Positions 1 through 64,000 of a DNA stretch of 64,000 nt are shown here, piece by piece; positions within the stretch are counted from its first letter, which is position 1, and each line of letters opens with the position of its first letter. Location of the stretch: assembly GCA_034190875.2 (NCBI GenBank), contig CM067346.1, positions 14,804,785-14,868,784 of the forward strand, read 5' to 3'. The position numbers and the translations under genes were made by a program. Below the pieces are notes generated by a model. It ran no database searches. It was not told the origin of the DNA and was given only the letters and a program-made list of their open reading frames with translations. The DNA is from Urechis unicinctus. Its lineage: Eukaryota; Annelida; Polychaeta; Xenopneusta; Urechidae.

Positions 1-1
1 A

Positions 2-988
2 TCTGAGTCGGGTTCCGAGTCTAATGCGAGCTCGTTGGTTCTTGATGGCAGCGAGGAAGTCGATGAGCAGCAATTTTTATGTGACAACTGCGCTGTTATG
101 GCAACAGAAAAAGTGTCGAAGTGCTGCTTATCGTACCCAACAATCGTGCAATACATGCAGAACTCTTTCAAATGTATCACCCAGCATCCCAGCTTTGCTT
201 CCAACTGCATGAACCAATATGAACTCGAGGCATCCAGGCACGAATTTATACAGATGGATGGCCCTATTGGTGACGAGATTTGCCCCAATGAGTAAGTCTG
301 TACTTCATTGTAATTTTACGGAGTAAATTATATACTTCCCAAGTTGCACTGAATCAAACAGCTATGAATAATGGGCTTTCATGTTCAAAAGAACATAGTA
401 TATCAACGTACATTGGTATCGGCTATAGGCATAAGGGCTTGCACTCATTATTTATTTCATCCCAAAGCCTGTCTTCATCTCTGGGCACTGTAAAACCCAT
501 CTGTTAATTTGTTTCAATTAAATAACACATGACCAAAAGTATGATTGTTGATCAGCATCTCTTTCACTTTATTCTTGCAGAAGCTATTTGTTATGTCATA
601 ACTAAAAACTATAATAGTTACTGTAAATCAACAAAACAAAACTGGTGACTAATTCCCAGGCTGTATCCGCTACAAGTCTTATGCATACAAAGTATACATG
701 GAATTTTACCCGACTGTTTAAAAATTCATATGTGACAAATCAATATAAGCCTAGTAGATGAATATTATTCCTTTCAGAGTCTTCCGCTTTCTTGCGTACA
801 GAAGATTTGTATACGTGATTTGGCATAAGCTAGGCAAGAAAAACAGGAAAGTTCTCCCTTCATGCGTTGTCACCAAAATTCGAAGCACCTTTCCTGACTT
901 CGCTGGTCATTATCGTGGCTTTAGAGAAGCTTTATGTCTGACTGGTGTTAAACCTGCACCTGTGAGTACCAACCAACAACTCTTTTGA
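2..988 (+). CDS. P2X7 ballast-domain (P2RX7_C-like) protein, unit 1, 5' end outside window
   Basis: The visible gene has two exons, 2-291 and 778-988, joined in phase 2 by a clean GTAAGT donor and a TTTCAG acceptor. The product resembles the cytoplasmic C-terminal 'ballast' domain of the P2X7 receptor, which is known in many invertebrates as a stand-alone protein. Seen in order: an acidic Ser/Glu-rich leader (SESGSESNASS), the cysteine motif LCDNC...KCC, CITQHPSF, then in exon 2 FLAYRRFV, VLPSCVVTKIRSTFP and GHYRGFREA, the family's most diagnostic block. The cysteines match those that bind zinc in P2X7. There is no ATP-binding ectodomain or membrane segment, so this is not a channel. The likely start codon lies about 65 bp before the window, judged from unit 3 (MGYQYEPLR). 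A second strong donor, GTGAGT at 962, could replace the stop at 986-988. An AATAAA at 1203 may serve as polyadenylation signal. The frame is open throughout, unlike the other two copies. Its cellular role is unknown. Confidence 0.88.
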
Positions 989-2450
989 GGGTCTTTTACA
1001 AGCAGCAGCAATGGGAGGGGGTACTTCTCTTTCACTGACAAGTACTTTTGCTCTTCTGTAGCTTGGATATTTCTCCCGAAGATGTAGCACCTGGGTCATC
1101 AGTCTGTCAATATATCCTTGAAGCACATGCCATAATGATTATATAAGTTGGTGTGATCAGCATATTTAATTAAATGATAACTGACTGAAATATATCTAAT
1201 TGAATAAATTATGCAAATAATAAATGTTACATTTAGTAAGTAGTGTTGTTGATTGAATTGCCTAAAAGCAAGTGAACATCAAACAACAGCACTGGTTCAT
1301 CGTGTCTGGCCTTGGGGAATGAAATTCCCCACTGAGCTATTCCTTGTTTGGTGACAGCCTGAGCTCGATCAGAGTTCTCGTTAAAATGAAGGACTGCTAG
1401 CAGTAGTCTACATAACAAGAAAACCTACAGTTAATGAATAATACATGTAACATAATAACTCGTAAGGAGTTTCACATAGAGGCGCATCTAAAACTATCAC
1501 CACTTTTAATCTTTACCTTGCTTCCATAGTAGCAAACGGGAAGTGGACACTCTTGGGTGCGAAGAAAATTACCACTTTATGGAACGCTTCCAAACTTGAC
1601 GTTTGCTCTGCTGGAGACAACCGATCAATATCCTTGACGAGAATCTTAATGCTGACAATAAGCTCAAGCTCTTTATGTGGTTTGGAACCTGAAACAAAAA
1701 GTTGACACCTCGATTGAATTGTACAGTTATTTAACATGAAAGGCAGTGATAAATAAATATATCAGAATTATTCTGAATCACCTAATGGGATCCACTGTCT
1801 GTCATCTAATGCTTGGTGAGTGAAGTCAAGGTACAACTTGCCATGGCCCATATGGATGTTTGTAACATGTCTCGTGACAGACAACCACTTTTCCCTTGCC
1901 AGTGCATCATCACCATGGCTCGAGGCAGCACAGAAGTTAACGTGATTGCTTATACTGCGAGCCCAATCTGTAAGAATTTGGCAATCACGCCTTCTTCCTT
2001 TCGCAATAATTTTTCTTTACCCCTGTACAGCAAAAGCATGGGTGATATTACAGATGTGACATGTGTGACTGTTGGAACAACAAGACTTGCCATAACAGGT
2101 TAAAGCAGTATGTCGTGTGGCTGTACACCAGGTATACTAAAATACCTGTACCAGCTGCATATCCAGGTGCAGCTGCCAAACTTGGCTGTGTGGCCTGGGG
2201 AGCAACAACGAGCATCTCTCCCCAGGAACAAATTCAACCCTTTCCTCTCCTCTACTAATGCGTCACGCTCTGTTGTCCATACTCTCCTTGTTGCCGGTAC
2301 AAGATAGCAATTTGCATTAGGTTATGGGTGTTAACGGATATTGTTGGAATGCTCAAATGTCTTAGCATATTTATAGTTCTCACAGCACTGCTACCACTAA
2401 ACAATATCCCACATGCTAACATTAAGTTCCCAGCTGGCATTGCCCAAAGG
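932..2450 (-). pseudogene. Transposase-like part of the THAP gene, unit 1 (DDE-type, decayed core)
   Basis: Reading down the - strand from about 2450, this follows the order of a DDE transposase-like family often joined to THAP domains: PAGNLMLACGILFSGSSAV, CYLVPATRRVW, RDARCCSPGHTAKFGSC, DMQLVQ, DWARSISNHVNFCAASSHGD, GHGKLYLDF, then exon 4 at 1517-1688 (SPAEQTSSLEAFHKVV, FAPKSVHF), exon 5 from 1407 (LLLAVLHFNENSDRAQAVT, ISFPKARH) and exon 6 ending at 932 (RPSKELLVGTHRCRFNTSQT). Exons 4 and 5 have good splice sites and join in frame. The core is broken: a frame change lies between NTHNLMQ and CYLVPA, and about ten residues are missing between GSC and DMQLVQ. The region expected to hold the next catalytic acid and the DVWH motif cannot be read. 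A 2-bp difference near 2010 shifts frame before the SNHVNF segment; unit 2 is open there. The last 57 bp are antisense to the ballast gene. Kolobok-type ancestry is possible but not established. Confidence 0.82.
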
Positions 2451-2602
2451 TAAGGCTGACTGTCTCATGTGTATGTATGTCCATTGACACAGATTTGTTG
2501 CACAACAATAAGACTCCCAATGACACGTTTCAAAACAGCCCTGGAGTCACCTCTGACACAATATATGATTATTTGCTTCTTAAATTAAAACACAATACGT
2601 AC

Positions 2603-3237
2603 CTCCACACAGGCCTGTATGCCAACTGAACATTGAGTAAAAACATCATGTTGACTGGAAGCTCGATCACAATTGTCATCTGTAGGACAGGTCTCGACAT
2701 CACTCGCAGTTATAATACTTCCATCTTCGTTAGTCATGTCATGGAGCTCCTACAGCAACCAATATAAATAGCTGTTGTAATGTACCAATAGCTCAGATGT
2801 AACAATGTGTTCACACTGGTTACAATCGATAGCCTCGTACAAACACTCAAAATGTTGACCTAGAAATTAGAATCTTGACTTGACATTAAAGACCTTACCT
2901 CAAGTCGTCTTCGTTTCCTGTAAGCGCCTCTAACTTGTTCCTCAACTCCAACATTATTGGCGTTCTCAAATAACGTGGGAACAGCATCATCATTCAGTCG
3001 GGCATTTCTTGTCAGTTCTAGTTGCTTCATGCGCTCCAGATCGACAGAAAAGGAATCACGAGTGAAGTGGTCAGAGCATAACACCGTGCTTTTCTTGGGC
3101 TCCCACGAAGATAGTCGTTTCACTATGGCTATCCAAACCTGTCGCCTTGCCTTGTCAGATTCTTTTTGCGGAAAGGTGAAAAAGCTCTTACACGATCCTT
3201 CCCCATTCTTACATCGTACAGCGCAACAGTACGGCAT
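2603..3237 (-). CDS. THAP zinc-finger exon plus acidic linker exon, unit 1
   Basis: Exon 1 (2899-3237, 113 codons) encodes a complete THAP DNA-binding domain. The zinc ligands fit C4-x4-C9 and C54-x2-H57 (CSDHF), with the conserved Trp at 35 (QVWI), a Pro in SFFTFP and the closing AVPTLF at about residue 87. THAP domains bind specific DNA and occur in transposases and in host regulators derived from them. A basic stretch (AYRKRRRLE) follows and could be a nuclear signal. A GTAAGG donor leads to exon 2 (2603-2749, 49 codons, phase 0), which is acidic and contains SQHDVFTQCSVGIQACVE, a linker style common in this family. Unit 1 keeps five residues (PQKES) that units 2 and 3 have lost. Because the downstream transposase is decayed, this may survive only as a short THAP protein; a stop or alternative 3' exon for that product is not identified. 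Confidence 0.85.
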
Positions 3238-5041
3238 ACTTCTACAAAATATCGCTAAAAGTGACGCGGCCTATCATGTAAACACGAGTGGAATCTAGTT
3301 CATAAAACTATCAGCGCATTCAGCTATCTGAGTTGCTTAGCCGAAATCACGTCACAAGTCGAGTGTTTACGGAGTTCGCCGAACGAAAAGTTGTCCTGTC
3401 TGAGCGACGTAAACCGATAATAATTAATTTCACTAATTAGAAAGGTCTCATTGCGCATTCATAGGCAGAATCTATTGCTTTGGAATGCAGACTAAAGACT
3501 GACAACGGAATATTTTTTTAATTTTTTATATCTTTAAGAAGGCAAGTGCGCAGATGCATTTTCGGCTCATGATATGTCAACCCGTGATACAGGCTGTCAC
3601 CGGTAAGCATCAACGCCAAGCTATATTTTGCACCCATGAGGATATCATAATCGCTTATCCTAGAATGATTATAGGGCAACAGGTCATTGGATACTGCGGC
3701 CAGTGTCAACATGCTACGAAGTAATCAAGCTTAATCTTCTTAAAGCAAACAGCGTTTTCTCATGTCTAAGTCTGGTGAGAGCTACTAAGCATTTACATTG
3801 TTGGTAGCCAGCGCAAATCATTTACGTAGTCACTACCTTCACACATTTGTACGATAAATGACGGGTTAGCAAATTGCCATCCATATCAGACCGTTTTTAT
3901 AATGCCATCATTGCAAATAAAACTACCGTTACATGGCATATCAATAACACTTCACTCTCTCTATGGAACAACCACTTGCGTTTCATGCATAATGCAAAAG
4001 CCTTGGAGCACGCAATGCGAATCCCGGCAGCAAAGTAGGAACTGTACTTGATTCTTATGTACAGAAGCGGTAATATTGGATTTGTCCTATAGATGAATGC
4101 GTTACATAGATGTTAAGCATTAATCTTAATCCGTACGCTGTTTCTGTCAGTATCACACGGAATTATTTTCCTTATAACTATGGAACGACTTGATTTGTCG
4201 AAACAGAACGGCTGATGGAGGAACATATCTACTGTGGCATAATACTCAAACTGATATTTGAGATTTCCCTTTTCATGTCTATCGCCTGGAGATAAGCAGT
4301 CATACAACCCAGTTTGTGATTATTACTTTTGGTCAATCGCAAAGCTTGAAGCGTATTTCGTTTAATCTTAGCTGGAATATGGTTTGAGGTATTTCCTGCG
4401 TTGGGCCCGGTTGTTTGGTGTCAATATTGCCATTATCAATACATCTTTAGTTTTGTGTATCAGGGTTATGTTGTGCGAATTTTACATGGTCACAATATCT
4501 GCAATTAAGGTTAAAGTATATCTGTCAATCACCATCGTTTCCCTGTGATAATATAGTCATTTATATTTACCATACATCATGCTGAGCTTACCGTGCTAAC
4601 AATTACTCTTAGGTGAATATTCATGATGATAACACGCAAATCGTCGTGCTGCAAATGAGCGTGCAACGCAATGCTGCCAACCGCGGCATCATTTATTCAT
4701 GCCGTTCTCAGCGACATCTGCGCGTTAAGACAGAACCACCAATGAATGTTGTTGCATTGAGCCAGCGAACTAATCAATAATATCAATCTGACAACCATCA
4801 TCTATCCCTAGTGGAATATTGAGATGATCTGTCATTGATGACATTGCGAAATTGTTCAATTCAAGTCTGGTATACCATTGGATTTGCTGTCTGTCACGTC
4901 GAGCATACTACAACCCATATGATACCCACATAATGTTCGATCCATATTCTTATTATATTATAACGACACGCATAGCCACAGATAAATCTTATTGCATTGA
5001 TTTTCTCGAAGCTCCGTTGCATTGCTTGAATGTTAACTCGA
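3238..5041. repeat. A-module flank, unit 1: noncoding DNA upstream of the THAP gene
   Basis: This AT-rich stretch recurs at about 29,607-31,422 and 38,883-40,759, and in part at 62,343-64,000. The first 200 bp, upstream of the THAP start codon, are richer in CpG and contain TTAGCCGAAATCACGTCAC at 3338-3355, a cAMP-response-like core that has a partner in inverted orientation on the far side of the gene pair. Unit 1 lacks about 65 bp present in the other units near 3920 (compare 30,301-30,366). No convincing gene was found. Confidence 0.6.
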
Positions 5042-5287
5042 ATGTTAAATGACGTGACGTTCACTGTATGGAATGTAGGTAAGTATTCGTTCTGTAAAAA
5101 CACCATATATGTAAACATAAGCGTTGAATATCGCGATGCATTGCCTACAGTTGGTTATCAGTTGGGATTTACAATTGATCTTTTTGTATGTCATTACTTT
5201 AACAAAAGGTTGGGTAAGTCGCTCTCGGGTTACATTGTAACGCATAATAATATTGTGCATCCTAGCTCTGGACAACATAATCGCTGA
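5042..5287 (+). other. Small open frame conserved between units, unit 1 copy
   Basis: A short frame starts MLNDVTFTVWNVGKYSFCKN and carries ALPTVGYQLGF and FVCHY further on. Units 2 and 3 keep a 71-residue version (31,423-31,638 and 40,760-40,975). Relative to them unit 1 lacks exactly nine bases, which keeps the frame, and most other differences are silent or conservative; the 3' end differs by an indel. I do not recognise the protein. A strong splice donor, GGTAAGTATT at about 5077-5086, lies inside it, so the start may instead be the end of a noncoding exon. Expression is unproven. Confidence 0.3.
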
Positions 5288-5319
5288 ATTTTTCGATTAG
5301 ACGTTGTTCTGATAAATTA

Positions 5320-5328
5320 TATATAAAG
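5320..5328 (+). promoter_or_regulatory. Candidate TATA box (unit 1)
   Basis: TATATAAAG lies exactly 30 bp before an ATG, with a TATCACAA context where transcription would be expected to start. The same spacing is kept at 31,711 and 41,048. AT-rich DNA makes chance TATA matches common, so the support is the conserved spacing to the small open frame. Confidence 0.35.
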
Positions 5329-5349
5329 ATCAGGTTGTATTATCACAAT

Positions 5350-5475
5350 ATGACAGAGGATGATACATCAAGCACTGATGACATATACAGCGTTATACAA
5401 CAAATACGTGGAACCGAAATGGAAGGCCTCGTAGCCATTGCCACTATATGTAAGTCTGTATACAACAAGAAGTAG
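5350..5475 (+). other. 41-residue open frame downstream of TATA box, unit 1
   Basis: The frame runs from ATG to TAG and reads MTEDDTSSTDDIYSVIQQIR, then GTEMEGLVAIATI. It is open in all three gene-bearing units (31,741-31,866 and 41,078-41,203) with only Asp/Glu, Ala/Asp and Lys/Asn changes. A splice donor (TATGTAAGTCTG) sits at about 5449, so it could be a first exon with an acidic N-terminus. The next exon is not clear: in units 2 and 3 a TAACTGCAG acceptor follows about 75 bp later, but the phase gives a stop. The product is unknown. Confidence 0.3.
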
Positions 5476-6529
5476 CGAATATCATCGACCTCACTTATTG
5501 GTTATGCCACCAAGACTGCAATTGTAAAGTAGTACTAGCTAGGCAAATATATGATTCGCTGGTATGGGTACAAGCTGTTTATTATGATTTGATGAAATCA
5601 AATTGCTCGCCATGTTTTAACGTTCAAAGTGTCTGATATGAAATGTGAAATTTTGCATTGCGTTCGATAAATTCGTCATGGAACGTCTAGGTAAGCGTCG
5701 TGTTGGACTAAAACGACCATAGCAACTTTGCAAACGCACAAAAGTAAAAACAAAATATCAGATCACTGTTTATCTATTAATCGCCATTAACTCAATTTGA
5801 CTCAGAATCAATTTCGTAAGCCACTGAAGAACTGACCTCATTGCTATTTGAATGTCACCATGATTCCTAGTTCCTCTACAAACCTTCAGTATACGGTGAA
5901 AATCGCCGGTCTGTCGGACCGAGAGGAAAACAAATAGAAAAGGTCCGACCATGTGGTGCATCACGCGGGACCGACGGTAGGTTGCGCATGCACAGAAAGT
6001 GTGAAAACATTAAAGTCGGAAAATTAAGAATAACGGGGATTGAAAATACGCCGGCTAAGATCTTCAACTAGTAATGACCCTGAACCTACCAAGAACTCAT
6101 ACATGAGTACCGTACGCCAGGAATAGAGTTATTACAAGGTCATTACTTTAATCAATAACAGAGAAAGCTGCTTCTGACAAAGCGGATCAAGACTGATATA
6201 TCCTGAAAGAAGAATATAGCTGCGGAATAATCCGCCATAGCAACATTATGGAAGTGCATCCATCATGGCGAATAATTGTCGGGATAAAACGTCTCTTCGT
6301 ATCTCACATCACACCATATTTGTTTGTTAAAATATTGATAAAAAATCAGGTCCGTCTTAAATCTAACAGGTCTGGGTAAAGATTGTGGCCGGTCAGATCT
6401 GATGTCTGACACTAAATGAGTACTCCGCCTGTACTAATTGTGTACGAAAGGAATAATGCTGTCCTTTGTGAGAAATTACCATCTCTTCAATTGCAGTAAA
6501 TTAGACATGACTGCGCATATGTCGCATTT

Positions 6530-6770
6530 CAGCAATCCCGACATCTGTGTACACGTCTCTTCAAAGCGTCCCCCTGTATGTCCGGGGGTTGAATAGGCCC
6601 ATTGTATCCTCCTGCATGTCGTAAGCGGCGACTAATAGGGGGCAACCTGTTGGCTGTGGGTTGCGACTTGTGTCGGTGAACAATGGGATCCAGATGGTTG
6701 AGTGGGGAGGTCTCTGCGAGGGCCATATCTGCAACACACCACTATGGCCTGGATTTCACCTAGCTAGTAG
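6530..6770 (-). repeat. SINE-like element, unit 1 copy
   Basis: Read on the - strand it contains AGTCGCC-CTTACGACATGC, then a stretch ending in a run of Gs (GGGGGACGC). That core recurs in SINEs of molluscs and other invertebrates, possibly the Meta-domain type; I cannot confirm the family without a library. Flanking text includes GTTGCAGATATGGCC and GTCGCAACCCAC. The copy at 44,930-45,200 has the better core (GTCGCCTCTTACGACATGC). This copy lacks about 28 bp near 6760. It is not an independent insertion: both lie at the same site in the B module. Confidence 0.6.
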
Positions 6771-9700
6771 CGACTGGCTCTAGGATAATTTTATCCATTT
6801 TTATCTTTTCCACATCCAATACCCAGGCTTATGGTGCCTAGGTCACGCTCAAAGAGGCTCTTCGACCGCGCTTAATGCTCTCAAATACGCTTGCTGCTGT
6901 CTATCCAGACCGGGCAGTGAAGGGAGATCAGAAGGCCGCAGAGTTCTTCAAAACCCTGCATATTTCTTCTTAATGAGGAAGACGATGTGAATAGAAATTG
7001 TGATGCTTCGAGTCGTGTGTATCAATAACTTACGGCGATGCATTGGCAAGGCAATTTCCTGTCCGTACATATCAGCTGCATAACAAGGCGCTTTCTTATG
7101 CCATCTCATTCATGCATTTAACATGACAACCAAGGCTGCATACAGCCGATGATGTAACACCCTCAGACTTAGTTTGCACAGTGCATTTACAAAGCACAGC
7201 GTTCAATATTTACAGTATTGTGCTGCGTACAATAGACTAAGATATAACTGCCCTGCAAAGCTGCATGATGTGTTGACGCAAGTATGTATGCCTCAGATCG
7301 ATTGACGTATAGCATTGATCAATCCTAAAGGTCTTCGAGCTACCAATACAGACCACACTTGCGCATACGGTGGACTTACGTTAGCTGGGCGTTGATATTT
7401 GGTAATAAAGCCAATCACACGTTGCGCCTATTGAAAGGTTGTCGTCTTCAATCAACTCAACCCAAGCACTTGTGTTGCATTACAGTGCTGACTGATCAAT
7501 CTAATTAACTTACCAGATCTTAGGTATATTGCTAGCGGTGTCTTAACGGCTATGAATAGCGCACATGGCCGCCATATCTGACAGCGACAACGTGATGGCT
7601 GGACTACTATGGCTGATGTAGCGGTGGGATGCACACTGTCTTGTCGACTTCCACTTCATTGCGCCGTATTGTAAGCTGTACGTGTATTAAGCCGCTGTTA
7701 TGCTATTGGTTGTCAAAACACGTTGTAATTTCATATATCACTGAGAGCATTCAAACACAAACATACTTGATAACCCCGGACTACACCAGTACTTTTCTCT
7801 CGATGCGTTATGTATGCCATGGCATGCTGTCCACGGCTGGTACTGACGATTAGATATTGTTACTACCAGGCGCTGTGTGCCGACTTGGCGCTTGTGACTT
7901 GCTTTTATTCCGCATACAAATAAAACATGGCAGTTCGGCATAATGGCATCTTAGTAGGATCGATGCCCGTCAGAACATCCCTCCGCACCCACTTCAACGT
8001 CACGCGCTTAGATAAAAAAATATGTGACGCTGAGTTTATGTTGAGCTCCATTTACTGACACTAAAAATACCAAAGTGTTAAAAATATAACATTCTGCTGG
8101 GTGTAGTTGATGCACAAAGCCGCAGCCATACCGGCCGAGGTTGGTTTATCATGATGGGTTATGGACCTCGGGAATTAATCTCTTAACTAGCAATCGTTGA
8201 TGGTCACGGTACGGCGTAGGCGGTACACTGGTAACATTGTTACACGAGAGTTATACAACGCCCTGGATTGGTTGAAGTACTGCCCGATGTGATTAGTAAT
8301 CGATGACATACGCACTAGTTACAAGTAACTGTATCTATATAGGGCAGCATGGAGCTAATCGCATTGTTGTACTGACACTGCCTATATGCTGCGGGATTCG
8401 TTATTGCATTACCCCCTGATCTATCTGTAGGGATACGATTCACAAGGGATACGTGCTCCGATGGCACCCAAGCATGCATGTGCGAGTGTACGCACAACTA
8501 CGCCATCACCCAAGCGATCATAAATTACGCTTGTATGTAGGTGGATTAGTTCAGAACGCAGACATACGACTCTCAGAACACCACGAGCGAATCATAAATG
8601 GTTCTGTCACACCAGTTGCTATGAAAACCAACGAAAGGGCGCTTTGATAATTTCAAAACCACGATGCCTACCACTTATTTCAGACATCTAATCATTGATT
8701 TCATACCAACGGTTGTTTGCAAACATATTGTTAACTAATGGCACTCGTCAAAAGCAAACATCTACCAGAGCACCACTTTACATATAACTGTACAAGATTC
8801 CTCTATATTCATTGCCACCATCTCGTCACATGACTGATATGTAAATCACGATCTTGCCAAACAACGCATAACAACGGAAATTATACGGAGGTATTAATAC
8901 AAACGGGAATATAAGCGAATCACGACAATCCAAAAGTCCCCAAATAACTCTGTAGTCGATATAGGTCGTTGTCTTAAATAACACCTGCACGAACTAATTA
9001 TACATAATGGCCGTCGTGAACACCTGTGTACCTACCCGTTACCATGAGCATGTAGAGGGGAACCTCTAATATCATTGCAGGAGGCAGAAATGCACATTCA
9101 TATCGCCTGTTTGTTGTCTCTGCGATGCGAATACAGTTGGAAATATATTGCGTCGAGAGCACAAGATGGCTCGCCAACAAAAAATGTCGTCAGAGGATAT
9201 ATTTAGCTTTTTATTAGGCCTAAGAAAAACATTCATTGGGAACATGTGCGTCGTTACCATACAGCTGTGCGCCCTGATTGGATGGATAACAATGTTCCAA
9301 CATAGACACGTACTTGGCCATTTTTCTGCACGGCAATGTGGATTCCTGGTAGCTGGCTGCGATGGAAATATGCAATACATTATGTTAAGAGTATTTAATC
9401 AATCAAAATCAACCCTAGCACAACCATAAACAATGTCATTTAACAATTTATTGAAGGCGACGGCAAGTCCAGGCTAAACATGCGTAAGAGATATTGGGAA
9501 AACAGATCAATAAACTCCGCATCCCTTAAGCTCTTCAAATCACCCCACTTACAATTGATGATCTCTATTCAGTTGCCCTAATATAAAAGAATCGTTAAGT
9601 TTGCGACGTATTTTGTTGCCCCATGGAACACCCGCGCACCTACATTCACGTTATTGCATTAACCTGGTGACATCGCATGTAAAACATCATCAAGACGATT

Positions 9701-12679
9701 CAGGTCTCTGGCGCTATGATATATCGCTATGAACTTAATACTAGCACTTCCATGAGAACTATTCAGGTGGCTGTTTGAGATTCACTTGCTATAGGTTGCG
9801 TGAACGCTTTATAAGTTCACATCATGACATCTGTATAATAAGTAAAGTGGTCTGCTTATTATTACGTGTGGTATTACATTCAGTTAATTGGCTTGTTTTG
9901 TACTCGTTCTCAGGCTGCAATAGAAGAATTGACTGTGATGAGATCACACATGCCCGAAATGCACATCCGGGAATAAACCAAAACAATTTGTTTCAATAAG
10001 TAATTAACTGTTACCGTGTAATTCATACTTTCCTGTCATATCACAAACGCACTAATGTCAAGCATAATCAGGGGCTGTAAAGCCTGAAGACCTGAATGAC
10101 TGCGAGATTAATGACAATACTGGTGCCATAAATCAACAAATGTAAATATGTACTTCTAATTGACTAACACAATTGAAATGCAATGTTTGAGTTACACAAT
10201 TGTAAACGTAAATGAGTAACAATGTGCCAGTACTTCATTAGTGTTAGTGCGTAAACCCGCGTTATCGGTTCAACGAGGTATCTAGTGACCGTAAGAAGAT
10301 GACTTTTCGTGCTCGTGGGGCCACCTATCCAACCGGCTGTTGTGACGCAGACTAACACAAAATAGGGAGTAGATTAGATGTTAATCATCTCTTAGCTACT
10401 TTGGATTCAGACAAACTTTGCGATGCCAAGCCAACTCCTGACGAATACTCGCAATATATCGCCCTCGTACATCACGATCGTACTTCACAACTGTTTCGTC
10501 CCATGCGGGTTATGTATAACTACCGATTGAGTGATTGTTTCGCAGTCCAATGGTGTGCAGCCACCACAGCTGAACTTGATATAGCTTTGATAAAAATAAT
10601 GTTTCAATAATAACATATTTGTATAACAATTTCTTGTATACAAGATTCAGCTTAATCAGCTATATTTGTAAAGACAGTTGCTGTTTATTTGATAATGCAG
10701 TGTGCCCAGAGCTAAGCTCATTTACCCAGTTTCCTGCTCTCCCACAATTTCAGTATGCATAATGCAGCCCATTAAGTTCATGTGAGAGAAGCTCCGTAGT
10801 ATAATACTTATTTTAACGTTGCCCAGCTTTAAATAATTTAGTTTGGCGTTTGAATGTACACATGCATCGGTCGTGTTATATCCCCATATGACCCCAACGA
10901 GTCAATGCGATTTATGTACGGCATTAGTTGAGCGTATACATGTAATCCCCTAAGCTGATGTATCGTGAATTGTGATGCCTCAGATAGCAGTAAGGGTATT
11001 ACACCAACAAAGTATATGACGGGTCTTACCAAAAGGTGTGATGGTTTGGTTGATCACAAGACGTTCAGGTGTTAACAAGAAGGTAATATAACTGACTATC
11101 ATTCTGTACTTAGCACCACCCGGATGCACATTGTCCGGTCCAGCTAAAGACCAGAATAGGAACTATTTTTGTGAACTGTAATCGAGCAGGGTAAAAACAT
11201 AGTTCTGCATATCATGTAAATGTCAGTGAGATCTTTGCATCGAGCTTCTAGAAAAGTCCACTTATCGTTGATTCTCAGCGGATGTGTCATTATAGCAACA
11301 ACCGATAATGATGGATAGCGCAGATGTCACAGCTATTTTAACATACTCGGCTGACGTCATCTTTACATGACGTGGATCAATACCAATAATACATTTTAGC
11401 TGACGCAGGCACTATGGCAGTCAATTATATAAGCATGTCTTTCCGAAAACAGTAACCTATACAAATGATTTCTACTAATTAGTTTTGTGATGTAAAATAA
11501 AAGACGGTGTCGTGAAATTTCATCGCTGCTTTCAAGCCCTGTCAAAATTCACTATGCGCGATGCCATCTCATTTTATTGAAACTGGCGACGCTGCTTAAC
11601 ATTTTTAGCAGGTCCACATGTATATTTTCTATAGAAACGACAGCGAACGTGACTCACACTATATGGCATATTGCTAGCCATCTACCGTGCTTATAGCCCG
11701 TTCCAAGTCTACTTCGTCACCACTGTGTCAACTGATGTGACCCATATGGCCTACCTACTGTGGCAGACGCTTATGCACATAAATGGCCGCATTACCTACC
11801 ACCTGTGCCATATTTGTTTACTTTCCTCTGGCAATGTAAGATTATATGTGTTCTACAAACAGGCGGGTGAAATTATTGTGTACTTTTAACTGTGCTACTG
11901 ATAGCTGTGTCAAAATCATGCATTAGTTTTATTAATATGCGTATATTCAGACAAATTCCATGTGTAAATCCTGCAGGGACGATGGCGAAGTCACCCAAAC
12001 TTTCGCGCCCTCATCTGTATATTATAACAGTGTGGTACATATGTGGTACGTGTCTGCATTCATAATGGTACTCGCCTCATGTATTCTCCGCATGTAGATA
12101 ACTATTTTCAGAAGAATCAGGTGATCTGTCCATTTATCGGCCTACGGCTGTGCGTTAAGCCGTCGTTAACTTTTGATCAAAGATAAGTCACACCACCGGC
12201 AACTAAGCAATATTGCATATTATAATGCCTATTGCTGCTGGCCAAACACACAATTGAGTCACCAATAAGAACGCTTGAAAGATGAGCCATAATACTGGCC
12301 ATCCCTTCATATATGATAGATTTCTGATGATCGAAATAAGTGTCTGTAAACAGACCAGAAAGGTATAGTTACATCAATATTTATCTACAGCCGCAATATC
12401 AAGATGTTTTAATCCCCCTCGTTTACTCGCCATGAGCGAACAATGATTTTAAGGTAAATCACTACGCATCTCACCCAGAGGAATCACTTACACAGCATTG
12501 CATGTTTAAGTACTGATGTGAAAATCAAAACCAGACATTCAAAGCGACCGTTAACGATAACGCTATCATGTAGGTTGGCTAGCATTAAAGGTTTCTCTTT
12601 GGCGTCATGCAACTTCTTCCGACATTCACACTACTCCTCGGAAATACCATATCACACACCTCATTGCTCTCTTAAAACA

Positions 12680-12798
<119 letters not shown>

Positions 12799-15642
12799 GA
12801 AAGATAGTCACCTCTGAGGGGATCAGCTAGATAGTGATGTCACATATCTTAGCGTATTATCCCCGTCAGTCCTTTGCTTTATTTGTCTTATGAATGAGAC
12901 CATCCCATCTAATTAGTAAATAAAGTAGAGGGAAATCCTTACGTATCGGCTGTGAATTACTGTTTTGTTATGTAACGGCTGTGAGCTTCTGTTTCCGGCA
13001 GATTCATTTGCAAGGAAAGAACCTGGTTACCGCGTCAAAAAGTAAATTATAACCGATGACTTTCAAACATTGTCTCCTAGACACATAATCGTTGAGAGAG
13101 CTGTTTCTGTCTTTCCTAATACAGAAGGATCGAAGGAGGCTTTCTGACAGACAGTGTTCATTGTTAAACTCCGAAGGTTTGTATTCAGGGAATATTGGTC
13201 GCAGCCTAAAGTTCACTTTTGTGCACGGGCATGAGAACGACAATAACTTTAGAATTCCACGCCATATCGAAGATATCATCAAAGACTTCTTTGAATGTTA
13301 CATAAAACGCTGTCGTTAAACAAATCAGTGAGCTGGTCCTTTGATCCTTAAAGTGCCTATCGCACGAAAAGTCATGTCATTTTTATTCGATAGTTAACAG
13401 AAATATAACCCAAAAGTACCTATTCTGTTTGTGTATCAGCCGTGAAAGAGCGCGCTTTCGGATCGAAATTTGACTTTAACGACATGTACGGCGTATCGAA
13501 ACGACTAGCTCATGCATTATTAATCTACGTGACGTCAGCGTTACGATTCCAAATAGACATAAATGGATATGCTATTCGCAACCAACTTCTTAAAACCATT
13601 ATTAAACCTCTGTAATTCTTAGAAGTAGCAGGAATGTACCTAATTAAATGGATTTTGAAGCCGTCGGTCATGATAATGGCTTGCTATATTTGATGAATAC
13701 CTTTCCCAGCAGCATCAGAGTCCTGGGATTTGTGTTATCGACTGACATTTGGCCGATGACTTACATGCCGTGTTAATCTGTTGCTTGCAAGTGACACCCT
13801 TCCAGACAAGTACGCAGAACCATTGATGGTTATTTCCAATTCAATATACGAAATCGGCGATGCTCCGTGAAAGATATGAGCATACAATGTCGGGCAGCAC
13901 CAAATGTGGTTCTGTAGTTGTTCATAGTGTACTGTCTGTATATATGTGTCACTCTACACATTACAACTTGTATATGAGTAAATTGATTAATGGCAGGCAG
14001 TTGTGTGTAAGTACATTGTATTAATGACAGGCATGTGTGTGGTAGGCAGTGCTTGGCAGGTAAGAATAGACCATATCTGTAGCATAAATCTGCGTCCTAA
14101 TGAAGTCTTAATTATACCAAAACCGTATTGTTTAGACATGGGAAGCTGTATGTTACTTTGATGGTAAAATGACAATGATGATACAAAAACAGTAATGTAT
14201 CTGATACGTATGTTAGCTTTGTGATACCTGGTGAAAATGCTATCCACCGAAAGTTAAATACTACAGACATTGGCATTTTTCCAAAAAGACACAATACATG
14301 CAATGACCCTCATACTAGCGAAAATAGACCTGTGTGGAATCTTACCCAAGGTTGCAGTATGCTCGATGGGTGACTGCAATATCACATAAGATAACATACT
14401 TAGATATAAGAAATTATTTATTTAAACTATCATCTGAGCAGCTTTACCATGATGCACGACCCTGCGGGTGCATCATGGTTATCTAATAACTCAGCAAATT
14501 AGTTACAAATGTACCTTCCGAACTAATGGCAATCAGATGGCGGTTATATAACTATACATACTGTGTTTTCACTTGAGCATCATAAACATTTCCAAATACC
14601 TCGCTCCCTGACATGCCCAGAGAGAACAGCGATGTAAACCATTAAATATCCAGCGTATATACTCCCATCGAATGAACTTGTCTGCCAGCGAAATTGCTTT
14701 CTCAAAGTTACGTGTTGGCGAATCTGAAAATGCTAGATATGTCTGTATAAAGATCACAAAAGAGAAGGGATGTTTTTATGCGTTGTCATCTCCCTCCATG
14801 TCGTTGTTACCCCACCCCTATCCCCTTTCCTGGGGACTGCAAGTAATACCCCTTAATGAATCAACCCGTTGTTTTGCGACCGCCCACATAAGATGTAATA
14901 ATAGACGTAATGAGCTCGAATGGCTTTAATAATTGTGTGAAAGACAACGAAGGATAATCTGCTGAGTTCCTCCTGGAATATGTATTACTATATTTAAGAA
15001 GACTACCGCGCCCTAGGTTGTTTAAAGGAAAATGCACCGTATATATTTCATACACTTGCCGGACAATGATTACAATTCATCATTGCCATTAGTGAAGATA
15101 TACTTATGCAAGATTTCAAATCCAAAACGTATTATAAATGCTTTGACATAATGTACAATTTTTTCTTGCATATGCAGACGGTTGGTCCATCCAAATGCTG
15201 GCTGAAAACAATCGGGTAACGCAAGGTCTGCTGTATCGGCTTGATACCCAATGAAGTCATCAACACGAAAAAACTCACAGGCAATATATAATACGGTAAT
15301 AAAATCTCTACGTGACAGCATAACGATGCCTCGTCGCCCTCCATGCAGTGCCTTCATTAATCAGTTCACCCGCCATAGAGGAAGAAAGCAAAAAATAAAG
15401 CTGTTACACATTAATAGCGCAGTGATCAGTACTAGGCCACAATATCAACACTGTAAGTTGCAGTGAAGTAACGTATGTGTACTAAATTATATATTCAAGG
15501 CCCCGTTAATACAAAAACATAAAGGTGAAAGACAAGCTCCATTCAGCAATTATCTTACGTCCTGAGTGCTCACCATCAATGGCGCATTCATTGCATCCTT
15601 GTCGCCAACGGCTTTCGTTGGTTTCTTTCTTTGCCTAGCATT

Positions 15643-15725
15643 TTTTTATGGACATCCTTTCATTTTGATAGACATTCTTTTATTTTGATAGACATCCTTT
15701 CATTATGATGGACATCCTTTCTTAT
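15643..15725. repeat. 20-bp tandem repeat, about four copies
   Basis: The unit is GACATCCTTTCATTTTGATA with small variants. The matching site in unit 3 (53,289-53,328) has about two copies. It is T-rich and noncoding. Confidence 0.75.
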
Positions 15726-16452
15726 ATGTTGAGCAATTTGATTAATGCTCATATTTCGACTGTGTAATAAAGCTTGGCACAAGCGAGTGCCTAATTTACC
15801 TTTGCTACGTTCTTGATGTATGTTGACTGCCCACATATTCTATCCCATCTGCTGTCATGTTATTATATTCTGATGTCAATCATGTTCTAACGTACTGTTA
15901 TCTTATCCCGGCAAATTAATATTGAACAATGAACTACAGATAAACTTGACTTTTCAGACACAGAGGTTTGGATAGCATAATGCCATAGCATTTACATTAT
16001 TTCCAGTTTATTCATCATTTGGAAAAGTTCATTGAAGACTAGTGAGTGTCATCGAAGATTGCTCATTCATAGTTTTAATTTCCATACACAAGCAATGACG
16101 ACAATTTGTGGTGTGTGAAAGCATCAGTAACAATTTGTCCACGGCCCTAAAACGGCTCAAGCAAAGTCCAGTTAATACACCACATACTCAAGCTATCATT
16201 AAAGGATTTATAGTCTTAGGCATTTTCTATTCCTGGCCTAATTTGTAAACAATTAGTCAGATTTATATACACCAGACCCTGAGCATGAACACGTGGAATT
16301 TTCTAATATTTGACCAGAACATCAGAAGGAATGCTGTCTAAAATCATACAAAAGCCTACATTATAAAGTATGGAACTGCCAATAATGCTATGCTAATCCA
16401 AGATGTACAGAATGTATGTGTGATGCCTAGTTGATGATGATTGTCATTTATT

Positions 16453-16680
16453 GATACACGGAATAAAATACATCGTTTCGGTTTTGCATATGATACAGGG
16501 AGTAAATATATATCATTTCGGCATTGCTTATGATACAATGAGTAAATATATATCATTTCGGCATTGCTTATGATACAGGGAGTAAATATATATCATTTCG
16601 GCATTGCTTATGATACAATGAGTAAATATATATATCATTTCGGCATTGCTTATGATACAGGGAGTAAATATATATCATAC
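16453..16680. repeat. 40-bp minisatellite, about 5.7 copies
   Basis: The period is 40 bp with core GATACAGGGAGTAAATATAT followed by ATCATTTCGGCATTGCTTAT. Copies alternate between CAGGGAG and CAATGAG forms, giving an 80-bp higher-order period. One copy has an extra TA. The matching site in unit 3 (55,769-55,850) holds about two copies, so growth happened after the units separated. Confidence 0.88.
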
Positions 16681-19049
16681 CGCTTTTCCTATAAAAGGGA
16701 CTTAGCATGAACTGCAGCAGTGGACCTCAATAGACTGTCTTGGGTTTACTTAAACTTAATTTCCAGTAAATCTGAAGGGCATGATACGGCAGCGAAAGTA
16801 TGCCTGGTCGAACTCACAATGATCTATCATTGATAGTCCCCAAACAGCATAAGCGGTAGACTGCTGTCATGGTTGTGCAACATCAATATGGCCACGATGA
16901 AATTTATGATAGACAAGCGCAACCAACAAAGACAAATTGACACCGACACACTGATATTACAAAGGAATACAGCCCATCACTATGTGCTGGTATGCATAGG
17001 AACTACAAAACACCAGACAATGCAAGTCAGAGCTGCAATGAAATATTATCAGTCAATTTATGCTGGCTAGCATACTTCGTCCGTGAAAACCTTTCAGGTG
17101 GCTGTGTTAATCTGTTCTAAAACTCATAGGATCATATAAATTCTATGTGCAACATCGCCCTCCCATTGACATGGCCAGGACAGGGTGTGTACATTATTAC
17201 GCAATTTTGTCGCACTGACTTTCACTTACCGAATGGATTCATATACTATTTTCACAAAGCCATCATCGGAGGTGTGATCTGTTTCAAAACATCCGGTTAC
17301 TTTATGTTTGACTTGGATTGGCTATTTATACTTCACCGGCATGCGAACGTCAAATGATTTGAGAATATTTTGACAAGAGAATTCATCAATGGTGGCCACA
17401 AAGATGTCGCATTCGATTTCTATATAACTTCAGAGAGGCGCTCCTAGTTGTCATCATTATGCCTTATTTTTAGACACCAATGTTGCGTTTTGGAAAAGCA
17501 ACAATTCGCCATTATACCCGAAAAGTTACTCCCACTCAGTGAGTTTATGAAAGTGTGATACTGAATACCTTCTTGCTTTTAATGAATTGTCCAAAATAGA
17601 ATAAACACATTGCGAACAACATCATAATATTTCAGTAAGACTCCGAACTTTGAAGGCTGTATGGGACATCGCTTTCAATATGACAGGATAGTTTGGTGAT
17701 GCGCATTCTAATTCAAAGGAGAAAAATGAAAGCTTCTGACATTGGGCAGTGGAAGGGTGGGGTACTCATCACAAGTGCTGAAACAAACTTGCTACAGGCT
17801 AAATTAGCTGTTCAACATCTATATGTATTGCCCTTTTAGCTGTGATAATGCGTTGTCGCATTTAGTATTAAACGGCTCTTCTAAATAGAATGTTTCAAAG
17901 AACTCGACGCTTTGTTACCAAAATACATTTATTATTGGTATCAAGCTTAAGATTTAGGATGTTTTTCTTATTACGTTATCAATTTGTTCTGTAATTGCAA
18001 GCAACAGTGGATTTTCATAGGCAGAGCTGTTCTAAAACAAATTAAAGGATACTCTTGGTCCACAATTATACACAAACTCATTGGCAAAGCAAAGTTGCTT
18101 CAATAATCCATGCGTCATTGATTCATTTGCCTTCAGAAAACCACGAAAAGCATTCCTGAAAGCTAAGAAAATAATGTCTACATCTTGTCAGACCATTCCG
18201 TAAGCAGAACAAACATGAAGGGACGATTGAACTGTAGGAGCTGCTTATGATGGCTGTACTGCACCCTTTAACTATGTACACATCTTGAATACAATTGCTA
18301 GCTATCACCTATCATTGGGTTCTGTTACCTGTTAGTACATGATAGTGCATGAACACACCCATGTGTATTTATCGCTGATTGTTTCATATCTGGTCTGGTC
18401 CTTGTGCCACCCTCGTACGACCGTGGCGACGGATTTTGATCTGGTTGTGATATGCACTAAAATAAATTGTGTCAATTGATTAGCAGCCTGAGAATTGTCC
18501 GATTCCACTCTGGGATCAATGAATAGAATGGCAGAGCAATATTTAGGGGGTCAGGGTTTTAGTACCAAAGATGTTAATGAATCAATGACGAATTTGATTG
18601 AAGTAACTTTCAATAAATAATTCACGATCATGCGTTGCGCCATTCACCCTAACGATACGAAAGAAGTGTGTACTGGCTTACAGCCATTGTTTAATGCTGA
18701 ACAGCCCCAGGAATGTCTTGCATAGCTTACAGCGGAGCATTCCATAATCGATTGATTTTAAGCCGACAATCTTTTCAAAACTAGTTGCATATCGGGTGTT
18801 CCTCACAAAGACTCGGTATTCACTGCCAGCAAATATCGCTCTCGTCTTGCAGTGGACCTGCTACTTGTCAATTAATTTATCCGCTGTTAACAATGTATTT
18901 CAAGCTATGCAGCATCGGATTGATACCAAACGTAGTCAATAGGCAATATATATATACAAACTGTGCAGTACAACGCAGGTCAAAATATTATCGAGAGAAA
19001 TATGGTTCACTGATTCTCATCGCGCGCTCCAATTGCCGTCTGCTTTCAT

Positions 19050-19118
19050 GTATTAACCCCCCATAGTGAAGTTGACAAAGAAGCCAATAAAGGCCCCTTG
19101 GAAGCCATATCCAGCTAG
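19050..19118 (-). other. Short hydrophobic reading patch conserved between B copies, unit 1
   Basis: On the - strand the frame reads AGYGFQGAFIGFFVNF after a possible TAG acceptor. The unit 3 counterpart at 57,785-57,842 reads AGCGFLGAFIGFIVNF. It looks like part of a membrane helix but is short, and I cannot assign a family. The flanks have stops in unit 1. It may be a fragment of an old exon. Confidence 0.22.
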
Positions 19119-22100
19119 TTGCTTAAATGGCTACGTTTCTATAATACAGAGAAGTTGAGGGCATGGATATATGACACAATTAAACCTATAAGTATAATTC
19201 AGGCAGTCATAGGAATAATCAGTCCCAAATACCACCTTTCGCCATTGATTGTGGATACAGGACAAGCCAATAACGTTTCTATTCCAGTAATGTGTTTCGT
19301 AGCTCTATTCTAGACCCATAACAGTCGGTATTGTTCTAATATTGCTTACGGCATATCAAGGATACCATGCTCAAACATTAACAGGACTGACATCAAGTAT
19401 TTGCTGCATAATTGTGGCGACTGACATTTATTGATAAATGTTACTCCGCTTTGATTACGTGCGGAGACGTAACAACTTTAGTGTCATAGATAGTGGTATA
19501 TTGTGACGATTCAAGGCGCGGGGCAAATAACAACATATCTGAGTCATGTAGAAGCCCTGAGTTGCACCCTTACCGGGGTCAAGGTTAGGCTTTTATAAAA
19601 GGAAGAGCTTATAATTAGCCACAATTAATGTCTCTCTATGGTGTGGGCGTAAAACCGCCTACAGCACTGCTTCGCTGCGTTATATTGAGGCTTATAGAAC
19701 GCTTCACATCAATATGCTAGATTTTATATTATGTTGGCCCCTTAGGCAAATGTTTGGTTCTCAAACCAGCTTTATATCGTTGAGCTAATGATGTTGTTTT
19801 TGCCAGTAGCAAAGACTGTCCTTCAATGCGGTTTGACAAATAGCTTTTATAAATAAGACGTTTGAGTTTAAAATTCATATCACTGATGTTTTCATAAACT
19901 GATTACCAGAACTGACAGTGTATGAGCACACGTAGACAAGGAAACTACCTTTATTGCACTTCTTTATAATGCAAAGCATGTAATAAAACAATTATGTGGG
20001 TCATTTATTGTAGTGTCCAAGCATTCCTCTCACCCATTGTAGCCAAATGATGGCTTCGTAGTGCAGGTGAGATGTACCTGTATGTTAGTCTTTATTAACA
20101 CCATCCAGGTCCTCGTGAAAAATCGATACATAAGCAGCTAGATCAAGAGCATAAAGTAGGCAACCTACGATACCGTAGCATACAAATTAAATTATCTGCT
20201 TGATATAATGTATGCATAAGAGACTTTAACATGACTTTTTGTAGCATGTATATTTGCCATTTATATTGTACAATGTTAAAATCTAAAATAATGATGCCCC
20301 AAATTTCTTTCTTTGATAACGTATATTTCATCCCATGGTTGTCATCGTAGCGACCCTTACATAGAAATTATGCATGGAATGAACTAGTGGTGGGAAAGGC
20401 TGAAAAGCCTTGTCGCTCAGTATTGGCATCGAGTGTTCACCCTGCAGATTTAGTATCGCAACCCGGTTGAAATGAAAATATACAGGAAAGAAATATAAAG
20501 AGACTTGATGACGGATATCATCGATCAATACAGCAGATGGTCTGCACCCCTGTTACTAATACTTGCTGAATCATGAGCATGTTAAGGGTTATTGCCTTGG
20601 ACCGTATCAAATGTTCTACGGTTAAATTCGCTCATCTGCTTACATATAATTATGCATGATTGGGTCACGGGTACAGTGTGCTCAAATGCATCAGGCGGAA
20701 AGCAACAATCGCTTACTCAAAAACATGTAACTCTAAGCTAAAGCTTGTCATTTCCACAAACAATGATAAGCATTCGCCAGCTAGGCACCAGTTAGTAAAC
20801 CAAAGACTTTATGTTGTAATTAATTCTTGGCGGTGCCATAATCTTCGTTTCCCATCCAAAGTGCAAAATTATGTCAGTAGGAGGTAAACATAATTGATTC
20901 TAAATGGAATTAACCTGTTGCCAACTATATTGCTCATATATGCCGCGAAAAACTAGAAAGTGTCACACATTTTGTGTTCATTATATCAGAAGAATTAGAT
21001 ATATCCGGATATGCTTACAACAACAAAACTTTAATAACCGACAAACATCGGATATGCTATTCCTGACCACCTGCTCTTGTAATATAGAAAAGAAGTGCGC
21101 AGATTACAAACCTATATTATCGATATTGTGAAATGTTCTCGATATAAGTCAAATGGCTATCTGAGTGTGCGATAGGCAAGGCAGCCGCCAATGGCGCAGA
21201 TCATATCATCGTTCTTTGTAGCCTCAGGTCAGTCGTAATGTGATGAACGCGGTACCAATAGTAGACAAGAATAAGCCCCAATGAATTGATGAGAGAGAAC
21301 TATTGATCACAGTAAGACACTTGTGAGATGTTGTATAGTAGTCCTAGCCGACCAATTGCAGTTTGCATTTGAGAGAGTCAATAATCCTATTTGTCACTTG
21401 AATGTCCGGTAATGGAAGATAAATTAAGCTGTTTGATCACACAGAGAGGAAACAAGCTCTTATCGCACATACAAAATGTACAACATGGGCGTCGTGCTCT
21501 CTTTAACGATGCAGAACTGACGCCGACTGACACCGGCGCCGACTCCTGTTGTAGGCTGTCACGTCCACTTTGAATCTATTGCTGTAATTTTGATTATTGA
21601 TTATAATGACTACCCGTTGAGCAAATATAGCAATAACGCACAAACTGAGCAGACACAGCGCTGACCTTACCTAACGATACTTCTTCATACCTATGCAATA
21701 AACAGTCCCCATGTTCTGAGAAGATTCAAAAGCCATAGGTTGATGTCACTGACATTGCCATGGTAAGCCGGATATGGCCCACACATATGGTCCGATGCAT
21801 ATTGTAAATGTTTCATACCACGTATGTAGATGCCAGAGGCAGGACAAATTCCTTCTCATAGATCCGATACTATCAACCCACGGCGGAGATCAGAGCTGTT
21901 TATCAATATATGACAATACTAATTCCGCTGCAGCACGCACCATCTGGTTTGATTGTGGTTTGTGCCTCAAACCGGTTGATTTGTGAAAACCTTATATTAA
22001 GTCATTGCTTCTCATGCATGCTGATACTTATCAAGCAATCATCCTGCGTAAGTAAGTGTGAAATGGTTCAGTCCACCAAAATGTCACCCTATGCAGCACA

Positions 22101-22801
22101 CATGGACATTCGTCATTCATATAGCCTTATAGCCCCATATAGAAACATATTCTACCGATATGGTTTACCTACTTATTGTCGAACACACGTTTAAGGACAA
22201 TGGCATAGGGATGTTCGCAAGCTTGCCAACTGCACCATGTACGTTGTTTCCCTCAACCCATGTTAGACGTTATGAACATTACTGGTAAGCTCTTTCTTCT
22301 CAATATAGCATCAAAACTCCTCATGTTGTGTTTGAAAGTGGAATTATATATGAGAAGCATCGCTTATCTGTCCTGGTACAACAAATATATTAATAGTGGT
22401 TAGTGCATTCAACAAGTAATATATCAGACCAATAAGGAAGACCAATACCCCGACAAATGCCTCATAGAAACATATAACCTCAGATGATACACCTTGTGCA
22501 AATAACAGATAATATCACAAATCGCAGGTGCTGACTAAGCCTTTAGTGCATGCGGTAAAGTGCGAGGCTTCGTATTCAAAGAAAAGTGCCTAGGAACTAG
22601 TTGCATTGTATTAGATATTTCAAGTGATAATGCCTCTGCTGCCTAGACGTTAGATTGTTTATGTTCATGTTAGTATCAAATTAATCAAATTTATATCAAA
22701 CCTATACAGAAAGATAAGAGGCTTTCTTCGCCTTTATTGTGTGAAAAACAGACTAAAAGCACTATGTTGTGCTTCTTACTATCCTGTTGTTGATGGTCAA
22801 A

Positions 22802-22909
<108 letters not shown>

Positions 22910-25130
22910 ATAATATCTCAATTATTCAATTGTAAGAAGGGGCTAACGTATGCAACTCACTTGATATCGCAAGGGCACATAATGGAACAAATTTGAACAA
23001 GCATTAAGGATAATTTCCCAACTATTGTATTTACAATGGCGTTCTGAAGAATTGACGTCTCAATAACAATTATTACGATAACTTTAGTGTAGTCTGTACA
23101 CCCCATCTGCATAAGTACGGATTGACGGTCAATCTTACTGTTACTTCTTTTGATCCATCATCAAACATATATGTGTCATCACCTAGTGTTTTCGGTAGTA
23201 ATCCCTCATTACTGCCATATATTCTGCCTTCCTTGGAGCGTGAGTGATTATTCATTCAGCTATTTATTTAGTCGGAACTTAGGCCTATATATGCTTCAGT
23301 TAGCATGGACAATTAATGAGCAATCCTTTGGTAATTGAACATATAGGAACCGTAAACCAATGGCTTGGATCCGACCATTATTTCAAGTCAAAGTGTTTGA
23401 TTTTCAGACATATTAGCTACATAATGTAGCATATTCTTTGCAAACACCTGCATCGATCTCCTTGTTCCAGAAAGAATGCAATTAGCTATTAAGTAAGCTA
23501 CGTCAGACGTTTTTTTCGCACAATTCGCCCTTGATACAATGTTGGACAATATGTGCTAGCATGTTCTATTTTAAGTTGAATAATGCTGTTACCCAGTAAC
23601 GAATAAGTCATTTAATTAACACAACCGCTATCTAGTTAGTATTGTGCCTGAAGAAAGGCAACCACAGCCATCAAGCACTCCATAATAATACTACTACTCT
23701 CCGACATCATAAAACCGTGTCTGTCTACATACATGGTTAAAGTTGTAGCAAAACCCTGATATCACACCCTGATTTATATAAACAGTTCATATACTTGTAT
23801 GAATGGTTCCCACAGAGCATATACAGTACTTAACACACAGGTAGAATATTCATCATCTGTGTAGATATACTCCAACATCTCTGCGTTAAAGAATCCTTGC
23901 TTGAGTTGTCACATCAATCGCGAATACGCACTGCGGCTCATACTAAAAAAACCGTTGTGATGAATTATTGAACTGAAAACTTATCACCGGTGATCTCAGC
24001 GATTAACCTATTCCTTCCGATTTCATATAATCATTGCCGCTACTTCGTAGAATATGACATTTAACTGTAATATTGTGTGAAATCCTAAGATATTATTCTG
24101 CTGTGCAGAGTCAATAGTGAATAACACAATAGTTTATCTAAGCTCATAGTACCGGCATAACGATGGTCCCTGGCGCTGTAAGTGGCGCTTTCATTGAGAC
24201 AGCGACACTGATGGGTTGAATTACTTTGCACCAAATGGGAAAGCCGACTACAAGAGCCCTGGAGCAATCATAGTGAGCTAGAACTGGAATGTTCAGACCT
24301 GGTTACAATACACCTTCATGGAAGAAAAATTGACGGTTATTTTAAGTTTATGTATATGTATATATATGTATATGTATACTTTTCATAGTCTTTGGCATCA
24401 GTAAATTTGTATTATAGGGTCTGCATGTCAGGGTTGGCTAACCAAATGTTTATTGTGGTTCTTTTCTATCAATGATTAGCAAGCAGATGTTCCCTTTGAT
24501 TCCCTACAGTTGCTTAGGTTGACGATGCTACAAACACGTTCCATGGTCATAAAGCTGTTTCATCGTGTTCCTCCATCGGCCTGGCCGTGTTGTTTTACTT
24601 CACTCGTTGACTTTTATGCGCAGATGAAAACATCACCAGCATTCAGTGCCTACATTTCATGAAGATCCTGGGACTTCTGTAAAAGATAACAGGTTCAAAT
24701 GTGGGTAAGTTATCATGATTTCGTAAGAGACGTGGCAAGTAATATGTCTGTGCAACAATAGAAGGATGGCGTGAATGTGTAGGGTAATACATCATGTTTT
24801 ATCATCGATTCATACTTTATGCTAAAGATTTTTATGTATGGTGACCCTCGTTCACTCATATCCTCAAGCCAATGGGTCTGTTAACAGTCGTCGAAGTAGT
24901 GACATTGATGGTCAACTATGCACATCATATTCGTGCTCACTACATTCACTGTTTCAATATTTACACAAATGAAAGCTGTTATCGTTATTTTGACAGTTTA
25001 ACAATGATGACCTCGTGTCAAAACCTACGTCAGGCTGGTATAAAGCATCTACATACACCTGCGCCATCGATATATCATCCCATTGAAAATCACATCTACC
25101 TATTAATTCAGATGGAATATCAATCATTCG

Positions 25131-26230
25131 TTGTGTATGAAATAGCGACATTGAAGAATCATGGTCCTTAATAAAATGGGTTTCTAATCTATCACGTTGA
25201 CAATATAACCTCCACATAAGTTTCTGTTTGCACCACACCATCCCAAGGTATGATCACCAATTCTAAATTATCGAATGTTCACCCAACATTGTCACGACAC
25301 ACATTCCCTGTACCGAAAATGCGGAATACAATTAATATTCTTAGGTTGGAGGAAGCACGTGGGTAGCTTGACTTTTCCCCAAAATAATTCCCAGTTGTAT
25401 ATCATGGTAAATTGCATATCATGATGCTATTACATATACCAACAACCTCAGAACAACTTTGTGATAGCCCTTTCAGTATTGCCTGTCAAATGATCAGTAA
25501 CTATGGGACATATATCAGACGAATATGATAGTCGATTATGTAGTAAGCATTTCATATGATATATGCATCAATATGCAATGACATAATATGCAATGGCATA
25601 ATGGACAGGTGAATCAGCAAAGTAGTAGTATCCATTGAAGATTGTATGAGCAGCACCAATATACTAGCACTGACATCGCCAAATTGCAGGTGCGACTCCT
25701 CCTTAGCGCTGCATAAAAGTGGATCTGTTGGGAGAATGTGCAATAGGCGGTAGTACTGATCTGTTGCTGCTCTTGATTTTAATGGAAATCATGCTACAAC
25801 TAAAGGTTTACACGAGTAAATGTTCGTAATAATGTGACAGCAAAAACATTCGTAGTAATGTTATAGAAAATATCGAACGTCACAATCATGCAATACTGCA
25901 AGCTATCAGTTGCATCAGTCTGCTACTTTAGCAATTACTGTGGCAGATACGTATTTGTAAAACTTATTGATATTCAATTACGATCAGGTGCTTACTGAGC
26001 CGTTATTGCCTGCAATGGCGCATTCAATGCAATTATCTAGACATCAGAGACTTTTATTCCAAGTCATTGAACGATAAATTGATGATTAAGTGCATCATAG
26101 CGCGCAATACACGTGATATGGCAACTGCTGGCCTCACACACCCCGATTCTGCGTATTCAGTTATCCAAACCATAGAACTCATTTGATCCGACATCAACTC
26201 CGCCCATTGGGTTGAATCCTTGGAATGCAT
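25131..26230. repeat. D module, unit 1
   Basis: It matches 34,172-35,004 in unit 2 closely and 60,306-61,998 in unit 3 more loosely. Unit 2 lacks about 25,409-25,690. Unit 3 has about 460 extra bases (60,920-61,380). It ends at GCATGCGCATC, where unit 1 passes directly into the ballast-gene promoter, while unit 2 carries about 500 more bases before that promoter. No gene was found. Confidence 0.7.
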
Positions 26231-26398
26231 GCGCATCTCTTCTAAACGCAGTTGGGGTTTTTTTCCGCGTGAAGATGCTGTCACGCATGAATGAATCTCG
26301 CTGACACATATTATCCTTTCCATTCGTTTTTTTATAATATTTCGTCATCCGATTAAGACTGTGAGACGCCGTTAAACGAGGTCAGCATACGCACAGCA
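26231..26398 (+). promoter_or_regulatory. Upstream region of ballast gene, unit 2 (truncated)
   Basis: The sequence from about 26,235 (TAAACGCAGTTGGGG) to the start codon matches 35,508-35,662. The CpG-rich part with TGACGTCA seen further upstream in unit 3 is missing here, so this copy has probably lost part of its promoter. Confidence 0.4.
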
Positions 26399-27319
26399 AT
26401 GGGTTATAAATATGAACCGCTGAGAGTCCCACAAAACTGTTAAAGAATTGATACAGAGTAAGAATCTGAGTCGGGTTCCGAGTCTAATGCGAGCTTGTTG
26501 GTTCTTGATGGCAGCGAGGAAGTCGATGAGCAGCAATTTTATGTGACAACTGCGCTGTTATAGCAACAGAAAAAAAGTCGAAGTGCTGCTTATCGTACCC
26601 AACAATCGTGCAATACATGCAGAACTCTTTCAAATGTATCACCCAGCATCCCAGCTTTGCTTCCAACTGCATGAACCAATATGAACTCGCGGCATCCAGG
26701 CACGAATTTATACAGATGGATGGCCCTATTGGTGACGAGATTTGCCCCAATGGGTAAGTCTGTACTTCATTGTAATTTTACGGAGTAAATTATATACTTC
26801 CCAAGTTGCACTGAATCAAACAGCTATGAATAATGGGCTTTCATGTTCAAAAGAACATAGTATATCAACATACATTGGTATCGGCTATAGGCATAAGGGC
26901 TTGCACTCATTATTTATTTCATCCCAAAGCCTGTCTTCATCTCTGGGCACTGTAAAACCCATCTGTCACTGTTTCAATTAAATAACACAAGAACAAAAGT
27001 ATGATTGTTGATCAACATCTCTTTCACTTTATTCTTGCAGAAGCTATTTGTTATGTCATAACAAAAAAACTATAATAGTTACTGTAAATCAACAAAACAA
27101 AACTGGTGACTAATTCCCAAATCATTATAAGCCTAGTAGATGAATATTATTCCTTTCAGAGTCTTCCGCTTTCTTGCGTACAGAAGATTTGTATACGTGA
27201 TTTGGCATAAGCTAGGCAAGAAAAACAGGAAAGTTCTCCCTTCATGCGTTGTCACCAAAATTCGAAGCACCTTTCCTGACTTCTCTGGTCATTATCGTGG
27301 CTTTAAAGAAGCTTTATGA
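26399..27319 (+). pseudogene. P2X7 ballast-domain gene, unit 2, broken
   Basis: The start codon is at 26,399 (MGYKYEPLRVPQNC) and is followed at once by a stop where unit 3 has CAA. Later in exon 1 a T-run is one base shorter (CAATTTTATGTG) and an A-run before GTCGAAG is altered, both changing frame. The donor reads GGGTAAGT at 26,754. Exon 2 starts at 27,160 after TTTCAG and is open through VLPSCVV and GHYRGFKEAL, ending at TGA 27,317-27,319, earlier than unit 1 because CTGTCTG is CTGACTG. The family and exon plan are the same as in unit 1. A full-length product is not possible, but exon 2 could be included in other transcripts. Confidence 0.85.
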
Positions 27320-28830
27320 CTGACTGGTGTTAAACCTACACATGTAAGTACCAACCAACGACTCTTTTGAGGGTCTTTCACGAGCAGCAGCAATGGGAGG
27401 GGGTACTTCTCTTTCACTGACAAGTACTTTTGCTCTTCTGTAGCTTGGATATTTCTCCCCCGAGATGTAGCACCTGGGTCATCAGTCTGTCAATATATCC
27501 TTGAAGCACATGACATAATGATTATATAAGTTGTTGTGATCAGCATATTTAATTAAATGATAACTGACTGAAATATATCTAATTGAATAAATTATACAAA
27601 TAATAAATGTTACATTTAGTAAGTAGTATTGTTGATTGAATTGCCTAAAAGCAAGTGAACATCAACCAACAGCACTGGTTCATCGTGTCTGGCCTTGGGG
27701 AATGAAATTCCCCACTGAGCTATTCCTTGTTTGGTGACAGCCTGAGCTCGATCAGAGTTCTCGTTAAAATGAAGGACTGCTAGCAGTAGTCTACATAACA
27801 AGAAAACCTACAGTTAATGAATAATACATGTAACGTAATAACTCGTAAGGAGTTTCACATAAAGGCGCATCTAAAACTATCACCACTTTCAATCTTTACC
27901 TTGCTTCCATAGTTGCAAACGGGAAGTGGACACTCTTGGGTGCGAAGAAAATTACCACTTTATGGAACGCTTCCAAACTTGACGTTTGCTCTGCTGGTGA
28001 CAACCGATCAATATCCTTGACGAGAATCTTACTGCTGACAATAAGCTCAAGCTCTTTATAAGGTTTGGAACCTGAAACAAAAAGTTGACACCTCGATTGA
28101 ATTGTACAGTTATTTAACATGAAAGGCAGTGATAAATAAATATATCAGAATTATTCTGAATCACCTAATGGGATCCACTGTCTGTCATCTAATTCTTGGT
28201 GAGTGAAGTCAAGGTACAACTTGCCATGGCCCATATGGATGTTTGTAACATGTCTCGTGACAGACAACCACTTTTCTCTTGCCAGTGCATCATCACCATG
28301 GCTCGAGGCAGCACAGAAGTTAACGTGATTGCTTATACTGCGAGCCCAATCTGTAAGAATTTTGCAATCACGCCTTCTTCCTTTCGCAATAATGTTTTTC
28401 TTTACCCCTGTACAGCAAAAGCATGGGTGATATTACAGATGTGACATGTGTGACTGTTGGAACAACAAGACTTGCCATAACAGGTTAAAGCAGTATGTCG
28501 TGTGGCTGTACACCAGGTATACTAAAATACCTGTACCAGCTGCATATCCAGGTGCAGCTGCCAAACTTGGCTGTGTGGCCTGGGGAGCAACAACGAGCAT
28601 CTCCCCCCAGGAACAAATTCAACCCTTTCCTCTCCTCTACTAATGCGTCACGCTCTGTTGTCCATACTCTCCTTGTTGCCGGTACAAGATAGCAATTTGC
28701 ATTAATTTATGGGTGTTAACGGATATTGTTGGAATGCTCAAATGTCTAAGCATATTGATAGTTCTCACAGCACTGCTACCACTAAACAATATCCCACATG
28801 CTAACATTAAGTTCCCAGCTGGCATTGCCC
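27314..28830 (-). pseudogene. Transposase-like part of the THAP gene, unit 2, broken
   Basis: The order of segments is the same as in unit 1. It shares the frame change after NTHNLMQ and the gap before DMQLVQ, so both are older than the duplication. It is better preserved in one place: around 28,390 two extra bases keep KKNIIAKGRRRDC in frame with DWARSISNHVNFCAAS. Exon 4 (27,900-28,071) is open with donor and acceptor kept. Exon 5 ends with NSINNTTY as in unit 1. Exon 6 is shifted by one extra base in the C-run near 27,460, so no long frame survives there. Confidence 0.8.
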
Positions 28831-28987
28831 CAATGTAAGGCTTACTGTCTCATGTGTATGTATGTCCATTGACACAGATTTGTTGCACAACAACAAGACT
28901 CCCAATGACACGTTTCAAAACAGCCCTGGAGTCACATCTGACACAATATATGATTATTTGCTTCTTAAATTAAAACACAATACGTAC

Positions 28988-29606
28988 CTCCACACAGGCC
29001 TGTATGCCAACTGAACATTGAGTAAAACATCATGTTGACTGGAAGCTCGATCACAATTGTCATCTGTAGGACAGGTCTCGACATCACTCGCAGTTATAAT
29101 ACTTCCATCTTCGTTAGTCATGTCATGGAGTACCTACAGCAACCAATATAAATAGCTGTTGTAATGTACCAATAGCTCAGATGTAACAATGTGTTCACAC
29201 TGGTTACAATCGATAGCCTCGTACAAACACTCAAAATGTTGACATAGAAATTAGAATCTTGACTTGACATTAAAGACCTTACCTCAAGTCATCTTCGTTT
29301 CCTGTAAGCGCCTCTCGCTTGTTCCTCAACTTCAACATTATTGGCGTACTCAAATAACGTGGGAACAGCATCATCATTCAGTCGGGCATTTCTTTTCAGT
29401 CCTAGTTGCTTCATGCGCTCCGGATCGATAGAAAAGGAATCACGAGTGAAGTGGTCAGAGCAAAACACCGTGCTTTTCTTGGGCTCCCACGAAGATAGTC
29501 GTTTCACTGTGGCTATCCAAACCTGTCGCCTTGCCTTGTGAAAGGTGAAAAAGCTCTTACCCGATCCTTCCCCATTCTTACATCCAACAGCGCAACAGTA
29601 CGGCAT
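28988..29606 (-). CDS. THAP zinc-finger exon plus linker exon, unit 2
   Basis: Exon 1 (29,283-29,606, 108 codons) is open and keeps C4, C9, the downstream CSDHF ligands and AVPTLF. It lacks five codons after SFFTF, reading FTFHKARR, so the usual Pro of the THAP fold is gone. This in-frame loss is shared with unit 3. Exon 2 (28,988-29,133) is 146 bp rather than 147 because an A-run is one base short near 29,023, which shifts its frame. The THAP exon may still be translated; the long product is not possible. Confidence 0.75.
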
Positions 29607-31422
29607 ACTTCTACAAAATATCGCTAAAAGTTACGCGGCCTATCATGTAAACACGAGTGGAATCTAGTTCATAAAACTATCAGCGCGTTCAGCTATCTGA
29701 GTTGCTTAGCCGAAATCACGTCATAAGTCGAGTGTTTACGGGGTGTGCCGAGCGAAAAGTTGTCCTGTCTGAGCGCCGTAAACCGATAAGAAAATAATTA
29801 ATTTCACTAATTAGAAAGGTCTCATTGCGCATTCATAGGCAGATCTATTGCTTTGGAATACAGATAACGACTGACAACGGAATATATTTTTTTTTTTATC
29901 TTAAAGAAGGCAAGTTCGCAGATGCATTTTCGGCTCATGATATGTCAACCCGTGATACAGGCTGTCACTGGTAAACATCAACGCCAAGCTATATTTATCA
30001 CCCATGAGGATTCTAAGATATCATAATCGCTTATTCTAGAATGATTATAGGGCAACAGGTCATTGGATACTGCGGCCAGTGTCAACATGCTACGAAGTAA
30101 TCAAGCTTAATCTTCTTAAAGCAAACAGCGTTTCCTCATGTCTTAGTCTGGTGAGAGTTACTAAGCATTAACATTGTTGGTAGCCAGCGCAAATCATTTA
30201 CGTAGTCACTACCTTCACACATTTGTACGATAAATAACGCGTTAGCAAATTGCCATCCATATCAGACCGTTTTTATAATGCCATCATTGCAAATAAAACT
30301 ACCATATTTTCATGGCTCGCTCCATTAATGCACAATACACCGATGCGTACCTTGCAGCACTGCAATAGCGCTTCCGTTACATGGCATATCAATAACACTA
30401 CACTTCACTCCCTCTATGGAACCACCACTTGCGTTTCATGCATAATGCAAAAGCCTTGGAGCACGCAATGCGAATCCCGGCAGCAAAGTAGGAACTGTAC
30501 TTGATGCTTATGTACAGAAGCGGTAATATTGGATTTGTCCTATAGATATATGCGTTACATAGATGTTAAGCATTAATCTTAATCCGTACGCTGTTTCTGT
30601 CAGTATCACACAGTATCCGGCTGATGGAGGATAATACTCAAACTGATATTTGAGATTTCCCTTTTCATGTCTATCGCCTGGAGATAAGCAGTCGTACAAC
30701 CCAGTTTGTGATTATTACTTTTGATCAATCGCAAAGCTTGAAGCGTATTTCGTTTAATCTTAGCTGGAATATGGTTTGAGGTATTTCCTGCGTTGGGCCC
30801 GGTTGTTTGGTGTCAATATTGCCATTGTCAATACATCTTTAATTTTGTGTATCAGGGTTATGTTGTGCGAATTTTACTTGGTCACAATATCTGCAATTAA
30901 GGGTTAAGTATATCTGTCAATCAGCAACGTTTCCCTGTGATAATATAGTTATTTATATTTACCATACATCATGCTGAGCTTACCGTGCTAACAATTACTC
31001 TTAAGTGAATATTCATGATGATAACAAGCAAATCGTCGTGCTGCAAATGTGCGTGCAACACAATGCAGCCAACCGCGGCTTCATTAATTCATGCCGTTCT
31101 CAGCAAAATCTGCACGTTTAACAGAACCACCAATGAATGTTGTTGCCTTGAGTCAGCGAACTAATCAATACTATCATACAGACAGCCATCATCTATCCCT
31201 AGTGGAATATTGAGATGATCTGTCATTGATGACATTGCAACATTGTTCAATTCAAGTCTGGATTTGCTGTCTGTCACGTCGAGCATATTACAACCAGTAT
31301 GATACCCACATAATGTTCGATCCATATTCTTATTATATTATAACGACACGCATAGCCACAGATATAATCTTATTGCATTGATTTTCACGAAGCTCCGTTG
31401 CATTGCTTGAATGTAAACTCGA
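29607..31422. repeat. A-module flank, unit 2
   Basis: It is nearly identical to 38,883-40,759 and close to 3238-5041. The near part carries the TTAGCCGAAATCACGTCAT motif seen upstream of the THAP gene. The remainder is AT-rich DNA with no convincing gene. A stretch of about 50 bp present in units 1 and 3 around the ATTATTTTCCTTATAACTATGG sequence is missing near 30,615. Confidence 0.6.
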
Positions 31423-31638
31423 ATGTTAAATGACGTGACGTTCACTGTATGGAATGTAGGTAAGTATTCGTTCTGTAAAAACAGCATCTATGTAAACAAC
31501 CAATACATAAGCGTTACATATCGCGATGCATTGCCTACAGTTGGTTATCAGTTGGGATTTACACTTGATCTTTTTGTATGTCACTACCTTAACAAAAGGT
31601 TGGGTAAGTCGCTTTCGGGTTACATTGTAACGCAATAA
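31423..31638 (+). other. 71-residue open frame, unit 2
   Basis: It starts MLNDVTFTVWNVGKYSFCKN and ends LGKSLSGYIVTQ with a TAA. It is identical in plan to unit 3 (one residue differs near TYRDA/TYRNA) and has nine more in-frame bases (adding QYI-type residues) than unit 1. The family is unknown. An internal GTAAGTATT donor is an alternative reading. Confidence 0.3.
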
Positions 31639-31710
31639 TAATATTGTGCATCCTAGCTCTTGACAACATAATCGCTGAAGTTTTCGATTAGACGTTGTAC
31701 TGATTAATTA

Positions 31711-31719
31711 TATATAAAG
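31711..31719 (+). promoter_or_regulatory. Candidate TATA box (unit 2)
   Basis: TATATAAAG lies 30 bp before the ATG at 31,741, as in units 1 and 3. Confidence 0.35.
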
Positions 31720-31740
31720 AACAGGTTGTATTATCACAAA

Positions 31741-31866
31741 ATGACAGAGGATGATACATCAAGCACTGATGAGATATACAGCGTTATACAACAAATACGT
31801 GGAACCGAAATGGAAGGCCTCGTAGCCATTGATACTATATGTAATTCTGTATACAACAAGAAGTAG
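31741..31866 (+). other. 41-residue open frame, unit 2
   Basis: It matches the unit 1 frame with Glu for Asp at residue 11, Asp for Ala at 31 and Asn for Lys at 35. The Lys-to-Asn change turns the internal donor GTAAGT into GTAATT, weakening it. No function is recognised. Confidence 0.3.
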
Positions 31867-34171
31867 CGAATATCATCGACCTCACTACGTGGAATTAATC
31901 TATAACTGCAGGAAATGGGATTGGCATATGAGCATTGTGGTGCCCTGAGCACATTGATTGCCGAGTTCCGTGTGCTTTACGCCACCGACTGGACGCTTGT
32001 AATTGGTTTGTGGTATATATGGCTCCTTATTACAGCGGTAGGTCAGCAGTTCTCTATGCATTGGTGTAACCTTGTCACTGAGAAAGATAAACAATAACCT
32101 GGCAGATAATTCATATACCCGTCTGATATTGGCGTCACAATTTGGATAGTAAATATCAATAATGCACTGCTTTGCTCGCTTTCAAGCGACTTCAATTTAC
32201 AGGTCATGCATATTGCATGGCATCTGAGTGTAACTGAATGTGGTCGCCGCAACTGGAGGACCTAGCCAAATATGTCTGATATATTCGGAAAGATCGTAGG
32301 GCAGCAAACCCATAACCTATTACCACAGTAATTATTATAGAATTGTGGGACTAAACTCTATTTATGCTTGATATGGGAAGCAACAAACCCATTTTCATTC
32401 AACAGGCACGTTTTATACCTGTCTCTGTCACCAATATGAGACAATGCTGAATAGACGTCCTCTTCAGGTTTATGTCACATGAATCTAAAACAACCACTCA
32501 TTGATCTGGCAGGCCGCCTCACATTGAGTCATCCAATGATGGTCCGTGTACATCGTGGGCGTTAACCTTCTGACATGGGTTTACAATAGCAGCACAACGA
32601 CCTAGCAACTTGATTTGTAAAAATAAATAAACTACCTTGCAATGTGATATAGAGTCGCAATGCATTTTTTGGAGACCAATCGATGACAAACGCATAGAAA
32701 CTACGGTAGATAAGATACCATGCTACTCTACCTCTGTTACCGGCTATATGCTTCTAGATAAGCTGATGTTTTAGTTCGCTATGCATATGCAGCGATGCGA
32801 TTCACACAAGATAGGAACCTACATAAGCTTCAGATTCGGAATACGCTTCTTAAGAGTAGCATCATCCACTGCGCCTTCACAATGACATCCGTTCTCTGCC
32901 AGATCTGTTTTGAATGAAGTGGAAATGCCCGTACATGTTATGATTGCCCACCAGCCAGCGATATCATGTATACTGCATGAGCCAGGTAAAGGCTCTCTGC
33001 CGATTGCATCTATTACCGTACCACGCCATTCAATTAAGCAGAAACAAACAGAGGGCAGTTAAGAAGCATATGATTCCTATTCATATTGACAATTGTTTTG
33101 TCAAAAGGATGAACAATAATATCAATGATGAATTCTAAAGGATTACCACCATATAATAGTTGATTCGCTATAATGTACTTATTGTAATCAAGTTTAAGCG
33201 GTTCACGCACTGTCATTAACAAGAATATCTTGATTGTGTCGTACTTCATGTAAGATACAGTAATTACACCTACGACTCGACGCAGTAATTCTGGACTATA
33301 TGCAGTACGGTTTTATGACCATTGTGGAGGAAAATATCGTAAAACTTCGACCAATCACATATTGTACATTGACTTACATCATCTACAACCATTTCCGTTA
33401 ATGCAAGTTATAGCATCCATCATATAAACATGGCTGCTCATTCAGAAGGATTGTAGTGAGTGATTTGTGGTACTTAACTCAATTTGTCCTATCTCACATG
33501 CAAGACACACTCACCGGAATGTTCTGGTTAGTGTGTATATTATCACCCTTTTTTCGGACATTATTTGCCAGCGCATAGCGATTGCGAACTAAAATTGTGA
33601 AAGGCATTATCAATGTTAATATTTTTCAATGTCTGCCACAACTCCTAAGACATCGTGAGTTATTTCGCCGATATGTGTAGAATCTCTACCTTTATCAATT
33701 GTAAATATGTCATATCAATTAGACAGCTTAGTGTATTGTTGTAGTTATTTGCCACTTTTTATGTGTAGACAATAGTTCTATAACAAAATAAGACTTTTCC
33801 ATTTCTGTTGTCGCTTTTCGTAATGTTATGCACTGTCTATGTTTAAATTATTTACGGCCTTCGAATAAATAAGTGCGTTTATTCTGCAATTTGCCATCTT
33901 CCGCCATGAATATTATTATTGAGCCACAAGTCGAAATAGTTAACGGGTGCCAGTTTCATTTTGCAAGAGTTTGTTCGTTGCCGTTTTCGAGACGTTCACG
34001 CGGCCTTGTAATAGTGTGGTGCATTCTACATTATTGAATATCCAATACTGAATATAATATCATTGAATTCTGACATATATAAGTCATATCTACAAGCACA
34101 ATTGATCATCCAAGTACTTATTGGAGTAGAATATTTGCTGTTTTCAAACGAAACTAATGTCATCTTCCATG
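31867..34171. repeat. C module, unit 2
   Basis: It matches 41,204-43,509 at very high identity and is absent from unit 1. It starts after CATCGACCTCAC and ends at GATTGCGCTGT, where it joins D directly. A 60-codon frame at 31,915-32,097 (MGLAYEHCGALSTLIAEF, then a hydrophobic GLWYIWLLITAV) follows a TAACTGCAG acceptor and is kept in unit 3, but no family is recognised. The rest has only short frames without support. Confidence 0.75.
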
Positions 34172-35004
34172 ATTGCGCTGTGTATGAAATAGCGCCATTG
34201 ATGAATCATGGTCCTTAATAAAATGGGTTTCTAATCTATCACGTTGACAATATAACCCCCTCATGAAAGTTTTTGTTGGCACCACACCATCCCAAGGTAT
34301 GATCACCAATTCTAAATTATCGAATGTTCACCCAACATTGTCACGACACACATTCCCGGTACCGAAAATATGGAACACAATTAATATTCTTAGGTTGGAG
34401 GAAGCACGTGGGTAGCTTGACTTTTCCCCAAAATAATTCCCAGTTGTATATCATGGTGCGACTCCTCCTGAGCGCTGCATAAAAGTGGATATGTTAGGAG
34501 AATGTGCAATAGGCAGTATTACTGATCTGTTGCTGCTCTTGATTTTAATAGAAATCATGCTACAACTAAAGGTTTAGACGAGTAAGTGTTCGTAATAATG
34601 TGACAGCAAAAACATTCATAGTAATGTTATAGAAAATATCGAACGTCACAATCATGCAATACTGCAAGGTATCAGTTGCATCAGTCTGCTACTTTAGCAA
34701 TTACTGTGGCAGATACGTATTTGTAAAACTTATTGATATTCTATTACGATCAGGTGCTTACTGAGCCGTTATTGCCTGCAATGGGGCATTCAATGCAATT
34801 ATCTAGATATCAGAGACTTTTATTCTAAGTCAGTGAACGATAAATTGATGATTAAGTGCATCATAGCGCGCAATACACGTGATATGGCAACGGCTGGCCT
34901 CACACACCCCGATTCTGCATATTCAGTTATCCAAACCATAGAACTCATTTGATCCGACATCAACTCTGCCCATCAGGTTGAATCCTTGGAAAGCATGCGC
35001 ATCA
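34172..35004. repeat. D module, unit 2
   Basis: It matches 25,131-26,230 but lacks about 280 bp at CATGGT/GCGACTCC (34,456). The first bases (GTATGAAATAGCG) abut the end of C, which shows that the whole B module is missing from this unit. Confidence 0.75.
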
Positions 35005-35662
35005 GTTAACATCGAAAAGGTGTGAACAATCCATCTGAGATTGTATTTATCCTAATATGACATTTACATTCACAACCCATTTTTAGCCCAGTTAGTATAT
35101 TTTCATTCTGCTGCGTAATGCACACTGGACTCTAGATCAATATATCAAAACGATCTATTTATCATATAACAGTAATTAACAACTGCAGGACAAGTAGCCT
35201 AACCAAAGGCACAATTTTGACCATACACATATTGACTCTGATCATCGAAGAGAGCTCGCTGTACCACCTTGTGCTTGATGATCAACTACTTAAAGGTCAA
35301 AATTAACATTTTTGCGAACAAACGCCACCGAAAACGTTTTAAAAAAACGCAATAATGAAAATCCGACAGGTACAGAATTGGTGAGCATTCTAGTTAAAGA
35401 GAAAATCGGCCGCGAACTTTTGGGAACTCGAAGCAACTCGACAGAAATCCTCCAGGCCATTTTGCCCCGTCCAGTCGCTAGGGGCGTACCGCGTGACGTC
35501 ATCTCGGCTAAAAGCAGTTGGGGTTTTACCGCGTGAAGATGCTGTCACGCGTGATTGAATCTCGCTGACACATATTATCCTTTCCATTCGTTTTTTTATA
35601 ATATTTCGTCATCCGATGCAGACTGTGAGACGCCGTTAAACGAGGTCAGCATCCGCACAGCA
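35005..35662 (+). promoter_or_regulatory. Upstream region of ballast gene, unit 3
   Basis: The first 270 bp are AT-rich and partly match 61,930-61,998. From about 35,290 the DNA becomes CpG-richer and contains the palindrome TGACGTCA at 35,494-35,501 followed by TCTCGGCTAAAAGCAGTT. The start codon is at 35,663 in the context CAGCAATGG. There is no clear TATA box. This part would be the promoter of the ballast gene; in unit 2 most of it is missing. It also has inverted similarity to the region upstream of the THAP gene. Confidence 0.45.
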
Positions 35663-36597
35663 ATGGGTTATCAATATGAACCGCTGAGAGTCCCACAAAA
35701 CTGTCAAAGAATTGATACAGAGTCAGAATCTGAGTCGGGTTCCGAGTCTAATGCGAGCTCGTTGGTTCTTGATGGCAGCGAGGAAGTCGATGAGCAGCAA
35801 TTTTTATGACAACTGCGCTGTTATGGCAACAGAAAAAGTGTAGAAGTGTTGCTTATCGTACCCAACAATCGTGCAATACATGCAGAACTCTTTCAAATGT
35901 ATCACCCAGCATCCCAGCTTTGCTTCCAACTGCATGAACCAATATGTACTCGAGGCATCCAGGCACGAATTTATACAGATGGATGGCCCTATTGGTGACG
36001 AGATTTGCCCCAATGAGTAAGTCTGTACTTCATTGTAATTTTACGGAGCAAATTATATACTTCCCACGTTGCACTGAATCAAACAGCTATGAATAATGGG
36101 CTTTCATGTTCAAAAGAACATAGTATATCAACATACATTGGTATCGGCTATAGGCATAAGGGCTTGCACTCATTATTTATTTCATCCCAAAGCCTGTCTT
36201 CATCCCTGGGCACTGTAAAACCCATCTGTTAATTTGTTTCAATTAAATAACACATGAACAAAAGTATGATTGTTGATCAGCATCTCTTTCACTTTATTCT
36301 TGCAGAAGCTATTTGCTATGTCATAACAAAAAAACTATAATAGTTACTGTAAATCAACAAAACAAAACTGGTGACTAATTCCCAGGCTGCCCTCTCCTTA
36401 TACAGTATATGCGTTTCTCTGTACATCAACACGTTACTTTGTATCCGCTACATGTCTTATGCATACAAAGTGTACAAGAAATATTACCGGGCTGGTAAAT
36501 ATTCATATGTGACAAATCATTATAAGCCTAGTAGATGAATATTATTCCTTTCAGAGTCTTCCGCTTTCATTATCGTGGCTTTAGAGAAGCTTTATGA
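35663..36597 (+). pseudogene. P2X7 ballast-domain gene, unit 3, broken
   Basis: This copy shows the probable true N-terminus: MGYQYEPLRVPQN followed by an acidic Ser/Glu tract (TESESESGSESNASS), as in other stand-alone ballast proteins. The frame breaks at EEVDEQQFL, where two bases are lost relative to unit 1 and TGA follows. A further stop lies where unit 1 reads GTGTCGAAG. Exon 2 has lost about 130 bp between TTCCGCTTTC and ATTATCGTGG, removing the LPSC block. An extra stretch of roughly 80 bp in the intron near 36,390-36,470 partly matches unit 1. A functional ballast product is not possible. Confidence 0.85.
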
Positions 36598-38105
36598 CTG
36601 ACTGGTGTTAAACCTGCACCTGTGAGTACCAACCAACAACTCTTTTGAGGGTCTTTTACCAGCAGCAGCAATGGGAGGGGGTACTTCTCTTTCACTGACA
36701 AGTACTTTTGCTCTTCTGTAGCTTGGATATTTCTCCCGAAGATGTAGCACCTGGGTCATCAGTCTGTCAATATATCCTTGAAGCACATGACATAATGATT
36801 ATATCAGTTGTTGTGATCAGCATATTTAATTAAATGATAGCTGACTGAAATATATCTAATTGAATAAATTATGCAAATAATAAATTTTACATTTAGTAAG
36901 TAGTGTTGTTGATTGAATTGCCTAAAAGTAAGTGAACATCAACCAACAGCACTGGTTCACCGTGTCTGGCCTTGGGGAATGAAATTCCCCACTGAGCTAT
37001 TCCTTGTTTGGTGACAGCCTGAGCTCGATCAGAGTTCTCGTTAAAATGAAGGACTGCTAGCAGTAGTCTACATAACAAGAAAACCTACAGTTAATAAATA
37101 ATACATGTAACATAATAACTCGTAAGGAGTTTCACATAGAGGCGCATCTAAAACTATCACCACTTTTAATCTTTTCCTTGCTTCCATAGTAGCAAACGGG
37201 AAGTGGACACTCTTGGGTGCGAAGAAAATTACCACTTTATGGAACGCTTCCAAACTTGACGTTTGCTCTGCTGGAGACAACCGATCAATATCCTTGACGA
37301 GAATCTTACTGCTGACAATAAGCTCAAGCTCTTTATGTGGTTTGGAACCTGAAACAAAAAGTTGACACCTCGATTGAATTGTACAGTTATTTAACATGAA
37401 AGGCAGTGATAAATAAATATATCAGAATTATTCTGAATCACCTAATGGGATCCACTGTCTGTCATCTAATTCTTGGTGAGTGCAGTCAAGGTACAACTTG
37501 CCATGGCCCATATGGATGTTTGTAACATGTCTCGTGACAGACAACCACTTTTCCCTTGCCAGTGCATCATCACCATGGCTCGAGGCAGCACAGAAGTTAA
37601 CGTGATTGCTTATACTGCGAGCCCAATCTGTAAAAATTTGGCAATCACGCCTTCTTCCTTTCGCAATAATTTTTCTTTACCCCTGTACAGCAAAAGCATG
37701 GGTGATATTACAGATGTGACATGTGTGACTGTTGGAACAACAAGACTTGCCATAACAGGTTAAAGCAGTGTGTCGTGTGGCTGTACACCAGGTATACTAA
37801 AATACCTGTACCAGCTGCATATCTAGGTGCAGCTGCCAAACTTGGCTGTGTGGCCTGGGGAGCAACAACGAGCATCTCCGCCCAGGAACAAATTCAACCC
37901 TTTCCTCTCCTCTACTAATGCGTCACGCTCTGTTGTCCATACTCTCCTTGTTGCCGGTACAAGATAGCAATTTGCATTAGGTTATGGGTGTTAACGGATA
38001 TTGATGGAATGCTCAAATGTCTTAGCATATTTATAGTTCTCACAGCACTGCTACCACTAAACAATATCCCACATGCTAACATTAAGTTCCCAGCTGGCAT
38101 TGCCC
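36592..38105 (-). pseudogene. Transposase-like part of the THAP gene, unit 3, broken
   Basis: The same segments occur in the same order as in unit 1. It shares the older damage (frame change after NTHNLMQ, gap before DMQLVQ) and the 2-bp shift before SNHVNF. Exon 4 starts at 37,348 and is open (SPAEQTSSLEAFHKVV), but its donor has changed from GGTAAAG to GGAAAAG, so reading runs on into the intron. Exon 5 (from about 37,067) and exon 6 (36,592-36,786, ending RFNTSQS) are open. The stop lies at the end of the ballast gene on the other strand, as in unit 1, with a shorter overlap. Confidence 0.8.
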
Positions 38106-38262
38106 CAAGGTAAGGCTGACTGTCTCATGTGTATGTATGTCCATTGACACAGATTTGTTGCACAACAACAAGACTCCCAATGACACTTTTCAAAACAGCC
38201 CTGGAGTCACCTCTGACACAATATATGATTATTTGCTTCTTAAATTAAAACACAATACGTAC

Positions 38263-38882
38263 CTCCACACCGGCCTGTATGCCAACTGAACATTGAGTAA
38301 AAACATCATGTTGACTGGAAGCTCGATCACAATTGTCATCTGTAGGACAGGTCTCGACATCACTCGCAGTTATAATACTTCCATCTTCGTTAGTCATGTC
38401 ATGGAGTACCTACAGCAACTAATATAAATAGCTGTTGTAATGTACCAATAGCTCAGATGTAACAATGTGTTCACACTGGTTACAATCGATAGCCTCGTAC
38501 AAACACTTAAAATGTTGACCTAGAAATTAGAATCTTGACTTGACATTAAAGACCTTACCTCAAGTCGTCTTCGTTTCCTGTAAGCGCCTCCCGCTTGTTC
38601 CTCAACTTCAGCATTATTGGCGTACTCAAATAACGTGGGAACAGCATCATTATTCAGTCGGGCATTTCTTTTCAGTCCTAGTTGCTTCATGCGCTCCTGA
38701 TCGACAGAAAAGGAATCACGAGTGAAGTGGTCAGAGCAGAACACCGTGCTTTTCTTGGGCTCCCACGAAGATAGTCGTTTCACTGTGGCTATCCAAACCT
38801 GTCGCCTTGCCTTGTCAAAGGTGAAAAAGCTCTTACCCGATCCTTCCCCATTCTTACATCCAACAGCGCAACAGTACGGCAT
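38263..38882 (-). CDS. THAP zinc-finger exon plus linker exon, unit 3
   Basis: Exon 1 (38,559-38,882, 108 codons) encodes a THAP domain with the C4-x4-C9 and C-x2-H ligands and AVPTLF, reading FTFDKARR where unit 1 has five more residues. Exon 2 (38,263-38,409, 49 codons) is open and in phase, and both splice sites are kept (GTAAGG donor, CTGTAG acceptor). Of the three copies this and unit 1 keep both exons readable. As elsewhere the transposase part behind it is decayed. Confidence 0.8.
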
Positions 38883-40759
38883 ACTTCTACAAAATATCGC
38901 TAAAAGTTACGAGGCCTATCATGTAAACACGAGTGGAATCTAGTTCATAAAACTATCAGCGCGTTCAGCTATCTGAGTTGCTTAGCCGAAATCACGTCAT
39001 AAGTCGAGTGTTTACGGGGTGTGCCGAGCGAAAAGTTGTCCTGTCTGAGCGCCGTAAACCGATAAGAAAATAATTAATTTCACTAATTAGAAAGGTCTCA
39101 TTGCGCATTCATAGGCAGATCTATTGCTTTGGAATACAGACTAACGACTGACAACGGAATATATTTTTATTTATATCTTAAAGAAGGCAAGTTCGCAGAT
39201 GCATTTTCGGCTCATGATATGTCAACCCGTGATACAGGCTGTCACTGGTAAACATCAACGCCAAGCTATATTTATCACCCATGAGGATTCTAAGATATCA
39301 TAATCGCTTATCCTAGAATGATTATAGGGCAACAGGCCATTGGATACTGCGGCCAGTGTCAACATGCTACGAAGTAATCACTTAATCTTCTTAAAGACAA
39401 CAGCGTTTCCTCATGTCTAAGTCTGGTGAGAGTTACTAAGCATTTACATTGTTGGTAGCCAGCGCAAATCATTTACGTAGTCACTACCTTCACACATTTG
39501 TACGATAAATGACGCGTTAGCAAATTGCCATCCATATCAGACCGTTTTTATAATGCCATCATTGCAAAAAAACTACCATATTTTCATGGCTCACTCCATT
39601 AATGCACAATACACCGACGCGTACCTTGCAGCACTGCAATAGCGCTTCCGTTACATGGCATATCAATAACACTACACTCTGCTCCCTCTATGGAACCACC
39701 ACTTGCGTTTCATGCATAATGCAAAAGCCTTGGAGCACGCAATGCGAATCCTGGCAGCAAAGTAGGAACTGTACTTGATTCTTATGTACAGAAGCATTAA
39801 GATTGATTTGTCCTATAGATGAATGCATTACATAGATGTTAAGCATTTATCTTAATCCGTACGTTGTTTCTGTCAGTATCACACAGAATTATTTTCCTTA
39901 TAACTATGGAACGACTTGATATGTCGAAACAGAACGGCTGATGGAGGAACATATCTACTTTGGCATAATACTCAAACTGATATTTGAGATTTCCCTTTTC
40001 ATTTCTATCGCCTGGAGATAAGCAGTCATACAGCCCAGTTTGTGATTATTACTTTTGGTCAATCGCAAAGCTTATTTCGTTTAATCTTAGCTGGAATATG
40101 GTTTGATGTATTTCCTGCGTTGGGCCCGGTTGTTTGGTGTCAATATTTCATAGTCAATACATCTTTAATTTTGTGTATCAGGGTTATGTTGTGCGAATTG
40201 TATTTGGTCACAATATCTGCAATTAAGGGTTAAGTATATCTGTCAATCAGCAACGTTTCCCTGTGATAATATAGTTATTTATATTTACCATACATCATGC
40301 TGAGCTTACCGTGCTAACAATTACTCTTAAGTGAATATTCATGATGATAACAAGCAAATCGTCGTGCTGCAAATGTGCGTGCAACACAATGCAGCCAACC
40401 GCGGCTTCATTTATTCATGCCGTTCTCATCAACATCTGCACGTTTAACAGTTCCACCAATGAATGTTATTGCCTTGAGCCAGCGAACTAATCAATACTAT
40501 CATACAGACAACCATCATCTATCCCTAGTGGAATATTGAGATGATCTGTCATTGATGACATTGCGACATTGTTCAATTCAAGTCTGTTATACCATTGGAT
40601 TTGCTGTCTGTCACGTCGAGCATACTACAACCAGTATGATACCCACATAATGTTCGATCCATATTCTTATTATATTATAACGACACGCATAGCCACAGAT
40701 ATAATCTTATTGCATTGATTTTCACGAAGTTCCGTTGCATTGCTTGAATGTAAACTCGA
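38883..40759. repeat. A-module flank, unit 3
   Basis: It carries the TTAGCCGAAATCACGTCA motif at 38,982-38,999 and is otherwise AT-rich DNA shared with the other units. No convincing gene is seen. Confidence 0.6.
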
Positions 40760-40975
40760 ATGTTAAATGACGTGACGTTCACTGTATGGAATGTAGGTAA
40801 GTATTCGTTCTGTAAAAACAGCATCTATGTAAACAACCAATACATAAGCGTTACATATCGCAATGCATTGCCTACAGTTGGTTATCAGTTGGGATTTACA
40901 CTTGATCTTTTTGTATGTCACTACCTTAACAAAAGGTTGGGTAAGTCGCTTTCGGGTTACATTGTAACGCAATAA
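40760..40975 (+). other. 71-residue open frame, unit 3
   Basis: It is the same frame as at 31,423-31,638, ending SGYIVTQ. It is conserved but unrecognised, with an internal GTAAGTATT donor. Confidence 0.3.
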
Positions 40976-41047
40976 TAATATTGTGCATCCTAGCTCTGGA
41001 CAACATAATCGCTGAAGTTTTCGATTGGACGTTGTTCTGATTAATTA

Positions 41048-41056
41048 TATATAAAG
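41048..41056 (+). promoter_or_regulatory. Candidate TATA box (unit 3)
   Basis: TATATAAAG lies 30 bp before the ATG at 41,078. Confidence 0.35.
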
Positions 41057-41077
41057 AACAGGTTGTATTATCACAAA

Positions 41078-41203
41078 ATGACAGAGGATGATACATCAAG
41101 CACTGATGAGATATACAGCGTTATACAACAAATACGTGGAACCGAAATGGAAGGCCTCGTAGCCATTGCCACTATATGTAAGTCTGTATACAACAAGAAG
41201 TAG
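41078..41203 (+). other. 41-residue open frame, unit 3
   Basis: It reads MTEDDTSSTDEIYSVIQQIR then GTEMEGLVAIATI and keeps the TATGTAAGT donor as in unit 1. The product is unknown. Confidence 0.3.
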
Positions 41204-43509
41204 CGAATATCATCGACCTCACTACGTGGAATTAATCTATAACTGCAGGAAATGGGATTGGCATATGAGCATTGTGGTGCCCTGAGCACATTGATTGCCG
41301 AGTTCCGTGTGCTTTACGCCGCCGACTGGACGCTTGCAATTGGTTTGTGGTATATATGGCTCCTTATTACAGCGGTAGGTCAGCAGTTCTCTATGCATTG
41401 GTGTAACCTTGTCACTGAGAAAGATAAACAATAACCTGGCCGATAATTCATATACCCGTCTGATAATGGCGTCACAATTTGGATAGTAAATATCAATAAT
41501 GCACTGCTTTGCTCGCTTTCAAGCGACTTCAATTTACAGGTCATGCATTTTGCATGGCATCTGAGTGTAACTGAATGTCGTCGCCACAACTGGAGGACCT
41601 AGCCAAATATGTCTGATATATTCGGAAAGATCGTAGGGCAGCAAACCCATAACCTATTACCACAGTAATTATTATAGAATTGTGGGACTAAACTCTATTT
41701 ATGCTTGATATGGGAAGCAACAAACCCATTTTCATTCAACAGGCACGTTTTATACCTGTCTCTGTCACCAATATGAGACAATGCTGAATAGACGTCCTCT
41801 TCAGGTTTATGTCACATGAATCTAAAACAACCACTCATTGATCTGGCAGGCCGCCTCACATTGAGTCATCCAATGATGGTCCATGTACATCGTGGGCGTT
41901 AACCATCTGACATGGGTTTACAATAGCAGCACAACGACCTAGCAACTTGATTTGTAAAAATAAATAAACTACCTTGCAATGTGATATAGAGTCGCAATGC
42001 ATGTTTTTGGAGACCAATCGATGACAAATGCATAGAAACTACGGTAGATAAGATACCATGCTACTCTACCTCTGTTACCGGCTATATGCTTCTAGATAAG
42101 CTGATGTTTTAGTTCGCTATGCATATGCAGCGATGCGATTCACACAAGATAGGACCCTACATAAGCTTCAGATTCGGAATACGCTTCTTAAGAGTCGCAT
42201 CATCCACTGCGCCTTCACAATGACATCCGTTCTCTGCCAGATCTGCTTTGAATGGAAATGCCCGTACATGTTATGATTGCCCACCAGCCAGCGATATCAT
42301 GTATACTGCATGAGCCAGGTAAAGGCTCTCTGCCGATTGCATCTATTACCGTACCGCGCCATTCAATTAAGCAGAAACAAACAGAGGGCAGTTAAGAAGC
42401 ATATGATTCCTATTCATATTGTCAATTGTTTTGTCAAAAGGATTAACAATAATATCAATGATGAATTCTAAAAGATTACCACCATATAATAGTTGATTCG
42501 CTATAATGTACTTATTGTAATCAAGTTTAAGCGGTTCACGCACTGTCATTAACAAGAATATCTTGTATGTGTCGTACTTCATGTAAGATACAGTAATTAC
42601 ACCTACGACTCGACGCAGTAATTCTGGACTTTATGCAGTACGGTTTTATGACCATTGTGGAGGAAAATATCGTAAAACTTCGACCAATCACATATTGTAC
42701 ATTGACTTACATCATCTACAACCATTTCCGTTAATGCAAGTTATAGCATCCATCATATAAACATGGCTGCTCATTCAGAAGGATTGTAGTGAGTGATTTG
42801 TGGTACTTAACTCAATTTGTCCTATCAAACATGCAAAACACACTCACGAACTGTTCTGATTAGTATGTATATTATCACTCTTTTTTCGGACATTATTTGC
42901 CAGCGCATAGAGATTGCGAACTAAAATTGTGAAAGGCATTATCAATATTTTTCAATGTCTGCCACAACTCCTAAGACATCGTGAGTTATTTCGCCGACAT
43001 GTGTAGAATCTCTACCTTTATCAATTGTAAATATGTGTCATATCAATTAGACAGCTTAGAGTATTGTTGTAGATATTTTCCACTTTTTATGTGTAGACAA
43101 TAGTTCTATAACAAAATAGGACTTTTCCATTTCTGTTGTCGCTTTTCGTAATGTTATGCACTGTCTATGTTTAAATTATTTACGGCCTTCGAATAAATAA
43201 GTGCGTTTATTTTGCAATTTGCCATCTTCCGCCATGAATATTATTATCGAGCCACAGGTCGAAACAATTAACGGGTGCCAGTTTCATTTTGCGAGAGTTT
43301 GTTCGTTGCCGTTTTCGAGACGTTCATGCGGCCTTGTAATAGTGTGGTGCATTCTACATTTTTGAATATCCAATACTGAATATAATATCATTGAATACTG
43401 ACATATATAAGTCATACCTACAAGCATAATTGATCATCCAAGTACTTTTTGGAGTAGAATATTTGCTGTTTTCAAACGAAACTAATGTCATCTTCCATGA
43501 TTGCGCTGT
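41204..43509. repeat. C module, unit 3
   Basis: It matches 31,867-34,171. The 60-codon frame with the hydrophobic GLWYIWLLITAV segment is at 41,252-41,434. Nothing else is convincing. At 43,509 it passes into a short stretch that leads to a long (TA)n tract rather than into D. Confidence 0.75.
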
Positions 43510-43559
43510 AAATCTGAATATCTTAACCTTTAAGAGCTAACCAAAAAATAAACTTCTCA

Positions 43560-43743
<184 letters not shown>

Positions 43744-44929
43744 ATAGTGGGATTGCAGCAATGATGTGTTCAATCGTAACTCTTACACGATGGTAACACA
43801 CATATGTGCAGAAAGGCTGTGAGACCGGACTCCAAGTTTTCATTTGATTTAAATAGTTCCTTCTGTGTGTCAAAAAAGATACATATGGCGCCAAGTGCTT
43901 ATTGGTTATGCCACCACGACTGCAATCGTAAAGTAGTACTAGCTAGGTAAATATATGATTCGCTGGTACGGGTACAAGCTGTTCATTATGATTTGATGAA
44001 ATCAAGTTATTTTCCATGTTTTACACGTTAAAGGTGTTTGATATGAAATGTGAAATTTTGCATTGCGTTCGATAAATTCGTCATGGAACGTCTAAGTAAG
44101 CGTCTTGTTGGACTAAAACGACCATAGCAACTTCGAAACGCACAAAAGTAAAAACAAAATATCAGATCACTGTTGATATATTAATCGCCATTAACTCAAT
44201 TTGACTCAGAATCAAATTCGTAAGCCACTGAAGAACTGACCTCATTGCTATTTGAATGTCACCATGATTCCTAGTTCCTCTACAAACCTTCAGTATACGG
44301 TGAAAATCGCCGGTCTGTCGGACCGAGAGGAAAACAAATAGAAAAGGTCCGACCATGTGGTGCATCACGCGGGACCGACGGTAGGTTGCGCATGCACAGA
44401 AAGTGTGAAAACATTTAAGTCGGAAAATTAAGAATAACGGGGATTGAAAATACGCCGTCTAAGATCTTCAAATTGTAATGACCCTGAACCTACCTCATAC
44501 ATGTGTACCGTACGCCAGGAATAGAGTTATTACAAGGTCATTTCTTTAATCAATAACAGAGAAAGCTGCTTCTGACAAAGCGGATCAAGACTGATATATC
44601 CTGAAAGAAGAATATAGCTGCGGAATAATCCGTCATAGCAACATTATGGAAGTGTATCCATCATGGCGAATAATTGTTGGGATAAAACGTCTCTTTGTAT
44701 CTCACATCACAGCATATTTGTTTGTTAAAATATTGATAAAAAATCAGGTCCGTCTTAAATCTAACAGGTCTGGGTAAAGATTGTTACCGGTCAGATCTGA
44801 TGTCTGACACTAAGTGAGTATTCCGCAGGTACTAATTGTGTACGAAAGGAATAATGCTGTCTTTTGTGAGAAATTACCATCTCTTCAATTGCAGTAAATT
44901 AGAAATGACTGCGCGTACGTCGCATTTCA

Positions 44930-45200
44930 ACAAGCCCGTCATCTGTGTAAACGTCTCTTCAAAGCGTCCCCCTGTGGGTTCTGGGGTAGAATAGGACCAC
45001 TGTATCCTCCTGCATGTCGTAAGAGGCGACTAATAGGGGGCAACCTGTTGGCCGTGGGTTGCGACTCATGTCGGTGAACAACGGGATCCAGATGGTTGAT
45101 TGGGGAGGTCTCAGCGAGGGCCATATCTGCAACACACCACTATGGCCTGGATTTCACCTAGATTAGAGGCTGGAATGGCCTGGTCCAGTCAACCGGCTAG
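44930..45200 (-). repeat. SINE-like element, unit 3 copy
   Basis: On the - strand it has the core GTCGCCTCTTACGACATGC then AGGAGGATACAGTGGTCCTA and a stretch with CCACAGGGGGACGC. It is fuller than the copy at 6530-6770, with about 28 bp more near 45,165-45,195. Family assignment needs a repeat library. Confidence 0.62.
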
Positions 45201-48200
45201 TAGTGACATGCCCTAGGATAATTTTATCCATTTTTATCTTTTCCACATCCAATACCCAGGCTTATGGTGCCTAGGCCACGCTCAAAGAGGCTCTTCAACC
45301 GCGCTTAATGCTCTCAAATACGCTTGCTGCTGTCTATCCAGACCGGGCAGTGAAGGGGTATTAGAAGGCCGCAGAGTTCTTCAAAACCCTGCATATTTCT
45401 TCTTAATGAGGAAGACGATGTGAATAGAAATTGTGATGCTTCGAGTCGTGTGTATCAATAACTTACGGCGATGCATTGGCAAGGCAATTTCCTGTCCGTA
45501 CATATCAGCTGCATAACACGGCGCTTTCTTATGTCATCTCATTCATGCATTTGACATGACAACCAAGGCTGCATACAGCCGATGATGTAACACCCTCAGA
45601 CTAAGTTTGCACAGTGCATTTACAAAGCACAGCGTTCAATATTTACAGTATTGTGCTGCGTACAATAGACTAAGATATAGCTGCCCTGCAAAGCTGCATG
45701 ATGTGTTGACGCAAGTATGTATGCCTCAGATCGATTGATGTATAGCATTGATCAATCCTAAAGGTCTTCGAGCTACCAATACAGACAACACTTGCGCATA
45801 CGGTGGACTAAAGTTAGCTGGGCGTTGACATTTGGTAATAAGGCCAATCACACGTTGCGCCTATTGAAAGGTTGTCGTCTTCGATCAACTCAACCCAAGC
45901 ACGTTAGGTATATTGCTAGCGGTGTCTTAACGGCTATGAATAGCGCACGTGGCGGCCATATCTGACAGCGACAACGTGATGGCTGGACTACAATGGCTGA
46001 TATAGCGGTGGGATGCACACTGTCTTGTCGACTTCCACTTCATTGCGCCGTATTGTAAGCTGTACGTGTATTAAGCCGCTGTTATGCTATTGGTTGTCAA
46101 AACACGTTGTAATTTCATATATCACTGAGAGCATTCAAACACAAACATACTTGATAACCCCGGACTACACCAGTACTTTTCTCTCGATGCGTTATGTATG
46201 CAATGGCATGCTGTCCACAGCTGGTACTGACGATTAGATATTGTTTAAGTCAGCACATGGCATAGACCACTGGTGAAGGTGCTATTACCAGGCGCTGTGT
46301 GCCGACTTGGGCGCTTGTGACTAGCTCTTATTCCGCATACAAACAAAAACATGGCAGTTCTGCATAATGGCATCTTAGTAGGATCGATGCCCGTCAGAAC
46401 ATCCCTCCGCACCCACTTCAACGTCACGTGCTTAGATAAAAAAAAATGTGACGCTGAGTTTATGTTGAGCTCCATTTACTGACACTGAAAATACCAAAGT
46501 GTAAAAAATATAACATTCTGCTGGGTGTAGTTGATGCACAAAGCCGCAGCCATACCGGCCAGGTTGGTTTATCATGATGGGTTATGGACCTCGGGAATTA
46601 ATCTCTTAACTAGCAATCGTTGATGGTCACGGTACGGCGTAGGCAGTACACTGGTAACATTGTTACACGAGAGTTATACAACGCCCTGGATTGGTTGAAG
46701 TGCTGCCCGATGTGATTAGTAATCGATGACATATGCACCAGTTACAAGCTACTGTATCTATATAGGGCAGCATGGAGCTAATCGCATTGTTGTACTGACA
46801 CTGCCTATATGCTGCGGGATTCGTTATTGCATTACCCCCTGATCTATCTGTAAGGATACGACTCACCAGGGATACGAGCTCCGACGGCACCCAAGCATGC
46901 ATGTGCGAGTGTACGCACAACTACGCCATCACCCAAGCGATCATAAATTACGCCTGTATGTAGGTGGATTAGTTAAGAACGCAGACATACGACTCTCAGA
47001 ACACCACGAATGAATCATAAATGTTTTTGTCACAGCAATTGCTGCGAACACCTACTGAATGACGCTTTGATAATTTCAAAACCACGATGCCTACCACTTA
47101 TTTCAGAAATCTAATCATTGATTTCATACCAACGGTTGTTTGCAAACATATTGTTAACTAATGGCACTCGTCATAAGCAAACATCTACGAGAGCACCACT
47201 TTACATATAACTGTACAAGATTCCTCTATATTCATTGCCACCATCTCGTCACATGACTGATATGTAAATCACGATCTTGCCAAACAACGCATAACAACGG
47301 AAATTATACGGAGGTATTAATACGAACGGGAATATAAGCGAATCACGACAATCCAAAAGTCCCCAAATAACTCTGCAGTCGATATAGGTCGTTGTCTTAA
47401 ATAACACCTGCACGAACTAATTATACATAATGTCCGTCGTGAACACCTGTGTACCTACCCGTTATTATGAGCATGTAGAGGGGAACCTCTTATATCATTG
47501 CAGTAGGCAGAAATGCACTTTCATATCACTTGTTTGTTGTCTCTGCGATGCGAATACAGTTGGAAATATATTGCGTCGAGAGCACAAGATGGCTCGCCAA
47601 CGCAAAATGTCGTCAGAGAATATATTTAGCTTTTTATTAGGCCTAAGAAAAACATTCATGGGGAACATGTGCGTCGTTACCATAGAGCTGTGCGCCCTGA
47701 TTGGATGAATAACAATGTTCCAACATAGACACGTACATGGCCATTTTTCTGCACGGCAATGTGGATTCCTGGTAGCTGGCTGCGATGGAAATATGCAATA
47801 CATTATGCTAAGAGTATTTAATCAATCGAAATTAACCCTAGCACAACCATAAACAATGTCATTTAACAACTTATTGAAGGCGACGGCAAGTCCAGGCTAA
47901 ACATGGGTGAGAGATATTGGAAAAACAGATCGATAAACTCCGCATCCCTTAAGCTCATCAAATCACCCCACTTACAATTGATGATCTCTATTCTGTTGCC
48001 CTAATATAAAGGAGACAAGTTTTGAGCCATAATATAAAAGAATCGTAATGTTTGCGACGTATTTTGTTGCCCCATGGAACACACGCGCACCTACATTCAA
48101 GTTATTGCATTAACCTGGTGACATCGCACGAACAACATCATAAGGACGATTCAGGTCTCTGGCGCTATGAAATATAGCTCTGAACTTAATACTAGCACTT

Positions 48201-51200
48201 CCATGAGAATTATTCAGGTGGCTGTTTGAGACTCACTTGCTGTAGGCTGTATAAACGCTTCATAAGTACACATCGTGACATCTGTATAATAAGTAAAGTG
48301 ATCTGCTTATTATTACGTGTGGTATTACATTCAGTTAATTGGTTTGTGTTTTATTCGTTCTAAGGCTACGATGAAAGAATTAACTGTATTGCGATCACAC
48401 ATGCCCGAAAAGCCAACCGGACATTACACAGGGCATAAACCAACACAATTTGTTTCAATAAGTAATGAACTGAAACGGTGTAATTCATGCTGTCCTGTCA
48501 TATCACAAACACACTTATGTCAAGCATAACGGCAACGCATGCGATCCCCAATGATCACATGATTGGTGTACGTACCTGACAGATTTGTGTAACACACAGT
48601 CTTTGTACAGGGGCGGACTCGGCCACATGCTGTTATTATTCCGTTTGTTTGCATATATGGCAATCAAACAGAGCTGCTTCGAACTCATCAAATTTGTAAC
48701 TCTCATTGTCAAAGTCAGACAGCAGGTGTCGATAATAAGGGGATATAAAGCACACAGGCAAACAGTTGACAACACAGAGTGACTGAGAGTTTAATGATAA
48801 TATTGGTGGGATAACTCACTTAATGTAAATACGGACTGACACAAAGGGAATACAATGATTCAGTTACCGCAATTGTAAACGTAAATGGTTAATAATATGT
48901 CAGTACTTAATTAGTGTTACTGCGTAAACCCGCGTTATCGGTTCAACAAGGTATCTAGGGACTGAAAGAAGATGACTTGTCGCGCTCGAGGTGCCACCTA
49001 TCCAATTGGCTGCGGTGACGCAGACTAACCCAGAACAGGGAGTAGATCAGATGTTAATCATCCCCTAGCTACTGTGGATTCAGACAAACTATGTGATGCC
49101 AAGCCAACTCCTGACGAATACTCGCAATATATCACCCTCGTACATCACGATCGTACTTTATAACTGTTTCGTCCGATTTAGTGATGGTTTCGCAGTCCAC
49201 TGGTGTGTAGCCACCACAGCTAAACTTGATATAGCCTTGTTTAAAATAATGTCCCAAAAAATTACATATACGCATAACAATTTCTTGTATACAAGATTCA
49301 GCTTAATCAGCTGTAATTGCTAGGACAGTAGCTGGTTATTAGATAATGCAGTGTAAGGCCGTGCTTAGAGCTACACGCATTAACCCAGTTCCTTGCTCTC
49401 TCACATATCATTATACATAAAGCATCCCATAAAGCTCATGAGAGAAGTTTTGTAGAATAATAGTAATTTTAACGTTGCCCAGCTTTAAATAATTTAGTTT
49501 GGCGATTGAATGTACATATGCAACCGTGTTATACCCCCATATGGCCCCAACGAGTCAATGCGATTTATGTACTGCATTAGTTGAGCGAATACATGTAATC
49601 CCCATAGCTGATTTATCGTGGATTGTGATGCCTCAGATAGCAGTAAGGGTATTACGCCAATAAAGTATATGGTGGGTCTTACTAAAAGGTGTGATGCAGT
49701 GTCTGGTTTGGTCGAACACTAGACGTTCAGGCGTTATCAAGAAGGTAAAATAACTGACTATCATTCTGTAATTAACACCGCCCGGATGCACAGTGTCCGG
49801 TCCAGCTAAAGACCAGAATAGGAACTATTTTTGTAAACTGTAATCGAGCAGGGTAAAAACATAGTTCTGCTTATCATGTAAATATCAGTGAGATCTTTGC
49901 ATCGAGCTTCTAGAAAAGTCCACTTATCGTTGCTTCACAGCGGATGTGTCATTAAAGCAACCACGGGATTTTATGTCCCGATAATGAGGGATATCGCAGA
50001 TGTCACAGCTATTTTAACATACTCGGCTGACGTCATCTTTAAATGAGCGCCAGAAAAATGACGTGGATCAATACCAATAATACATTAGCCGACGCACGCA
50101 CTATGGCAGTCAATTATGTTTGCATGTTTTTCCGAGAACAGTAACCGATACAAATGATTTCTACTAATTAGTATTGTAATGTAAAATAACAGACGGTGTC
50201 ATGAAATTTCATCGCAGCTTTCAAGCCCTGTCAAAATGCACTATGCGCGATGCCATCTCATTTTATTGAAACTGGCGACGCTGCTTAACATTTTTAGCAG
50301 GTCCACATGTATATCTTCCATAGAAACGACCGCGAACGTGACTCACACTATGTGGCATATTGTTAGCCATCTACCGTGCTTATAGTCCGTTCCAAGGCTA
50401 CTTCGTCACCCCTGTGCAAACCGATGTGACCCATATGGCGTACCTACCTAGTGTCGCAGACGCTTATACACATAAATGGCCGCATTACCTACCACCTGTG
50501 CCATATTTGTTTACTTTCCTCTGGCAATGTACAATCATATGTGCTCTACAAACAGGCGGGTAAAATTATTGTGTACTTTACTGCTACTGATAGCTGTGTC
50601 AAAAACATGCATTTTTTGTTTTATTTATATGCGTATATCCATGTGTAAATCCTGCAGGGACGATGGCGAAGTCACCCAAACTTTCTCGACCTCATCTGCA
50701 TATTGTAACAGTGTGGTACATATCTGATATGTCTGCATTCATAATGGTACTCGCCTCACGTATTCTCCGCATGAAGATAACTATTTTCAGAAGAATCAGG
50801 TGCTCTGTCCATTTATCGGTCTACGGCTGTGCGTTAAGCCGTCGTGAACTTTTGATCAAAGAAAAGTCATACCGCCGACAATTAAGTGATATTGCATATT
50901 TGTATGCCTACTGCTGCTGGCCAAACACACAATTGAGTCACCCATATGAGTGTTTGATACATAAGCCTTAATACTGACCATCCCTTCATATATGATAGAT
51001 TTCTGATGATCGAAATAGGTGTCTTAGTTTCACAGACCAGGAAGGAATAGTTACATCAATATTTAACTACAGCCGCAATATCAACATTTTAATCCCCCTC
51101 GTTTACTCAACATGACAGAACAATGATTCTAAGGTCAACTAATCACAACATCATCTCACCCAGAGGAATCACTTACACAGCATTGCTTGTGTAAGTACTG

Positions 51201-52514
51201 ATGTGAAAATCCAAACCAGACATTCATAGCGACCGTTAACGTTAACGCTATCATGTAGGTTGGCTAGTATTAAAGTTGTCTCTTTGGCGTCATTCAACTC
51301 ATTCCAACATTCACATTACTCCACGGAAATACCTTATCACACACCTGATTGCTCTCTTGAAACAGCATATATAATTGAAGAGAAATAGTCACCCCCGAGG
51401 GGATCAGCTAGATAATAATGTCACATAACCGCGTATTATCTCCGTCAGTCCTTTGCTTAATTTGTCTTATGAATGAGACCATCCCATCTGATAAGTAATA
51501 AAAAGTAGAGGGAAATCATTATGTAACGGCTAGAAAGAACCTATGGTTACCGCGTCAAAAAGTAAATCACAACCGATGACTTTCAAACATTGTCTCCTAG
51601 ACACATAATCTTTGAGAGAGCTGTTTCCGTCTTTCCTAATACAGAAGGATCGAAGGAGGCTTTCTGACAGACAGCGTTCATTGTTAACTCCGAAGGTTTG
51701 TATTCAGGGAATATTGCTCGCAGCCTAAAGTTCGCTTTTTGTGCACGGGCATGTAAACGACAATAATTTTAGCATTCCACGCCATATCGAAGATAGCATC
51801 AAAGACTTCTTTGAATGTTACATAAAACGCTGTCGTTAAAAAATCAGTAAGCTGGTCCTTTGATTTTTAAAGTGCCTATCGCACGAAAAATCATGTCATT
51901 TTTTTTCGCCAGATTACGGAAATATAACCCGAAAGTACCTATTCTGTTTATATATCAGCCGTGAAATTGCGCGATTTCGGATCTAAAAGACAAGTTCGGT
52001 GTATCGAAACGACTAGCTCATGAATAATTAATCGCCTCTACGTGACGTCAGCGTTACGATTCTCGCAAAAAAAAAACATAATTTGTATGCTGTTCGCACC
52101 AAACTTCTTAAAACCATTATTAAACCTGCGTAATTCTTAGATGTAGCAGGAATGTACCTAATTAAATGGATTTCGAAGCCGTCGGTCATGATGATGGCTT
52201 GCTATATTTGATGAATACCTTTCCCAGCAGCATCAGAGTCATGGGTTTTGTGTTATCTACTGACATTTGGCCGATGACTTACATGCCGTGTTAATCTGTT
52301 GCTTGCAAGTGACACCCTCCCAGACTAGTGCGCAGAACCCTCACCCCTTTACTGGGGACTGCAGGTAATGAATTTCCCCGTTGTTTTGCGACCGCCCACA
52401 TAAGATGAGAAAATAAACGTTATGAGCTCGAATGGCAATAATAATGGTGTGAAAGACATCGAAGGATAATCTGCTGAGTTCCCCCCGGAATATGTATTAC
52501 TAATTTTAAGAAGA

Positions 52515-52529
52515 CTCCCCCCCCCCCCC
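52515..52529. repeat. Poly-C run
   Basis: An uninterrupted run of about 13 Cs lies within the B module where unit 1 has ACTACCGCGCCCTAGG. Length may be unreliable in assembly. Confidence 0.8.
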
Positions 52530-52982
52530 TAGGTTGTTTAAAGAAAAATACACCGTATATATTTCATACACTGCCGGACAATGATTACAATTCATCATTG
52601 CCATTAGTGAAGATATATTTATTCAAGATTTCAAATACTTCGACATTGCCTCATTTTGCTGCATATGCAGGCGATTGGTCCATTCAAATGCTGGCTGAAA
52701 ACAATCGGGTAACGAAGGTTCTGTTGTATCGACTTGATACCCAATGAAGTCATCAACACGGAAAACTCACAGGAAATTTATAATGCGGTAATAAAATCTC
52801 TACGTGACAGCATAACGAGGCCTCTTCGCCCTCCATGCGGTGCCTTCATTAATCAGTTCACCCGCATACAGGAAGAAAGCAAAAAATAAAGCTGTTACAC
52901 ATTAAGTAGCGCAGTGATTATTACAAGGCAACAATTCAAACACCGTAAGTTGCAGTAGAATAACGTCTGTGTGCTGAATTAT

Positions 52983-53142
52983 AACCCACCAGGTTAAATG
53001 TATTCAGTGGTTGTGTGGAGTGTGGGGGTGGTGCGTGTGTTTGGGTGGGTTGTCGTTTGTGGGGTGGTGTGTGAGGGTTGTGTTGGAGGGTTTGGGTGGG
53101 GGTAGCGTAGTTTTGGTGTTTTGTGAGGCGGGTTGTTGGGTC
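52983..53142. repeat. GT-rich strand-biased patch
   Basis: About 160 bases are almost only G and T (runs such as GTGTGGGGGTGGTGCGTG) between flanks that are adjacent in unit 1 (AATTATA and GTCCGTTAATAC). It has many G-runs and could form G-quadruplexes, or it could be a sequencing or assembly artefact. There is no regular telomere-like period. Confidence 0.7.
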
Positions 53143-53478
53143 CGTTAATACAAACACCTAAAGGTGAAAGATAAGTGTCATTCGGTAATTATCTTTCGTC
53201 CTGAATGCTCACCCTCCATGGTGCATTCATTCCACCCATGTCCCCAACAGTTTACGTTGGTTTCTTCATTTGACTAGCATCTTTTAATGGACATCCTTTC
53301 GTCATTTGATAGACATCCTTTCATAGGGTCATTCGAGTAAATCACCGTGCAATAACTAATCTACCTTTGCCACGTTCTTGATATTTGTTGAAAGCCCACC
53401 CATTCTATCATATTTTGTATTCTGTTAGCCATGTGCTAACATACTCTTATCTTATCCCGGCAAACTGATATTGAACAA

Positions 53479-54040
53479 GGAAGTTGTGTACCACATCAGG
53501 CTAACACAGCATGACAAACCGTTGCTGTTAACTCATCTCATGTCAATTCTAGGAATCAAACTTACCTGATTAGTCAATACTTTCATGGATTATAAGCATT
53601 CTTAATAGGTGGTTCCATATCGTGCTGAAATACACGCTGAACGGTATAGCTAACTAGTGAAGTTGCCTTCATGCGTGAAGTGCTTTAAGGTATCTCGAAA
53701 GCACACAGCTCATCTTTTATGGAGCAGCCACTTATGTTCATGCATAATGCAAAGCCCTGTTGCACATAATATAAAACCCATGTGTACCTACTCGGACAAA
53801 GTGCTGTCACGCATGGGGGTCACAGTGGTAGCTTTTGACACCCAATGTGAAGCCTCAGTAGGTGATTGAAACTGGGCTGCAGAGCTAATACTTAGTTGCT
53901 CCTTAATTTTTAATACAGATATGCTCGAGAAAGGAATGTCTTTTTCTATCAGTTACTATCCGAATATCCTCAATTGGCATCGATGATTGTTCAGTTACGG
54001 TTTGTCTTGCTGTGTTAGCCTGATGTGGTACACAACTTCC
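53479..54040. repeat. Possible small element with 42-bp inverted repeats
   Basis: The arms 53,479-53,520 and 53,999-54,040 are reverse complements with one mismatch in 42 and are 478 bp apart. The left arm starts exactly where similarity to unit 1 stops (after TTGAACAA). The inside shows no transposase-like frame. Target-site duplications are not evident, and similarity to unit 1 does not resume right after the right arm, so it may be nested in a longer insertion. Confidence 0.5.
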
Positions 54041-55437
54041 GACTAGCCCATAAAGAAGTCCCACGTGCACTACCAAGTTCATAGACTCCAGAGAATCCAT
54101 ATGCGGCACATATGCGGCGAGGATTGCATAACGCCAAAGGTTAAGAGTCATCACTAAGCGTTAACCGCGGCATAATACGAAAAATTGGAGCACCCATATT
54201 CTGTTGCATACATAATATCTTTACTTACATAGAGTTGTCTCATTGACATTGTCCCTCAGTGTGACACTTCCGGGCACAAAGTCGGAGAACCCATCGTACG
54301 TATGTATTGTGAAGGGTTTACCTGGGGCCTGTATATTATACTTCCTGTCCTTGGGTTTATGCCTTACCACCAGGGTGGGGAGCACATAGCAGACAGCTCA
54401 ATCGACAGTGATGCTGGGGTGTGGAGGACATATCTGGGGCCCCTGAACCCCTCTAAAGCTGGTAAGCAGTCGGCAGGCTTCGAGGCTTTAACACTTGTTT
54501 AGCACACACTATGAGATGAACCCAGGTGGATCAACATTGCTGCATATTAATCTACGCACGCAGCTAAAACTTTGATGAAATAAGCCAGTTTTTCGTCTCA
54601 TCAGCAATTGCCAGTCACGAATTGGCTTGAATTCTTCCCGTCGGTAAACGCAGTAGATATATGACTTGTAATCATGTTCAGCTTGTTGACGAACAGGACA
54701 TCATTGTGCTTCTTGGCCACTGAGAGTCCACTGAGAGCTCCTATCGCAAGACCTATTACATAGTGTTATGACTGTACAAGCTTATCAATTCAATAGCATC
54801 GCCACATATAAAGCAGGCGGTGTCTATAAGGCCCGGATGATGGAAGAGAGTCTGACCCAACCTGATGTTGACAGTGGCGGTACCTACAAAGCAACCTTTC
54901 CTGGGGTGTTTTGTTTGTACAAGTTGCCAGTTAAGTATTTTGGTGACGGTACCTTGTGAAACGAACAAAATAACAAACGGAATGCGTTCATTACGATATA
55001 CAACAATTATGCCTTCGGTCTGTACACCTATAGCCACAAGGATGAAGTAGATAATACAGCTCTGGAAAACATAGTTACTCACTCACAAATATAAATGCAG
55101 TATTCTGTCTGTTGATAGCATGTTCAAAATACAGCACACAATACAAACAAGAATCAATTATTATACATGACAATTTTTCATTGTGCTACGGATGCACAAT
55201 GTCTCACTCCACTGTGGTGGAATAAACTAGCATTAACCAGGTAAAACGGTATACATTAGCCTACCAAGATATTTGACTATCTTTAAAAGAACATATAATG
55301 CTTCACACAATGTATTTACACAACATTCATTATGTCTTTCACATCCATCTGTTTGGTTGGTTAGTAAACCATCTTACAGAGATACATGAGATGCGAAGAT
55401 GCAAATCGCAGCACCGTACAACGAATCTAATACGTTC
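54041..55437. other. Unit 3-specific stretch with unassigned frames
   Basis: It has no counterpart in unit 1. Two parts look less AT-rich than the surroundings: a 66-codon + frame at 54,302-54,502 (LPVLGFMPYHQGGEH) and a 108-codon - frame at 54,756-55,082 (QGTVTKILNWQLV, FHHPGLIDTACFICGDAI), overlapped by a + frame reading SGGTYKATFPGVF. I recognise none of them. They could be exon fragments or chance. Confidence 0.25.
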
Positions 55438-56872
55438 TTATCTATAATGGCTCAAGCCAAGTCCAATCAAACACGAAGCAATACACCACATACGCCATGA
55501 TTAAAGGATTTAGGGTCTTAGGCATTTTATATTCCTGGCCTAATTTAGAAACAATTAGTCAGATTTATATACATCAGACTCTGAGCACCGACACATGAGA
55601 TTTTCTAATATTTGACTCGAACATCAGAAGGAATGCTGTCTAAAATCATAAAAAAGCCTACATTATAAAGAATGAAACTGCCAATAATGCTATGCTCATC
55701 CACGATGTACAGTATTGCAATACGTATGTGTGATGCTTAGTTGATGATGAATGTCATTTTTTGATACAGGTAGTGAAAATATATCATTTCGGCTTTGCAT
55801 ATGATACAGGGAGTAAATATATATCATTTCGGCTTTGCCTATGAAAGGGACTTGACATGAACTGCAGCAGTGGTCCTCTATATACTGTCTTGGGTTTTCT
55901 AAAACTTAATTTCCAGTAAATCTGAATGGCAGGATACGGTAGCGACATTATACCGGGTCGAACACACAATGGCGCCTAAATTGGGGGTATCTATGTGGTC
56001 CGCCGCCTTACAACGAGCTATCATTGATAGACCCCAAACAACATAAGCGGTAGACTGCTGTCATTGTTGCACAACAGCAATCCGACACCTTAAACACTAG
56101 TTCGATTGCAGTACTGTAGGTAAGTCATTTCGTTGTCTTGTTTCCTGCATTTCCTTAAAAAAGAGATCGTGTCCATTCCATGCGTGCGACTTGTAACATG
56201 CTGAGAGAAACAGTAGGTGGTTGCTAATTCTCCAAGGACAAAGCGCTCCCACCTGAGGATTGACATTTAAAGCAATTTTAGTTCCATTAACACCAGGCAC
56301 CAGGCTTGAAATAAGAAAAGGCGTTCTAAAAGGGCCACCATAGCAGTGCCATTATATTACTTCTCGACGGACCCTTTATCCTCGTCGCCATTACAGCGCA
56401 CCAACATATGCCTGGGGACCAGATACAGAATTGATAATGCCAATCAATTACATTTTCGCTTCAGAACGATCATTTCAATGATATTGAATCTATTAAATCT
56501 ACCTGACTTTCGAGATACTTATATAATAAATAATCGATGTGTGCGTGACTACCAAACATATTTTGTTATTGATTTATTTCAAGTTAGTCCATGGAACAAC
56601 TCAGGTTAGGTGCCAACAGTGATGTCATGAATAATGGATTCTTATCTAAGTGTACGACCACTTCCGAACCCTGCAGTGAATTGCTTATCCCTTTGTGGCC
56701 TCAGGTCAATCTATGTTTCAAGCATCACCAATGGTAAACAAGATTGTTTATGAACCAGTAAATGATAAAACTTCTACATGAAGAGGGATTTGTGATGTGT
56801 GCTATGGTCGTTTCCAACCTATTGCAATTAGTGCTTTGTCGCATCTTAATTGCCCAATGAATGGCAGGGGCT

Positions 56873-56902
56873 GTTACAGCTACGATTAAACGTAGCTGTA
56901 AC
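56873..56902. repeat. Perfect 12-bp stem hairpin
   Basis: GTTACAGCTACG and CGTAGCTGTAAC flank a six-base loop, and a third partial copy (ACGTAGCTGTC) follows. It lies in a stretch specific to unit 3. Confidence 0.6.
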
Positions 56903-57784
56903 GACACAACGTAGCTGTCACTTCACTTATCGATAATAATCTGCTTTGGAAGCCATTACTATAGTAGTGGTGTACAATACAAAAGACTTAATGAATACTG
57001 CGCGAATTGTATCAGACATGTTGTTGACCACATCTGGATATATCACGTAATTGCCAATGTTTTTCGCTGTGTATAGTCCAGGGCAATTACATTAATTAAG
57101 TACATCAACATGTTGTACAGGCATCAACAACGCGGATAACTAAACATGCCATCGCAACTATTTCACCCAATCACTAAGATACACACCCACATCCACCCAC
57201 GTGTATTATGGAATAAATTTGATGACAATTGCATTCAAAACATCATTATTAATTATGATTGCGTTGATAACAAGAAAGACAAAATGGGCAGGAGGAAATA
57301 TATAACAGACAGACGCAACCTATTCATGCCCACAACAGCCACGCATGGTCTTTTCCTGATCGCATTAGCGCTTCTTCCTATTTGTAAAATCACGTGGGAT
57401 ACATTTCCTAGTTTAGATTTTTGAAGACAAAATTCAATGACCTTATTCATATTATCACATGCATATATATAGACGAATGTAATATGGAAATGATGAGGGT
57501 TGCATGTCGAGCGTTCCTCATAAAGACTCTGGCGACATTGATGAAGCCTACTGGGGATTCAGCCCAGCAAATATCGCGCTCGTCTTGACGTGGTCCTGCT
57601 CCGCTGTTAACAATGTATTTCAAGCTATGCAGCATCGGCTTGATACCAAATGTATTCAATAGGAAATATATATATGCAGTAAATTGCAGGTCACAATATT
57701 ATCGAGTGAAATGTGGTTCACTGAATCTCATCGCGCGCTCCAGCCGTCGTCTGCTTTAATGGCATGTCTTTGATGTATTAAAAC

Positions 57785-57842
57785 CGCCGTACTGAAATTG
57801 ACAATGAAGCCAATAAAGGCCCCCAGGAAGCCACATCCAGCT
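57785..57842 (-). other. Short hydrophobic reading patch, unit 3
   Basis: The - frame reads AGCGFLGAFIGFIVNF inside an 87-codon frame (57,728-57,991). It matches the patch at 19,050-19,118. The family is unknown. Confidence 0.22.
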
Positions 57843-60305
57843 AGCAAATGAAATGGCGTCGTTTCTATAATGCAGAGAAGTTGAGGGCATGGATATATGA
57901 CACAATTAAACCTATAAATATAAGTCAGACAGTCAAAGGAATAATCAGCCCCAAATACCAACTTTCGCCATTGATTGTGGGTACAGGACAAGCTAGTAAC
58001 GTTTCAGTAATGTGTTTGGTATCTCTACTATGGATCCGTGGAGACGTAGCATCTTCAGTGCCATTGACAGTGGTATATTGTGACGAGTCAAGGCGCTGGG
58101 CAATTGGCAACATATCTGAGTCACGCGAAAGCCCTGAGTGGCATCTTTACCGGGGTCAAGGTTAGGCTTTTATAATAGGAAGATCTTATAATAAGCCATC
58201 ATTAATGTATCTGTATGGTGTGGGCGTAAGACAGCCCACAGCACTGCTTCGCTAGATAATATTGAGCCGCATAGAACGTTTCGCATCAATATGCTACATT
58301 TTATATTGTGTTATGCATAATTAGTTCTTAATAGAATTTAACCTGTTGCCAACAGTATTGTTCATATGTGCCTCGCAAAACTAGAAAGTGTCCCACATTT
58401 TGTGCTCATTATATCAGTAGAATTAGATATATCCGGATATGCTTACAACAACAAAACCTCAATAACCGACAAACATCGGATATGCTATTCCTGACAACCT
58501 GCTCTAGTAATACAGAAAAGAAGTGCGCAAATTACAAGTAAATTATTATCGATATTGTAAAATGTTCTCAATATAAGTCAATACACTTTGTATCTGAATA
58601 TGCGATAGGCAAGGCAGCAGCCAGTGGCGCTGATCATATCATCGTTCTTAGTACCCTCAGGTCATTCGTAATGTGATGAACGCGGCCCACTTTTCGTACA
58701 CAAGAATATACCCAAATGAATAAGTGAGAGAGGACTATTGATCACAGTAAAACACTGGTTATATGTTGTATAGTAGTCCTAGCCGACCTATTGCAGTTCA
58801 CATTACGGAGAGTCAACAATCCTATTTATCACTTGAATGTCCGGTCATTGGGAGATAAATTAAGCTGTTTGATCACACACAGAGGACGCAAGCTCTTATC
58901 GCACATACAAAATGTACAAGGTGGGCGTCGTGCTCTCTTTAGCGATGCAGAATTGACACCGACTGACACTAGCGCCGACTCCTGTTGTAGGCTGTCACGT
59001 TCATTTGGACGCCATTGCTGTAATATTGATGATTGATTTTAATGACTACCCGTTGAGCAAATATAACAATAGCGCACAAACTGAGCAGACACAGCGCTGA
59101 CCCTACCTAATGATACATTTCCCAACCTATGCGATAAACAGTCCCCAATAACCATAACCTACACCGACATAAACACGCTTTGAACGCTTAGTAAACTCCG
59201 ATCAATCAACACAGTGGGTAGAATCCAACCCATGTGAGACGTTATGAACATTACCGTTAAGCTCTTTCTACTCAATATAGCATCAAAACTCCTCATGTTG
59301 TGGTTGAACGTGGAATTATATATGAGAAGCATCGCATATCTGTCTTGGTACAACAAATATCATAAGAGTGGTGTGCACTGTCAGCAAGTGATATACCAGA
59401 CCAATAAGTGAAGACCAGTACCCCGACAAATGCCATATTACAATGCCTCAATTGAATCTATCAGCGTTCATAGCAACATTAAACTCAAATTGTACAAATA
59501 ACAGATGATATAAGAAATCGCAGGTGCTGGCTAAGCCTTTAGTGCATGCGGTATAGTGCGAGGCTTCGTATTCAAAGAAAAGGGCCTGGGAACCAGTTGC
59601 ATTGTATTAGATATTTCAAGTGATATTGTCTCTGCTGCCTAGACGTTAGATTGTTTGTGACCATGTAAGTATCAAATTAATCAAAGTTATATCAGACCTA
59701 TCCAGAAGGATTAGAGGCTCCCTTCGCCTTTATTGTGTGAAATACAGACTAGAAGCACTATATTGTGCTTCTTACTCTCCTGTTGCTGATGGTCAAAACA
59801 CATATATATTATCACGTGCCAATAACTAAATAATTCAATTTTAAGGAGCGGATTATGTATGTAACGCTCTTGATATCGCACATATTGGACATGATAGACC
59901 AAATTAGAACGTCTGCAAGCATTAAGGATAAATTCCCAATTATTGTGTTTTCAATGGCATTCTAAAGAATTGACGTCTCAATAACAATAATTATGAAAAC
60001 TTTAGTGGAGTCTGTACACACAATCCGCATAAATACGGATTGACCGTCAATCATAAAATGTAATTTCGTTTGATCCATCATCAAACATATATGTGTCATC
60101 ACCTAGTGTTTTCGGTATAAATGTTTACACAAATGAAAGCTGTCACCGTTATTGTGACAGTTTAACAATGATGCCCTCGTGTCAAAACCTACGTCAGACT
60201 GGTATTAAGCATCTACATACAGCAGCGACATCAATAAATCATCCCGTTGAAAGTGACTTCTGCACATCAAACTCATCTATTCAGATGGAATATCAATCAT
60301 TCGTT

Positions 60306-61998
60306 GTGTATGAAATAGCGCCATTGTTGAATTGTGGTTCCCGGCTAAAGTCGTTCAATGGAACTTACGTTCTAATCTATGGTTACACACAATTGGTTGA
60401 CAATATAACCCCAACATGATAGTTTTTTGTTTGCACCACACCGGTGTGTAGTTGTGATCACAATTCTGAATTGTGTGTGTGTGTAAGTAGAATGTTCACC
60501 GAACATTGTCACGACACAAATTTGCCGGTAATCAAATATGGAATATCCAGCATTAATATGGAGACGATAGGTTGGAGAAGGCACGGGCTTCTGTAGCTTG
60601 ACTTTTAAATTATTATCATTTCCCAAAACAATGATCCCAGCTACACTTACATGGCTACATGCATGGTACGACCCACACTGTTGTCTCGCTTCATAATTGG
60701 AATCAGCATGTGTAGTGTGCATGTCGTGCCGCAGTGCGTGTCTAAGGTTTCGGTAAGAGTGAATTCTTACTGTGTGAAATGATCAGCAACCCATTGGACA
60801 TATATCAGATGAATATGACAGTCGATGATATAACAAGCATGTCATATGGCATATGAATCAATATGCAATGACATAATCTGTAATGACATAATGGACAGGT
60901 GAATCAACGAAGAAGTAGATCGGCGGTTTCTACATGCATTGGCGTTACATTTTCACACAAGTTGAAAAAAGGAATCTAAAGCTCTGGTTCGGCTCTTTAT
61001 ATTTATCGATGTACTCGCCTGATATTGCGTTTATCCATGGCATATTGTTGATATATTCGCATTGTTACTTGAGGTGCAACCAAGTCAAGCGATGGCTCGG
61101 CTGCATGTGACTGCATATATATAACCCTGTCCACTTGTGTCACATGTCATACACAGGCTACCTTGTATCGTAAATAGCGTAAAAGACACGAAACAAAGAA
61201 GTCAATTACCTCTACCAGCGTCCCCACAGATAGGACATCCGCGACAACATTTGAGTCTACCGAAATACTGTTTATGGTGTATATACGCCATGCTACATAT
61301 GGACACTGCTGATCAAAGACAACATACACAGAAATGTTTCCATGGCTAACCACCTGCGCCATGTAAGCTGAATTGTTTAATCATTGTAGATTGTATGAGC
61401 AGCACCAATATACAAGCACTGACATCGCCAATTCGCATGTGCATGTGCGACTCCTACTGAGCATGCTGCATAAAGGTGGATCTGTTGGGAACATGTGCAA
61501 TACGCTGTGCTACTGCTCTGTTGCTGCTCTAGGTTAATATGAAAATCATGCTACCACTGAAGGTTTACACGCGCAAGTGTTCTTAATAATGTGACAGCAA
61601 ATATCGAACGCCCCAATCATGCAGTACTGCAAGGTATCAGTTGCATCGTCTGGCAGCAGTGTATTTTGAGCCGTTATTGCCTGCAGCGGCGTATTCCATA
61701 CAACCATCAAGACATTACAGCCTTTGATTCCAAATTTTAACAATTAATTGATGACTAATTGATAATAGCGCTAAACACGCGATATGGCAACTGCTGTCCT
61801 CACACCCCCCTCCCCCATCCCCCCCCCCCCCGATTATGCGTATTACGTTATCCAAAATATAGAATTGATTTGATCCGACATCAGCTCTGTCTATTAGGTT
61901 CAATCCTTGGAAAGCATGCGCTTCAGTTAACATCGGAAAGGTGTGAACAATCCATCTGAGATTTAATATATCCGAATACGACATTTTCATTCACAGTC
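60306..61998. repeat. D module, unit 3 (diverged)
   Basis: It follows the order of D1 but with lower identity and insertions, including 60,920-61,380 and a TGTGTGTG run near 60,475. A C-rich run at 61,804-61,831 (mostly C with a few T and A) interrupts the CCTCACAC...CCCCGATT sequence. Similarity to unit 3's own upstream region (35,005-35,081) ends near 61,998. No gene is seen. Confidence 0.65.
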
Positions 61999-62342
61999 AA
62001 ATTTTTGGCCCTGTTTGCAGCGAACCATGAACGAATAAAGAGTTTCCATCCTGAATATAGCGGATAAAAACCTTCCATTGTCGTTCACTACTCGCAATGT
62101 AAGTAAAATATTTCTGCATATATACATAACAATTTTCTCATAGGTAAGCTTCTTGATATTTTTGTACAATGCATCATTGTGACGACACATATCTGTTACG
62201 CAACGGTTTTTTTTCAAAAATCGGATTACGCTCCAACCTAATCAACTTGTTGTCGCCCAAATATTATCTCTGCTGATGGGCCTGCTGATCGAAGTTTTGC
62301 AGTCGGTGTAATCTGTTACACCGATATCTGAGATTGTTTACA
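61999..62342. other. Unrelated stretch replacing the gene pair in unit 4
   Basis: These 344 bp have no match to the roughly 4.1 kb at the same place in unit 3. It holds a perfect 9-bp hairpin at 62,303-62,324 and otherwise nothing recognisable. Confidence 0.5.
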
Positions 62343-64000
62343 GCTTACTATGACATGTCAACCTGTGACACAGGCTGTTATTGGTAAACATCAACGCCCA
62401 GCTATATTTATCAGCTAAGATATCATAACCTCGTATCGTAGAATGATTATAGAGCAAAAGGTCATAACATAATGCGGGCAGTGTCAACATGCAACGAATA
62501 AATCATGCTTAATGTTCTTAAAGCAAACAGCGTTTCCTCGCGACCACGATATTTTGTCTTACCTTGCTTGATGGCTTTTATATGCAGTCTTGAACATCAC
62601 CAATCTGCGAAGGTAACAATTCATGTGAAGACAAACCATGCGGCATAGTAAACCAACGGCGTGATTGTTTGTACAACAACGTTCCTGTGCATTGAGATAC
62701 TATTAATTGCATTACTTGTGGTAATAGGAAACGGAAACGCTATTTCCGGGCAGCATAATTTTCCTTACGAATGAATATGTGATAGAACATACCTTGTTTC
62801 CCTATGCATTATTATATCCCCCTGGCTACAACAAGAGGATAGAATAATGCATAGGGAAACAAGGTACGTTCCAATCGTTTGCTAGGTAAATCATCAGAGC
62901 CTACCTGGATACTAAAGAGCGACATTATGCAGTCAACATCAAGGCAATCAAAGCCTGGTTAGAGCTTTCTAAGCAGCCATTGTTGGTAGCCAGCGCACAT
63001 CATTTACGAAGTCACTGCCTTCACATATTTGTACGATAAATCACGGCATCATCAGTCTCGTATATATTCGATTTAACCCACAGACGGCCGCTGTGTATAT
63101 GTTATATTAATCTCATGAGCAATAAATAATGATTGTTCACAGCCAAAAAAACTACCGCATTTTCAAAGCCTACTCCATTGAAGCACAAGAAAGCGATGCG
63201 TATCTTGCAGCACTGCAAAAGCGCTTCCGTTACATGGCATATCAATAACACTTTACTCTGCTACTTTTATGCAACCACCACTTGCGTGTCATGCATAATG
63301 CAAAAGCCCTAGAGCCCGTAGTGCGAATCCCGGCAGCAAAGTTGGAACTGTACGTGACGCTTATGTACAGAAGCGGCAAGATTAGATTTGTCCTATAGAT
63401 GAATCCGTTACAAAGAAGTTAAGCATTAATCTTAATTTGTCCGCTGTTTCTGTCAGCATCACATTATTTTTTTTATAACTACGGAACGACTTGATATGTC
63501 GTTTGTGATTTCCCTTTTTATGTCAATCGCCTGGCGATTAGTAGTCACAAAATCCAGCTTGTGATTATTGCTTTTGGTTTCGCAAGACTTGAAGCGTATT
63601 GCGATTAATCTTAGCTGGAATATGGTTTGAAGTATTTGTTGTGTTGGGCACGGTTGTTTGATGTCAGTATTTTCATTGGCAATACATCTTTAGATTTGTG
63701 TGTATCAGGGTTATATTGTGCAAATTCTACATGGTCACACTATCCGCAATTAACGCTTTAGTATAGCTGTCAATCTGTGATAATATAGTTATTTACATTT
63801 ACCATACATTATACTGAGCATATGGTGCTAACAATTACTCTTAAGTGAATATTCATGATGATAACAAGCAAATCGTCGTGCTGCAAATGTGCATGCAACA
63901 CAATGCAGCCAACCGCGGCATCATTTATTCATGCCGTTCTCAGCGCCATCTGCACGTTAAAACAGAACCACCAATGAATGTTGTTGCCTTGAGCCAGCGA
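62343..64000. repeat. A-module flank, unit 4 (runs off the window)
   Basis: It resumes similarity to 39,208 onward (ATGTCAACC-GTGA-ACAGGCTG) and follows it to the end of the window, matching about 40,485. About 410 bp at 62,540-62,950 are specific to this unit. The gene pair is absent. Divergence is higher than between units 1-3. Confidence 0.75.
62787..62869. repeat. Long near-perfect hairpin, about 33-bp arms
   Basis: The left arm contains ACCTTGTTTCCCTATGCATT and the right arm its reverse complement (AATGCATAGGGAAACAAGGT). Pairing extends to about 33 of 35 positions with a loop of roughly 14 bases. It lies inside the unit 4-specific stretch and could be a foldback element or a precursor-like hairpin. 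Confidence 0.8.

Follow-up and report, generated by a model that had tools for sequence, protein, structure and literature searches.

A ballast-domain gene and a THAP transposase gene facing each other in probable Kol0-type Kolobok elements of the Urechis unicinctus genome

In a 64-kb stretch of the Urechis unicinctus genome (C5:14804785-14868784, here called the window; 1.19 Gb of genome was searched), a gene with a P2X7 ballast domain and a gene with a THAP domain face each other. Are they neighbours by chance, or are they two genes of one mobile element? The first-pass annotation took the pair as a possible two-gene DNA transposon. This was right, and the kind was published in 2022: Kol0-lineage Kolobok transposons encode a DDD/E transposase and a second protein, KolX, which has the P2X7 cytoplasmic ballast fold (Kojima & Bao 2022, Mob DNA 13:24, PMC9587614, in the passages used here). 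We consider, with a probability of about 95%, that the two genes belong together as those of a cut-and-paste DNA transposon of the Kol0 type of Kolobok.

The tandem array in the window

Self-alignment of the 64-kb window shows a tandem array of segmental duplicates. The ballast/THAP pair of unit 1 (Table 1) is found again near 26.5-29.9 kb and 35.3-39.2 kb (units 2 and 3). In unit 1 the P2RX7_C model (PF20478) matches the frame 776-985(+), and the THAP model (PF05485) matches the frame 2863-3270(-), with AVPTLF in frame. These matches and the recurrence in units 2 and 3 confirm the first description of ballast and THAP/DDE genes in convergent orientation in three units. The unit alignments, at about 96% identity, cross the transposase-side element end into the flank, so that units 1-3 descend from a single insertion which was duplicated. 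On these alignments the window pairs are one insertion copied and not three independent pairings.

Table 1. Positions of element features in the window
Feature	Position	Strand	Remarks
KolX (ballast) exon 1, unit 1, 5' end cut by window start	2..291	+	open frame; 88.7% to L047 KolX exon 1
Splice donor of KolX exon 1	after 291		GTAAGT
KolX exon 2	778..988	+	PF20478, E 1.9e-8
Transposase C-terminal exon, overlaps KolX 3' end	935..1116	-	open frame; homologous to L044 C-terminal exon
Transposase exon with FNEN motif, 3' edge approximate	1287..1407	-	92.5-95% to L044-L047
Transposase E exon, presumed catalytic Glu (SSLEAFH)	1517..1688	-	96.5% to L044-L047
Transposase exon, H..C..H zinc-finger region	1782..2022	-	84-88% to L044-L047
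D1-exon remnant, D1 Asp codon retained	2165..2555	-	aligns only with L044 2778-3169; split over two frames
Transposase exon 2	2603..2749	-	splice sites; resembles L044 exon 2
Transposase exon 1, THAP domain	2899..3237	-	PF05485, E 2.6e-16; GT donor at 2898
TTAA flank, transposase-side terminus of unit 1	3534..3537	.	element ends 3533, AGATATAAAA reading inward
Unit 2 element copy	26234..29900	.	truncated at the KolX-side end; frameshift in KolX exon 1; core deleted
TTAA flank of unit 2	29901-29904		
Unit 3 element copy, both ends present	35294..39177	.	TTAA 35290-35293 and 39178-39181
Fourth unit, both insertion flanks, no element	61667..62539	.	left-flank matches 77%, right-flank 81-83%

Units 1-3 are without DNA equivalent to positions 2092-2778 and 3169-3555 of L044, a dispersed copy of a related family (below). 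The deletions take out transposase exon 3, the D1 exon at its two edges and the entire D2 exon; in unit 1 the D2 exon and its neighbours are gone beside the D1 remnant. The D1 Asp codon is kept in all three units, in a frame-broken remnant (GRDARCCSPG in unit 1). As the transposase core had been deleted before the tandem duplication of the insertion, the window element is unable to move by itself. KolX exon 1 is frameshifted in unit 3 as in unit 2, and in unit 3 codons 1-38 of the 70 in KolX exon 2 are missing as well. In unit 1 the stop of the relatives is lost and the frame continues to TGA at 986-988, while L044 ends earlier. The left end of unit 1 falls before window base 1, and the second end of unit 3 has lost its terminal A (TTAA followed by GATAT).

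The fourth unit is diverged, with about 335 unalignable bases between the flanks where the others have the 3.9-kb element. A clean TTAA junction, as in an empty site, was looked for at its insertion point and not found. The unit is consistent with a duplicate predating the insertion.

The window contains other repeated DNA. A large segmental duplication (5494-26237 / 43898-61924) consists of blocks 73-92% identical, in which no gene was recognised, and together with the 9.3-kb units it forms a nested tandem array. A 40-bp tandem repeat at 16452-16678 (5.7 copies) and 55762-55844 (2.1 copies) lies inside the duplicated blocks, and perfect long AT dinucleotide runs (12682-12795, 22810-22903 and 43563-43739) lie at or near their breakpoints. 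The segment 6590-6760, with GCATGTCGTAAGCGGCGACTAA, presumably resembles a SINE core that is conserved in molluscs and other animals.

Element families, termini and gene layout

Family W (L044-L047) has copies on C17, C1, C15 and C8 which are 97.6-99.5% mutually identical over about 5.04 kb, carry both genes and lose similarity abruptly at their ends; its identity to the window blocks is 86-96%. L044 and L047 have TTAA followed by AGGTCAAAA (beginning AGGTCA) at both ends in inverted orientation, and L045 and L046 have a TTAA terminus at one end. Family K1 (L048, L049) has TTAA followed by AGGTCAACT at both ends. In family C, TTAA is followed by AGATCA at both ends of L042 and L043 and at one end of L041, and in family A by AGAGGCTG (AGAGGC) at the one end seen. 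Three hallmarks of Kolobok are present: TTAA at both ends (L042, L043, L044, L047, L048, L049 and window unit 3), inverted 5'-RR (AG) termini, with AGGTCA and AGATCA at both ends, and the THAP domain (PF05485).

The convergent layout is common to families W, C, A and B. In L044 the transposase stop TAG (4718-4720) abuts the opposite-strand KolX stop (4721-4723), and in family A six bases separate the convergent stops. The exon edges examined in the L044 transposase have GT-AG junctions, the junction after the FNEN exon being provisional.

We rejected piggyBac, which also uses TTAA and has termini other than 5'-RR, because AG termini and a THAP domain are present here; piggyBac is not known to have a THAP domain. 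A suspected separate "2-kb THAP+KolX family" proved to be family C, at about 93-94% identity. Beside the family C element in L043, an open frame of 541 aa (6140-7762, minus strand) looks like retrotransposon pol by eye. Another THAP repeat family (L001, L002 and L003; open frames of 531, 287 and 531 aa) has copies on three chromosomes that agree at about 99% over 2.2 kb, and the window KolX exons had no match within 1.5 kb at these three loci.

Pairing of the two genes across the genome

The first look at the genome gave 2591 P2RX7_C and 3056 THAP candidates. When 150 of each were scored, the PF20478 and PF05485 matches made one pair within 5 kb and three further pairs at 29-35 kb; the lists pair rarely because only 150 of 2591 and 3056 were scored, and specific exon queries were needed. 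The window transposase E exon gave 1477 first-look candidates and KolX exon 2 gave 2688, of which 150 each were scored.

Among the matches listed, a KolX exon lies within 1.2 kb of 16 of the 18 window-like transposase exons (at least 90% identity), 15 times convergent and once on the same strand. The 18 include the three window units, two of them paired; outside the window 14 of 15 listed exons are paired, on 10 chromosomes. The unpaired ones are C8:28405871 and window unit 3, which has lost part of KolX exon 2. In the other direction, 14 of 22 listed KolX exons at 86% or higher have a listed exon of the transposase or THAP kind no more than 5 kb away, in 13 cases convergent. Over all 150 scored KolX matches, a listed partner lies no more than 5 kb away in 32 cases, 31 of them convergent. 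Random placement of the 150 paired 0.32 on average and 2 at maximum, in 200 crude trials with one length for all chromosomes. Each partner list holds 150 scored matches, so unpaired loci may have partners outside the matches listed.

Transposase pieces are found within 1.5 kb of 27 of the 30 best-scoring P2RX7_C loci (L009-L038). With pieces of families W, K1 and A alone, 15 of the 30 have a match, and four family B pieces, taken from L009 and L013, lift this number to 27. Twelve of the 27 were found solely with pieces from the B loci themselves, 11 of these by one B piece, and since B pieces carry X at stops, some B matches may be due to shared DNA that is not translated. L011 and L012 coincide with L039 and L040, and the A pieces come from L040. 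L017, L028 and L029 had no transposase piece within 1.5 kb with all W, K1, A and B pieces tried. The transposase strand is opposite to the ballast gene in 26 of the 27 loci, the exception being L015, where the two genes share a strand. At the 30 loci, none of 10 control pieces from the window matched. Some of the loci lie in local clusters, on C10 and C16; L033/L034/L038 and L032/L035 are grouped in this way.

The first-pass annotation had proposed to look for convergent pairing at unrelated loci and for inverted termini around the pair. In this genome the pairing recurs on 10 chromosomes, nearly always convergent, and the elements are TTAA-flanked with inverted termini. It had also named two outcomes that would speak against the idea, pairing only in this array and ballast genes elsewhere without a linked transposase; the 14 paired exons outside the window and the 27 linked ballast loci go against both.

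The two proteins and the competing explanations

In families W and K1 the transposase has the motifs GDxR (D1), TDxH (D2), DVWH and SSLE (E) in order, and families A and B have GDxR and TDxH. Between D2 and E, W and K1 carry SNHVYxC...RHVxNxH, a candidate zinc finger. The DDE, C/DxxH and zinc-finger assignments were made by motif and are provisional, and Pfam matches to the core do not reach the curated cut-offs (Mutator-like E 5e-4, MULE E 0.016). PF20478 matches KolX in families A, B and W, and a profile of the family A and B KolX proteins matched PDB P2X7 chains (E 9.9e-22, residues 468-592). In family A a Cys-rich upstream exon joins KolX in frame through GT-AG sites (six loci, four distinct places), and no Pfam domain matched this N-terminal exon. 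An AlphaFold model of KolX from a 14-row alignment had pLDDT 42. Scans of viral and bacterial contigs with the KolX alignment gave 28 and 76 pattern matches, of which none was confirmed as a relative, and an ncbifam search with three element proteins gave no match.

The searches and alignments establish the anatomy, dispersal, linkage and conservation of the element. The element lies at TTAA, has 5'-AG termini and carries convergent genes. At one end is the transposase gene, the THAP DNA-binding exon first, then the putative DDE core and the C-terminus; at the other is KolX, in which the ballast domain of P2X7 makes up the C-terminal half. The transposase would move the element, and KolX may be a zinc-binding accessory protein which can be supplied in trans. 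The window holds one core-deleted insertion multiplied by tandem segmental duplication.

That a host ballast gene family lies near THAP transposons by chance in one array has hardly any probability left. It would suit the three window pairs, which are copies of one event, but it is refuted in this genome by the linkage on 10 chromosomes and at 27 of the 30 top ballast loci, and by ballast domains inside transposon termini in near-identical dispersed copies. It is also very unlikely that THAP and KolX in the window have been domesticated as host genes and are under selection in the tandem array. The THAP and KolX exons of unit 1 are open, and in the comparison of W with the window KolX exon 2 has a dN/dS of 0.20-0.23 and the E exon one of 0.07; such ratios, however, also arise on an active element lineage before insertion, and the KolX frameshifts in units 2 and 3, the deletion in unit 3 and the loss of the relatives' stop in unit 1 speak against selection.

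The first annotation left open whether the ballast protein is an accessory or a cargo of the element. Between W and C, KolX exon 2 has saturated silent sites (estimate above 1) with pN about 0.25 (52 codons, rough), and the E exon has pN 0.09 (51 codons, rough). Because the KolX protein has stayed conserved across families with saturated silent sites, accessory fits better and cargo fits worse. Passenger cargo without a role in transposition is rather unlikely, though family K1 gives it some ground: L048 and L049 share an apparent early stop in the first KolX exon and the truncation of the second, L048 has open transposase exons, and about 40 E exons among the matches listed score as those of L048 and L049 do (93.5 bits), the KolX state being known from these two copies. 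Against cargo are the constraint on the KolX protein, the convergent gene arrangement shared by W, C, A and B, and the report of KolX in the Kol0 lineage of several phyla (in the passages used of PMC9587614). K1 could also be served in trans.

Family C presents the reverse case. Six copies were fetched and three tested (L050-L052); in these the THAP, E, C-terminal and KolX exons matched, and no D1, D2 or zinc-finger exon match was found. An open transposase with a broken KolX in K1, and KolX without the catalytic core in C, suggest that both proteins can act in trans. It is quite unlikely, on our estimate, that K1 and C are complementing parasites, each dependent on the other or on intact W. 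If that were true, KolX would be an essential diffusible transposition factor, and the P2X7 ballast domain would have had an ancestral role in DNA transposition.

In the passages of PMC9587614 used here, Kol0 Kolobok shares with the present elements the DDE transposase, the ballast-like KolX, the TTAA target and the 5'-RR (AG) termini; by motif, candidates for C/DxxH and for a zinc finger lying between D2 and E are present as well, and we see no categorical difference there. The abutting convergent stops, the Cys-rich KolX exon of family A and the KolX-broken and core-less families are possibly new relative to those passages. Xenopus XKol Kolobok (PMC6004289) is similar in TTAA, AG termini and THAP and, by motif, in DDE and H2CH, whereas the part of that paper used here mentions no second protein. 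Rump et al. 2020 (PMC7016195), in the sections used, give one or few (<10) ballast/ZCD genes per species and no large families, in contrast with the 2591 first-look candidates (150 scored) in one genome here. The domain of P2X7 ballast and nanor/ZCD proteins treated there is homologous to that of KolX. That paper also mentions an Ixodes protein which has a THAP domain (printed "TAHP") at the N-terminus and a ZCD at the C-terminus, and the word stem "transpos" is absent from the main text of the paper. Among the papers listed for P2X7 ballast, nanor or KolX together with Kolobok or transposons were, besides PMC9587614 and PMC7016195, only the reviews PMC9319628 and PMC10192458.

Judged from the sequences, the window pairs are members of a kind already in print, in a genome with very many candidates. 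PMC9587614, in the same passages, assigns animal ballast-like proteins to Kolobok families and derives the P2X7 tail domain and nanor from KolX. The families lacking one gene or the other are natural material for probing the role of KolX. For one animal genome it is confirmed that the abundant "orphan" genes with a P2X7 ballast domain belong to transposons, and gene annotations and evolutionary accounts in which they figure as relatives of host receptors have to be corrected.
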